Origin: Macrolepiota albuminosa | Lineage: Eukaryota > Basidiomycota > Agaricomycetes > Agaricales > Agaricaceae | Assembly: GCA_027475525.1 (NCBI GenBank) | Contig: JAMWFC010000012.1 | Coordinates: 33,831-97,830 of the forward strand | Reading direction: 5' to 3' | Length of the DNA: 64,000 nucleotides | Made by a program: the position numbers and the translations under genes | The notes under the pieces: model-generated | Databases searched by the model: none | Seen by the model: only the letters and a program-made list of their open reading frames with translations | What the model was told of the DNA's origin: nothing | Shown here: piece after piece, positions 1 through 64,000 of the stretch | Layout of the letters: each line of letters opens with the position of its first letter | Numbering within the stretch: the stretch's first letter is position 1

Positions 1-77
1 CCGAGTATCCGTAGATCAAGTCCGCATCGTAAGGGCGTCGCTTTCCCGGAAAGCCCCCGATTCAGCGGAACCTGACA
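1..77 (+). repeat. Gyp-A LTR, 3' tail
   Basis: The first 77 bases match the last ~77 bases of the complete solo LTR at 52239-52953 and, inverted, 30052-30130. All end in the same gcggaacctgaca. The following bases read in frame as a Ty3 gag, so this LTR is inserted in the gag of Gyp-C. The left end lies outside the window, so the target duplication cannot be checked. Confidence 0.85.
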
Positions 78-378
78 GTTTCAGACAGAGTTCTTCCCCT
101 TGGACCCTGCTAAGGTGGCAGCCCTCACTCTCCGAGATCCTCATCGATATGGGCAGGGGAAGCGGACCCTAGATGAGTACATCGACTTCTTCAGAGCTCT
201 TGCTGAACAGGCCTGTTATCTGGATGGTCTTCAGCTCTGTCTCACCTTCCGAGATGGCCTCCTTCCCTCTCTCATGGATCGGATCGACAGCATGGCTGAG
301 GGACAACCTGATGACACAAGTATCGAGACCTGGTATCAGGTAGCACGTGATCAGTGGCAGCTCATGAAGTTACGACGT
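78..378 (+). pseudogene. gag: Gyp-C gag, N-terminal part
   Basis: An open frame through 100-378 reads as a Ty3 capsid-like segment: a Phe/Pro-rich entry, then LDEYIDFFRALAEQACYL and a following helix-rich stretch typical of the retrotransposon gag family. There is no start Met because upstream gag lies left of the Gyp-A LTR tail. The frame stops making sense at 379, where an LTR with a 5-bp target duplication (gacgt) begins. Gag resumes at 2878. ORF sequence from 379 to 717 is LTR read through and is not gag. Confidence 0.75.
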
Positions 379-795
379 TGTCACGAGCCACACCTACGCC
401 ACCCCGACCCCCCAGTAAGTCCTACCTGGAACCCCTCCTTTGGACCCAACCCCCCAGCACGTCCCCGGAGCACTTCAGAACAAGACCGACTAGATCCGAT
501 GCCACCCCGACTAAGACCGACCCGGCCCAACCTGATGCTCAACCCCCGGATAAGGCCCGAAGTCCCGCCAACGCACCACGTGCCCCAGACGCCGTCCCAA
601 ACCTTGATCGATCATGCTGGGGGCCGCCCCCACTTGACGCTGCCCTCCTGGCGCCACTCCCGAACCCGGGCAATACACCGCAACCCATCCACGCCCCCCG
701 GGACCACGCGACCGTAGAGGACTGATACCCAAACAATACACTGCACGGGATGCACCACATGGAGGGAGGGTACGGACCTTGCCCAGGTGGCCCGG

Positions 796-1834
796 TGATG
801 AGCTCCCATTATAGATGACCACGGATAGCGCCAACACAAGCACCTCACATTGGCACACTGGGACCACCAGGAGCGGCACGTCTTAGCGCTTCAGGGGCTA
901 ATTTTTGCATATTTTTATGTTAATAACTTGCAGCTGGAGCCTCTAATTACTCCAGGACCACTCTTTATGGCACCATCTATTCTTAGCACTCCTCTTGACA
1001 CCTTGCCGCACCTTGCCACTCACCCTTCAGGGCCGTACATGGACACAGACACTTGGCACCCATGATGCTCTTAGCCGGTGGCAGCAGGAATGATGAAGTA
1101 TTTTATGACAGACAGCTTGGAGTTTCACCTTAGCACCTGACGTCGCTTAGCTTCTTGCCGACTCAGACCGACAGCATGATTGTGGACCTTTTTCACCATA
1201 TAGTTTAATTCAGGGCATTTACTTACATATAAATACTTACTTTTTGTTAGTAGTACACAATCAATTTGGCAGTAGGGATTGTATCCCAACATTTTGGTCA
1301 CCCTACGCAACAGACTACCTTTTGTTGACCGTGTCGGCAAGGGGACTCTGCTTTAGTTCTCTCTCACCCTTTCTGTCTGCAATCTCTTAGTGCCTTGCAA
1401 CTACGGCAAGGCATTTGTGCTTAGATCTGCTAAGCAATCTCGTCATTTTATCATCTCTTTTAGGTGCTAACACTTAGCGCCTCTTAGTGACCCCTTTACA
1501 GTGTCTCTTAGCGCCTTTCCTTGGCGACTCTCTCTCGCGCTCCTTAGCGCCTTTCCTTGGCGACTCTCTCCCGCGCTCCTTAGCGCCTTTCCTTGGCGAC
1601 TCTTTCCCGTGCCTCTTAGCACCTTTCATTGGTGATTTTTAGCATACTCTTGCCGCATTTTTGGGCCTTACATAAGCGCCAATCTCCCCTTTTCCTTACC
1701 ACCAACCTCTTGCCTACTGTGCGTTCTCTGGGACCTGTCCAGAACTCTCTCCCATACTTAGCGTGCCCAAAAGCTATATTGACTAAGTAGCTGTACTAGT
1801 GATAGTGCACCTTAGCGCAATTTGGGCGTCATCA
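796..1834 (+). mobile_element. Gyp-B-type solo LTR (4-bp target duplication ccgg)
   Basis: Starts TGATGAGC, ends GGGCGTCATCA, 1039 bp, close to the 1043-bp LTRs of Gyp-B. The 4-bp sequence ccgg flanks both sides (792-795 and 1835-1838). The host sequence resumes on the right as the outer LTR. Internal 'ttagcgcc' words recur as in the Gyp-B LTRs. Confidence 0.85.
1507..1650 (+). repeat. 36-bp tandem repeat, about 3.6 copies, inside LTR
   Basis: The unit beginning cttagcgcctttccttggcg recurs at 1507, 1543, 1579 and 1615 with a 36-bp period. The last copy has diverged, with cg changed to ca or tg. It lies within the Gyp-B-type LTR. Confidence 0.85.
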
Positions 1835-2021
1835 CCGGAACTCACCCGGCACCTGGTACTTAACCCGCAGCTCGTAGTATATTACGGTAGTCTTGATATT
1901 GCCATAAACTCGTCTCTATACTCTCTTGTCTCTTTCGTACTTGCTTCAATCTATCTGTCTTACTCTCTCAAGTCTCTCGGCCCTCTAAAAGTCTCACTTC
2001 AATTCCAACTTAGTCTCCCGG

Positions 2022-2622
2022 TGTGATGACCACAACTCCTGCAATAGAAGTGATCTACCAACTGGGCTAAAAGGCCACAATGTCAAGCCTGGCTTGACAT
2101 GTTGCAGGCACTATTTAAGCAGTATCCAGTGTCATGATGCTGTGGGTCATGACAGTGCCCTCTCTTTAAGCATCGAGCCCTCAAGATGCCTGTGAAAGTA
2201 CCATCAGCCCCTTCTGACTGCCTGTCAGCTGCCCAACTGGGAAACACAGGGTCTGACTTGTGAAAGTACCGTCGGCCCCTTCTGACTGCCTGTCAGCTGC
2301 CCAACTGGGAAACACAAGGACTCTCAGTCTCTAGTCCAAGCTCCTGGCATTCTGCCTTGTTAAATAGTAGGCCCCCTGACCCCTGCCAGTAAGCCAATTG
2401 TTCAGAGAGACCCCAATGCAACAATTCTGGACCACCCAGAATCTGCCAACTCAGGGAGTTGAACGCTTGACCTTTTAGGCTTGACATTCTGTGATGACCA
2501 CAACTCCTGCAATAGAAGTGATCTACCAACTGGGCTAAAAGGCCACAATGTCAAGCCTGGCTTGACATGTTGCAGGCACTATTTAAGCAGTATCCAGTGT
2601 CATGATGCTGTGGGTCATGACA
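2022..2622 (-). mobile_element. Short two-LTR element (TRIM-like)
   Basis: Two apparently identical 133-bp direct repeats (2022-2154 and 2490-2622) flank a 335-bp interior without coding capacity. Read on the minus strand, each repeat starts TGTCATGACC and ends GGTCATCACA, so the ends are near-palindromic. A purine-rich tract (aaagagaggg) lies just before the downstream repeat in that orientation, as a polypurine tract would. Flanks cccgg (2017-2021) and ctcgg (2623-2627) fit a 5-bp target duplication with one change. I found no clear primer-binding site, so TRIM is the best but not the only reading. Confidence 0.6.
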
Positions 2623-2877
2623 CTCGGTTCCAGTCTCAGTCTCCCGGTCTCAGTCTCTTTCTCTGATCGCCCCTCTGCCCTAGTAAGGCTCCACCCACTC
2701 CCGCCCCTTACTCCGGACTTAGCCCGGGATCCCGCTCTACCTCTTCTTACGAACTCCGGCGCTCCGTAGCCACCCCGCGCCCTATCCAAAACTCCGGAAC
2801 TCACCCGGAGACTCTTCGTAGACTTCGAGTCCGCTTGCCCCTGGAGGCCCCCGTTGTCAGCGGAACCTGACAGACGT

Positions 2878-3309
2878 GAGCTCTACCGTGGAACCGCCCC
2901 TCGCTCCACCCCACAGGCATCTTTTTCTGCTCATCATCCCATCCAGCCCTCCCTTCCATTTCGCTCCACCCCCAGCTCAGATACCTGCGGCACGTCCTCT
3001 TCCTTTTGGAGTACCTATGGATGTTGATGCCTCTCGTCAACGTTCCTCCCTTCCCCTCCTCTGCCGTCGCTGTGGAAAGCCTGGTCACTTCGCTTGGTAT
3101 TGTCCCCAGGGGTTAGAGGTGCGCTATCTCTCAGCTTTAGAGCAGGAGGAGCTCCTTCTCCAGCTCCTTGCTGCCCAAGACGTTCGAGGAAACCCCTCCC
3201 CAGATGTACAGACTGAAGCAGAACCCTTGGAGGAGTCCTTGGGTCCTGTGGAAGCTGTAGCAGAACCATTGGATGGGTCCTTTGGTTCTGCAGGGGAGGG
3301 TTTTCAATA
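2878..3309 (+). pseudogene. gag: Gyp-C gag, C-terminal part with CCHC zinc knuckle
   Basis: The frame starting 2876 contains CRRCGKPGHFAWYC, a C-x2-C-x4-H-x4-C nucleocapsid knuckle that binds RNA during packaging, preceded by the PMDVDASR segment common in fungal gypsy gag. It ends at a TAG at 3307. Relative to the N-terminal part this frame is shifted, so a small indel lies between 2878 and about 3010. Confidence 0.75.
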
Positions 3310-3588
3310 GAGCGACGGATGAGTTGTACGCCTCTGCCGCCTGGTGCTAATCAGTTTACATGTCAATCAGTAGAGTCTTCTAATGTATCGCTCCCTGTTC
3401 CTGATTCTCTGACTGAAACTGTAAGCACCCCCTCCGATGTACAAAATACCCCCTTGGTCCAAGCCTCAGCTAAGACCTCCTCTCCTCCTTCCCCTGTCTG
3501 ACGACCACGTGTTCCAGCTTGGGAACGACACCTTCCTCGTCGCTATGTTGTTGCCTCTACTCCCTCTCCCAACTCTCTGCATCTGAAT

Positions 3589-4023
3589 GTGGAGATTGAG
3601 ACAACTGACACTCAGCAGACTCGAAGCGTCATAGCTCTCTTGGACAGTGGCGCTACTGGACTCTTCCTAGACACCCATTATGTGGAACAACACCAGCTCA
3701 CTACCCGTCCCCTCTCTCACCCTATTCCAGTCTATAACATTGACGGTACGCTCAATGAAGCTGGATCCATCCGCTCAGTGGTGGATTTAGTCCTTCATTA
3801 TCAGACTCATTCTGAGCGTGCAGTCTTTGCAGTTACCAGCCTAGGAAAGCAAGACATGATACTTGGGTTCTCCTGGCTGCGTGATCACAATCCTGAGATT
3901 GACTGGGCCAAGGGTAAGGTGAGCATGAGCCGCTGCCCTCGACGGTGTTCCACATGTGCCAAGGAAGTTAGAGAGGAGTGCAGAGAGTCAGTCCGTGAGT
4001 GTGCTGCTATCCGGGCTTGCTGA
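3589..4023 (+). pseudogene. Gyp-C aspartic protease region
   Basis: Contains LLDSGATGLFLD, the D-S/T-G active site of retropepsins, and a second conserved hydrophobic-G-x-x-W-L segment (ILGFSWLRDHNPEIDW). In frame it is preceded by a TGA at 3499-3501 and followed by a TGA at 4021-4023. Both sit where an intact element would read through, and cga-to-tga would explain the first. The enzyme would cut the Gag-Pol polyprotein. Confidence 0.8.
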
Positions 4024-4726
4024 GTTGGACACCTCCCCTTTGCAGACCTCAACCTACTGGATCCTCCTCCCTTGGCGTTCCCTTATAGAGAGGCCCTCTA
4101 TGAGGATGTTTGAGGTGTAGTGAGTGAAGCCCAGATGGAAGATGGACGCGAGGGTGAATTTGGATGCGCTCCTGACCCAGAGTCTCCAGACGAGGCTATC
4201 GAGACAGGTGATAGGATTTATGCAACTACGTTACGACCTCCACCAACTGTAGCAGAGATCAGAGCTAGCCAAACTACCTTCCAGCGGCTAGCTCAGGCAT
4301 TTGCTGCCAACTCTGCTCCTAAGTCATTCTGAGATGCGGTTCCTCATCACCTGCAAGACTTTGAGGATGTTTTCTCTAAGGCATCATTTGACTCCCTGCC
4401 AGAGTGTAAGCAGTGGGACCATGCAATTGAGCTTACACCCAATGCTGAGCCCTCTAGCTGCAAGGTCTACCCACTCTCTCCCAGAGAACAGGATGAGCTT
4501 GATGCCTTTTTGCAGGAGAATTTAGACTCTGGTTGCATCCGTCCCTCAAAGTCTCCGATGGCCTCTCCAGTCTTCTTCATTAAGAAGAAGGATGGATCTC
4601 TACGTCTGGTTCAGGACTACCGAGTCTTGAATGCGATGACTGTGAAGAATCGCTACCCCTTACCACTCATTTCAGAGCTTGTCAACAACCTCCGAGGTGC
4701 GCGCTACTTTACCAAGTTGGATGTCC

Positions 4727-5321
4727 GCTGAGGCTACAACAATGTGCGCATCAAAGAAGGAGATGAGTGGAAGGGAGCATTCCAAACAAATCGTGGACTC
4801 TTTGAACCTCTGGTAATGTTCTTTGGCCTCACTAATAGCCCTGCCACCTTCCAGACCATGATGAACGACATTTTCCAAGACCTCATAGCAGAAGGTGTTG
4901 TGTGCGTGTACCTTGACCTGCCACCTTCCAGACCATGATGAACGACATTTTCCAAGACCTCATAGCAGAAGGTGTTGTGTGCGTGTACCTTGACGATATT
5001 CTCATCTATACCAAGACTCTAGAGGAGCATCGTCAAATTACACGCATCGTACTGGAACGTCTGCTGAGGCTACAACAATGTGCGCATCAAAGAAGGAGAT
5101 GAGTGGAAGGGAGCATTCCAAACAAATCGTGGACTCTTTGAACCTCTGGTAATGTTCTTTGGCCTCACTAATAGCCCTGCCACCTTCCAGACCATGATGA
5201 ACGACATTTTCCAAGACCTCATAGCAGAAGGTGTTGTGTGCGTGTACCTTGACGATATTCTCATCTATACCAAGACTCTAGAGGAGCATCGTCAAATTAC
5301 ACGCATCGTACTGGAACGTCT
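4727..5321 (+). repeat. Compound tandem duplication in RT (77 bp and 259 bp)
   Basis: 77-bp duplication at 4840-4916/4917-4993 lies inside the first copy of a second duplication (second copy 5063-5321). The repeat distance is 336, which equals 259 plus 77. Confidence 0.9.
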
Positions 5322-5547
5322 TCACCAGCACCAGCTCTATCTTAAGCCAGAGAAGTGCGAGTTTGAGCAGACTAAGGTTGAATATCTTGGACTGATCATC
5401 TCTCATGGAATGGCTGAGATGGATCCAGTCAAGGTGGCTGGTGTAGCGGAGTGGCCGGAGCCTAAGAACAAGAAGGAGGTTCAGGCCTTCCTGGGTTTTA
5501 CCAACTTCTACCGGAGGTTTATTCAGGATTTCTCACACCATGCCCGG

Positions 5548-5701
5548 CCCCTCTTTGATCTCACCACTAAGGACACTCCTTGGCACTGGGATGCAGCACA
5601 GCAGACAGCCTTTGATGCCCTCAACCCCTCTTTGATCTCACCACTAAGGACACTCCTTGGCACTGGGATGCAGCACAGCAGACAGCCTTTGATGCCCTCA
5701 A
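5548..5701 (+). repeat. Exact 77-bp tandem duplication (RNase H side of Gyp-C)
   Basis: 5548-5624 and 5625-5701 are identical and adjacent; matching stops at both edges. It puts RT and RNase H out of frame. Confidence 0.95.
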
Positions 5702-6229
5702 ACACCTGTCCTTATATTCCCAGATAATGACTCTCCCTTCCGTGTCGAAGCTGATAGCTCGGATTTTGCTACTGGGGCCGTTCTCTCTCAACAGTCAAGG
5801 GAGGATGGTAAGTGGCATCCTGTGGCTTTCTACTCCAAGAGTCTCAATGCCGTGGAGCAAAATTATGAGATCCATGACAAGGAGATGCTAGCTATCATTC
5901 GGTCATTTGAGGAGTGGCGACATTTCCTTGAGGGTGCCAGGCATAAATTTGAGGTGTGGACTGATCACAAGAACTTAGAGTACTTTCGGATGGCCAAGAA
6001 ACTTAACCGCCAACAGGCTCGATGGTCCTTGTATCTGGCCAACTTCGACTTCTCTCTGCATCACAAACCAGGACGGAGCATGGGTAAGCCAGATGCGCTT
6101 TCTAGGCAAGCAGACCATGGTTCAGGAGCTAGTGACAATGACAATATTGTACTTCTGAAGCCAGAACTATTTGCTATCCGTGCTCTAGAAGGTGTGGTTG
6201 GCCAGGGAGAAGAAGTGAGCATCCTTTGA
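5690..6229 (+). pseudogene. Gyp-C RNase H
   Basis: Reading frame with VEADSSDFATGAVL (5740-5780), AFYSKSLNAVEQNYEIHDKE, TDHKNLEYF and KPDALSRQ, the standard Ty3 RNase H blocks that degrade the RNA strand during reverse transcription. It is broken at 6227 by TGA and out of frame with RT because of the upstream 77-bp duplication. Confidence 0.85.
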
Positions 6230-6316
6230 GACATCCGACGAGGTAACCGGGAGGGTGCTCAAGAAGATCTGGTAGCTAAGGCTGCCATGGCCTTGCATGC
6301 TTGAGAGAAAACTGGA

Positions 6317-6499
6317 GTGAAGTCTGTCCGCACCGACGAGTGGTCTCTGGAGAATGGTCTTCTCACCTTCCGGGGACACATTTATGTTCCCAACCTGCCA
6401 GACCTCCAGAGGCAGATTGTGGAGCAGCATTATGACTCTCGAGTTGCAGGACATCCTGGCAGATGGAAGACACTGGAGCTGGTCTCGCGGAATTACTGG
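6317..6499 (+). pseudogene. Gyp-C integrase, first part (zinc-binding)
   Basis: Contains the first half of the HHCC zinc finger (QHYDSRVAGHPGRWKT, then LVSRNYW) and stops exactly where a Gyp-B-type LTR is inserted at 6500. The other half continues at 7536 with WPQMSRYIGSYTSTCDLC. Confidence 0.85.
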
Positions 6500-7531
6500 T
6501 GATAGGACCCTATACAAGCTAGGTGCATCAACGGCAGGCTCGGCACCGGCTCCGGAAACCTTGCCGCACTCGTTCCGAACTTAGCGCACGCGTTCTACCT
6601 ATTTTAAGCCATTTCTGATGGCCGCGCACGGCAAGAAGCAGATCCAATCAGTGATAGCGCGCGCACGCGTTCTACCTATTTTAAGCCATTTCTGATGGCC
6701 GCGCACGGCAAGAAGCAGATCCAATCAGTGATAGCGCCGACGGCAGACAGAATGACAACTGACAGATGGCATCAGTCACTGACAACAGCGCTTAGCCAGA
6801 AGCTTGATGATCTATCAAAAACTGACGGACAGCTTGGCGTTTGACCTTGGCGTCTGACACTGCTTACCGTCTCGATTTGGCGCCCAACGTCGCTTAGGTG
6901 TTCTGACAGGCAGGAGGGTGATGGATTGATGGTTTAGCACTGCGATCTGCCGCCGGGTGGTGCCAAGGGTCCTCAAAGGACGGTAGGGATCTGAAACCGT
7001 TGGAGCTACCCCTATGAAATTTTCCAGTTTACCGCACTTTGGCGATGGTTGGTCACTGGCAACGGTGAACTCCTTGTAGTATATATATTACTTACCGACT
7101 TGTACATACACCATCAGACGAATAGACCAGAGTTTACTACTCCCCTTTCCTCAGTCTCCCTTACGCTCAAGAGCTCATTTACGCTACGGTCGGCAACGTC
7201 AAACTCATCGGCAGTTGCAGACGTTCGCCAATACTCGACATACTCGCGCCTTGCAACTACGGCAGGCACTATCGACGCTTAGACCTCGCTAAGCTTATCG
7301 GGCTCTTGCCGCTTACCTTTGCCGTGTTCACTTACCGCATTTTCCTTAGGCGCTTTACCTTAGCGCTTGACACTTGCCGACCCCGTTACCGACTTTTACC
7401 CTCTTTCACAGGCGCGTTCTCTGGGACCTGCCCGGGACTCCTCACCACACTTTTAGCGCGCCCAACGCACACTCTTGGTACGGTAACACTATAGTTACAT
7501 TTGTTGCTGACCAAAACTTTGGGCGTCATCA
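6500..7531 (+). mobile_element. Gyp-B-type solo LTR inside integrase (4-bp duplication ctgg)
   Basis: Starts TGATAGGACC and ends GGGCGTCATCA, 1032 bp including one 77-bp duplication. ctgg flanks it at 6496-6499 and 7532-7535. Removing the LTR and one ctgg rejoins the integrase zinc finger in frame, which confirms the boundaries. Confidence 0.92.
6584..6737 (+). repeat. Exact 77-bp tandem duplication (Gyp-B-type LTR)
   Basis: 6584-6660 and 6661-6737 are identical and adjacent, starting gcgcacgcgttc. Confidence 0.95.
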
Positions 7532-7535
7532 CTGG

Positions 7536-8153
7536 TGGCCTCAAATGTCACGGTATATTGGCTCTTACACCTCCACCTGTGATCTTTGCCTTCGGACTAA
7601 GCCTCGTCATCAGCCTCCTATGGGACAGCTTCATCCATTGCCTATCCCAGCTGAGCGTTGAAGTGTGGCCTCAGTAGACTTCATTGTTGAGTTACCTGAT
7701 TCTCAGGGATATGATGCAATCATGGTGGTAGTGGATCTCTGTGGCAAGCGTGCTCATTTTATTCCAACACACACTACTTGCTCAGCCATGGGTGCAGCCA
7801 ATCTGTACCGGAAGCATGTCTGGAAGCTCCATGGGTTGTCAGATGCTTATGTCTCAGACCGCGGACCTCAGTTTGTGGCAGAGTTTACTAGAGAACTGTA
7901 TTGCCTCCTCCATGTCAAACTCCACACTTCCACAGCCTACCACCCCCAATCTGATGGCCAGACTGAGTGTGTCAACCAGGAGCTAGAACAGTATCTTCGG
8001 CTCTTCTGCAATGAACGACAGGATGACTGGGATGACCTATTACCAGAGGCAGAGTTCCAGTACAACAACCGTGTACATGCTGCCACCCAGATGTCTCCTT
8101 TCCTTCTAGATACTGGTCGACATCCTCGGATGGGATTTGAGCCTCGTGGATGA
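7536..8153 (+). pseudogene. Gyp-C integrase catalytic core
   Basis: Second half of the HHCC finger (CDLCLRTK), then the DDE core: SVDFIVELPDSQGYDAI (first D), VSDRGPQF (second D) and a glutamate in DGQTECVNQELEQYL. The enzyme would join the cDNA to the chromosome. In-frame TGA codons at 7659-7661 and 8151-8153 interrupt it. Confidence 0.88.
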
Positions 8154-8192
8154 CCTTCAGAGAATGAAGCTGTCAACGAGTTCATAGATCGG

Positions 8193-8881
8193 ATGAAGGC
8201 AGCCCAGGAGGAAGCCAAGGCAGCTTTAGCTAAGGCAAAGGATGACATGGCCCGCTACTACGATGGTGGACAAACTCCAGCCCCCAAGTACAAGCCTGGA
8301 GATCGAGTCTACCTGGATGCCTCTGACATTGCTACCACCCAACCTTCTCAGAAGCTTTGTCGTCTAGGACCCTTTCCTATAGTACGGCAGGTAGGCCCAC
8401 TTGCTTATCGACTCAAGCTGCCTAGTGGAATGAGTCGACTCCATCCAGTCTTCAATGTGGTGAAGCTTTCTCCAGCCCCAGAGGATCCAATTCCAGGTCG
8501 ACATCCACAGCCACCTCCACCACCAGTTCTGGTAAACAACCAAGAAGAGTACGAAGTGGAACGGATCCTAGACAGCTGACTCTTTAGGAATAAACTTCAG
8601 TTCAAGGTCAAGTGGAAGGGCTACGGAATCGAGGACATCTTCTGGAAGCCACAAGAGAATGTCCATGCCCCTGCCTTAGTCTGGGAATTCTATCAACAGC
8701 ATTCCAATGCTTCCCAGGCAATCAGAGGCCTCTATTCTCTTTCCAAGGTAGACCAGGCCATCCAGAACTACTTCTATCCACCAATGCTTCCCAGGCAATC
8801 AGAGGCCTCTATTCTCTTTCCAAGGTAGACCAGGCCATCCAGAACTACTTCTATCCAGCACGTCGAGACGCCGCGCTCTAG
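8193..8881 (+). pseudogene. Gyp-C integrase C-terminus with chromodomain
   Basis: GPY/F-type module (RLGPFPIVRQVGPLAYRLKL, LHPVFNVVKLSPAPE) followed by a chromodomain (EYEVERIL, then FKVKWKGYG and a helix). A TGA at 8577-8579 splits the chromodomain. The last 77 bases of coding sequence are duplicated at 8704-8857. In chromoviruses this domain guides integration to histone-marked chromatin. Confidence 0.85.
8704..8857 (+). repeat. Exact 77-bp tandem duplication (end of Gyp-C pol)
   Basis: 8704-8780 and 8781-8857 are identical and adjacent, starting ccaatgcttccc. Confidence 0.95.
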
Positions 8882-8931
8882 AGGGGGGGTGATGTCAGGG
8901 GACTCCTCATTTCTTCCTTTTCTCACTCCTT

Positions 8932-9085
8932 ATCTCTTCACTCTCCTTCCATTCATTCTCTTATTTCTTCTGACATTATTTCATTTCACTGTTTCTATTC
9001 TTTCAACAATCTCTTCACTCTCCTTCCATTCATTCTCTTATTTCTTCTGACATTATTTCATTTCACTGTTTCTATTCTTTCAACA
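8932..9085 (+). repeat. Exact 77-bp tandem duplication (Gyp-C LTR)
   Basis: 8932-9008 and 9009-9085 are identical and adjacent, starting atctcttcactc. The inverted LTR copy at 21581-23793 lacks it. Confidence 0.95.
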
Positions 9086-9179
9086 TTATCTGTTAGTACT
9101 ACTCTCAGCCCTTGAGATGCTCTGGTTCTTTAGCCACCATTCAGACAAGTGTGGGCCCACTCAGCACCGCTTCCAGACC

Positions 9180-9189
9180 GCTTATATAA
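9180..9189 (+). promoter_or_regulatory. TATA-like box in Gyp-C LTR
   Basis: The sequence gcttatataag lies about 290 bp into the LTR. The inverted LTR copy preserves it (near 23574-23584). Its position is suitable for the U3 promoter that drives the genomic RNA. Confidence 0.5.
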
Positions 9190-9206
9190 GCCAGAGTTTG
9201 CCAGAG

Positions 9207-9360
9207 TTTGCCCCTTATTTGTACAAGTGTTTGTGTAGGCAATTTTTGAGTTTTTAAGGTTTTGTTGTACTGTACAGTTGTTTTTTGCCCCTTATTTGTA
9301 CAAGTGTTTGTGTAGGCAATTTTTGAGTTTTTAAGGTTTTGTTGTACTGTACAGTTGTTT
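9207..9360 (+). repeat. 77-bp tandem duplication (Gyp-C LTR)
   Basis: 9207-9283 and 9284-9360 are identical and adjacent; one extra base matches by chance at the edge. Absent from the inverted LTR copy. Confidence 0.95.
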
Positions 9361-9545
9361 TCCACACTTCAGAGGCCCCAGAAGCATCCAACCTGGCATA
9401 GGGAATCCCTAGACTTGTTCTCTTTGGATCTCCCTCTGCCAGGTGAGTAGCTACCTTGATATTGTCAGTATATATTCTAATACACTTTGGATCTCCCTCT
9501 GCCAGCTGTGTGACTGAGCCACAGCCTCTAGAGGTTGCCCTTACA

Positions 9546-10557
9546 CCTACCAACATTTGACATACTGGAGACTCTAGCAATCTTCTTAGACTCAGGACAT
9601 CTCTGGCTTTGGTGCCCCACTACAGACTTTACTTATCAGTCTCATCCAACATTTATTAGTCCTTCAGCACACACTATTCATCAACTTCAAGGATTTAGAA
9701 GGCTCAGGACTCATAGTGCTAGTGCAATGGTGAGGAAATGACTTTGACCAAACTCTAATCAATTACAAAAGAGGTTAGCATTAGGTGCTGCCATTTAATG
9801 AGGCAGCTCAATTAGAAGTTTAAAAAAAGCAATGATGATGGTACAGAATATATTCAAGCCCAACATTTCAACCTATTAGAAAATGATACAATGTTTAGTG
9901 CTGACATTAGCGCTTGCAGTGTCTGTCAAAGATTTTCCAACCATATCCCAGAGTAGCCTGGCCAATCAGATTAACATTAAAAGTGAGCAGACTTGTACAA
10001 TTTAAGTCAGTTTAGAGTTGCCATGGCCAATGGGCTATAATGCCGTTGGTCACCATTATCCATGTGCTGCCAGTCACTGTTGACAGGTCACTGTTAGCTG
10101 GTATCATGAGAAGTGCTAATTGGTAGCATTGTAGATGGACTTATTTTGAAAATACAGTAGCACATAGTATAAAAGATAGCTACTTCACATGTATATAGCA
10201 ACAAATTGTAACCCATTGAGCACCCAGTTACACTCAGCATTCAAATTGCGCTAGCTTGACCTAACTTTGTCACTAAGTTGGATGCTAGCTTTGTCTTTAT
10301 TGTCTTCATCATTTATAGTGCCACCTACAGGCACATTGCATTGTGCTATTCTTTCTCTTTTCAATATCTTTGCCTAAACCATGGCACTTACAGTTTGCTA
10401 GATAGCATTTGAGGCACTATCATCTAGCATGTCTTATTACATTTACTTGAGCATACCAGGACTCTGTCAGGACTCCTCACAACTACACATGCCAGGCACT
10501 AGAGATGGTGTTATATTGTATAATGTCCAGCGCACCCAATCACAGTTGGTGTCATCA
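9546..10557 (+). mobile_element. Ancient, CpG-depleted Gyp-B LTR (left end lost)
   Basis: Aligns along its length with the 30189-31231 LTR from about LTR base 44 to the end (GTTGGTGTCATCA). Most cg positions of the young LTR are tg or ca here. Its left end coincides with the end of the Gyp-C LTR, so Gyp-C seems to have inserted into it and the missing part should lie beyond the left edge of the window. It is followed by ctga, close to the ctgg/ccgg targets of its relatives. Confidence 0.85.
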
Positions 10558-11072
10558 CTGATTCTAACCACTGGGTCACACAGTACTTTGGCAACCAGGT
10601 CATACTTGTATTGAGTCCTATTTCCCCAGCCTACTCATATTATGACATGCTTAGTCAGTAAGCCTAGACTCTCCCAAATCTGTCACATTGGGTAACCCTT
10701 TTTTTTCTGTCTGGACATGAGTATAGTGGTCACATTGCTTCATCAAGCTACATGCTAATTGGTTTCTCATTAATGGCCTGCACAACAAAGCCTTCCTAGT
10801 CAACACATGAGGGTAGTGGCATTGAAACAATCTAGGTGGTATCCAATGTGTTTTTCCACATAGGCATGGTTTGATCTCATGACCTCCCCACTTGCAAGAA
10901 CATGTGCTCCTGCTTTGGGACCATGGTGGTGCCAGCTGAGCCACCATGGTCCGAGTGATGCTGATTATACCTAATACAGAATGCAATGCCCTTAAGCAGA
11001 CTTAGTGCTCAACTACAAGTATTTATTGTGTTGGATGCTCTGAAGTTTGCTCTGAGGCTTGTGGTGATAATA
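10558..11072 (-). repeat. tRNA-derived SINE candidate plus unassigned flank
   Basis: On the minus strand from about 10952 the sequence begins ggaccatggtggctcagctg, which includes an A-box-like TGGCTCAGCTGG. About 50 nt later comes a B-box-like GAGATCAAACC. A perfect 11-bp hairpin (gaccatggtgg / ccaccatggtc, about 10919-10951) forms the 5' end. The rest to about 10650 is non-coding and a run of eight t lies at 10697. I see no gene in this stretch. It is not a normal tRNA. Confidence 0.4.
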
Positions 11073-12258
11073 CATTTGCTTAAAAAACTGCCTCAATGTT
11101 TGGCCTTCTTAGAAAGAGTTACATGATGTGCAACAATTATCTAAGTAAAAAATTTTTAAAAAAAAAGTCTTATAATAAATATACAGGTGCATCTTGGCTT
11201 TATAATGATATATGGATAAACACTAAGAGGCCCACTACTTGTATCTACATAAAAAATAAACTTTAAATAAAGAATCAATAAACACAAATTAGATGATTAT
11301 TATGATGAAAATAAAGGTGAAGAAAAGCATGGGTATAAGGAATTGCATAGTTTGCTGGAAAAACAGGCATGTTACATATCTGAAACAAGTTTGCTGAGAC
11401 AATATGCAATTTACATGCTCAAATTAAACTGAAATCCTGCCAAAACAATGTCTGGTGGAAATCTGTTGCTATAGAACCTACTACTAAAATAGTGGAAATT
11501 ATGTGATTTAAACAAAAACTCACTGATTAATAAATTAAATAAAATATTCAATCTGTTGGAGATGGATCATGGAAGTGCAATCACATGTGACCAGCACTGC
11601 TATTGCAGAGGGAAATATGAATTATGAAATAGTGGAACTGTACAGCTGAGAAGTTTTGTCTCAGATTCAGAACTAGTAACACCTCAGTCATTGACATACT
11701 TGATTAAGGTGAGCATGCACATATCATACTGCATATATACCAGTATTAACATACACAGTCCTTCTGTGTCTAACAGGTACTTGAACCGATAGAGTCATTG
11801 ATATACCTGGCTGAGTCCTTCTGTATCTAACACAATTATTGGAGTAGTTCTTTGAATCCACTCCAATTTTCATATCTAGTACTTGGTATGGCTCCCATTT
11901 GTCTTTATAACTGCTTTGATTCTTCTAGGCATTCTTTCTATGAAGCATTGCCATACCTCTAATGATATTTGATTCCACTCTTTGACTACTTTCTTTTACA
12001 ATCTATGCACTCTTTCAAAGTGTACCTTATATTCTAAAACTTTGTACTTGATGTAAACTCAGAAATGTTCAATAAAATTGAGATCAGAAGTTTGGGCAAG
12101 CCAGATTATCACAATTATGTCATTATCAGAAAACTACATTATGAAGCCAGATACAGCTATATATAATATGACTTTCTTCAATTTTTTGCTTAGGTAATTA
12201 TTGTACACTATGTGAATCTTTTTAAAAAAGCCAAACATTGGGCAGTTTTAAGCAAGTG
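11073..12258. mobile_element. Internally deleted Tc1-like derivative, itself interrupted
   Basis: Both ends match the terminal ~200 bp of the Tc1 element at 21735-23351 (left catttgcttaaaaaactg, right cagttttaagcaagtg), and part of its transposase 3' end is retained at about 11850-12130. About 1 kb of transposase is missing. Two insertions interrupt it: an unidentified ~280-bp AT-rich piece (about 11214-11493) and a copia-type LTR (11554-11832). The left TA target is intact and the right one has become ca. Confidence 0.75.
11554..11832 (+). mobile_element. Copia-type solo LTR, 279 bp
   Basis: Starts TGTTGGAGATGG and ends TATCTAACA. It is flanked by caatc (11549-11553) and caatt (11833-11837), a 5-bp duplication with one change, and sits at a point where the Tc1 relative reads straight through. 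Confidence 0.7.
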
Positions 12259-12280
12259 CACAAACAAGTTTGGGGTTGAA

Positions 12281-12691
12281 TGTTAGAACTAGATGCTTTA
12301 TAGATACCTGACAGAGTATAAGTAAGTTTATAATCCTCAGTTCAATATTTGATTGACTGTAGCTACCTGACAGAGTATAAGTAAGTTTATAATCTGTATG
12401 GCAGCATAAGTACACATTAGGTAGAGTTTATAACGGTGCATGCTTACCCTCAGTTCAATATTCGATTGACTGAGGGTATTTGTAGTATCACGTCCATATA
12501 TATATGTTAAGGTAACAATGGAAGTCCATGATATGGCCAGTGTGATATTAGTGAAGGGTGAGAATATGTTGAGGTAACAATGGAAGAGGCCACGATGTCG
12601 CCAGTGTGATATGAGTGGAGGGTGATGAAGAAAGGGGTGAATGTATGGACGTAGGGGTCAATGGTGTGCTTTGAGTCTTGAAAGACTAACA
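12281..12691 (+). mobile_element. Copia-type solo LTR, 411 bp (TSD ttgaa)
   Basis: Starts TGTTAGAACTAG and ends AGACTAACA, with perfect 5-bp flanks ttgaa at 12276-12280 and 12692-12696. It contains an inverted pair ccctcagttcaat / attgactgaggg like that in the Cop-1 LTR, and a direct repeat of about 59-bp period near 12305-12400. Confidence 0.85.
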
Positions 12692-12696
12692 TTGAA

Positions 12697-13367
12697 CAGC
12701 TTGTTCTGAGTTAAAGTTTTGGAGTTGTCAAAAGTTGAGTCAAGATCAGGATTAGTTAAGTTGCATGGTGTGTGCTAGTTAGAAGTTAATCAGCACAATA
12801 TGGAGCAAGCACAGAAAAATCAAACACAAGACAGAGTTTATAGCAAGATTGAAACTACAATACATTAAGTCTAGCTATGAATTATATACAGTAGAAGTGG
12901 CAGCAGCATGTCTTAGTTGTTAGTTCTGGGACTCTATGGGTGGCAGTACAGTTGTCAATAGATGTGAGAGGACAATGTTTATATAGTTTGCCATTTTCTG
13001 AAAATTCTGTTAGAAGGATAAATTATGAAAAAAGACGGCTATTTACTTTTCAAGCCATATCCTGCCTTGACTCTACTACGAATTGGCTCATCCTAGAAGT
13101 GCTGTAGATCCCAATATCAGTAGTTTGATGGAGATTGAGCATATGACGTGACATCATGGTACTGGAAACTCTGTATCACAGTCAACTGGGAGAAAATCAG
13201 AGAACCAGAGAAACACCAACACATTTGCGAACGTAGAAAGCCCGCCGCGCATGAATGGCTACATACTGAATGTCAAAGCCAATTTAGGAGCATTTTAAAA
13301 ATAACGGTACGCCACAGAGCTAGGAAATTGTAAATAAAAGCAAAGCATTCAAGGGGAAGAAAAATAC
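12697..13367. other. No gene recognised
   Basis: AT-rich sequence without long open frames or recognisable transposon ends. From about 13330 it is the region into which the DUF6533-type gene would continue. The next expected family block (a Ser/Thr-rich helix after the ILTFY segment) is not clearly readable. Confidence 0.5.
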
Positions 13368-14659
13368 ATAAAACGTGAGTATATTCGACAGATTCGCAAG
13401 TGCCATGACACTGAGCATGGAGGTGAATTTCAAGTCAACGCATGTAACACATCTATACTGGGACTCCTACGCGAAGTATATCGTTCCTGAATTTGCTGTA
13501 TCAGACACCCGTGCACAGGTCAAACCAGCTACTAACCATCTCTGATTATAGTGTAATAGATCGGAAAGGTTCTTCTGCTGATGTCCGAGCAATTTCCGTG
13601 CCATTCTTTCCATGTGTGACGTATCATAAGGCTAAACAAAGTAGAATCATAGACGAATAGTGTCTGCCAGGGAGCAGCAATATCTATTTTCAAAGATGAT
13701 GCGTACTTTTCAGACAATGCTAGCACGCACTTACAGAGACCTCTGGAAAAGTAGATCAAGTCTTTTACCTCCTTTCTGATGATAAACATACGTGATGAAA
13801 GATATGCCAAAATGACATCCCAACTGCTGTGGTACTATCTGTGTCGGGGAGTTTTTCTGCCCGTATAGGGCAAGCTGTTACATATATATAGAAGTTCAAT
13901 ATGTAACCAAACATATAACATGAAAACATACACCTCCGACTCCAAAGGATACTGCAGCACTACCACCCATGAACCAGATCATCCATGAGGGACGGTGATA
14001 GAGCGCATACAGCCGCAAAGCAAGCAAGACTACACAATCACCAGATGAGGCTAAGTCACAGGAAAAGGAACACTTAACAAATACCGCTGACGATGGTCTG
14101 GTTCAGGATGAGTGCGACCTCCCGAACGAGAATGAAAAGGTTACATCTGGGGCTTATGTTCACAAAGTGCGGTTATTAGGGCAGGTGAACAGTCCTAACC
14201 TCTTCAGGCAAAATTTGCTTATTATGCAGGAGATAAGCTAAAAGGAGTACGTACTTCTGGCGAAAATTCTTCAAAACTGAGCACGAATTGCGTGATCACA
14301 GAACATAGCACAAAGTAACGGTTGAGGAAGAATAAGTATGCGCTTCTTTTCTTGGCTCGTCGCCAGATGTATTCGACTTCGGTTCCTGTCCAATCAAATT
14401 GAAATTGACATCTTCGAGACCTGTCAGTTCTTACCAGACGTAACCAGATGGTCATAGAATAGGATCGCTGAATATCAGAGTCACCACTTGAATTGAAAGA
14501 TTGTAAGAAGGTGACGAACAGATTGCGACGACCGTTGAGATATTGCGACCAAAGCTAAGTTTTCAATAGAACTTGCAGAGCAAAAGGAGCAATTTATAAA
14601 TGACAGACTCACATTTGCTGAGCAGTGACCACGTCTAACACTGTGTCTGTCGCTGGCAT
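13368..14659 (-). CDS. DUF6533-type membrane protein gene, partial or decayed
   Basis: Several separated blocks on the minus strand match the basidiomycete DUF6533 multi-helix membrane family in the right order: a start ATG at 14659 with MPATDTVLDVV (exon 14659-14613, GTGAGT donor); a YDHLVT block near 14440-14475; TEVEYIWRR and FLFLNRYF-like blocks (about 14290-14400); a WQTLFVYDSTLFSLM...IIRDG block ending at 13537; GTIYFA (13486-13471); and MALANLSNILTFY (13410-13368). The last three join through GT-AG introns in frame (RDG-TIYF-AVMALAN). The first three do not join cleanly, and no good 3' end was found. The function of the family is unknown. It may be a decaying gene at the edge of the transposon field. 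Confidence 0.5.
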
Positions 14660-14812
14660 TTCGACGCGTTGATTGTAACTCAAGGTTAGAACGGGCTTTA
14701 TCGGACGGTTTGAGATCCGTGGTTCACGACAAGATGAAGAGTACAAGATGAACACCGCAAGAAAAGATCGATCTCTGATCAATAGCTCATGATAACTGCG
14801 CATGTAACGAAT

Positions 14813-15244
14813 AACAACGCACGATAAGGAATATTAATACAAGCGCCAAGAGAGAGAAGTTCGCAAAGCCTGAAATAAAATTTAAAGAACAGCTTCGGAC
14901 ACAACTTTGACTAAGGCAGAAGACATTTCCCATTGCATCATTGGTTGCATGGTGCCTTTGAGGTCAGATTTTGTTCCTTGTCATCTATCAAACGACGTGA
15001 AATGTGGTGATGCCGACTTTGAGTCAAGCAATCGAGTTAGGTCCACACTCGACTGAGATGGACGGTTAGCAGGACTCACGCCACTATCCAGAGGAGAAAG
15101 ACACACCATCAAAGATGTTGATTTCTAGATCATCGTTTCATCATGTGTCTGAACAAATGAGATGAAGGCTTACAAAATCGATGCTATTCATCTCTCCATC
15201 ATATTATGATATTCTGGCGCGAACCATACAAATGATGCACGATA
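14813..15244. other. Intergenic, no gene recognised
   Basis: Lies between the ATG region of the DUF6533-type gene and the stop of the Rtt106-like gene, both on the minus strand. It should hold the promoter of the former and the 3' untranslated region of the latter. No element was identified. Confidence 0.4.
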
Positions 15245-16843
15245 TCAATCATCTAACTCATACTCTTCCAGTTCTTCCTCCTCGGCGTCCCCATCTTCCT
15301 CATCACTACCCGGGTCTTCGTGGGGGGTACCCATCATCTCGTCCTCCACTAGTCCCACCACCATATCAATTACAGCACGGTTCATGCGACGGGGCATAGC
15401 ACCTGGCCTTAAAAGTGGATGATGCTCTTCAGTTAGCTCCTCTTGGTCTTGATCATCTCCACCACCATCCTCGCTCTCATCATCCTCTTCACCACTTCCA
15501 TCATCTCCGTCCTCTCCGTCATCAGAATTATCACTTGAGGTTGCCTCAGATCCATCCAGTTCATCGGTACTCATCTCGAAATCCTCATCTTCCTCGTCTG
15601 TCTCATCCTCTATCTGCATAATTGTCTTCCTGCTCTCATCTCCCTTCATATTTCCCCCCTTCTCCTCCTCAATAGCCTTCCCAAAGAACCCCCTGAACCT
15701 CCTTACCCACCCCTCGATCCCCGGCTTCTCCCTTGAATCAACCATCCCAAATTCCGTCTCAACACCCATATCCTCCTCGTCATCACCCACATCTTCATTG
15801 TCACTTACACTCTTCCGCGTCAAGACGACTGTGCATGTTCGCCCTGAACCACCAATGACACGCACGCCCTCGCTTTTCCCGATGAGGTCCTCGAGCGCCC
15901 AAAACTCACACGGTTTGCTCTCGCCCCATAAAATACCTTCTTCTGTGAACCACAGACTCCCAATTTTGGCACCACGGTAAGCTTCAATCCCAGGGACACC
16001 GTCCTCATTAGCGCTGACGCCACTCGTGATTCCTATACATGCGCTTTTAAACACAGTCGGAGTGGGTTCAATGAAGGGCAGGCAAAGCCGATTTAGAAAT
16101 TCGAGGAGTGTGGGACGAGTAGCGGCACCTTTCTGTCCAACGTTTCGAGTAGCAGCTTCCCCTTCATATGTTGTATATGAGACCGAGGCAATCGCGTCTA
16201 TACCGAAAATGACCTGGTTATTTGAGGTTGTAGAGCCATTTTGGGGTTTACGAGATTCGGAAGTATCTGACGTGAGTAGGACGATGGTCCAATGGGCCTT
16301 TTGCTTGCCACGTGTGGGGAGGAGGAAAGCGCGTGAAAGAGTAGGTAGCGGAATGGCGGCTTCAACGGCGTGAGTGGAGGGATGGGTCAAGACAAGAGAA
16401 GTCTTGTGTATTGTTATATCGACTTTTTTGCGGACAGGAGAGGTGGCGGAGACGGAATGAATGGCGAATAAAGGATCTGGCGGCAGTTCCTGGGATATTG
16501 ATAGAGATACAGGCATATCTCCCGAACGTTGGCGTTTAGCTGACTGGTTTTCTGAACCAGTTTCATCGTCTTCTCTCGGTCGCTTTGATTCTGACGTTAA
16601 ACGTCCTTTGACCATACCATTCAATATCGTGGCTGCAGCCTGTTGTTTCTCTGTCCATAAGAGCTGAACATCTGCTGTAGCATTTGGAGCACATTCTGCG
16701 CCACTTATAAACCTGATTAGAGTGTCGAGAACATGTTCAGCCATAGACTCTGAAGTTGATGCACATAATGCTCGAACTTTTTTGGCAAAGTCACTTGGAA
16801 GAGCTGGGAGTATTGCACGTAGAAATGAAGTCTGAGAAGCCAT
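15245..16843 (-). CDS. Rtt106-like histone chaperone
   Basis: Single uninterrupted frame of 532 codons from ATG at 16843 (MASQTSFLRAILPALP); the 11 codons upstream lack an ATG. Order: N-terminal helical region (residues 1-90), basic linker with KRPRED and AKRQRS, a double PH-like region with the family hallmark AFLLPTRGKQKAHWTIVLL (about 175-195) and GAKIGSLWFTEEGILWG (about 300-315), and an acidic tail very rich in D/E (about 385-532). Rtt106/Spt16-middle-like proteins bind H3-H4 and deposit them in nucleosomes during replication and in silencing; the acidic tail is typical. The frame is intact and its composition differs from the transposons around it. The symbol RTT106 would be reasonable but is inferred from similarity only. 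Confidence 0.85.
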   Translation of the reverse strand: MASQTSFLRAILPALPSDFAKKVRALCASTSESMAEHVLDTLIRFISGAECAPNATADVQLLWTEKQQAAATILNGMVKGRLTSESKRPREDDETGSENQSAKRQRSGDMPVSLSISQELPPDPLFAIHSVSATSPVRKKVDITIHKTSLVLTHPSTHAVEAAIPLPTLSRAFLLPTRGKQKAHWTIVLLTSDTSESRKPQNGSTTSNNQVIFGIDAIASVSYTTYEGEAATRNVGQKGAATRPTLLEFLNRLCLPFIEPTPTVFKSACIGITSGVSANEDGVPGIEAYRGAKIGSLWFTEEGILWGESKPCEFWALEDLIGKSEGVRVIGGSGRTCTVVLTRKSVSDNEDVGDDEEDMGVETEFGMVDSREKPGIEGWVRRFRGFFGKAIEEEKGGNMKGDESRKTIMQIEDETDEEDEDFEMSTDELDGSEATSSDNSDDGEDGDDGSGEEDDESEDGGGDDQDQEELTEEHHPLLRPGAMPRRMNRAVIDMVVGLVEDEMMGTPHEDPGSDEEDGDAEEEELEEYELDD

Positions 16844-18093
16844 CTGCCGGCTCTTTGGGAGGATGAATCTGGCCAAGGATTAAGCAATACCCTCCAGGGT
16901 CTTAAATTGCACGTAAATGGAAAAGACCCTTCACCCAAATACACAGACGCGAAGGCTTGAGTCGTATGTGGTTATGTTTGTAACTGATTGTGACGACAGC
17001 CATGATGTGTCAGCATAAGGAGCCTTTTCAGAGGCTCTAGCGCGGAACACACCATTCGGCAACCCTCGCACACTGAATATCCACAATCATTCAGCTGTAT
17101 GCGCGCTGGACATCTTACTTTGGGTCTCAGCCTTTCCCGGCATTGTGTCATTGTTTGGTTGATGTGTGAGAAAGCTGATGCGCTTGAGATCAGAGCGCAA
17201 TAAGCGCGCTGACCGTATAAGTATGCAGACAATTAGCCATACAAAACATGGCCTCAATTTTCGAAGACATAACTGCATAGAATACCTCTTGATCTCAGAA
17301 TCCGCCACGACGTGATCGACCATTGCTACGGGGCAAGAAGTTGCGACTGCCCATAATAGCACACCTGACAGTGCGACAGCGAAGGGTGCAGATGCATTTT
17401 TTTTCTATCCACTTTTCTGGATGCATGTACCATATGCTGAATCATTGTAGTAGGTAGGTGCTAACATAACGTTGACATAGGACACGGTTCTCTTTACAGT
17501 GACACTTTCAATGTTTGCGCCAATGAGCCTAAATCGGGGATATCCTCTTGGTCTAGCTAGGTTATCTGCGCTCAAAGGTTCAAAATCTCTTTGGATGTTA
17601 ACTTTAAACGTCACGCAGCTGTGGCTTGTGGAGCCCATGTTGTGGGAAAGCTTTCCACGGTTGTGGTAGGATGTTGCCGTTGAATTCTCTCAGAAAAGCA
17701 GCCCCTGAGCCGTTGTCGGCAAGTATTATCTACTGGAGGACCGTCTGTCCCACTCGTCCTTGGGAACCTTCACGGTCATATGTCCCATTCGTGAGATGAT
17801 CCCATATTTATGCCACACTTGGATGGAGTGTCATTCTATTAAAAAAATGCCAGTTCTAATCATTCTGCGCATGTGCATAAACGAGAATACCAACCTTTTT
17901 GGTCTGGAGCGAGCCTTTTTCCCAGCATCGCTGTCCCGTTCCGCTACGTTCTCAGCCCTACATGCTCGATAACCGAATTCCGTACTCTTTCGGGTACCTG
18001 ATTCCTCATAAGCCACATCTATTCTCTAGCTCGTTCTCTCTTGCTTCTATTTAAGTGCGAGTCCTGAAGCTTGTTCGTATCCTCACTCACAAG
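16844..18093. promoter_or_regulatory. Divergent intergenic region
   Basis: 1250 bp between two divergently transcribed host genes, so it should carry both promoters. No TATA box or repeat was singled out. A small ORF on the minus strand (17087-17362) has no recognisable features. Confidence 0.4.
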
Positions 18094-19642
18094 ATGAATT
18101 TTCTAATCACCGCAACAATCTTTATTGAACTCTTGCTACCGTTGGGTATAGTCGCTGCAAAACATCGAATAAAGAATGGGAACGGAACTATCGCTATTGA
18201 AGAAGCATGGACGATTCCTGAGCTCCTCCCTTTCATAACGTCAGTTTCCCTATTTCGACTATGTAATATGTCTTATCGTGTTTTCCAGACGAACCCCTCC
18301 TCTGGGTCCGTACGAACCTGACAGAACTTATATTGTGTTTGATATGAACCACAGGAGAGGATGTCGACGTATTCATTGCGAGTTTTACTGATGTCCACGG
18401 GCGTCGTCTGGACCTTATGAACGAAAATAACATCGACTTTGTGGGCTTTTCAATGTAATGTATTTATCGCCTACTCAATAGTTTCATGTTTTAGATGGTC
18501 ATTTCCTGTGCAACCCCATGCGTTCAAGGCGTGTCGGATCCTGTGGCAGCTGCGGCTCTAGCAGTCAACGTTAACAATCAGATGGCTGCTGCCATCTCTA
18601 ACGATACGACCAGATTTGGTGGTTTTGCCTCACTTTCAATGCACAACGCAACCGAAGCAGCACAGGAATTGCGACGTGCTGTGAACGAATTGGGTTTATT
18701 GGGTTTGTTCCCGTTAACAACTCGTTAATTGGACTCTCAACGTGAGACTACGCTTTAACAGGAGCCATGTTAAACGATTTCCAACAGTCAGGTGCAGACA
18801 ACAGTGAGTTAAACAGTGAGGTCTCAGTATTCAAAATATAACATTCGTTTAGCAACTCTTCTTTATTACGACCAACCAGAGTACGACGTATTTTGGCAAG
18901 CTGTAACGGAACTAGACGTTCCTATTTACTTCCATCCCCGTTCGAATATTGCTCAAGTTCAAACGCTACTTTTCGACCATGCTCCATTCTTGAAAGGACC
19001 TTCTGAAGAATATGCTGTAACACTTGCAAATCATATTCTAGGGTAGGTCCCCCGTTTATTTCTTTATAGCTATTAAATCCACAACCCTCTATAGCCTTTG
19101 CACAAATGGAGTATTCGAGTAAGGCGCCTGCCAATGCCTTTATATTCTTTTGCTGAGACTAGACGTTATAAGTCGATTTCCTAATTTGAAGATTATCGTT
19201 GGTCATCTAGGCGAACGGATCCCATCTGATCTATTTAGAATCGATGAACGTAGGGCGACATTTCAGTATTACAGTAAGTAACTGACGATCGTTCTATGTC
19301 CAGAACTTGCAAGAAACAGACCTAATGGTCTCATAATGCAACGCAACGTAACTTCGTATTGGCATACTAACATCTTTGAAACTACATCGGGAAACTTCGC
19401 CACTCCACTCCTAGAATTTCATATGGGTCAAATTGGGATCGACCGTATCTTGTACTCAGTGGACTACCCGTTTGTGCGTTTTCTCATTCGCCCACCATAG
19501 CTTTGGATTGAGGTTCTTGATACAGGTGCTTATCCCCGAAGGCGAGGCTTGGGTTGAGAGTTTGAAAGATGTTTTGAATGAAAAGGACTTAATCTCGTTG
19601 AGGAGGGGTTTGGCGATGGAATTGCTGCACCTGGAAGGGTAA
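18094..19642 (+). CDS. Secreted-looking amidohydrolase-2 family decarboxylase (2,3-dihydroxybenzoate decarboxylase-like)
   Basis: Ten exons join into an intact 371-codon frame: 18094-18239, 18289-18305, 18355-18440, 18495-18702, 18762-18803, 18853-19042, 19095-19118, 19158-19273, 19304-19473, 19526-19642. All introns are GT-AG and 30-59 nt. A hydrophobic N-terminus (MNFLITATIFIELLLPLGI) looks like a signal peptide. Family blocks: TIAIEEAW with the metal-ligand Glu, RFGGFASLSMHN, YDQPEYDVFWQ, IYFHPRS (His), IIVGHLGERIP (His), ILYSVDYPF (Asp). All four expected metal ligands are present. Members decarboxylate hydroxybenzoates without oxygen; the substrate here is unknown. An alternative 3' exon is possible (intron at 19640-19701 ending ccctag). 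The 30-nt intron 8 is unusually short. Confidence 0.85.
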
Positions 19643-20335
19643 CAAATGAGTAGAAAATTTTACAGCACTGAATATATTCACTTCGTTGTTTTTGTCCCCT
19701 AGGTCACTCCCAACCAAGTGACAACGGATCACACCTTACTCATGGCAGTGCATGGCTTCTTGGATGGGCTATTAGGCCCGGTGAGAACGGGATCTGGAGC
19801 TGACTGAAAATATCCGAGTAGGTCCGGATGTGTATGTTTCTGATATTGCATATAAAATCAGAAATATTTCTCAAGTCATCTGAGGCTGGACGAAGGGTTC
19901 TGACATCATCCAAATAGCTTATCCTGTCGTATCATAGATGTTCTGAATTGTAACGATAATTTATTGCTGTTACTAATTTACGTACAATCCGATTCTGTCT
20001 GAAAATATCTGAATTATACTGAAGCTGCTACTGATACTTAAAAATACACACTAATCATGCACAAAACAAAATCACTAAGCCATAAACATAAAATAAAGAT
20101 AAAAACATACTTTCAATTTGATCTTCATACAACATTAAGTGATTTTTTGGCCTTTGTTTGTTCCTTCGATAATGTATTGTATCTCTAGAAACGAGATGTA
20201 TTAGTGTTTGATGGGCCCTTGATCTCTTACCACCATGAGCACCACTGACACTGGCTGCTGCAGCCATGCCTGACCTGCTGGTTTGCTTTGTTTCATACCC
20301 CAATCCTCTGACAGAGGCCCTGCCATAGCAGGAAG
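19643..20335. other. Intergenic, no gene recognised
   Basis: AT-rich, no convincing reading frame. The last part (about 20200-20335) continues across the copia LTR at 20336 into 20752-21054, because ggaag flanks the LTR on both sides. Confidence 0.4.
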
Positions 20336-20751
20336 TGTTATAAGTCCAGACAGATATTTAGGTAGGATATTTAGGTGATACGGTGACAGAGTTAGAACAA
20401 GAAACGGTCTGGACTGTAAGCTTCGATGATTCAGCAGAATGAGCGTTGAGCAACAATGCTCATAACCTGTTATAAGTCCAGACAGATATTTAGGTAGACT
20501 AAGAACAATATTAGTATTGATCTGCGGTACTTTGTTAGCATATGTGTATGTGAGTTTTAAGTGCACTCACCCTCAGTCTGGTAGAAGTGACTGAGAGTTC
20601 ATTCTACTACTAGTCCTTTATATACTGTGAGTCCATGAGAAAGGGAGCTTTGTCCATCAGAGACAAAGCAACTGTGATATTGCAACATAAGTGTGATATC
20701 ATGGTGACATTATGACATCATTGTCTGTGGTGGCCACTGCACTGTCCAACA
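20336..20751 (+). mobile_element. Copia-type solo LTR, 416 bp (TSD ggaag)
   Basis: Starts TGTTATAAGTCC and ends CTGTCCAACA with perfect 5-bp flanks ggaag (20331-20335 and 20752-20756). It contains an internal repeat of its first 29 bases at 20468. A ctcagt...actgag inverted pair resembles the other copia LTRs. Confidence 0.88.
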
Positions 20752-21577
20752 GGAAGATCACTATAAGGCCCCCCCCCATCCTCAATGCCCCCTCCCACCC
20801 CAGAGACAACCTGCCAGGACATGCACAACCCCCTTGGCCAAGAAAATAAACTTTCATGCTATACCTCTTTTGGGGTTACTACTTTCATGACTGTCATGTA
20901 GCCCTGACAAGACCCTCACACCTGGCAACATGGCTACTCACCAGACAATGCATGCACACCAGACTCTTAAGAAAAAAAACTCAGAGAAAATCATACACAA
21001 GGCACCCCCCTAAATACTATGCAATAAATAGTGGACAATTTTGCCCATAGACCCATGTCTACTCCCTCACCCAAAGACATGAGGAAAAGGCTACAGGATG
21101 CAAGCCCTAAAAAGCAGGCAGAAGTGTGTTGCCACAATAAAAAAAGGAGGAACACAATGACTGACTCCTCTTCTGACATGGAGGACTCAGAAAGTGAACC
21201 AAACATACTCATCACCTCCCTGCCACTGGCAATTCCACTCCCAGTGAGTCAGCTTACCCCTAATGCCAGTGAACCCACAGGATGGTTATGCAATGGAGAA
21301 GGAGACACAACCATGATGGACCAGTCTCCACCCTCCTCTTCCCTGGGAGTGCACCCAGGAGACTCCCCTGCATTGATACCATTTATAGGGAGGGCTAGGG
21401 ACCTTGACCTGGTTTGGATCATAAAGAGGACAAAGAGCAGTGCACAAAGCCATACCAATGAGCAGGATGCCAGCAACCTACCAGGACCTACCTCTGACTG
21501 ACACTCAGCATCCTCTCTGGAGGCCCTGAATACCAGGACCTTGCCCAGACTATCTGCTGGACTAGTCTGCTCCCCAA

Positions 21578-21731
21578 CACTGTAAGGGCAACCTCTGGAG
21601 GCTGTGGCTCAGTCACACAGCTGGCAGAGGGAGATCCAAAGTGTATTAGAGTATCACTGTAAGGGCAACCTCTGGAGGCTGTGGCTCAGTCACACAGCTG
21701 GCAGAGGGAGATCCAAAGTGTATTAGAGTAT
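21578..21731 (+). repeat. Exact 77-bp tandem duplication at Gyp-C LTR edge
   Basis: 21578-21654 and 21655-21731 are identical and adjacent. Each includes three bases of flank (cac), so the unit crosses the LTR boundary. Confidence 0.95.
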
Positions 21732-21734
21732 ATA

Positions 21735-23351
21735 CACTGGCTCAAAAAACTGCCCAAATGTTTGGCCCTTTTGGAAAGATTCACATGGTGTGCAACAATT
21801 ACATAAGCGAAAAATTGTAGAAAATCACATGACATACAACTACATCTTGGCTTCATAATGACATATAAATCATGTGATTTGGACAAGAACTTGCTGATTA
21901 ATAAATCAAACAAAATATTCAATCATTGGGGCAGTTTTTTGACCCACTCTAATTTACTCTAATTTTCATATCTAGTACTTGGTATGGCCTCCATTTGCCT
22001 TTATAAGTGCCTTGATTCTTCTAGGCATGCTCTCTATGAGGCTTTGGCATACCTCTGATAGTATTTCATTCCACTCCTTGACCACTCTCTCCTACAACTC
22101 ATGCACTCCTTTAGGGGGTACCTCATACTCCAAAAGTTTGTGCTTGATGTAAACCCAGAGATGTTCAATGGGATTGAGGTCAGGGGATTGGGCAGGCCAG
22201 GATATTACAATGATGTTGTTATCAGAAAACCAGGTTGTTGCCTGTTTGGAGATGTGTTTTGGGTCATTGTCCTGCTGAAAATATCGTCCTTCCTTCTCCA
22301 TTTCCAACTTCTCAAAGCTTTTCACTACTCCCTCATCCAAAATCTCACAATACTGTGCAGCATCCATATTCTCCTGAACTTCTATGAGCTTTTCTACTCT
22401 ATTCCAATCCATGCAGCCCCATACCATTAAATTGTTTCCTCCTCCATGCTTGACAGTTGGTGTAGTGGTGCGGTCAGATAGTGGTTCTCCTGGAATTTTC
22501 CACACATATACCTTCTCATCTGATCCAATCTGATTAATCTTTGTCTCATCACTCCACAAAACCCTTTTCCAATCCTCCACTGTCTAGTTTTCATGATACT
22601 GAGCAAATTTGAGCCGGTTTGCACGATGGGCAGCCTTGAGTATAGAAACTTTCTTCTTTGTTGCTGAGCAAAAGCCTGCCTCCTTCAATGCATTTCTGAC
22701 TGTCTGAGGATTGACAGGACTAGAGATGACAGAATTAATGAACTGTGTAGCTTGAACAGCATTATCCAGCTTCCCAGTAGTAATTTGATGAATAATAGAC
22801 TATTTGTCATGTGCTGTAAGCTTGGAAGGATGACCTCCAGGATGATTCTCTTTGTTGCTCTCCAGCTCTTTGCTGATCCTCCCCACAGTGCCCTTTCCCA
22901 GGCCAGTTTTTGCTTGGATTTGACACTGAGAATACCCCTCATTGAGGAGAGAAGCAACAGAAGAGCAATTGGCAGCAGAAACAGGTCACATAATGGTGGT
23001 AGAGTGTCAAGAAGGTGATTGATTGAAGTTGAACATGTCAAATTAGTACAAACAAGGTCACATGACATTGTTTATACTTCTCACAAGGTGTTTCCATCTT
23101 CTACTGCTGAAAAGTATTGAGAAAATATGAAAATTAAAATGAGTCAAAAAACTGCTCCAATGATGGAATATTTTGTTCAATTTATTAATCAGCAAATTCT
23201 TATCCAAATCACATGATTTATACATTATTATGAAGCCAGAATGCAGTTGTATGTCATGTGAATTTCTACCATTTTTTGCTTATGTAATTGCTGCACACCA
23301 TGTGAATCTTTTCAAAAAGGCCAAACATTGGGGCAGTTTTTTGAGCCAGTG
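21735..23351 (-). mobile_element. Tc1-like DNA transposon (TA target)
   Basis: 1617 bp flanked by duplicated TA (21733-21734 and 23352-23353). Terminal inverted repeats of roughly 225 bp start cactggctcaaaaaactgcc. Each repeat also contains, at its inner edge, an inverted copy of that terminal motif (ggggcagttttttgaccca near 21928 and its counterpart near 23133). The transposase gene is on the minus strand and broken. Confidence 0.92.
22092..22988 (-). pseudogene. Tc1 transposase with in-frame stops
   Basis: Helix-turn-helix part from about 22985 (GYSQCQIQAKTGLGKGTVGR, then ELESNKENHPGGHPSKL), followed by the DDE domain: WSDETKI, QQDNDPKH and SPDLNPIEHLW, with 34 residues between the second D and the E (DD34E, the Tc1 pattern). 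Two TAG codons interrupt the frame, near 22797 and just before the VEDWKRVLW block at 22585. The N-terminal Met is not clear. The protein would excise and reinsert the element at TA sites, but this copy cannot supply it. Confidence 0.88.
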
Positions 23352-24068
23352 TACTGACAATATCATAATAACTACTTACCTGGCAGAGGAAGATCCAAAG
23401 AGAACAAGTCTAGGGATTCCCTATGCCAGGTTAGATGCTTCTGGGGCTTCTGAAGCATGGAAACAACTGTACAGTACAACAAAACCTTAAAAACTCAAAA
23501 ATTGCCTAAACAAACAACTGTACAAATAAGGCAGGAAAACTCCAGACTTTAGAAGTCAGAAAGGCAAACTCCAGCTTATATAAGTGGTCTGGAAGCAGTA
23601 CTGAAGAGCCCACACTTGTCTGAATGATAGCTAAAGAATCAGGGCACCTCAAAGGCTGAGATAGTACTAACAGATAGTTTTAAAAGAATAGAAACAGTAA
23701 AATGAGAGAATGACAGAAGAAATAAGAAAATGAATGAAAGGAGAGTGAAGAAATAGAGAGTGAAAGAAGGAAGAAAAGAGGAGTCCCCTGACAAATACCA
23801 GTGGCAGGCTTCCCCAAAATCTATTTGTTTACCTCTCCATGGTACAACTTACATCCTGAGCAGAGGACCTATTTTGATCAGTACCCAGATTCTAAACTCT
23901 GGGTCCATAGCTGGCAGGGTAGCAAGATAGACAACTTAGTAGCCATGAGCAAGAATCTGAAAGCACTGATCATGAAGATAATAGGGGAAAAAGCCAAATT
24001 GTCCTCTTCTCAGCAAAAGAAAGCCCTTGCAACATCAGCTAGATTTGAATGCCAGAAGCCCCTGTACC

Positions 24069-24445
24069 TGTTGGAATCTGTATGCAGCAGCAGCAGATAT
24101 CCTAGGTGCAACCAACACCTAGACAAAGTACATGTAAGTATGTATCCCTCAGATCACGTAAATGGAACTGTATTTGTAGTACCTAGACAAAGTACGTGTA
24201 AGTATATATCTAGGTATTTGATCAGTATGTTGTGAATAGAATAGGTAGATAAGTAACGCACCCTCAGATCACATAAATGGAACTGAGGGTGCGGTCTACA
24301 GTACTGAATATATATATATGTACATTTGCACAAAGCAAGCAAACTGGTCATGATAGCTCTGATAGAAAGGAAAGACTGGCCACAATGACCCTGACATCGT
24401 GGCTGGGGTACTCCTTTACATCATCACATTCATCACATCCCAACA
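24069..24445 (-). repeat. Cop-1 LTR (downstream copy)
   Basis: 377 bp, TGTTGGAATCTG at its left edge and CACATCCCAACA at its right edge as read on the plus strand. It contains ccctcagatcac / gaactgagggt inverted pairs and a run of alternating ta. Confidence 0.92.
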
Positions 24446-24613
24446 CTCCTTACTATGGACACAACCTGCTTCTCCTCCTCGTGCATGGAGTCAGGTGATC
24501 CCAAGCATTTGGCATAGTTGTAGAAACAGCGGTTTTGGGAGTGCCTTTGTGAACATGTCAGCGACGTTATCTCAAGTGTTGATGTATTTTATGATGATCT
24601 CGCCCATCTGTGC

Positions 24614-25079
24614 TCATTCTTGTATAAAATGATATTTGATATCGAAGTGTTTTACTCTGGTGTGCGAGGTGGGGTCCTCTGAGAGCACAATGGCTGCCTT
24701 ATTGTCGCAGAATAGGGTGGTCGGTTTTGCTGTCATGTGTTCACGTTCAATTGCATTCATTAGCGTCCACAGCCAGATACATTCTTGCATCAACTCATAT
24801 GCCACCATATACTCAGCTTTGCACAAAGATGTGGCAACTGTCTTCTGCTTGCGGACTGACCAAGACACGGCTCCCATGCCCAGAGACCACATGTATCCAC
24901 CTGTGCTATGCCGTGTGTCTAGGCAGCTTGCCCAATTGGCATCCGTGAATCCACACAGTATGGTTGTTGGGCCTCCAAGTGTCAATTTCATGTCTTTGGT
25001 TCTTTTAAGGTACCTAATGAGTCAAATGCCGGCGTTCCAGGGTGTTCTGTCAAAATTATCCAGGAATTGTGAAAGTTGC
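24614..25079 (-). pseudogene. Cop-1 RNase H
   Basis: Copia RNase H blocks: GFTDANWASCLDTRHSTGGY, SWSVRKQKTVATS, CKAEYMVAYE and LFCDNKAAI, ending near HTRVKHFDIKYHFIQE. The upstream frame is closed by a stop at about 25079, which separates it from RT. Confidence 0.88.
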
Positions 25080-25982
25080 TAGACTGGGTATGTGATATCT
25101 GGCCGCATGGCAATAGCAATGTATAATAGACATCCCACCATTGATCTGTAGGGCAACCTGGCTATATTGTCTTTTTCCTCCTGCGTCTGGGCATCGCAAT
25201 TTGGTCTCCTGAGTTTCACTCCAGGCTCCATGGGCAGAGATAGCGGGTGAGCATTGTGCTGGCCAAATTGTCGTACGACTCGTGAAATGAGTGCCGTCTG
25301 GGACAGTGCGACTGTGTGTTTCTCCCTATTCCAGTCCACAGATATGCCAACAATGTGTCTTGGGGTGCCTAAATCTGATATAGTCCAGACTTCCCTAAGT
25401 TGAGCTTTGAACTGGTCATTTTCGCTCTTTGTGCTAGCTATAGACAGGAGGTTGTCAATGTGAACTGCAGCAATTACCGTTCCTGTTGTTTATTGTCTGT
25501 AATATATACATGACTTGCAGGCAAGCCTAGTGAAGCCCCAGGATAGCATCCTTTCATTTAGCGTCCTGTTCCAGATCCACCCTGCTTGTTTCATACCATA
25601 TAACCCCTTTATCAGTTCACATACCCAGTCCTCCTTTCCTGGTTCTTCAAACCCCTTCAGCTGTTCCATATACTGCACCTCCTCCTCTGGTAAGACTCCA
25701 TAGAGAAATGCCATTTTCACATTAATTTAAGCGGCATCCCACCCTTCTACAGCTGCCATATGTAATAGGCCAGGACTCCATGCGCGTTGTTGGGGAAGTG
25801 GTCTTGTTGTAGTCCTTACTGTAGACTTGTTCATACCCCTTAAACACGAGCTGCACTTTGTACCTGACAGGTTTGCCATGCTTGTCACGTTTAATTTTGA
25901 AGATCGGTCTAGCTTTCTTCACCTTTTGGCCAGCTGGTACTTGAGATCGTGGTACGAGCCTGTAAACCCCCATTTCTTTCAA
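25079..25982 (-). pseudogene. pol: Cop-1 reverse transcriptase
   Basis: Copia RT blocks in two frames: PVRYKVQLVFKGYEQVYSKD; MKMAFLYGVLPEEEVQYMEQ; ELIKGLYGMKQAGWIWNRTL; and PYRSMVGCLLYIAIAMRPDI. The catalytic YxDD-bearing section between about 25340 and 25490 is degraded and not readable in one frame. Confidence 0.85.
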
Positions 25983-26540
25983 TGATTCCAGCTCCTCCTG
26001 GTACCCCCGCCTCCATTTCTCTGTGTTTGGTCCAAGCTGGGCCTCTTTCCACGTCGTTGGCTGGTCCTCATTGTTTAGAGACAGTGAGTCGAGGTCGCCT
26101 ATTTGGGAGACTGCTGTGAGTATCTGGTCCTGATCAATCTCTTCATTGTGGGTGTGTGTGTGGGTGGGCGCTTGTTCATGTGCATGTGCCAGTGTGGGTG
26201 TTTGTTGACTTTCCTCAGTTCCTGAACTGGTCGATGCTTCCTCTCATTGATCTTCCCTTGCCGCTGTCCTTTGTTCAGTTCTGCATTCTCTCACCCTCTG
26301 TTCACTCTCTCTCACTTGCTCCATCGCTCTTTCTAACCAAGTTTGCTGTCTGTTCTCGTTGTTCACTGCCCTTTCAGTCGGTTGCTTGATACGGCTCAAT
26401 CATCATGGTGCCTCATCGATCTGATTTGGTGTGTCTATCCAGTCTGGTTGCTGAGTCGCTGTAGTGGGTGGACTAACTTCGAATTCAGTTGGTTCATCAT
26501 CATCCTGTTGAGGCGTTAGCAATGCAGACTCGTCCAGTTC

Positions 26541-27480
26541 TTAGAGGGATGGGATCAGTGGTGCTATTTTGGGTGCATTCTGTGGTCTGTTATTAGGGGT
26601 GAGTGGCACTTCACTGCTTTTGATGAACTGGACATGGTAAGATTGGTAGACCTTTTTCCTTTCCCTGTCCCAGCATCTGTATGTCTTGGAGTTTTGTCCA
26701 TATCTGATCAGCACACACTCTACTGAGCATGGCTTGATTTTGGAATTGTGCATTGGTATGAGTACAAATGCACGGCACCCAATTTCCCACATATATGAGT
26801 AATCGGGGTTTTTATTGAACCAGAGTTCATAGGGTGTCCTTCTGTTTAGGGATTTTGTCGGTGTTTGTGCATGTAGGTGAGTGGCTGTAATGTAGAACTT
26901 GTCCCAGAGGTATTCTGGACATTTAGAGTCAATTCGCATGGTGTGTGCCTTACCCATCAGTGTCTAGTGCATGCACTCTACTTGCCCAATTTGTGCAGAG
27001 GTATATGGTGCACTGCGTTCCATTGCAGTACCTCTGTTTCTGAGCCACACATCCATCTCATCACTATTCAGTTCCCCATCAAAACCTGATTGATATTTGC
27101 CCACTTTCAGACCGCACTCATTTGTTCGCACTCCTTCCCAGGCTTTCAGTGCAGAAAACGCATCTCCTTTATTTCGAATAAGGATAGACCATGGCATATT
27201 AGTGAAGTCATCAACTATGTCCAGTACATAATGGTTTCCAGACTTTGATTGCACATTCACTGGGCCCATCAGATCAACCCATACTATTTTCAGCCTCCAC
27301 GTTGCTTTGTGCCCCTCCTGCCTCAGTTTTGGCATGGGTGTCCTGGTCTGTTTTCCCAGGAGACAACTGTCACACTTTGGTGGCGGGTCATGAGGAGGGG
27401 TGAGCGCATCTTTGATCTTCTGATCATGGGCTAGTTGCAGGATAGCTTGGTAATTCACGTGACCAAGACGGCAATGCCAT
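26541..27480 (-). pseudogene. Cop-1 integrase
   Basis: GAG-pre-integrase/zinc region (TWHCRLGHVNYQAIL, CDSCLLGK), then core with VDLMGPVNVQSKSGNHYVLD, SGFDGELNSDEMDVW and SAPYTSAQIGQVECMH. The ECMH motif contains the catalytic Glu. A TAG at about 26965 separates the C-terminal half (PEYLWDKFYITATHLHAQTP, KIKPCSVECVLIRYG). Confidence 0.88.
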
Positions 27481-27497
27481 GTAGATATATTGGTTTC

Positions 27498-28946
27498 CTA
27501 ACAAGTACTGTATGCATATTCTGTCACAGCATTGAAGAGATCAATTGTGTATAGTTTTTTCTTTGTCACTAAGGGTCCCTGGATGATGACTTTTCCGCTG
27601 GATGTGCTCACAATTTGGACTCCTTTACTGTCAAAGAAGGAGTGAGCATCGTTGTCAACTGAGATGCAACTGACTGAGACAAGGCGGATGGTCAAACTTG
27701 GAACATATAGCGCATTTTGGAGAAGCAGTGTACATCCATCTTTAGTGTGCAGCTGTATGTTTCCTACATCACGTGCAGTGATTGCAGATCCCCCTACCTC
27801 TTTGATGTCCTTGGGCATGATTGGTTGAAGGGTGTCAAAGTCTGATTTGTATGGAGAGATGTGCACTGTTGCTCCTGAGTCGACATAGAATGGTTGATCA
27901 TCAGTTGTTGTGAGGACAATGTCCTGGTCTTGGCTGGGTATTGAAGCCATTGTTTCTCCTGAGTTCTGCAGCCAGTCGATCGATACTCTGGGGTCCTCCT
28001 CCTCAATGGTGGCCATCCAGCCCTCCCATTTGCATTTGTCAATGCTAGTTAGGGTGGTTGGTATCTTGTCCGTCATTAGACCAGCAAAGCCAGCAGGCAC
28101 AGGTGCTGAGCTCAGGGTCTGGAGTTTTCCGAGATCACCATCTTCTACAAGGTAGACTTTTCCTTGTGGCCCCATCAACTGAGTGTAGACCTTCCCTCCA
28201 CTGGCGCTGCCCTTTCCTTTCTGCGGCTGTGGTGAGGTCAACAGATTTGCTGCTTGTACTGTGGTCTGTGCTGCATTGAACTCCTGCTTCTCCATGGCTC
28301 TGCCTAGGTGTGCGCAGTATGGGGCCTCGTGCCCACCACAAGACCTTCCGTGCATCGTGCACGTAGTACAGCACTTTGCACCAGCGTGGTAAGTGTGTCC
28401 TGGGAGCCAAGGCTTCTGTGAGCACCAGTGTCCTTGTGTTGTGGCAGCAAGTGCAGCGTCAGCGGTCAGGCCAGAACCAGAGGACTTTGGACTGGTGAGA
28501 TTCTGCATAGTCTCCATCAGTTTCCGGATATTGTTGGATGAGTAGGGGGCAGCTTTGATGGCATCAGCAAGGCCTTGAGAGACTTGTGCTTGGATCAACG
28601 CATACTGCAGGTCACTTAGGCTATTGAAAAGTATTACGCATTTAAAGAGGTCCTCATCCAAGGCCTTTATAGTGAATATGCGGTGGACAGTGTCGCAGAT
28701 TTTCTTTGCCATGATGGTAAGTGACTCATTTGGGGAACACTGAATTTTAAGGACTTCTTGTATTAAGGAGACCATGCAAACTGGTCCTTCTCCTTCCACC
28801 CGCACCTTGACCTTGTCATAGAGGCTCACGGCAGTGCTAGCGTCATCGACCCCTTCATATTCCGATTCATCCAGTGCCGTGAGGATCACTGCCCGTGCAA
28901 GGTTGTCATTTGCAACCCAGTTGCTATATGCCACAGGCTCGAACAT
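27498..28946 (-). CDS. gag: Cop-1 gag-protease, long open frame
   Basis: 482-codon open frame. N-terminal half resembles copia gag (DUF4219/UBN2-type helices: SLYDKVKVRVEGEG, VLKIQCSPNESL). A Cys/His-rich segment (about residues 170-205, CTTCTMHGRSCGGHEAPYC) stands where the knuckle is expected but spacing is not canonical. Protease with FYVDSGATVHISPYKSDF at about 355-372. It ends at a stop at 27498 just before the integrase zinc region. The ATG at 28946 has no supported upstream coding, so the true N-terminus may be longer. Confidence 0.75.
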   Translation of the reverse strand: MFEPVAYSNWVANDNLARAVILTALDESEYEGVDDASTAVSLYDKVKVRVEGEGPVCMVSLIQEVLKIQCSPNESLTIMAKKICDTVHRIFTIKALDEDLFKCVILFNSLSDLQYALIQAQVSQGLADAIKAAPYSSNNIRKLMETMQNLTSPKSSGSGLTADAALAATTQGHWCSQKPWLPGHTYHAGAKCCTTCTMHGRSCGGHEAPYCAHLGRAMEKQEFNAAQTTVQAANLLTSPQPQKGKGSASGGKVYTQLMGPQGKVYLVEDGDLGKLQTLSSAPVPAGFAGLMTDKIPTTLTSIDKCKWEGWMATIEEEDPRVSIDWLQNSGETMASIPSQDQDIVLTTTDDQPFYVDSGATVHISPYKSDFDTLQPIMPKDIKEVGGSAITARDVGNIQLHTKDGCTLLLQNALYVPSLTIRLVSVSCISVDNDAHSFFDSKGVQIVSTSSGKVIIQGPLVTKKKLYTIDLFNAVTEYAYSTC

Positions 28947-29390
28947 GGCACTAGGGCAGGGAATGAAAGTTGGGAAAACGTAGAACTTGAGCCCAAGAAG
29001 AGACAGGTGGATCTCCAGTGCTTTTGACTATTTGCTGAAGTTCACCATGGGTGAATTTCAGGAGAATTTGTCCTGTTTCCATTCTGCACCGTGGATAGAG
29101 ATAGCTTGTATGGACGGGGCAGTGGTGTCAGTAGAGGATACTTTGGGAGTTGTGGACATGGTTCCGTGACGTATTTGGAGATGGGTTGAAACGTTTGTTA
29201 TTTTCTAGATAATAAAAGGTGGACCTGATGCGGCAAGAGGTTTTCCCAACAAGAAAGAACAAAGGCATAGGGAGGGCAAAATAATACCTCCAATAGGAAG
29301 GATCCAGCACGATTGGTAGCCAGTTTAGACAAAGAGATTCCAGAGCAGTGATACTATGATGAGTAGCCTGCTCACAATAGGCCCATAACC

Positions 29391-29766
29391 TGTTGGAATC
29401 TGTACACAGCAGCAGCAGATATCCTAGGTGTGACCAACACCTAGACAAAGTATGTGTAAGTATGTATCCTCAGATCACGTAAACGGAACTGTATTTGTAG
29501 TACCTAAACAAAGTACGTGTAAGTATGTATCTAGGTATTTGATCAGTATGTTGTGAATAGAATAGGTAGATAAGTAACGCACCCTCAGATCACATAAACA
29601 GAACTGAGGGTACGGTCTACAGTACTGAATATATATATATGTATGTCCACACAAAGCAAGCAAACTGGCCATGGTGGCTCTGATAGAAAGGAAAGACTGG
29701 CCACAATGGCCCTGACATTGTGGCTGGGGTACTCCTTTACATCATTACATTCATCACATCCCAACA
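29391..29766 (-). repeat. Cop-1 LTR (upstream copy) and adjacent primer-binding site
   Basis: 376 bp, highly similar to 24069-24445 (TGTTGGAATCTG to CACATCCCAACA). On the minus strand it is followed directly by ggttatgggcct, complementary to the anticodon stem-loop of initiator tRNA-Met. Confidence 0.92.
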
Positions 29767-30188
29767 GTACCCACTTCTTAGTGTCAGGTATATCTGAAAG
29801 GGCTTTTAATGTAATTATAAACAACAACATCATCTTAACACTGGAAATGACAGCCTTTTTCCTGCCATACACTCCACCAGTCCTTAGATTCTTGTGCACC
29901 ATTGAAGGCTTTACTCTTAGCATCAAGAATGACACCCTGGCCAGGGTACTTTATTCTGAAACCTATGAACTATCACCTTCTCCAATATGGACTTCAGCTG
30001 TGCCAATTTAGTAGCTGAGGAATATTGTCTACACTGTTTCAAATGCAAGGGTGTCAGGTTCCGCTGAATCGGGGGCTTTCCGGGAAAGCGACGCCCTTAC
30101 GATGCGGACTTGATCTACGGATACTTGGGTGTCTGGAACTCCGGGGTTAGGACTCCGGGGTTCAAGACGAGGACAGGGGCAATCCCGG

Positions 30189-31231
30189 TGATAGGCTTCT
30201 ACTCGGACTGAGCGCATCAAGGGACATTATAGGCCGACCAACACTTGACACACTAAAGGCTCTAGCAACCAGCCTTGGGTACAGAGCAGCCCTAGCGCGG
30301 GCGCTCTATGGCAAGACTTGTCCATTCATCTCAATCACCAGTATCAGCCCCTCAGCGCACTCCACTCAGTTACTTTGAAGACCAAGAAGACTCAGGACTC
30401 ATAGCGCTAGCATAACGGCGGGAGGGGACTCTGACCAAACCCCGATCAGTACTGGAAGGAGTTAGCAATTGGCGCTGTCAATCACCGAGGCACCTCAATC
30501 AGAAGTCTAAAAGAATCAATGACGACGAGACAGGATACACGCAGACCCGACATTTAAATCTATCAAAAGATGGTACAATGTTTAGCGCCGGAATTAGCGC
30601 TCACGGCGTCTGTCAAGGATTCCCCGACCATACCCCGGGATGGCATGGCCAATTAAATTACATCAAAAAGTGAGCAAACTCGTACCACTTCTAAGTAGTT
30701 TTAGAGTCGCCGTTGGTCGCCGTCACCCATGTGCTGCAGGTCGCCGTTGACAGGTGGCCGTTAGCTACAGTCACAAAGGGAGGTGCTAAGCGGTAGCGCC
30801 GTCAATGGACTTATTTTGGAAATAATGTAGCGCATAGTATAAAAACTAGCTACTTGCCATGTATATACCAATGAACCGTAACCTCTTGAGCACCCAGTTA
30901 CACTTAGCATTCAAATCGCGCTAGCGTTGCCTGACTTTGCCACCAAGTTCGGCGCTAGCTTCGTCTATCTCGTCTTCGTCGTTTACGGTGCCACCTACAG
31001 GCACGCTACGCTGCGCTATTCGTTTCTTTCTCTATAACTTCTCCTAAACTACGACGCTTACCACTTGCTAGGTAGCATCCGAGGCGCTATCGTCTAGCGC
31101 ATCGCCCTACCACCTCCGCTCGAGCACACCGGGACCCTGCCAGGACTCCTCACAAACCCGTACGCCAGGCGCTGGAGACGGCGTTGTACTGCGTATACGT
31201 CCAGCACACCCAACCACAGTTGGCGTCATCA
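30189..31231 (+). repeat. Gyp-B 5' LTR
   Basis: TGATAGGCTTCT to GGCGTCATCA, 1043 bp. A TATAAAA box lies at 30838-30844. A candidate primer-binding site starts tggagcccaccgcg at 31235, three bases after the LTR; I could not assign the tRNA. Confidence 0.93.
30838..30844 (+). promoter_or_regulatory. TATA box in Gyp-B LTR
   Basis: tataaaa within catagtataaaaactag, also at the equivalent position of the 3' LTR (43097-43103) and conserved in the ancient LTR (agtataaaagatagc, near 10168). Conservation over that divergence supports a promoter role. Confidence 0.55.
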
Positions 31232-31622
31232 TTTTGGAGCCCACCGCGAGGGGTTCTATTGAGGCAGAATTCCGCCGGAAACTCGAGCCCAGCGACAGCG
31301 CCGCCTCCTATTGGAGAGTGCGTTTGAGCAAACCTTAACTGAGTCACCACACTTACCAGGCGCGCTACCGAGGCAGACTTTAGATCAGGAGCTTGAAGCC
31401 GCTCCAGATAGCTTGGCTGAAAGCTTCTTCCCATTTTCCCGACCGTTCGAATACTTAGCAGGTGAAAACCATACACCGCTTACTCCTTTGGAAGAGCTGT
31501 CTAGGTCATTATCGCCAGAACCTAGCGACTCAGAATTACCCGAGCCAGTACCGACTACAACCCCGCCAAGCGAAACTACCACTAACACTACTATTCCCAC
31601 CACGACGTCGACGCCAGCTAGT

Positions 31623-33908
31623 ATGGAGCAGGCAAACACACCGCGTATGCCGCCAAGAAACCACTTCTCGTCGCCAAAATGGGACGAGACGAAACCTCGC
31701 GAGCTAACACAGTATTTCCGAGAATTGGAATATTTATTACGCGACTGCCGAGTCACCGACAACACACAAATGAAAGAATACGCCGCCAGATACGTTTCCT
31801 ACGATACCGCGGAATCCTGGACGGGACTGGATGAGTTTCAAGGATTAACACGAGAGGCGGTGCCAAGGTCGTTTACCTACGAGGAATGGAAAAAGGCGAT
31901 CATTAAACTGTACCCTGGCGCTGAGGAATCCACGCGCTATACCGTCCTTGAAATCCAGAAACTGGTACAGGATACCTTCGCAACGGGCATTTATACACTA
32001 GGCACGCTATCTACTTATTATCGAGACTTCCAGCGAATTGCAAGATGGCTAGTACAGAATGGCAAACTCTACAGGAACGAGGAACGGCGCTTGTTTCAAC
32101 AAGGCATTCCAACATCACTTTGGACTCGTATAGCTCGTCGCTTAGAAATTCTTAAGTCCGACCACCATCCTGAGGAACCCTACGATATAGAAGACGTCTT
32201 TGAAGCGGGTAAATGGATACTGAAAGGCACGGATACTGGCATCCCCTTCCAGCGACCTTCTAGCACTGATAACGGAGGAAAGGCGCCACCTGTTGCGGCG
32301 CCCGCACCTAGCGCAACTAACAATCAGGGAGGTTTTGTCAAGAAGGAGGACCTGGAAAACGCAGTCAACACGGCTGTCGCAAACGTTATGAGCAAATTGG
32401 AAACGTTAATCTCGACTAGCCTTAATGCGCCACGAGGTAATATGCAATCCGGCCCTTGTCACTTCTGTGGTGAGGCAGGACATACGATGACTCGCGGACG
32501 CTGCGCTATCCTCGAACAATACCTGCGCCAAGGAAGAGCACGCCGAGGCGCCGACGGGAAAATAGTCCTACCCTCCGGCGCTAACATCCCTCTATATCCT
32601 GAGCACCGAACCTTCCAGGGGCGAATTGATGAATGGCACCGACGTAACCCTGGGAACTTAGCGACGGGCAATCTCAATAGTACGGCCGCAGCGGAGGCAG
32701 AAACAACTCCACAACAGGCGCTAATCCATGAAGTACTCCAGCTTAACGCTGTTAGCGAGCAACCGACGTTGTCACGAGAGGAGAGGATCGAGACGTTGGA
32801 AAGGGAGCTAAAGTCGCTAAAGAATCAGGTTTTCGATGGTGTCGAGATTAAAAAGAGCAAGCAACCGTTGAAAGACTATAGACCTTCAGGCGCTACGACC
32901 GATCCAGCACCTGCAAAGCCTTCGAATTCCAGTGTCAACGACGACACACCTGATACGGCCAAAGCACCAGCTAGCACGGAACCGCCACTACACCCGTATT
33001 CAGGACTTGCTGGTAACTACGCTCCGCCTATCAATCGAAACTTTGGAGCGCCAGACAAGCCAGCAGGAGGCTACCGACCAACGGCACCAATCTACGACAT
33101 AGAAAAATCTAAGCAAGTATTCGATCGTATTATGAAGAGTCAAGTCACGATGTCGGTAGGGGAGCTATGCAGTGTGGCGCCAGACGTCAGGAATCAGATG
33201 CGTACAGCGGTAACCCCTCGACGGAACGTAGCTAACAATGTAACGGCGGTGGACGAATGCGACGACGCGCTACCGGGATTCGCGTACATAACCGAGACGG
33301 TCGCGTCGGAAATCAAAGAAGAGGCCGCGCCACCCAAAGAAGCTACGTCCATTGACCCGGTCGAAACTTACCTTAAGTCGCTAAGATCTAGCGACGATCC
33401 CGCCGTCCTCACTGTGGCCCAAGACTCTCACGCGATTCGCTCGATTATGTTGACAGTTGATGGAAAAAGCGAGATAGAATCTATAGTGGACAGCGGATCA
33501 CAGATTATTTCAATGGCTGCCGACGTCGCTAACGAGCTTGGCATCATTTACGACCCGACCATCATTCTTAATATGCAAAGCGCTAACGGCACTATTGATC
33601 GATCCTTGGGAATGGCTCGTAACGTGCCATGCGCTGTTGGCGATCTTACGTTTTACCTTCAAATACACATTCTTAGATCGCCTGCGTACGACTTATTATT
33701 AGGGAGGCCCTTCGACGTCTTAGCCCGATCAGTCGTCAAGACGACGTCTGAAGACAAAACGACGCTAACTATTAGCGACCCTAACTCGGGCGTCAGAAGA
33801 ACGGTACCAACATTTCCACGGGGGAAATTCCAGAAACCGGGACCGAGAAAGCGACCTTATGTTAGCGACGACCCTTGCGAGTGTTTTCCGGCGCCATCGA
33901 GGAGATGA
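31623..33908 (+). CDS. gag: Gyp-B Gag-protease
   Basis: Intact frame, 761 codons from ATG 31623; the same frame is open from 31311 without another ATG. Capsid-like region (KYWDE-type start, then TQYFRELEYLLRD, TARRLEIL-type helices) at residues 1-210. Knuckle CHFCGEAGHTMTRGRC at about 275-290 with longer His-Cys spacing than canonical. A coiled segment ERIETLERELKSLKNQVF lies at about 375-395. Retropepsin-like domain with VDSGSQIISM at about 620 and a conserved YDLLLGRPF at about 695. It assembles the particle and processes the polyprotein. The stop TGA overlaps the pol ATG (ATGA, 33905-33908). Confidence 0.9.
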   Translation: MEQANTPRMPPRNHFSSPKWDETKPRELTQYFRELEYLLRDCRVTDNTQMKEYAARYVSYDTAESWTGLDEFQGLTREAVPRSFTYEEWKKAIIKLYPGAEESTRYTVLEIQKLVQDTFATGIYTLGTLSTYYRDFQRIARWLVQNGKLYRNEERRLFQQGIPTSLWTRIARRLEILKSDHHPEEPYDIEDVFEAGKWILKGTDTGIPFQRPSSTDNGGKAPPVAAPAPSATNNQGGFVKKEDLENAVNTAVANVMSKLETLISTSLNAPRGNMQSGPCHFCGEAGHTMTRGRCAILEQYLRQGRARRGADGKIVLPSGANIPLYPEHRTFQGRIDEWHRRNPGNLATGNLNSTAAAEAETTPQQALIHEVLQLNAVSEQPTLSREERIETLERELKSLKNQVFDGVEIKKSKQPLKDYRPSGATTDPAPAKPSNSSVNDDTPDTAKAPASTEPPLHPYSGLAGNYAPPINRNFGAPDKPAGGYRPTAPIYDIEKSKQVFDRIMKSQVTMSVGELCSVAPDVRNQMRTAVTPRRNVANNVTAVDECDDALPGFAYITETVASEIKEEAAPPKEATSIDPVETYLKSLRSSDDPAVLTVAQDSHAIRSIMLTVDGKSEIESIVDSGSQIISMAADVANELGIIYDPTIILNMQSANGTIDRSLGMARNVPCAVGDLTFYLQIHILRSPAYDLLLGRPFDVLARSVVKTTSEDKTTLTISDPNSGVRRTVPTFPRGKFQKPGPRKRPYVSDDPCECFPAPSRR

Positions 33909-36808
33909 GTGATGAGGATCATGGAGATGAAGCGCTTATCTTGGACTATAACCATCGGACTGGGCAAGTAAACTTTATATCCTATACCCCTTTAGCCCAT
34001 GAAATCTTGAATTCTTCTTCGTCGCTTACTAGTGACGCGTTATCCTACTTATACCTCACTGCGTCAGATATTACTGAAAACCTTTCAACAGACACTTATT
34101 TCGTTTCTACTCCCGACTCTAAAGAATCTTTGATATCAGGTTTCGCTAGAAACCATGACTCTATTTATAATACGTTTGCTAACAATAGTACCCCTAAGCG
34201 CAAAGGGGTTCAGGTCAAGAAGAAATATAAACCCGTAGCGCTTAAAACGAAGCCGGTAGCGAGCGCCGTACCCGAGGAATTTCGCATCGAAAGAAAAATA
34301 ATAGGCGACCCTTTGGCTACCCTGCCAAAACTCGATCCGAATCCACCACCCTTTGAACCAACAGGACGATTTACAGAAGAACGAAAGGCGCTATTTCTTA
34401 GCGCCCACGATACCGGCTTCCTCTCGACGGAGGAGATGAACGTACTAGTCGACATCATGCAAAAACAGAATGAGGCTTTTGCATGGGAGGACTCAGAACG
34501 CGGTAAACTTAGAACTGACTTCTTTCCACCAGTGGTCATCCCAACCATACCGCACGTACCCTGGACTGAGCATAACCGACCCATACCCCCGGGCATCGAA
34601 GCCGAAGTCTGCCAAATTATTCGCTCCAAGATAGCGGCAGGTGTATACGAGCCTTCTAATTCGGCCTACCGCTCGAGGTGGTTCTGCGTACTAAAGAAAA
34701 ACGGGAAGCTACGTATAGTTCACAGCCTAGAACCGCTAAACAAAGTCACCATTCGTCATTCAGGGGTACCGCCATTTCCCGATCACGTCGCTGAATCTTT
34801 CGCGGGACAAATATGTGGCGCTACCCTGGATTTGTACGTAGGCTACGACGAGCGCTTAATCCATCCTTCCTCTCGCGACTTGACGACATTTCAAACACCG
34901 TTTGGGGCGCTACGACTAGTCACACTTCCTATGGGATGGACAAACTCGGTACCGATATTTCACGACGATATTACGTTTATCCTACAGCCCGAAATACCCC
35001 ACCATGTGCTCAGTTTCATAGACGACGTAGGAGTTAAAGGCCCGAAGGATTGGCGATTGGTGGATGGCAAGCCCGAAGTTCACCCGGAAAATCCTAATAT
35101 TCGCATGGCGCTATGGGAATTCTTTCAACTGGTTAACCGAGTACTTCAGCGCATGAAGTATTGTGGCGGGACGTTTTCAGGGCACAAGCTCGTTCTTTGC
35201 GCACCGCAGTTTAAAATTTTGGGGCACGTTTGCACGCCAGAAGGCAGGATTCCAGAAAAGAGCCGATTAGCGCTGTTGGAGAAATGGGGGGTCTGTCATA
35301 ACCTCTCGGAAGTTCGCGCGTTCTTGGGCACTGTAGGGGTGCTGCGCATGTTCATACACCATTTTTCTCATCGCGCAAATGCCCTTAATCGCCTAACCCG
35401 TTCAGGGGTCCCCTTCGAATTCGGACCCGATCAAATCAATGCCCAGAAGGACTTAGTAAAGGCGCTACAGGAAGCGCAACCATTGGTACCCATTGACTAT
35501 ACTACCGCCGATCCCGTTATACTTGCTGTTGACACATCATATATCGCCGTTGGCTTCTTCTTATGCCAGTGTGATAGCGTGAACCGGAAAATCAGGCGCT
35601 ACAATCGTTTCGGATCGATTACCCTTAACGACCGAGAATCGCGCTACAGTCAGCCCAAGCTAGAGTTATATGGCTTGTTTCGATCGTTTCAGGCGCTGCG
35701 CATGTACCTCATTGGGGTACGAAATCTCATTGTCGAGGTTGACGCACGATACATCAAAGGAATGCTTCAGAACCCTGATGTTCAACCGTCGGCCAGTATG
35801 AACCGCTGGGTAGTAGCGATATTAATGTTTCACTTCGAGTTAGTACACGTCAGAAGTGCATTCCACGGGCCGGACGGATTATCTAGGCGACCCAGACAAC
35901 CGGAAGATGAAGCGCTAGACGATAGCGACAACGATGTATTTGACGATTGGATTGATCGATTGCATGGTTTCATGCACATCATTCAGCTGCCTATTCTGGC
36001 GCTTCGCGAAGACCAACCAGTTTCAAATTGGCTTCACCCTATTGTTCCGTACCAGCCCCGACCATATCAGGCGTCATCAACTTTTTACACGGCCAGTATC
36101 TATAACGTCGCTAAGCCATCTAACGATCTAAAGATAGTCGAGGAACCAAGACCCTTGAGAGAAGACAGTCAGAACCTGCCATATTCGGCGGTACCTCGAA
36201 GCGCCAAAGCTAAGTCAGAAGATCAGCGGGTGGACCAGGTTAGGAAGTGGCTACAGGATTTGCAACGACCATCAGACCTTACGGATACGGAATACGCCAC
36301 CTTCATTCGATACGCGACGACCTTCTTTATAGTGGAAAACCGACTTTGGCGACGAAATAGAGATGGCGCCCACAAGCTAGTAATTAAACCGGACAATCGA
36401 ATTAGAATTCTACACGCTATGCACGATGACTTGGGACACCGTGGACTCTACGCAACAAGAGCGAACCTTTTGGAGCGCTTCTGGTGGCCTCAAGTTAGCG
36501 CCGATATTGCGTGGTATATTCGCACTTGTCATCTCTGTCAAATCCAGCAGACACGTCAGGTTCTTATTCCCCCAACAGTAGCGACCCCAGCGCCGCTATT
36601 TGGAAAAATATATATCGACACCATGCACATGCCCAAGTCAGGGCGCTACAAGTATATCATTCAAGGAAGGTGTTCCTTGGTACATTGGCCGGAGTTCCGT
36701 ATGCTCCAACGAGAAAATACAGACGCTATAGCTAAGTGGCTCTTTGATGTTCCTTGGTACATTGGCCGGAGTTCCGTATGCTCCAACGAGAAAATACAGA
36801 CGCTATAG
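33905..36808 (+). CDS. pol: Gyp-B Pol: reverse transcriptase, RNase H, start of integrase
   Basis: Frame from ATG 33905, offset -1 from gag. RT blocks: SRWFCVLKKNGKLRIVHSLE, ATLDLYVGYDE, FGALRLVTLPMGWTNSV, and catalytic FIDD in LSFIDDVGVKG. Connection domain HVCTPEGRIPEKSRLALLE. RNase H with AVDTSYIAVGFFL and ESRYSQPKLELYGLF. Integrase zinc finger: GHRGLYATRANLLERFWW, then CHLCQIQQ. First catalytic D of the core in YIDTMHM. The frame runs off at the 77-bp duplication (36671-36824). Integrase resumes at 36825 in another frame, and even after removing one copy a 1-nt offset remains. Confidence 0.9.
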   Translation: MSDEDHGDEALILDYNHRTGQVNFISYTPLAHEILNSSSSLTSDALSYLYLTASDITENLSTDTYFVSTPDSKESLISGFARNHDSIYNTFANNSTPKRKGVQVKKKYKPVALKTKPVASAVPEEFRIERKIIGDPLATLPKLDPNPPPFEPTGRFTEERKALFLSAHDTGFLSTEEMNVLVDIMQKQNEAFAWEDSERGKLRTDFFPPVVIPTIPHVPWTEHNRPIPPGIEAEVCQIIRSKIAAGVYEPSNSAYRSRWFCVLKKNGKLRIVHSLEPLNKVTIRHSGVPPFPDHVAESFAGQICGATLDLYVGYDERLIHPSSRDLTTFQTPFGALRLVTLPMGWTNSVPIFHDDITFILQPEIPHHVLSFIDDVGVKGPKDWRLVDGKPEVHPENPNIRMALWEFFQLVNRVLQRMKYCGGTFSGHKLVLCAPQFKILGHVCTPEGRIPEKSRLALLEKWGVCHNLSEVRAFLGTVGVLRMFIHHFSHRANALNRLTRSGVPFEFGPDQINAQKDLVKALQEAQPLVPIDYTTADPVILAVDTSYIAVGFFLCQCDSVNRKIRRYNRFGSITLNDRESRYSQPKLELYGLFRSFQALRMYLIGVRNLIVEVDARYIKGMLQNPDVQPSASMNRWVVAILMFHFELVHVRSAFHGPDGLSRRPRQPEDEALDDSDNDVFDDWIDRLHGFMHIIQLPILALREDQPVSNWLHPIVPYQPRPYQASSTFYTASIYNVAKPSNDLKIVEEPRPLREDSQNLPYSAVPRSAKAKSEDQRVDQVRKWLQDLQRPSDLTDTEYATFIRYATTFFIVENRLWRRNRDGAHKLVIKPDNRIRILHAMHDDLGHRGLYATRANLLERFWWPQVSADIAWYIRTCHLCQIQQTRQVLIPPTVATPAPLFGKIYIDTMHMPKSGRYKYIIQGRCSLVHWPEFRMLQRENTDAIAKWLFDVPWYIGRSSVCSNEKIQTL

Positions 36809-36824
36809 CTAAGTGGCTCTTTGA
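36671..36824 (+). repeat. Exact 77-bp tandem duplication in Gyp-B integrase
   Basis: 36671-36747 and 36748-36824 are identical and adjacent, starting tgttccttggta. It breaks an otherwise near-intact pol. Confidence 0.95.
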
Positions 36825-37661
36825 GACGTTATCTGCAGATGGGGAGCCCTTCATGAGATCGTCACAGACAATGGAGCGCCAATAGTTAAGGCGCTCACTT
36901 ATCTTGCCAAGAAGTACAACATTCAACACATACGGGTTTCTGGTTACAACAAGCGCGCCAACGGAATCGTAGAAAGGCCTCATTTCGACGTTCGACAGGC
37001 GCTATTTAAGGCGGTCGATGGTGACGAAAGTCGCTGGAGCGAAGCGACTTATTCGGTCTTCTGGTCAGAGAGGGTTACCGTACGAAAAAGGATGGGTTGT
37101 TCACCCTACTACGTGGCGACAGGCACCCATCCACTCCTCCCAGCCGACATAGTGGAAGCTACTTACTTACAGCCACCCCCGAATTCAATACTATCTTCCA
37201 CCGACATGATTGCTAGGCGCGCTATAGACTTACAGCGACGCATGGAGGATCTCGAGCGCTTACACGAAGTAGTATTTCAAACTAGACGACAAGCTGCGCT
37301 ACGATTTGAAAGCGAGCACAGCGCCACGATTAGAGACTACAACTTCACCTCTGGCGCCCTCGTACTAATGCGCAACTCAAAGATCGAAGTTACCCATAAC
37401 AAAAAGATGCGACCTCGGTATCTGGGACCCCTAATAGTGGTTTCCCGCAATAGGGGAGGCGCCTATGTACTCTGCGAGTTGGACGGCTCAGTTTTGCATC
37501 GACCAGTAGCGGCGTTTCGACTCATCCCCTACTTAGCGCGGGAACACATTCCCTTACCTTCGTCAGCGCTGGACATTGACACGGCTAAACTACGAGAACT
37601 GGAAGAAACGGAGTTAGTGGATGATGACGAGACCCCTGTTGACGACGACGAAGAACAGTAA
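36825..37661 (+). CDS. Gyp-B integrase, C-terminal part
   Basis: Open frame with EIVTDNGAPIVKAL (second D), NGIVERPHFDVRQAL (catalytic E), GCSPYYVATGTHPLLP, and a GPY/F-type module (MRPRYLGPLIVVSRNRGGAY). It ends in an acidic tail (VDDDETPVDDDEEQ). Only the first few codons after the tandem duplication are out of register with pol, so this is one polyprotein interrupted by a duplication or assembly error. Confidence 0.88.
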   Translation, partial: DVICRWGALHEIVTDNGAPIVKALTYLAKKYNIQHIRVSGYNKRANGIVERPHFDVRQALFKAVDGDESRWSEATYSVFWSERVTVRKRMGCSPYYVATGTHPLLPADIVEATYLQPPPNSILSSTDMIARRAIDLQRRMEDLERLHEVVFQTRRQAALRFESEHSATIRDYNFTSGALVLMRNSKIEVTHNKKMRPRYLGPLIVVSRNRGGAYVLCELDGSVLHRPVAAFRLIPYLAREHIPLPSSALDIDTAKLRELEETELVDDDETPVDDDEEQ

Positions 37662-37809
37662 ATGAAGGCGAAGGACGAGGCGCTAGGTGTTAGCGCCCCC
37701 GTTAAGTAAACTTAGGTCATGTTTCCCTTTCGGAAGGCATATTGGATGGCATAAATAGCTATGGTACAGGCGAGGACACAAAATCAACTACGGCTACTAC
37801 GTTACGAGC

Positions 37810-38527
37810 TACGCTGAAGAAGACCGGCGACGAGAACCTCGGACTCGCTCCCTGGGCCGCCTAAAGGAGGGAGGACCGCCTGAAGGAGGAAGAGGGGCGC
37901 CTGGTGTAGGCACCGGAATGCTCGAAGGCGGCGCGTTGCGAGGTACGGCGGGAGGAATGCAGGATGAAGGTACTGGAGCGCTAGGAGTTGGCGCAGGAGG
38001 AGCGCCTGGAGGAGGGGCAGCGAGTTCGGAGGAAAGGTCCCACTCCTCGTAGGAGGGCTGAAGCGAGGGCGGGAAAGGAAAGACCACGCGGTCGAGGACT
38101 GCCCTACGGGCACGGGACTCAACCAGGAGCGGAAGGGGAAGCCATGAAAGGCTCTTGGCAACGGCATGGAATTAGCAACCCAAGGTCAGAAGGAAAGAGC
38201 TATTGACTAACCAAACTGCCAGTCTCCCGAAGAAGGCTCGCCAAACTTGCTGCGCTAGGCGTAATAGTCGACTGCGAACACATGAGCAACAAACAAGATA
38301 CGCGCTAACAGGAGGCGAACCGTGACCAGAGACTCATCCTGGTCTATCATCCATTCGGTGGAGGCGTCCAACAGGATGCGATATCGGCGCACCAGGGTCA
38401 TGGTATTTCCGTTTTCATGAGGGAAACCCCCCGTAGGCATAATAGCCAGGAAGTGTTCAATACGATCCAAGATCGCGGGGCGGTGAGGAAGTTCCGGATC
38501 TGGGAGAAGTATGGAGGGGGCTGGCAT
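37810..38527 (-). CDS. Gyp-B antisense gene 4 (paralogue of gene 3), exon structure unsettled
   Basis: An open frame from ATG 38527 to 38255 encodes 90 residues (MPAPSILLPDPELPHRPAIL...). Its middle aligns with antisense gene 3: L-x-R-x-x-x-F-L-x-x-x-P-x-G-x-x-P, then RR-x-x-x-L-x-x-A-x-E-W. A further frame downstream (about 38120-37810) is very proline-rich with the block SYEEWDLSSELAAP and looks like a second exon, but I could not settle the junction. No known domain. The strand is opposite to gag-pol. Confidence 0.5.
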
Positions 38528-38769
38528 GATGAAATACTAACAAACTTAAGGGCGGCAGAGCCCATAAAATATCTCTAGCTACTTGCAGGGTCGCAGCGAC
38601 TTAGGAACTTTTACATGGGCGAAACAATCACGAGGGGGGGGGGGCGACAACAACGATGCATTTAATATACGACGACATTGGAAATCAAGAATCTAAAATC
38701 TGTCAGTTCTGTGGCGCTACGGAGAAGGGAAGATCACCTTACATAAACGACACGGGAGGCGGAAGCAAA

Positions 38770-39285
38770 TCAAGGAGCGGGCAACAGGAGGAGACGCGTC
38801 CCTCCGTCAGAGGGGCCACGAAAGAGGCGACCACCGGTAGAAGAACGAGGAGACTGGTGAAGAAGGCGCGGTTAGACAGGAAAAGAAAGGAGTAACGGGG
38901 TAAGGACAGACGGACCAGATAGTGGCTTTCTTCCAGCAGCAGCTCAAGACGCTCTCGCGTGGAGGTGGGAGGAATTTGCTTTAATTAGCGACTGTCAGCA
39001 AAGAAGAGGGCGAAAAAGGCAGGAGCGCACCTGAAAAATGCGACTCCAGGCCTTCTCCATACCAAACTGCATCAGAGGTTTGCTATCCGACCAGATCTCA
39101 CAGGCCGCACGCAGCAACTGGCAGCGACGACTTAATTCAAGGACGCCATCGTCCAGTTCTGGCACGCTGCCAGCAGGATAGTGGTGAAGGAAAGAGGTGA
39201 CACGCTCTAGGAAAGTGGGAGGGTCCATCATGACGTGAGCACGATCACAGCGGGGAGTCCACACCAGGCCGGTCGGGCTGGTCAT
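38770..39285 (-). CDS. Gyp-B antisense gene 3, three exons
   Basis: Exons 39285-39031, 38978-38916 and 38853-38770 join into an intact frame of 133 residues. Both introns (52 and 62 nt) are GT-AG and phase 0. The first exon (LERVTSFLHHYPAGSVPELD..., RRCQLLRAACEIW) is clearly related to antisense gene 4, so this is a duplicated small-gene family inside one transposon. The last exon is S/G/R-rich. No known domain, no membrane segment or signal peptide seen. Confidence 0.6.
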
Positions 39286-39807
39286 CGCGAAGACTGATGA
39301 GATCCAGTTGATGCATATGCAATTTATAGGACACGGCTAGAGTTAGAACGGCGACAGCGTGGGAGGACGTTTCACAAAGAACGAGGACCCTGACGAAGAT
39401 ACTAGCCAATGAGAGGCGCTTGACTCATGGTTGGACCGCGCAGAAAGGAAATCGCCATTCTAGACCTAGCGCTTATGCTCACCATCACCGAATAGCCACA
39501 AAGCGATCACTGGTTTTCTATTTCTTTATACGCGTTACTTCTTACATGGATCCGCTTATTTATTTCCAGACAGTTCCTATTTTCTACTTAGGCTGGCGCG
39601 GTAATGGCTATTGGACCGCGCCGGCAACAGAGGTTTTTGCGCCATGATGATCTACTGAGCGTTTCCCCTTTTACTTATTTTCTTTTTGATTACTTACAAA
39701 CTGACGATTTGAAGCCAAGGGAAGCGTTTATTATAGGATCACATACTACAAAGTTCGTATCAAAAAGACTAAGTCCATAAAAGTTTAAAAGCGCTAAGGG
39801 TCGGCAA
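39286..39807. other. Spacer between antisense genes 2 and 3
   Basis: About 520 bp without a supported gene. It should carry the promoter of antisense gene 3. It contains a repeated ttggaccgcgc word (39434 and 39611). Confidence 0.4.
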
Positions 39808-40486
39808 CTACGGATCATACTCGGGAAGGGCGGGATCGCCCAAAGGAAGCAAGTCCCCGTCCTGGATCGAGTTACTCGCTTGCCACTCAAGCGCAGCCGT
39901 AATATCGTCATGAAGCTCGAGAAGGAGGCGCTCGCGGCGAGCTAAGGTGGAAACGCGAGGACGCAGGTTGGCAAGTTCGCGACCAACGGCTTCGGTCGCA
40001 TCCTCAATATGGCGGAGTTGCTGGCGAAGGTCGGCAGAAGGGCGGAGAGGGGTAACAGGATAGGAGAACTCGTCCCCGAGCCAAGGGAAGGCGTCACCAG
40101 AAACTCGCATGGCGGGAGGGGGAGTCCAAAAGGGATCGAACTTATGGAAGGTTAGAAAAGGGGAGAAAAGGGGGAACAAACAAAAACGGACGTACCCGGA
40201 CAGTTACAGGCGCACGGGGTGTCCACTCATGGCGCTCGTCGCCGGGGGACATAGCTCTGGCGGAAGAAAGATGGATGCCGTAGGGAGGCAAGTATCTCCA
40301 GCGGCGACGACGCTCACCTTCCGGCACCAGGGTTCCTTCGGATTCCAGCGCCGCAGAAGTCTCGTGACTACTAGGAAAAGAAGAGGAACTGTGGGGAGGA
40401 GTAAGGGACGGAGTGATAGGGAGAGCAACCGGAGTGTCGCTAGCCGCAACCGCCTCGGGGGCGGGGGTAGCGCCAGCGTCAGACAT
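39808..40486 (-). CDS. Gyp-B antisense gene 2, two exons
   Basis: ATG at 40486 (MSDAGATPAPEAVAASD). Exon 40486-40196 joins exon 40140-39808 through a 55-nt phase-0 GT-AG intron, giving 207 residues. The first half is P/S/A-rich with RRRRWRYLPPYG. The second exon has FDPFWTPPPAMRV, then predicted helices with leucine-heptad character (LRQQLRHIEDATEAVGREL, RRERLLLELHDDI). It may instead be the 3' end of antisense gene 1, because the frame is also open upstream. Function unknown. Confidence 0.55.
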
Positions 40487-40579
40487 AACGACATCTTCGG
40501 CAGCAGGGATAGCCACAACGACGGGAACCGGAGTGGGGGACCTATCAGTCAAGAAGTTAGCACGCGGAGAGAAGAGAAG

Positions 40580-42300
40580 TTAGGGAAATGCGTACTGGTT
40601 ACCACTGGGGTCACTCTGACGAGGGTTAGCGGCAATAGGGGGAGTAAGGCGAAGCAGGAGAGCGCGTACCGCCAACAGCGCATCGGCATCAACAACGGGC
40701 TCAGCTTCATCATCATCCTCTCCCTCGGCATCCCTCTCAGTGCCTTCCCCCTCATCCGTAGAAGACTCGGTCGAAGACAAAACCACAGGCGTAGCAGGCG
40801 CTAGCTCGCGGCGCTTACCAGGGCTCTTGCCAGGAGACGCGACAACAGGCTTACGCTTCAAAAGGACGGGACGACGAGGAGAGCGAGCAAAAGGTGCCGC
40901 CACGGTAGTACCATCCTGAGTAGTCGGCAGCGCCAGGCTGGCTGCGCTGATTACCGTGGGTTGGTGAGTAGCCGCCAAATCACGTTGCTGCAGCACGAAG
41001 TCCCGGGCGTTACGAACCAACACTGCGCGCTCATAGTTCCTTTGCATAATGGCGTCCCTACCACGTTCACGAGTACGAATCCTGTTGAAGGCGCAGCCTC
41101 GTTTCAACGCATCGCACCGATAGCAAGGCAGAGACGCGGTAGGAAACCAGCAGCCCTCAGGGTCGTTCTCAGACCAACACTTGTCACACTAAGAAAGAAG
41201 TCAGCGACGGCATAAACCTCCAAAGGGGCAAAACAGTGCTTACCACGCCAATCTTTGCCCTAAACGCGCGACGCTCCAAGGGCGCAACGGTAACCTTCTT
41301 CTTGCCGCCCAGTACTTGGACACCAGCCGGAACGCCGGTATCAATGACGGTAGTATCACGGCGAAGGCGCAAAAGGTCGCGAAGCTCCGCGTCGGTGAAC
41401 ATGGTCTGGTTAGGCGCCTATCGACATTAACATTTAGGCGCTAAAGTCAAGCGACAACAAGCAAAGCACTTACGACATACAAAGGGGGAACACGAGCAGG
41501 GAGATTGATCTGAAAGGGGGAGAAGTCAGAAAAATGGAGTAAGGAAGATAGGAAAAGAACGCACGGTACGTTTGGGAGGAGAACTAGCACGAGCAGGAGG
41601 CGCGCGTTCAATAACAATGGCAAAATTACGCGGAGGACCGTGAGAAGTTGGGCGCGTCGGGCCGGGTCGTGGCTCGCTACGAGAAACGGCAATGCGTTTG
41701 ATGGCCGAATGGGGAGGGGCAGTACGGACGGAAGAAGCAGCGCCACGAAAAGGGCTGCCAAGAACGGAAGGAGGCGGAACAGAAGTCGAAGAAGGAGGGG
41801 CGGTAGGAACAGAAGGGACAGTAGAGGCCGAGGGGGCAGTAGGAAGACTGGCGATGGTGGGAGACGTAGCAACCGACTACTCAAGGATTAACAGTGGAAA
41901 AAGGGGGGAGGAGAAGGAAGGACTTACTTCGCTGACCTCGGTGCTAGCCAGCAACGCGTCGATCTTGTCAGATAAGGAAGGAGCCTAGTATGGGCGCTGA
42001 ACCTTAGTGCCACAACGCCAAAATCAAACTTAGAAAACTTACGAAAAGGTCCGCGAAAGGGCGCAACCAATCGGCACCCTCAAACTCACGGTACCGGGCC
42101 ACGCACCACTCGCGAACCTCGTCACCCCGCTCCCAGGAACTGTCGGAGCCGCGGACCACGAGCCAGCGCCAATAGAGTTGCATAATACCAGGGACGGTTT
42201 GTGGCGCATCGGCGGGACTGACAGACTTAGCGCGATCAAATAAATAGGAGGCCTTAGCCAGGAAATTGCGGAGAGCAGAGGCGTCGAAAGAAGTGGACAT
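40580..42300 (-). CDS. Gyp-B antisense gene 1, six exons, Cys-cluster protein
   Basis: Exons 42300-42043, 41984-41928, 41876-41565, 41509-41474, 41417-41244 and 41188-40580. The first five lengths are all multiples of three; all five introns are 51-58 nt, GT-AG and phase 0; the joined frame is intact for 481 residues. N-terminus MSTSFDASALRNFLAKASYL with conserved-looking W/R residues (LYWRWLVVRG). The third exon is P/S-rich. The last exon opens with paired Cys motifs, C-x2-C-x8-C and C-x2-C-x6-C, suggesting a zinc-binding cluster; then basic (KRKPVVASPGKSPGKRR) and acidic stretches. It could be a nuclear or DNA-binding protein, but this is inference. The strand is opposite to gag-pol. Confidence 0.65.
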
Positions 42301-42438
42301 ACTGGAAAGATGGGAAGGAAAACACGGGGAAGTGAAGTACGGAAAACGACTTTTTATAAGGCGCCGGCGGCATTATACGGACCGTAGTGCAGTCAAATTA
42401 ACGACGGCGTTTGACTGAGGACAGTCAATTTTTCAGTT

Positions 42439-42447
42439 GGGGGGAGA
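42439..42447 (+). promoter_or_regulatory. Gyp-B polypurine tract
   Basis: ggggggaga immediately before the 3' LTR at 42448, the expected plus-strand primer. Confidence 0.8.
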
Positions 42448-43490
42448 TGATAGGCTTCTACTCGGACTGAGCGCATCAAGGGACATTATAGGCCGACCAA
42501 CACTTGACACACTAAAGGCTCTAGCAACCAGCCTTGGGTACAGAGCAGCCCTAGCGCGGGCGCTCTATGGCAAGACTTGTCCATTCATCTCAATCACCAG
42601 TATCAGCCCCTCAGCGCACTCCACTCAGTTACTTTGAAGACCAAGAAGACTCAGGACTCATAGCGCTAGCATAACGGCGGGAGGGGACTCTGACCAAACC
42701 CCGATCAGTACTGGAAGGAGTTAGCAATTGGCGCTGTCAATCACCGAGGCACCTCAATCAGAAGTCTAAAAGAATCAATGACGACGAGACAGGATACACG
42801 CAGACCCGACATTTAAATCTATCAAAAGATGGTACAATGTTTAGCGCCGGAATTAGCGCTCACGGCGTCTGTCAAGGATTCCCCGACCATACCCCGGGAT
42901 GGCATGGCCAATTAAATTACATCAAAAAGTGAGCAAACTCGTACCACTTCTAAGTAGTTTTAGAGTCGCCGTTGGTCGCCGTCACCCATGTGCTGCAGGT
43001 CGCCGTTGACAGGTGGCCGTTAGCTACAGTCACGAAGGGAGGCGCTAAGCGGTAGCGCCGTCAATGGACTTATTTTGGAAATAATGTAGCGCATAGTATA
43101 AAAACTAGCTACTTGCCATGTATATACCAACGAATCGTAACCTCTTGAGCACCCAGTTACACTTAGCGTTCAAATCGCGCTAGCGTTGCCTGACTTTGCC
43201 ACCAAGTTCGGCGCTAGCTTCGTCTATCTCGTCTTTGTCGTTTACGGTGCCACCTACGGGCACGCTACGCTGCGCTATTCGTTTCTTTCTCTATAACTTC
43301 TCCTAAACTACGACGCTTACCACTTGCTAGGTAGCATCCGAGGTGCTATCGTCTAGCGCATTGCCCTACCACCTCCGCTCGAGCACACCGGGACCCTGCC
43401 GGGACTCCTCACAAACCCGTACGCCAGGCGCTGGAGACGGCGTTGTACTGCGTATACGTCCAGCGCACCCAACCACAGTTGGCGTCATCA
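42448..43490 (+). repeat. Gyp-B 3' LTR
   Basis: 1043 bp, same length as the 5' LTR. By eye alignment finds 11 substitutions and no indels, all in the last 457 bp, ten of them cg versus tg or ca. Confidence 0.93.
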
Positions 43491-43572
43491 CCGGGGTACG
43501 CCAGGCGCTGGAGACGGCGTTGTACTGCGTATACGTCCAGCGCACCCAACCACAGTTGGCGTCATCACCGGG
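43419..43572 (+). repeat. Exact 77-bp tandem duplication across Gyp-B right boundary
   Basis: 43419-43495 and 43496-43572 are identical and adjacent. The unit contains the LTR end plus ccggg of the flanking Gyp-A LTR, so it arose after insertion, or in assembly. Confidence 0.95.
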
Positions 43573-44217
43573 AGAGGGGACTAGAGTCCGGGGGTTGTGG
43601 ATGAGAGTGGTTGGGGGCTAGAGGGGGTCGAGTCGTGAACCGGAGGTTCTAAGACGAGACCGAGTTAGTAACTTAAGAGTCGCGAAGTGCGTACCAAACT
43701 TATAGCACGCGAATACTAAGGTGTGCCAGTCGAAGCGTACCAAACGAGGCGTACTAGTCAAACAAGAGGGCACGCAATATCCAAGTAACAGTTATGCAAA
43801 GTATGTAATATCAAGACTAGCGAATACAACAAGGAACTACGCTATAAGTACTACGGGACCCGGTCTCGGGGTTCCGGGGTGTCTGGGATGGGCTCCGGGG
43901 GTCATTGAGTAGCGGCAGGGGCTGTATACCGGGATCGCGCGTGTGGGGCGCGCGATCAATTGGCGCGGAGGGAGCTGTGATGCGTGATAGCCGGAAATGG
44001 GCCGCGTGATCCGGTCGTTGATCGGGGCTGGTGGCGGCTGATGGCGGTGTCGTCGGTCGTGATGGCGGGGCGTGTTCTGTGGGGTCGGAGGGGGGGTCCC
44101 GGATGGTGTTCCGGGGGTGTCCTGGGGTGGGCCCGGAGGGGAGGGGTCGTGACAAAGGGTGCAGACCACAAGCACTTTAACTGCCTCTATTCAGTGGGTA
44201 GAAAGCTTGCTAGCCAA

Positions 44218-46817
44218 TGAAAACAATGAACTTGGGGAACCAGCAGAGTTCACCCACTCAAATTGATTCCAGAGAGATCAGCAAGGATGGTGTGGTTATT
44301 CTAGAGAAGGAGGCAGAGGATCTGGAGAAAGGTTTTCAAATTATGTAGATAACAACTATGATCATAGATAACTATATGCAGTATCACACTGTCCCTGAAT
44401 ACTAACTATTCACCTCACACTGAGCCCACAGACTGAGATGGATTTACTGCATCTGCAGATGACAGGTAATCTTGGTTTGGCTCCCCAACCAAGCTGGGAA
44501 ATGCCCAGGTGGCATTGTTTTTATGAGGATAGTGCCATTAGTAGCAGCCCTGCCTAAGTCTCTGATCTTGTCAGAGACATTACTCAAACCAAATCTTGAC
44601 ACAACAAGCTTATTTGAACAACTTATAGTCCAGGCAAGAGAGATCAATGGCCAGACCATTGATCAGGGCCTCAAGGATGGCCTGCAAGGGATTGGCAATG
44701 GAGTGCAGATAGACCAAACACATGTAGAAGTAGATAAAGCAATGATGTGTACAAATACTATATGTAACCGAAGTTACAAGCTAGAACTATCTTGTGTGTA
44801 TCACACAGTGCTAAATCAGACTGCAGTATTGGATTTGACTAGAACTAGAGTGAATACAAGATGTTGTCTTATGTAATACTATAAGTTGTGCTAATAGCAT
44901 CCTTGATGCATGACAATATGTTACATACCCCCCAATGAGACCAAATCCTCAGTCTTAAGTGAGAGGTGAATCTAGGAAGATGCATGAAAATGCATGGTGT
45001 TGAGTAATAACACATATGGCATAGCTGTTGGGAGTTAGTAATACTGTCACTGACAGGAGAGTCGAGCACAGGGTGTCATGCTGAGTCTTAGAACCTCTTA
45101 GTGCGCAAATGCACATACCAACTCAACAGCAAGTAAGCAAGATAAAATTAAAAAATAACAAAAAAATAAAACAGATGTCCGCTATATGTACATGCTACAC
45201 TGGAGTGCGTGTCAGCTTAAGAATGGTGGCTCGTGGGTCGCTCTGGACTTTAGCGTCGAGGTACTCCCAGTCCCCCGATCTCTAACCTGACTCTCTCCAG
45301 GTCAGCGGTCTAATCTCGCTCACCATCCCCACTGCCCCCCCTCTGTCCCTAGCACTGGCACTCGCTTTGACCGAGTCCCCTTGTTCATCCGTCCCTCTGC
45401 TTCTGACTCCTCCTCCTTTCCCGACGCAAGCACAAATACGACAGTGTACTCCCTGTTCCGGCTCCGCTTGCCTCAGGTCTATTGTCTATTCTCAAACTCG
45501 AGTACCCGAGAGGCTGTGATACCGGGTATGGGCACCTTTGCACAGCCTAATTCCTTTCCACATTCTCTAGCCATTGTCCTCCTATTCCCATCTCCCTTCC
45601 CTCATTTCTGTACTCCTCTTGTTGGTTTCGCCGTTTCATGGTGGTGCTGATTGTTTCGAGAGGTCGCACATGGGTGGCAGCGACTTTTTGACGGCGGGAC
45701 AGGAAAGGAATGGCAGGCTATGACGTTGATGGGACGGATCTCGGAGTTGTCCTGGGGCTGAGCACTGCCACCCACTCGGCTGTATCTTTGATCGTTTGCC
45801 CTTGCTCACACGCTTACTGCTCTGCTGGCCGGTCGTTGCACGATTTGGGGTGGGTTTTTCAAGGTCAGATTCCCTTCGTCTACAGTTATCAACGAGTGCT
45901 TATAGTTTTTTATCACCTTAGGGTATATTTTGGGGGAATCTGAGGCAGACGTATCAATATTCTTGGCATTTCGATCCAGCCCGGAAGTGGGACGCTGGGA
46001 CGCATATGAGGACGGGCATACCAAGACCCTCCAGGTTGCATAAAATAAGACATACTGGGATAATCCCAGAAAATTCATCACCACAATTCCGAGAATAACA
46101 GCTTCGAAATCCTCATCTCTCGCTCTATCCTTACATTCCTGCTCTGCGGAATTCCGTGCTTTTGGCGTCGTCAACGAAAAGGTGAACATCAACCACGACA
46201 CGTGGACAGCGTAGGAACGCCCTCCTCCACCCTCATTGCGAAGCCGTCAGTAACCAAGGACGTTCTAAGTTCCCTCGCGGAGAAAACGAATCTTAAAAGC
46301 CGTCGAGTCGCGGACACCAATCCTGACAGTTTCGAGATCCCCGCCTACGGCAAGAAAAATCGTACTTGTCCAGCTACATCCGCTTCATTCGACCTCGAAG
46401 ATATGGCCTTCAACGCAGGATTCCTGGAATGGCCAACCCTCTCCGCTCCCCATTACTTTTGGTATGATCTACTTCGTGATTATTCTTACAGTTGTCCCGC
46501 TACTGTGTGTTCCCATCTCCGGAGATATATAGACTATTACGATGTCTTCGATACTTGGCGCTTCCCAATCCTAGGGCTTACAACACTTCTTTCGATTGCG
46601 TGAACTTTGAATTACTATGTGAAAACATCGTTATGCACGCTGTTCCAGTCAGTGAACTAGTTCATCAATCATGACGATTATAAACAACTTTGTAACAAAA
46701 ACTCGAAACTCGGCGAATACTCACTGCCTTGCTCAAGAACAGCCTTGATAGCAAAGTCACATGCCTGTTAAAATTGACTACGCACAGCATTTGCTCTGTT
46801 ATCTCAGAGTTACTACA
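44218..46817. other. No confident gene
   Basis: Holds the G/R-rich continuation of the gag-like ORF (to about 44340), an unrecognised ORF at 44472-44876 (134 aa, ATG at its start but no known motif) and an open frame at 46202-46603 that lacks an ATG at its start. A pyrimidine-rich section lies at 45240-45650. The last few hundred bases should contain the NLR promoter. Confidence 0.4.
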
Positions 46818-49800
46818 ATGTCCACTGACCAACACGAAACCCTTGGAATGTCGCCACTTCGAGAGGGTAACGTTGGCATGGCTGGGGTATGTAGCCGGCT
46901 CAGTCCTTTACCTGGATGGATGTCCTGAACTTATTTCTAATAGGTTGTGCAAAGAAGAGCGACACGCTTTCAAAGATTTCAGAATCCAAGCCATGACCGG
47001 AACATATCAATCTTGAATAACACAATACAGACATTTACTCTTGTCAGTAACGCAGTACCTTTGCCGATAGTCAAGGGAGCGTTGTCAGCTGTTGCAGGAA
47101 TCCTCAGTATTGCCAAAGTATAACCATGGAACACTATCGAATTAAATCTTACATCTTCCTCAGAATACCATCGGAAATCGTGATGACTTCCAGGAGATTG
47201 TCGAGACATGTCAGATGATCGGCCTTGTTATTTGGCAGGCTACCTCCCAAACCCACGAACATCAGCTTGACGACACTGTCCGTCGTGCACTAATCGAGCT
47301 CAAAAGGTGAGACATTATCCCTTACTATTGTTAGCCCAATTACATCTCAAGTTCTGGACGTAATCAGTTCCCTGGATGTCATTCAAGATGCAGCTAAAGC
47401 AAAGGCCGAGAAGAATATAGTGTTCAAGGTCCTTGACATTACAAATAATCAGGAGGCCATTGTGAAAATGAAGGATGAGTTGAATCGTTTTCTAACCCTT
47501 TTCAACGTGAGTTATGATTGCCTTATTTGTTTCTTAACGGATTGTGATGAATTTATCCAGACTGAAGTTAACATGTCGACCAATATGAAAGTTGATAAAA
47601 CGAACATGAAACTTGACAAACTACTGGACGAGTTTCATACAGCAGTGAACTTCAATCCTCAGACGTATGCACCGACAAATGTCCACGAAGATTAGGCTCA
47701 TTTATTTCGTAGGGATTCTGGGGAACCTGATGTACTACCAAGTCGGCCGGCAGTCTTTTTCGGAAGGGACAATCTTGTCCAGAGTATCACCCAGTCTCTC
47801 CTCGATCGCCGCAAAGTCGCCCTCATTGGCCCAGGAGGTATCGGAAAAAGTACCATTGCCCGCATTGTTATAAATGACAAAAGTATCGCCTCCAGGTTCC
47901 AAGGTCGAAGATATTTTGTGCGGTTCGATGATATGGATGCTCGCCAGGTGAATTTGGGAACATTCCTTGACCGGATTGCAAGAACATTGGGATTAGCGAC
48001 TTCTGTCAATGCTCATAATTTGATATTAAAGGCAATTTCAGCATCGGACACACTCCTTGTCCTTGACAATGCTGAAACCTTCTTGGATGCCTCTGCTGAT
48101 GCTGGACGAATTGCAAATGTCATTGATGACTTCGGTGCAAGGCCAAATGTCGCCATCCTCATTACCACACGCACAACGGTATTGCCTCCAAACCTTGACT
48201 GGGTTAGATTACCGGTCCCTGTGCTTGAGGAGAGCGCTGCGTGTGAAGCTTTTCAAGCATACTACTCTTCCATTGAAACGTCGATCCTTACCAAACTACT
48301 CTCTGCTGTTGAATACCACCCTCTCTCCATTAATCTACTTGCACAAGCTGCGGTTCAGAACGAATGGTCGCCTCAACAGCTTCTTACTGCATGGGACCGT
48401 CAACGTGCAGCCTTACTCGAGGCTGGGGATGGAAAATCCCAAAGTCTTGCTATCACAATTGAGACGTCTCTCAACTCTCCCTCCTTCGTTGAACTTGGTG
48501 ACATAGTTCGTCATCTTTTGCACCTCATTGCGTTCCTTCCTCAAGGAATTAGCAATACATGGCTTGCTGCCACATCCTTTGGGGCATTGAACATTGAAAC
48601 TTGCGCAGGTGCTTTGTGCAAGCAATCCATTGCATACCGAAATGGCGACTTCATCACTCTTCTAGCTCCCATACGCCTTTACATATTGGATCACCATAAA
48701 AGAGATATCTCAATGAATCCAATGTTGAGAGAACTAAGGAGATATTATGCTGCCCACATTCAAGAGTCAAAAATTGTTCTTGCAGAAGACGTGAACATCG
48801 AACATGTCCTTAATCATTGGCTCCAGGACACTGGTGGGAACATGAAAACAATCCTCGATATATTGCGAACTATAGGCGATTTTTTGGATGTCCTCTATAT
48901 GCATCGACCACGACCGGTTTCTCTGCACCCCACTATAATTGCTTTGGATGTGTGCAAAATCCATAATACTGTGTCGTGCATGAATTTCGGCATGGCATTT
49001 CCGATTTTACAAAAACCTAAAAGAATCATAAAAAGCAAGTCGACCTGTCTACTTTGGATTTCCTTCCTTATGTATGTGGTTGGACAAATTGAAGATGCCA
49101 AAAACATACATGCACAAGCACGGGCACTCGCTTTTGAATATAGGGATTTGGATCAGCTCATTCAGGTTGACTATTGGCTCGCGTTATGTTATTTCAATCA
49201 AGGCGATTACCGGACCGCTGAAAAATTGTATGCAACAGCTTTGAACAATTGTTCGGGCCTTTCTACCCTGTTCAGACTTCATCCAAACACAAAGGCTGCA
49301 GTCGAACGTGAAATAATTAAAATCAATTTACTCAAAGGAAGGCCTGGTGCAATACAAAGCTACTTCAGCTTTCTGTCTACACTCAAGCAAAAACGTATTC
49401 AACTCGACAACATTTGCACAAATATCTATGCAGGATATCTTGAACTCCGCAATGGTCACTTAGATGTCGCACAACATTTTTTTGAGAAAGTTCAGGCAAG
49501 CGGCAATTGGAAATGGTTCATTGTGCTGGCCGATCTGGCTGATCAACAAGGCGACTATGCAAGGTCAAACACATTACGGGCACAGTTGCTTAAATTGATT
49601 GAACCGGAACCAACAAGTTGTGGTATCTTAATGAAAGGTTTACTCGCTGCATACTGGGCAAAAGAGGGTGACATGGAGCATGCTCGGGAATTGATCCTTC
49701 CTTTCTTTAAGCACACTACTGAACGTAACAATCCGCATGTTGTAGACCTGTATTACTTGGCTGGAATGGTTGAACTGACAGATGGGAACTTCGATAAAGC

Positions 49801-50092
49801 TGGGGATTACTTCCATGAAACAATTGAAATCAGTATGTCCCTCACAAGATTAGTTGAATGCACCCGCTCATATAGAGCACTTGGCGAGATTGCTGTGGTC
49901 AAAGGAGACTTGTTGAGTGCAAAGGAACATTTCAAAACCACTACCGAGCTGTGCAAGATCATGGATCTCCCAAGGGAACACCTGTATTTTGACCATGCAT
50001 GTTTTATCCCTCACAAAAGATTCAATGGATGGAATCTGTATCAAGAAGGTCATGTCATGTTCAGGTACATTGGAGACAATGCTCAAGCATGA
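46818..50092 (+). CDS. NLR: HeLo/MLKL-like N-terminus, NB-ARC, TPR-like repeats
   Basis: Six exons (46818-46886, 46944-47117, 47164-47306, 47368-47506, 47561-47664, 47713-50092) total 3009 nt, an intact frame of 1002 residues. All introns are GT-AG, 46-61 nt. N-terminal helices (about 25-190) carry NAVPLPIVKGALSAVAGIL and NIVFKVLDITNNQ, the pattern of fungal MLKL/HeLo-like bundles. NB-ARC (about 200-460): FFGRDNLV, P-loop GPGGIGKST, Walker B LLVLDNAE, sensor ILITTRTT, then YHPLSINLLAQA. C-terminal two-thirds: helical pairs with TPR-like alternation (ALCYFNQGDYRTAEKLYATA, GMVELTDGNFDKAGDYFHE, ALGEIAVVKGDLLSAKEHF). Such proteins sense non-self or damage and can trigger cell death in fungi. The role of this one is inferred. 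Confidence 0.85.
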
Positions 50093-50498
50093 GACCCACT
50101 TCCAATTGAATCTTTATTTCTACTTGAGTGTGATTAGCCTAATTACATCTCAAATAGAATGCAAACTTGTCAATCAAAACATAGCTAATGCACCACATAT
50201 TGTTCTCATAAGTAGAACAAGTAATTCTGCATACTGTTCAAGATGCTCATATTCTCTAACCAAGTACAGTTTCCATGCATGCTCTTCTTTCTAAAGTACT
50301 AGATATTATAAATTTCAAAAAAAACATACACATATATTCAAAAAAAAACATACAAATTTTAAAGACATATAATAGCCAGTAAAAATAGCTGAAAGGCAGC
50401 AAATTTTGAGGGCATAGTTGGTAAAGATAGCTGAAAGGGAGCAAATTTTGGTGACATAGCCAGTAGAGGCATAGCAATGGCCAAGGTCACATAAGGGG
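50093..50498. other. 3' flank of the NLR, no gene
   Basis: AT-rich; a ~50-bp imperfect direct repeat around 'agctgaaaggcagcaaattttg' (50378 and 50429). No gene. Confidence 0.4.
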
Positions 50499-50781
50499 TG
50501 TCAAAGGTTGAATCCGGTAAGAGGTGCATCACATCAAAATTATATAATTACAAGTTATTGCTACATATGTAACCAAATAAACAAGTCATGTTTTGTCACC
50601 TTCTTCTTCGACAGTCAGCTTTTATTCATCTTTGGTCAGCTTTCCTGCTTTTCATGGCCACCCTTGCATTCTCCATGGTCAGCTCTTATTGCCTTAACTC
50701 TCTGACAGGTTATGGGCCCTGACTGCACACAAATTCAGCACACAGTTTATTCCTTGCTTAAAATTTTCATCACTTCTGATT

Positions 50782-51874
50782 ATGGCACCTTCTCATTATG
50801 AAATGCTTCACACATTCAATCCAGACAACAAGTTTGATGGATCAAACTATGATGCTTGGGTCACGGAGCTGGAGATGATGTTTGTTGGGCATGATGTTTG
50901 TTGGGCATGATGTTTGTTGGGCATGATGTTTGTTGGGCATGATGTTTGTTGGGCATGATATTTATTGGGCATGATATCTTAGCACACATCAAAGGTGAGG
51001 CATCTTGCCCTAGCAATTTTTCTGCTGCTGCTCTTTGGTCCAAAGATAATCAGTCTGCTCATGCCACCCTCTATAAGACCATCTTCTCTACTGACATTAT
51101 CCATACTCACTTCAAGAACACCAACCCTGCTCAAACCACTAATGCCATCTGGATCAGTCTCAAAACTGAGTTCCAGAAGGACAGTCATGCAAAGCACTTT
51201 GAGCTTAAGAAGTGCTTGTACAATCCCATCCACAATATTGAAAACCAGTTTCAGTGTACATTCAAGACATCATCTCTGCTCACAATGCTCTTACTGCACT
51301 TGGCCATGCCCCCCCTCTCATTGATTTCATTGACTCCATTCTTATGAATCTCCATTCCAATTTCTCCATTGTTCACACTCTTCTCACTACTCAGTCAGAG
51401 GAACCTTTGTTTGCTACTGTCAAGAAGATGCTCACCAATTAGGAAGACACACATACTGCACTCAATCCCAGTGCAGCTGATGAGGTTAGAGCAATGCATG
51501 GTAGGGTGAAGAAGAAGGGGAGGAAAGGAAAGGGCTAAGAGGATGATGATGAGGCACCAAGGTATGAGTGGCTCAACCCTCATAACAAGGATGTCTGCTA
51601 CTGTTGTGGCCTCCCTGGACATCACTCCTCTCAATGCATTGTGGACATGCCACAGAAGATAAAGGACAAGATCATCAATGAGGCTACCAATCAACATCAT
51701 CATCACAATTGCTCTTTATCCACTTCTGACTCTGATGTTGCTGCCACAAACTTTGCTCATGATTTACATGCCGCCTCCAATACCAACAGTTCTGATTCTG
51801 ATGATGGCAAGCCCATTCAAGCCATGTCTGCCAGAGAGTTTACACATGTTCTCACTCAAGCAACTACAGAATGA
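50782..51874 (+). pseudogene. gag: Copia-type gag of the gag-only element
   Basis: ATG at 50782 (MAPSHYEMLHTFNPDN). Blocks typical of UBN2/DUF4219 copia gag: FDGSNYDAWVTELE, SAAALWSKDNQSAHATL, IWISLKTEFQ, IHNIENQF, then knuckle CYCCGLPGHHSSQC (C-x2-C-x4-H-x4-C) at 51599-51640. Broken by a 16-bp tandem repeat (50877-50972), a frameshift near 51290 and stops at 51440 and 51538. A later domain is acidic and Ser-rich. Confidence 0.78.
50877..50972 (+). repeat. 16-bp tandem repeat, six copies, inside gag
   Basis: The unit gatgtttgttgggcat is repeated six times head to tail, the sixth with two changes. Sixteen is not a multiple of three, so copy-number change shifts the gag frame. Confidence 0.95.
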
Positions 51875-52238
51875 GAACATTGCCAGCAGTTGGGTATGAA
51901 CAAGAAAAAGTGGCAAGATCTCAAGACTCATCTCAATGGCTGATGAACAGTGGGTTGTTTCATTGAGTGGGGGGGACTTTAATTCAGTGGGGGGAGCTTT
52001 CTTTCTCTTTGGTTGGTCACCTTCTTGTTTTAGTCACTCTGCACCTTGTCTCCAAGTAGGAGTGTCAAAGGTTGAATCTGGTGAGAGGTGCATCACATTG
52101 AAATTACATAATTACAAGTTAGCATTGCCACATACAACAGAACCAGCAAGCACCAGTCAAGCAGGCATAAAAAGAAGCAAGAGTTGGACAAGGGACCAGC
52201 AAGGCTAGCTGAGTAGTTGGACATTGCTAGACAGCTTA

Positions 52239-52953
52239 TGTCACGATCCCTCCCCTCCGGGCCCACCCCGGGACACCCCTGGAACACCATCCGGGACCCT
52301 TCCTCTGACCCCACAGGACATGCCCTGCCATCACGACCGCTGACACTGCCATCATGCGCATCAAGGACCGCCATCAGCCGCCACCAGCCCTGATCAACAA
52401 TTGGATCACGTGACTCGTTCCCGGCCATCACACATCACACATCACAATCCCCTCCACGCCAATTGATCGCGTGCCCCACACGCACAATCCAGGTATACAG
52501 TCCCTGCCCGCTACTCAATGACTCCCGGAACCCATCCCAGACACCCCGGAACTCCAAGACCCGGTCCCGTAGTACTTATAGCGTAGTTCCCTGTTGTATT
52601 CGCTAGTCTTGATATTACACTGCTTATACTGTTTTCTACTTGACTGGTACGCATTGACTGGCACGCTTGACTGGCACACTTGGATAATCACGTGCTCTAA
52701 GACTGGTACGCACTTTGCGACTTTAATTTACTAACTTGGTCTCGTCTTAGAACCTCCGGTTCACGACTCGACCCCCACCCGAATTCCCCAACTACCTACC
52801 ACCCAAAACCCCCGGACCAAGTCCCCTCTCCCAGGATTCCCCTGTCCACGTCTTGAACCCCAGAGTTTCAGACACCCAAGTATCCGTGGGTCAAGTCTGC
52901 ATTGTAAGGGCGATTGCTTTCCCGGAAAGCCCCTGACTCAGCGGAACCTGACA
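52239..52953 (+). mobile_element. Gyp-A solo LTR, complete (TSD gctta)
   Basis: 715 bp, TGTCACGATCCC to GCGGAACCTGACA, with perfect 5-bp flanks gctta (52234-52238 and 52954-52958). Reference copy for the family. Confidence 0.95.
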
Positions 52954-52958
52954 GCTTA

Positions 52959-53218
52959 CAGTAGGTTCAGTGTATAGGCCAGAAGAACACTGCTATTGTC
53001 CAGCCTGGAAATACTATCAAATACCACCTTTTGTGAGAACAAGTCCATCACAACAAAATATGGATTTGGTACATCAATACAAAGTTCAATATTGCCAACT
53101 TATTTATGTACTAAAGCACTGTCAACCCCACTGTTTACTTAACTCTGTGCTCTGCTTAGCCTACAACTGACACCATAATTCCATGCAAAGAGGAGCAAGG
53201 TTTCTAGTGAGGAGGAGT
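52959..53218. other. Remnant before a copia-type LTR
   Basis: No recognisable coding. It ends in gaggaggag directly before the LTR at 53219, which looks like a polypurine tract, so this may be the 3' end of a copia interior. Confidence 0.4.
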
Positions 53219-53581
53219 GTTAGAACCCATAAATTGTCACTATCAACCTTGCTATCATTGCCCACATTGACCCTGGCCTTTTGATATTCACTATTATATA
53301 TTTCTTTATTGCTCACATATTGACCCTGGTTCTACTAGCTATTACATATAAACAACCCCATAACATACCACATCATCAGTCAATTATATGTTGAACTGAG
53401 GGTGAGTCACTACTGTAGAATGTGACTGGACTCAAATACTGACATAGCTTATCCAGCCTTACATCTATGGCTGCATCAGATACAGTAGCACTCAGTCAAT
53501 TATACATTGAACTGAGGTTTTATATCTACAGTTGCATCAGTAATTGAGTGTTATACAGTAAGGTTTCTAATATTTCTAACA
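53219..53581 (+). mobile_element. Copia-type 3' LTR, 363 bp
   Basis: TGTTAGAACCC to ATTTCTAACA, preceded by the purine run gaggaggag. Flanks do not form a duplication, which fits a 3' LTR of a truncated element and not a solo LTR. Confidence 0.65.
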
Positions 53582-53883
53582 TGCTTTGATTATTGTCTTG
53601 GCTGCCTTGTGAATGAAGATGTAAGAGATCAAATTCTATGCAATTGTAAGCTTGCTGAGATCACTTTTACTTCTTATATGTCTTTTTTAAATTCAAGAGT
53701 GTAGAGGCAATTGTGTTCTGTGTGAATGATTTCTAGTGCAAGCTATATTGCTCATCATGAGTCAACATCCTGATGATCACAGTTTGAATAGTTTTTTTGG
53801 ACCTATTTCTGAACCTCTTATAGTTGCAATGAGGTTTTACTACCTGCTTTAGTGTGTCTTTTGTCCTCAAAATTTGTGCCCCT
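53582..53883. other. No gene recognised
   Basis: AT-rich. A short frame starts MSQHPDDHSLNSFFG (53758) and may be a decayed gag fragment, but it cannot be assigned. Confidence 0.3.
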
Positions 53884-54003
53884 TGTCAGAGGGTTAAGGC
53901 AATAAGAGCTGACCATGGAGAATGTGAGGGTGGCCATGAAAGGCAGGAAAGCTAACCAAAGATGAATAAAAGCTGACCATTGAAGAAGAACATGACAAAA
54001 CAT
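53884..54003 (-). repeat. Fragment of the gag-only element's LTR, inverted
   Basis: Matches the inverse of the last ~120 bases of the LTR at 50499-50707 (starts TGTCAGAGGG, includes aagagctgaccatgg). Confidence 0.75.
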
Positions 54004-54039
54004 GACTGAAGGAATTCCACAGATGTTAAGTGTTCTTCT

Positions 54040-54107
54040 TACAGAAAGCTTGACTACATTGTGGATGGGGTGGAGCTTGCACATCCTGGCCAGGAGTCAA
54101 AGCCAGT
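54040..54107 (-). pseudogene. Gypsy integrase C-terminal fragment
   Basis: On the minus strand reads MCKLHPIHNVVKLSV, equivalent to SRLHPVFNVVKLSPA of Gyp-C. It is cut off by the LTR at 54108 and by the LTR fragment to its left. Confidence 0.6.
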
Positions 54108-54782
54108 GATAATACCCAAAAGTTGGTCAGTAGCAGACATGATTTACAGCTACTAACTTAGGAAAATGTGTTGGGCATGCTAAGTATGTGAGGGAGTCTT
54201 GGGCAGGTCCCAGAGAACATGTCAAATAACAAGTTAAGCAGCAAGAAATAGTAAGAGTCAGTAAGGGGAGTTGGTGAGAGAAGTGTAGTGAGTGTGCTAG
54301 TGACTAAGCATGCCTGGATAAAAAGAGGGAGAGAATATAAGTTGTGTGTAGCAAGGAGTGCAGCAAGAAAACTAGAAGCTTAGCAATGTCTAAGCTGTGA
54401 GATGCCTGCTATAGGTGCAAGACATGTAGGTTTTGTATAATGAGATAACTGTAGCAAGAGACTAGATGTTAAGACAATTGATGACTTAAGTTAAGTCAGC
54501 TCAAAAGAAATCTGAACTGTGACATGAACTGAGCAGACTGGGGGTATGAAACTCTGTTATTGTAGTACTGACAAATGGTGGGTATTTATAGTAAAAATGA
54601 GTTCACTATTGCTAAGTGGCTAAGCATCACCAAAAAGTGGTGAACTTGAAGAAATATAAGTAGATGCTGTAAATACTAAGAAGTCTACAAGACTGTTGTC
54701 TGCCTAAGTTGGTGGAGGGCACCAAGCAATGTCAGGCAGGTGAAATGCCAAGCTGTTAGTCATGGAAAATTGTCATCATTCA
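54108..54782 (-). mobile_element. Degenerate Gyp-B-type LTR, inverted
   Basis: Starts TGATAATACCC and ends TTGTCATCA. Its inverse follows the 6500-7531 and 796-1834 LTRs, with nearly every cg changed. It is preceded by ccag, the inverse of ctgg, the target seen elsewhere. The right flank does not match, so that end is approximate. Confidence 0.65.
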
Positions 54783-55071
54783 AACCCATACTATTACCTA
54801 CATTGGGTTTCAAAATGCCTTAGTGTTTCAAAATGTAATTTTTTAACAGATTGTAGCTACAATGCACCTGATCTTTGCTAAAATATAACTAATACATACT
54901 ATTCAAGCTTGTATCTTGAGAGGATCAGTGAAATTCACCTAGGACTGGTTTGCAATAAGGTAAATATAGACCAGTAAAAAGCAAAAACACATTTGAAGAT
55001 CCCTAGATTTAGTTACTACTTGAGGTAGCACTACCAAACTTTGTATAAATCATCTATATGTTAAGGTGATG
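54783..55071. other. No gene recognised
   Basis: AT-rich spacer; Gyp-D homology starts abruptly at about 55072 within RT. Confidence 0.4.
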
Positions 55072-57006
55072 ACACCTCTATCTTCCGAGACATAATAGGA
55101 CGTTTTATGCACGTCTACTTAGATGACATATTCATCTACTCGGATTCTATGGAGGAGCATGAGCAGCACCTCAGAGTCGTATTCGAACGACTGCGCAAGT
55201 ACAAGTTGTACTTGAAGTGGAAGAAATGTGAGCTCTACGCTCAGAGTATAGACTGCCTAGGGCATGTCATAGATGAGTGGGGTATCCACCCCGATCAGGA
55301 CAAGCTTGATCGCATTTGGGAGTGGCGAACGCCCTGAAACTACAATGACATCCAACGGTTCGTTGGTCTTGTCAACTACATATCGAGCTTCTTGCCCAAT
55401 GTCACAGCCTATACTGGGCCACTTATGGCCATGACGCAGAACGGGTCACCATTCAATTGGAGGCCGTTGCACCAGCAGTGCTTCGAGATGGTCAAACGGA
55501 TCTGTACGAAGACTCCGGTGATTTGACCAATCGACCCTAGACAGGATGAGCCGATATGGCTCATTTGCGACGCATCCAAGACAGGTGTCAGAGCCATGTA
55601 CAGCCAGGGAAGCAGCTGGCAGACGTGCCGCCCAGCAGGGTTCATGTCGAAGAAGTTCACAACGGCCCAGCAAAACTATGCGGTGCACGAGCTGGAGACT
55701 CTTGCCATACTCGAGGCCCTCCTCAAGTGGGAGGATAAGCTGATGGGATATCCCATCCACATCATAACGGACCACAAGGCCCTTGAGTTCTTCAAAACTC
55801 AGGTGAACTTGTCGCCGCGTCAGCGACGGTGGATAGACTACATGTCGAGATATCAGTTCGACATCACCTATGTTAAAGGTGAACTCAACAAAGTGGCAGA
55901 CTGCTTGTCACGCTACTTTGAGAGTGATGTAGTCGGGGAGGCTCACGAGCCTCATGAGTATGTGCAGGCAGACTGCCGCATAGACCCTGATGGAGAGGAT
56001 TTACCTCTCCACCGATACCAGGAGCTCAGGGAGCATGTCCTGGAAGTACGCGCTATGCGTGACGATGAACGGAGGCAAAGCACTCGCCTCAGGGAGCAGC
56101 GTGAAGAGCGGGATGTAGCCGTCCAGTTGCTCAAGGAGCATGAAGCCATGGACCCAGCGTCCACTGGGGAGCACGAGCGCCCCGATATACCCGTTACGCT
56201 TGCGGAGATGCTCGAAGGCGAATTGCCTTCATCTCAGCCCCCTAGCCTGGTCAACAACGACTTTCAGAAGGAAGTGGTGCAGGACTATGGCAATGATTCT
56301 CTCTTCGCCGAGATACTCGCCAATCCTGACGACCATCCTCAGTTCAGGCATGAGCCTGGTGGACTGATCACGATGGAGAACCATCAAGAGGTGGCAGTGG
56401 TATGCCTCCCCCGTACGCGAACCATTATCACGCAGGTCTTGGACCAGGCCCATGCACTGGTGGGGCACTTTGGTGCCTCCTGGACATTGGGCTACATCTG
56501 GAGATGGTATTGGTGGCCACGTATGGCCCAAGAAGTGACTAAGTTCTGCGCTTCATGCGCAGCGTGTCAGAGGGCAAAGTTGCCCCCTGGATTCCCTCCT
56601 GGGAAGCTACACCAGCTACCCGTACTGGTGAAACCTTGGGACTCCATTGGAATGGACTTCGTAGGTCCCTTTCCCGAGTCCAGAGGGTTTGATTACCTCT
56701 GGGTGGTCATCTGCCGCATGACAAGTATGGTGCACCTCATACTGGTGCGAACTATGCTGACGGCTAAGGAGCTGTCATGGATCTACCTGAGGGAGATCGT
56801 TAGGCTGCATGGGCTGCCTAGCACCATTGTAAGCGACCGTGACTCGAAGTTCACGTCTCAATGGTGGAGGAAACTCCACAAACTGTTAGGAGCGTGACTC
56901 CTCATGTCGACGTCCTTCCATCCTCAAACAGATGGGCAAACAGAGTGGGCTAACCGCAGTATAGGCCAGATTTTGAGGGCAGTTGTTTGCCCTGACCAAC
57001 GGGACG
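55072..57006 (+). pseudogene. pol: Gyp-D RT (end), RNase H and integrase, first segment
   Basis: HVYLDDIFIYSD (catalytic YLDD), GHVIDEWGIHPDQDKLD; RNase H ICDASKTG, TAQQNYAVHELE, ITDHKALEFF; integrase zinc finger (VGHFGA..., FCASCAACQRAK) and core with MDFVGPFPE (first D) and VSDRDSKFTSQWW (second D). TGA codons at 55335, 55525 and 56895 each stand where Arg fits, as from cga. At 57007 the sequence jumps back to the linker before the zinc finger. Confidence 0.85.
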
Positions 57007-58650
57007 CGTGAAGAGCGGGACGTAGCCGTCCAGTTGCTCAAGGAGCATGAAGCCATGGACCCAGCGTCCACTGGGGAGCACGAGCGCCCCGATATACCCG
57101 TTACGCTTGCGGAGATGCTCGAAGGCGAATTGCCTTCATCTCAGCCCCCTAGCCTGGTCAACAACGACTTTCAGAAGGAAGTGGTGCAGGACTATGGCAA
57201 TGATTCTCTCTTCGCCGAGATACTCGCCAATCCTGACGACCATCCTCAGTTCAGGCATGAGCCTGGCGGACTGATCATGATGGAAAACCGTCAAGGAGTG
57301 GCAGTGGTCTGCCTTTCCTGTATGCAAACTATTATTATGCAAATACTGGACCAGGCCCATGCACTGGTGGGGCACTTCAATGCTGCACAAACATTGGAAT
57401 ACATCCGTAGATAGTACTGGTGGCCACGTATGGCCCAAGAGGTTACCAAGTTCTGCACATCATGCGCAGCGTGTCAGAGGGCAAAGTTGCCCTCTGGAGC
57501 CCCTTCCGGGAAGTTACACTAGCTACCCATGCTAGTAAAACCTTGGGACTCCATTGGAATAGACTTTGTAGGTCCCTTTCCTGAGTCTAGAGGGTTCGAT
57601 TACCTCTGGGTGGTGATATGCTGCATGACAAGCATGGTGCACCTTATACCGGTGCGAACTACACTGACGGCTAAAAAGCTGTCATGGATCTACTTCAGAG
57701 AGATCGTTAGGCTGCATAGGCTGCCTAGTACTATTGTGAGCAACCGTGACTCAAAGTTCATGTCTCAATGGTGGAGGGAACTCCACAAGCTGTTAGGAGC
57801 TAGACTCCTCATGTCAATGTCATTCCATCCTCAAACAGATGGGCAGACTGAGCAGGCCAACCGCAGTATAGACCAGATCTTGAGGGCAGTTGTTCACCCT
57901 GATCAACAAGACTGGGTGGACTGGTGTCCACTCACTGAGTTCGCGATTAACGCGAGCATCTCAGATACCACAGGGTATGCGCCCTTTGAGCTCAACGGAG
58001 GGTACTTGCCCTCCATGCTGCACGAAGTTCGTGCTGATACGGTGGCCCACCGAGGAGTTGTCGAGTTCGCCAGGCAGGCCCTGGAGAACCTTGCGGCGGC
58101 GCATGACGCCATCATAGAGGCGCAAGTCTTCCAGGTGAAAAATGCCAATCATCGTAGGCGAGAAGACCTGCCAATAGCAGTAGGAGCATTGGTGTACCTA
58201 TCAACACGTAATCTGAGGCTCCAAAAGGGACAGGTGAGTAAACTCTGCCCGAAATGGGTAGGCCCATACCGCGTCCTAGACACAGAGCCAAGTACCTCCA
58301 ACTACGTGTTGGAGCTGCCTCTGGCATTACAGGAACGACGCATCGTTCCTAAGTTTCATGTGTCGCTGTTGCAACCTTACAGCGCGTCTGACGATGCGCT
58401 ATTCTCTAACAGGGCAACCCCGGGCCCCTATGATTTTGGGGCTCGAGACGATGATGAATGGTTCATCGAGTGCATAATTGGGCACCGGTGGACTGAGCGT
58501 AACACGCTCGAGTTTGAGGTACAATGGTCCCTTGGGGACACAACATGGGAGCCACACTCCCATTGCTCCAAGTTGGCAGCACTTGACCGTTATTTGGAGT
58601 TGAAGGGTGTTAAGCGCCCACATCAATTAAGTAAGCATGCCGGCGCTTAA
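57007..58650 (+). pseudogene. Gyp-D integrase with chromodomain, second segment
   Basis: Repeats the linker and zinc finger (with TAG at 57412 in place of a Trp codon), then a long frame 57529-58650: DFVGPFPES, SNRDSKFMSQWW (N replaces the first residue of the usual S-D), DGQTEQANRSIDQ (catalytic E), GPY/F module (PKWVGPYRVLDTEPSTSNYV) and a chromodomain (WFIECIIGHRWTERNTLEFE, then DTTWEPHSHCSKL). Stop TAA at 58648. Confidence 0.85.
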
Positions 58651-58738
58651 ATTGATTGGCTTGGCTGAGTTGGTCAGCAGTTGTGGCTGAAACACGTCTT
58701 AAAAGGTGAAATTTCTTTTTCGCCTTTTTCCCTCAACC

Positions 58739-58840
58739 ATGGACAACATGCCCGTGGATCAGCCTGAGCAGCAGCAGCAGCACATTGAGCTTGCGCCGTT
58801 GGTCTTACCGTCGGCTGAAGGGGGGGGCAGATGGCTCCCC
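58739..58840 (+). CDS. Short ORF ahead of the extra Gyp-D ORF
   Basis: ATG at 58739 (MDNMPVDQPEQQQQ), 33 codons, about 90 nt after the integrase stop. A G8 run ends it out of frame with the following ORF. The inverted copy 2 has the same total run length (gaaa plus G7), so the frame relation is conserved and this could be an upstream ORF or the true N-terminus with a shift. Confidence 0.4.
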
Positions 58841-59461
58841 CGCTGACCCAAAATGCACCCCAGTGGGAACAATCGCAACCAGCTGTGGGCTTCCCACAGC
58901 AGCAGCAACCACCAGCGGCGGGCTACCTGCCGCAGCAGCTGGTGATCAGTGGCTATCCGCCACTTCAACCCATGCAGGGCAACTTCATGCCCCAGAACGC
59001 ACCTGTGGGCGGCTATCAGCCCCAACAACCAGTAGCGGGCGCTTATGTGCCACATCACACTGAGGGCCAATCCCAACAACAGGCCTACGGGGGGCTAGTC
59101 AGCCCCCAAGCAGCGCCAGGATGGGGGCAGTTTGCCCCCGCTATGGTGAGAGGGGCTATGGGCGCACATCCTTTGCCCCAGTTTACCGCCCCGGCGCACT
59201 ACCCTGGGATGGGTGGTGTGCCCGTAATGATGCCGTACCCCCCGGCTTGGATGGGGGCTTGAGGCGCAATGCCCCAGTACAGCGACTTGCATGAGTCGCA
59301 AGCCAAGGGAGGCCGGTTGATTTCCCTGTTGACCACAGCACCAATTGACAATCTAGAAGGACGCAAAGCATCCCTCATGCAGGCCACCGCAGCCATCGAG
59401 AGCACAGAAACTCTCAGTCCAGGATGGAGCATCAGTTTATCAGCTGATGCGCCAACGGAGA

Positions 59462-59615
59462 GCTTGGCCAAGCTCTCCTTGCTACAGCGGCTGGAAATGC
59501 CGCACCAATCTGAGCCCAGCTCGGAAGAAGAGTCGCGTGCTTGGCCAAGCTCTCCTTGCTACAGCGGCTGGAAATGCCGCACCAATCTGAGCCCAGCTCG
59601 GAAGAAGAGTCGTGT
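59462..59615 (+). repeat. 77-bp tandem duplication in the Gyp-D extra ORF (one mismatch)
   Basis: 59462-59538 and 59539-59615 are adjacent with one c/t difference near the end. Confidence 0.93.
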
Positions 59616-59627
59616 CCTCGACGCAAC

Positions 59628-59781
59628 AAAGGAAAAGCACGGGCTGTCGAGCCCAGTCACAACCAGGACTTAGTCCTGGCTACCCTTCTCCAACGTCTGG
59701 GAGAAAAGGAAAAGCACGGGCTGTCGAGCCCAGTCACAACCAGGACTTAGTCCTGGCTACCCTTCTCCAACGTCTGGGAGA
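59628..59781 (+). repeat. Exact 77-bp tandem duplication in the Gyp-D extra ORF
   Basis: 59628-59704 and 59705-59781 are identical and adjacent, only 12 bp after the previous duplication. Confidence 0.95.
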
Positions 59782-62140
59782 CAACAGGTACGATGTACCC
59801 GCAGAGTCATCATTCCTCCGCAATGCAGAGGCGGTTGTCCTCATCAGCCAGATGATGGACGACATGGATCATATGTGTGCTCAGCGCAAAACGGATCTCC
59901 TTGCCCTATCGGCTGCTCGTAAGCGGCAGACTACACCCCCAAGTCGGGACACCGACTCCAGCAAAAGAGCACGTCGGCAAGGAGTGGAGGACGCGCCCTC
60001 CCGCTTGATTAAGTCGAGCATTGCTGCCCCCAGCTGGGAGGCCGGCCTAGGACGGGACATCCTTCCCTATGAAGATGTCCCTGCTCCAGCTGCCCCCCGG
60101 CTTATCCAGCGGCGCGTCTGAGGTCGCATCTTCACGACCAGTATCTGTGGTGTCCACCACGTACTCTGGGGAGCAGAGTTCCAGGGGCGTGAGCACACGC
60201 CCCACTGAGGCCAAGGCCTCACAACCCCGAAAGGATCGTTGGGGTAAGCAACTGGAAGGGCATGCATACGTCAACGTGCACTTCCTTGAGGATGCCCCGA
60301 AAGGGGCCCCAGGGGCTAACATCCCCTTTTTACCCGCAATACTGGTAGAGGGCCCGCCAGCCCGACTCCCGCGATGTGTGTGGGCAATGGACCCACGGTC
60401 TGAGAAGTCAGAGCCAGAGAGGCTGCCATCTCCACCCTCCGACGACAATTGGTATGAGGAGCCTGAAGAGGCTTGTATGGAATCCTCTGTGCCGCACGAG
60501 ACGGCAGCACAACGTATGGTGTGCGAACAGCGCAACAGCAATCGACGGGCCAAGATGGAACGTTGGGTGCAGGATAGCGCCAAGCGAGGAGCTGCCCTCC
60601 TTGAGGACCAAACCGGGTGCATTCCTGATGCACTCGGTGTTGTGATCTATCGTGATCACACTATTGAGTGCCAGAACTCATTCTTTGGCACGGGGTTAGC
60701 TCCCCAATTCTATTGGTCACCAGTGACCAATACCATTTTTGTCGGGCAAGAAGCCCGCGCAGCCAGGTCCTTCGAGATCGATAAAGAGGGCAACGCTACG
60801 GCGACACTCCACAACAGTAAGGTGTACCAAGTGGCACCTCGCAGGTTTCCCCACAGTCCTCGAGAAGTCCGCAGACTTCATGCACTGGTTAACAACCAGT
60901 TTATGCTGATTTGTCAGCGTCAGTTGGGCTACCTCTTGCTCAACGAATTCAAGCGGGTGGCGCTCAACTGCCACCCTACTGCCCGAGACAGAGCTATGTC
61001 TCATTTACTCGACGAGGTCAAGTATAGGACCATCGCAGTACCCTTTGCGAGTCCAGAAGAGCGGGAGAACGTCCCACAAATGATTGTGCCAACGCGGCTC
61101 TATCGCCGCAAAGAGGGAGGGAAAATTGCCTTCGTCGGCCTTACCCCCCCTGATTCAAAGCAACCATTTGCTTTGGACTACCTGGGCTCATACGCCCTCC
61201 TCTATGGACATCCTGGGACGTCCAATGTATGGACCGGTCTGGCCATAGACCGTGCCATGCGCATTTATTGGCGCAGCCTCTTTGAGTTTGCGCTTGTATG
61301 TGCCCTCAGCGCCAGCCGCGCCTCCAAGTCCACGGTACACAAGTACCTGGCCTATGTCTTCGCAAGGCCAAGCCTCTACAAAGAGGCCGTGGCTGAGTAC
61401 GAGGTGGCCACAGGGCAAGTCTTTGTGCCCCTCCACGCCGATGACCCTAACTTTGAGGCTCGGGCTGTGGACATCCCGGAAGCGTCAGCTTCCGTGTTCA
61501 CCACTTCAGACGCGTTACACGTCCTTCATCATAATCAAATCCCGGTCAGCTGGGCTGACCATGCGTATACTTATGGAGTCACCTACTTGGCCCATTTATT
61601 CTTCAGCGACAGCCGGCTCTACAACGAGGTGGCCGCTATCGATGACAAGAGGCTACAATGCCTCGACCATTACGGTACACCCCAGTCCATCGCTCAGTGG
61701 AATGGGTGGCGCGAGGCCACCATTGGCGATTGCCAACGCCTGATGCTCTAGCAGCAGGACAGTCGTCATGCTTACGACGACGCGCTCACCAAGGGGATGT
61801 ACCTCCTCATTGGGCAAGACATTCATGCCCGCGAGATCTGGACGTGCCAGTACCCATCCGACACTGGGGATCTTCCTGATCCCCAACCACCTATTCCGGG
61901 GTCGATTGTTGACCCCAATCTCACACTGTCCCCCCTCCAGGACTATGACGATTCCCTGCCAGTAGCAGGGCCTTCAGGCACTTCCTACGCGCCCACACCC
62001 AAGGATGAACTCCTCGACTACGACATGGACGACGTGACTGCCAATCCATTCCGGGAGCCTGGGGACTCTCCCATTGCCCCCGTCCCTGACTTACCGACGG
62101 CATGACCGTCGTATTATCTCAAGACCGTAGCTCGGTCTGA

Positions 62141-62384
62141 TTGGGGGGTGTGTAGCGTAGTCCACTATGTGGCGTTGGCCACATAGCTTTACTTACTGTA
62201 TAGTAGTCACTATTATATTATATTTATTATAATATAATATTAATTTACATTATTATATAACTAGTTTACCAGCTGCTTACAAAGCAGCTTATTTTTGTTG
62301 TATACTACATTGTCAATAGACCGGTCTGGTCTGATTCAGTGTTGTGTGCACACTAAGCTCTCCAAAATCCGTAACTTCGTTACA
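62141..62384 (+). repeat. Gyp-D polypurine tract and 3' LTR
   Basis: ttggggggtg (62141-62150) precedes TGTAGCGTAGTCC; the LTR ends TTCGTTACA at 62384. It is only 234 bp, with an AT-only palindromic section (about 62208-62245). Flank on the right is gccca. Confidence 0.75.
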
Positions 62385-64000
62385 GCCCACCACTGGTTGT
62401 TGCTGCTGCTGTGGGAAGCCTACAGCCTGTTGCGATTGTCCTCACTGGGGCGCATTTTGGGTCAGTGGGGGAGCCATCTGCCCCCCCTTTCAGCCAATGG
62501 TAAGACCAATGGCGCAAACTCAGACTGCTGCTGCTGCTCACTCAGGTCCATGGGCATGTTGTCCATGGTTGAGGAAAGAAAGAGAAAAAAGAAATTTTGA
62601 ATTATAGACGTGTCTCAGCCACAGTTGCTGACCAACTCAGCCAAGCCACAATCAGCACTGCCAATCAAATTAAGCGCCAGCATGCTTACCTAACTGATGT
62701 GGGTGCTTAGCGCCCTTCAACTCCAAATATCAGTCAAGTGCTGCCAACTTGGAGCAATGGGAGTATGGCTCCCATGTTGTGTCCCCGAGAGACCACTGTA
62801 CCTCAAACTCAAGCATATTCTGCTCAGTCTACTGGTGCCCTATGATGCACTCAACGAACCATTTGTCATTGTCTTGTGCCCCAAAGTCATAGGGGCCCAG
62901 GGTCGCCCTGTTAGGAAATAGCACGTCATTGGATGCGCTATATGGTCGCAACAGCGACACATGGAACTTTGGAACAATTTGTCATTCCTGTAGTGCCTGA
63001 GGCAGCTCCAGCACATAGTTGGATGTACTTGGCTCCGCATTCAGCACGCAGTACGGGCCTACCCATTTTGGGCAGAGTTTACTTGCCCATCCCTTTGGAA
63101 GTTTCAGGTTATGCATTGACAGATAGACCAACACTCCTACTGATATTGGCAGGTCTGTTCGCCTATGGTGATTGGCATTTTTTGCCTGAAAGACTCATGT
63201 CTCGATGATGGCGTCATGCACTGCTGCAACATTCTCCAGGGCTTGCCTGGCAAACTCAACAACTCCTCGGTAGGCCATCACATCCACACAAATTTCATGC
63301 AGCATGGAGGGCAAGTACCCTCCATTGAGCTCAAAGGGCACATACCCTGTCGTATCCAAGATACTCACATTAATCGCAAACTCAGTGAGTGGACACCAGT
63401 CCACCCAGTCTTGTTGATCAGGGTGAACAACTGCCCTCAAGATCTGGTCTATACTGCGGTTGGCCTGCTCAGTCTGCCCATCTGTTTGAGGATGGAATGA
63501 CATTGACATGAGGAGTCTAGCTCCTAACAGCTTGTGGAGTTCCCTCCACCATTGAGACATGAACTTTGAGTCACGGTTGCTCACAATAGTACTAGGCAGC
63601 CTATGCAGCCTAACGATCTCTCTGAAGTAGATCCATGACAGCTTTTTAGCCGTCAGTGTAGTTCGCACCGGTATAAGGTGCACCATGCTTGTCATGCAGC
63701 ATATCACCACCCAGAGGTAATCGAACCCTCTAGACTCAGGAAAGGGACCTACAAAGTCTATTCCAATGGAGTCCCAAGGTTTTACTAGCATGGGTAGCTA
63801 GTGTAACTTCCCGGAAGGGGCTCCAGAGGGCAACTTTGCCCTCTGACACGCTGCGCATGATGTGCAGAACTTGGTAACCTCTTGGGCCATACGTGGCCAC
63901 CAGTACTATCTACGGATGTATTCCAATGTTTGTGCAGCATTGAAGTGCCCCACCAGTGCATGGGCCTGGTCCAGTATTTGCATAATAATAGTTTGCATAC
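62385..64000 (-). mobile_element. Gyp-D copy 2, inverted, runs off the window
   Basis: Inverse of 57400-58930: start of the extra ORF (MDNMPVDLSEQQQQ-like near 62572), chromodomain region (about 62700-62930) and integrase (63791-63195, open: DFVGPFPES, SNRDSKFMSQWW, DGQTEQANRSIDQ). Highly similar to the copy-1 second segment. It is cut at 62385 by the LTR of copy 1. Confidence 0.88.

What the first reader, a model, noticed from the sequence alone, without database searches (positions are those of the whole stretch)
37810..42300. Spliced antisense gene cluster carried inside a young Ty3/gypsy element
Between integrase and 3' LTR of Gyp-B the minus strand holds at least three genes that splice into intact frames (six, two and three exons) plus a fourth related to the third. 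All eight introns are 51-62 nt, GT-AG and phase 0, and exon lengths are multiples of three, which is hard to get by chance. Introns antisense to the genomic RNA are not spliced during retrotransposition, so such genes can ride in the element with introns kept. One protein has paired Cys motifs suggesting zinc binding. That they help the element (integration, silencing escape, regulation) is inference.
Basis: partly seen in the sequence, partly recalled or inferred. Interest (0 to 1): 0.9.

Follow-up and report, generated by a model that had tools for sequence, protein, structure and literature searches.

The report
Spliced antisense genes in fungal retrotransposon
A jumping gene in a mushroom-type fungus carries three extra genes, written backwards and interrupted by introns, that have been kept intact by selection across many copies, which suggests the element uses them for something beyond plain copying.

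Summary
The finding is real, with one correction. Between integrase and the 3' LTR of a Ty3/gypsy-type element (30189-43490) the minus strand carries three spliced genes, not four. B: 39285-38770, 3 exons, 133 aa. C: 38527-37809, 3 exons, 203 aa, distantly similar to B. In 28 copies from the unnamed 100-Mb genome, A is open in 25 and its GT/AG dinucleotides are kept in 28. In 15 divergent copies each intron position is kept in 12-14, and dN/dS is 0.13-0.38 (A) and 0.14-0.35 (B). Of 150 listed B places, 73 have a listed integrase within 4 kb; all 73 are antisense to it on the expected side. One sampled element of another subfamily has gene A without B or C, and an annotated Termitomyces protein is a full-length homologue of A. 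B+C have been exchanged as a block between element lineages. Antisense genes at this site are known in plant elements and Boty; this multi-gene, multi-exon, apparently separately promoted block in a basidiomycete is a new variant. There are no expression data; function (nuclear accessory proteins) is inferred.

The parts
30189..31231 (+). 5' LTR, 1043 nt
   Evidence: direct repeat of 42448-43490, 11 mismatches, TG...CA ends, CCGG on both flanks
31263..33908 (+). gag-protease frame
   Evidence: Pfam aspartyl protease
33866..37661 (+). pol (RNase H, integrase); frame interrupted by the 77-nt tandem duplication 36671-36824, an apparent assembly artefact
   Evidence: Pfam RT_RNaseH and Integrase_H2C2; duplication
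42043..42300 (-). gene A exon 1
41928..41984 (-). gene A exon 2
41565..41876 (-). gene A exon 3 (Pro/Ser-rich, variable length)
41474..41509 (-). gene A exon 4
41244..41417 (-). gene A exon 5 (conserved MFTDAELRDLL stretch)
40596..41188 (-). gene A exon 6 with the six-cysteine motif
40196..40541 (-). gene A exon 7
   Evidence: fused with exons 6 and 8 in L037
39808..40140 (-). gene A exon 8 and stop
42353..42358 (-). TATAAA 58 nt upstream of gene A
39727..39732 (-). AATAAA after gene A (possible poly(A) signal)
39031..39285 (-). gene B exon 1
38916..38978 (-). gene B exon 2
38770..38853 (-). gene B exon 3 and stop (a two-exon reading to 38739 is also open in the window)
   Evidence: intron after residue 106 placed in 14 of 15 divergent loci
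39323..39328 (-). TATAAA 43 nt upstream of gene B
38321..38527 (-). gene C exon 1
38212..38271 (-). gene C exon 2
37809..38153 (-). gene C exon 3 and stop
42438..42447 (+). polypurine tract next to the 3' LTR
   Evidence: sequence; near-identical stretch in L037
42448..43490 (+). 3' LTR (its end overlaps the 77-nt duplication 43419-43572)

Best explanation
The element carries a conserved accessory gene block antisense to gag-pol. Gene A is the old core: a relative occurs without B and C in a sampled element of another subfamily. B and C form an exchangeable cassette and may stem from an old duplication. Each gene is expected to be transcribed from its own small promoter (TATAAA 43-58 nt upstream of B and A) and spliced by the host. 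In the sense genomic RNA the introns are reversed, so they are not removed, and each new copy keeps the genes with introns. The proteins act in trans for the element: most likely A is a nuclear, zinc-coordinating, coiled-coil nucleic-acid binder that regulates transcription or silencing of the element, with B and C as small helical partners. SHOWN: gene structures, conservation, purifying selection on the frames, antisense position, cassette exchange. INFERRED: transcription and splicing, zinc and nucleic-acid binding, regulatory role, benefit to the element.
For: Gene A open in 25 of 28 copies, GT/AG kept in 28 of 28. In 15 divergent loci each A intron is placed at the window's position in 12-14, B introns in 13 and 14, C introns in 13 and 13. 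dN/dS 0.13-0.38 for A, 0.14-0.35 for B, 0.16-0.36 for C where computable (12 of 15); codon-position bias p = 6e-40 for A against L032. Order C-B-A antisense in 8 of 8 divergent loci, integrase opposite in 7; 73 of 150 listed B places have a listed integrase, all antisense and on the expected side. TATAAA at -56 to -58 of A in 12 of 13 and at -43 of B in 13 of 13 divergent loci with a readable ATG. Gene A relative alone in L037; Termitomyces homologue. Block exchange of B+C.
Against: No transcript or protein evidence. No Pfam, PDB or fold match, so DNA or zinc binding is unproven. Gene C is read through to about residue 200 in only 7 of 15 divergent loci, and A has no stop in 8 of 15, so many copies are decayed. 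Gene C in the window has no TATAWA upstream, and 5 of 14 divergent loci lack it too. Young-copy dN/dS for C scatters up to 1.5 on few substitutions. Purifying selection could in principle act on a host use of the proteins.
Confidence: 0.68

Rival explanations
1. Captured host genes carried as passengers: an ancestor of the element picked up a host gene cluster, which is copied along without being of use to the element.
For: Introns are kept, as expected for genomic rather than cDNA capture; the proteins resemble no known retroviral protein.
Against: Frames and splice sites are kept over synonymous divergence near or above 1 (A against L032 dS 0.89; B dS up to 2.4); same order and site in 8 of 8 divergent loci; gene A relative also in another subfamily (L037). 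No free-standing host copy was found, though the lists were capped.
Confidence: 0.12
2. The antisense transcripts, not the proteins, matter: antisense RNA pairs with genomic RNA and tunes silencing of the element.
For: Antisense non-coding transcripts of retrotransposons are described (PMC7264820 section 8).
Against: Selection acts on codons (third-position bias, dN/dS) and on splice sites, which a purely RNA function does not need. It could coexist with protein function.
Confidence: 0.08
3. A host-serving role: the element's antisense genes were taken over by the fungus and selection comes from host benefit.
For: Purifying selection alone does not say who benefits.
Against: Selection is seen across many dispersed copies and across subfamilies, with decay in old copies, as expected for element genes; a host gene would be kept at one locus.
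Confidence: 0.06
4. Chance: accidental open frames in GC-rich sequence joined by accidental GT-AG pairs.
For: GC-rich sequence gives long frames on several strands; a 246-aa sense frame lies at 40064-40804.
Against: Conserved intron positions, codon-position bias, an independently annotated homologue, same order in 8 of 8 divergent loci.
Confidence: 0.01

Closest known systems
Plant gypsy elements with antisense ORFs between pol and 3' LTR (aORF-3R): maize Grande gene23, rice RIRE2, Silene Retand
   Same: Antisense position between pol and 3' LTR, kept in most copies, own promoter reported for gene23, nuclear or DNA-binding role suggested (PMC7264820 sections 5 and 8; PMC11963269 passages).
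   Different: No introns are mentioned in the text of either paper (term counts); Retand proteins carry the TRP28 domain, while A, B and C match no Pfam family. Here three genes with 14 exons.
Boty elements of Botrytis with the antisense gene brtn
   Same: Fungal gypsy element with one extra antisense gene (PMC7264820 section 5; PMC8365987 passages).
   Different: An ascomycete element, one gene as cited; Zhao et al. 2011 itself was not seen, and brtn was not compared with A, B or C.
HTLV-1 HBZ
   Same: Antisense gene expressed from the 3' end of a retroelement, nuclear regulator (PMC11963269 passages; PMC7264820 section 8); that its mRNA is spliced is recalled, not from a call.
   Different: An animal retrovirus, single gene; no homology tested or implied.
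Hypothetical protein C0992_007505 of Termitomyces sp. T32_za158 (P0001)
   Same: Homologue of gene A along its length: N-terminal domain, six cysteines, C-terminal domain.
   Different: 38% identity overall; its 3058-bp contig could not be examined, so whether it lies in an element is unknown.

Membership tests
Ty3/gypsy LTR retrotransposon | two LTRs with TG...CA ends and short target-site duplication | tested here: met
   30189-31231 and 42448-43490, 11 mismatches in 1043; CCGG on both sides
Ty3/gypsy LTR retrotransposon | protease, then RT/RNase H, then integrase | tested here: met
   Pfam protease in the first frame; RT_RNaseH before Integrase_H2C2 in the second; no RT-core family was listed at E <= 0.01
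Ty3/gypsy LTR retrotransposon | RT phylogeny within Ty3/gypsy | not tested
   no tree was built
[quoted passage not shown]
Antisense additional-ORF elements (aORF-3R) | selection on the frame comparable to other element proteins | tested here: inconclusive
   purifying selection on A, B, C shown; gag-pol was not measured for comparison
Antisense additional-ORF elements (aORF-3R) | antisense transcription from its own promoter | not testable with these tools
   TATA boxes only; no RNA data
Retand-type antisense proteins (TRP28) | TRP28 (PF04195) domain | tested here: not met
   no Pfam family for A, B or C at E <= 1
Zn(II)2Cys6 (Gal4-type) regulator | match to the Zn(II)2Cys6 profile | tested here: not met
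   no Pfam match for the Cys region or P0001 at E <= 10
Zn(II)2Cys6 (Gal4-type) regulator | six cysteines with Gal4-like spacing (spacing rule recalled) | tested here: inconclusive
   C-x2-C-x8-C-x8-C-x2-C-x6-C in window, L037, P0001 and 14 of 15 divergent copies; the first x8 differs from the recalled x6
Boty brtn | sequence homology to brtn | not tested
   no brtn sequence was fetched

The most novel reading that the evidence does not exclude
A lineage of basidiomycete gypsy elements has evolved a retrovirus-like accessory gene complement written wholly antisense and kept with its introns: a core zinc-type regulator (A), old enough to have a relative in Termitomyces and in an element without B and C, plus an exchangeable B+C cassette swapped between element lineages, each gene with its own promoter, serving to control the element's expression or to evade silencing.
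Probability: 0.5. Interest if true: 0.78.

Novelty: new variant of a known kind. Interest (0 to 1): 0.64.

Why it matters
LTR retrotransposons are usually described as gag-pol only and are masked before gene prediction, so accessory genes that are spliced and on the other strand are easily missed. This element shows how introns can be kept through retrotransposition, offers dozens of natural copies on which selection can be measured, and makes an open question, what antisense retrotransposon genes do, testable by RNA-seq and gene removal in a fungus. The exchange of the B+C block suggests that these genes matter in competition between elements or with the host.

Tried and rejected
Pfam for A, B, C, for the Cys region (6 sequences) and for P0001: no match. 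PDB by sequence: only weak hits, best E 0.12 and 0.35. AlphaFold2 of B exon 1 (mean pLDDT 62, helices) and of P0001 (57.5; well-scored long helices, poorly modelled Cys region): Foldseek of the P0001 model found nothing at E <= 0.001; the B model was not searched. The whole-protein search with A found nothing (perhaps low-complexity words, not tested); restricted to residues 223-375 it found one protein, from Termitomyces. The search with the B profile found only P0002, 100% identical to the window's own B over the covered part. Viral contigs: 27 pattern matches, 0 relatives. No Rfam match in 29000-45000, no tRNA in the window. The reading of A as two genes was rejected. Exon 8 fragments aligned badly to P0001 and were dropped, with other fragments trimmed, before folding. 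The bacterial and archaeal genome collection was not scanned. Mutation pattern of old copies and gag-pol dN/dS were not measured.
Full report
WHAT IS THERE. The window lies in an unnamed 100.1-Mb genome of 129 contigs. A Ty3/gypsy-type element occupies 30189-43490: two 1043-nt LTRs differing at 11 sites, gag-protease (31263-33908) and pol with RNase H and integrase (33866-37661). Between the end of integrase (37661) and the polypurine tract lie about 4.8 kb. On the minus strand this stretch reads as three genes. Gene A (42300-39808): 8 exons, 702 aa, introns of 58, 51, 55, 56, 55, 54 and 55 nt. Gene B (39285-38770): 3 exons, 133 aa, introns of 52 and 62 nt. Gene C (38527-37809): 3 exons, 203 aa, introns of 49 and 58 nt.

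Two independent results support this: in L037 the region from the cysteine motif to the C terminus is one open frame of 426 aa without introns 6 and 7, and the annotated Termitomyces protein P0001 (626 aa) aligns from the N terminus through the cysteine motif to the last residues, 38% identical overall.

IS IT CHANCE? Twenty-eight copies were compared, the window's own (L001) included. Gene A is open in 25 of 28; L019 and L026 carry 77 nt more in exon 3 than most copies, L010 is off by single bases. GT and AG of all seven A introns are kept in 28 of 28; introns 1-3 vary in length out of multiples of three, while exon lengths in the 25 intact copies vary by multiples of three. In the 21 copies of the young group (L001-L019, L027, L028) gene B is intact in 20 (not L010) and gene C in 18 (not L010, L015, L018). 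In the other seven, L020-L026, B and C are too different for simple projection and were read with a spliced aligner.

DIVERGENT COPIES. In 15 divergent loci (L020-L026, L029-L036) it places the seven A introns after residues 86, 105, 209, 221, 279, 477 (phase 2) and 592 in 13, 13, 13, 13, 14, 14 and 12 of 15; the B introns after 85 and 106 in 13 and 14; the C introns after 69 and 89 in 13 and 13. It also placed extra introns: 77-nt ones where a tandem duplication lies, others in variable stretches, and several near the end of B, whose last residues are therefore uncertain. Gene A has no stop in 8 of 15, B in 13 of 15; C has none before about residue 200 in 7 of 15. Older copies are thus often decayed, L029 and L036 most (9 stops each in A).

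SELECTION. Gene A, window against L032 (no stop): dS 0.89, dN 0.117, ratio 0.13; against L033 (one stop) 0.16; against the other 13 loci 0.17-0.38. Gene B: 0.14-0.35 in 15 of 15. Gene C: 0.16-0.36 in 12 of 15; in L029, L030 and L036 dS was saturated. An earlier whole-region alignment gave 0.44 and 0.48 for C against L021 and L026. Among near-identical young copies A gives about 0.17-0.45, while B (0-0.66) and C (0.36-1.5) rest on few substitutions. Gene A differences to L032 fall 92, 74 and 284 at codon positions 1, 2 and 3 (p = 6e-40). Decay after insertion raises such ratios, so selection on active lineages is probably stronger. gag-pol was not measured.

POSITION IN THE GENOME. Protein searches of the own genome gave 150 listed B places (of 189 matches), 61 main A rows (of 178 matches) and 139 integrase rows; all lists were capped to the best candidates. 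Of the 150 B places 73 have a listed integrase within 4 kb on the expected side, all 73 on the opposite strand; none has one within 5 kb on the other side; 77 have none listed. Of the 61 A rows 29 have a listed B downstream (all same strand), 33 a listed integrase (all opposite strand), 13 neither. In the 8 divergent loci fetched for their B genes the order C, B, A holds in 8 of 8, with integrase opposite in 7; L036 shows none in the stretch held. Free-standing host copies are not excluded.

A GENE A RELATIVE ALONE. Of 139 integrase rows 67 have no listed B, many of them at about 87% identity. One such element was sampled (L037): between the end of integrase and a near-identical polypurine-tract region lie about 3 kb with a gene A relative (293 of 640 aligned residues identical, no stop in that reading) and no detectable B or C (best E 0.78 for C, none for B at E <= 10). 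Introns match at residues 86, 221 and 279; introns 6 and 7 are absent. This is one example, not a survey.

CASSETTE EXCHANGE. Along L020, L021 and L034 identity to the window is 92-100% per 200 nt from 39800 (gene A) to the LTR and 92-99% at 36000-36600 (pol), 84-93% over the rest of integrase from 36800, but 49-67% over 37600-39200, genes B and C. Accordingly B has dS 1.8-2.0 in these loci against 0.07-0.08 for A. L029 shows another mixture: integrase 95%, A 72%, B 75%, C 58%. Template switching during reverse transcription is the expected route; it was not tested.

PROMOTERS. TATAAA lies 56-58 nt upstream of gene A in 12 of 13, and 43 nt upstream of gene B in 13 of 13 divergent loci with a readable ATG (2 of 15 had none in each case). 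Background for TATAWA is 5.4% per 90-nt stretch of this region. For gene C, TATATA at -45 occurs in 9 of 14; the window's C has none.

PROTEINS. The six-cysteine motif C-x2-C-x8-C-x8-C-x2-C-x6-C is kept in the window, L037, P0001 and 14 of 15 divergent copies, not L036. In the P0001 model the best-scored parts are long helices, the C-terminal one included, consistent with a coiled coil; the cysteine region is poorly modelled and overall confidence is low. There is no Pfam match and no convincing PDB or fold match. A zinc-binding, dimerising nucleic-acid binder is the most natural reading, not a result.

KNOWN OR NEW. [quoted passage not shown] PMC11963269, passages; PMC8365987, passages). The listings of six library searches showed by title no paper on spliced antisense genes in a basidiomycete LTR retrotransposon; most listed papers were not opened and the library lacks most subscription journals. 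Hence: a new variant of a known kind.

LIMITS. No RNA data; organism unnamed, 'mushroom-type fungus' being inferred from the Termitomyces homologue and the short-intron genes; cross-species evidence is one protein; lists were capped; the assembly carries 77-nt tandem duplications (61 of 67 exact tandem repeats of period 30-200 in the 38 sequences held; L001 repeats part of the window) that break frames, including pol in the window.

Noticed in passing
36671-36824, 43419-43572, 5548-5701, 6584-6737, 8704-8857, 8932-9085, 9207-9360, 21578-21731, 59628-59781: Exact tandem duplications of 77 nt. 61 of 67 exact tandem repeats of period 30-200 in the 38 sequences held have period 77, which points to an assembler overlap artefact that breaks otherwise open frames.
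   Followed up: partly
L037 (G000:C26:1229800-1234300): One of many elements with integrase about 87% identical to the window's and pol frames listed at up to about 1264 aa: a possibly young sister subfamily with a shorter antisense region holding a gene A relative only.
   Followed up: partly
42413-42447: Short inverted repeat TGACTGAGGACAGTCA just before the polypurine tract, conserved in L037.
   Followed up: no
24057-29767: Minus-strand frames that look copia-like by eye, flanked by direct repeats (24057-24446 and 29379-29767) that look like LTRs.
   Followed up: no
47696-50092: 798-aa frame that looks like a nucleotide-binding NLR-type protein with helical repeats (by eye).
   Followed up: no
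22092-22583: Minus-strand frame resembling a Tc1/mariner-type transposase (by eye).
   Followed up: no
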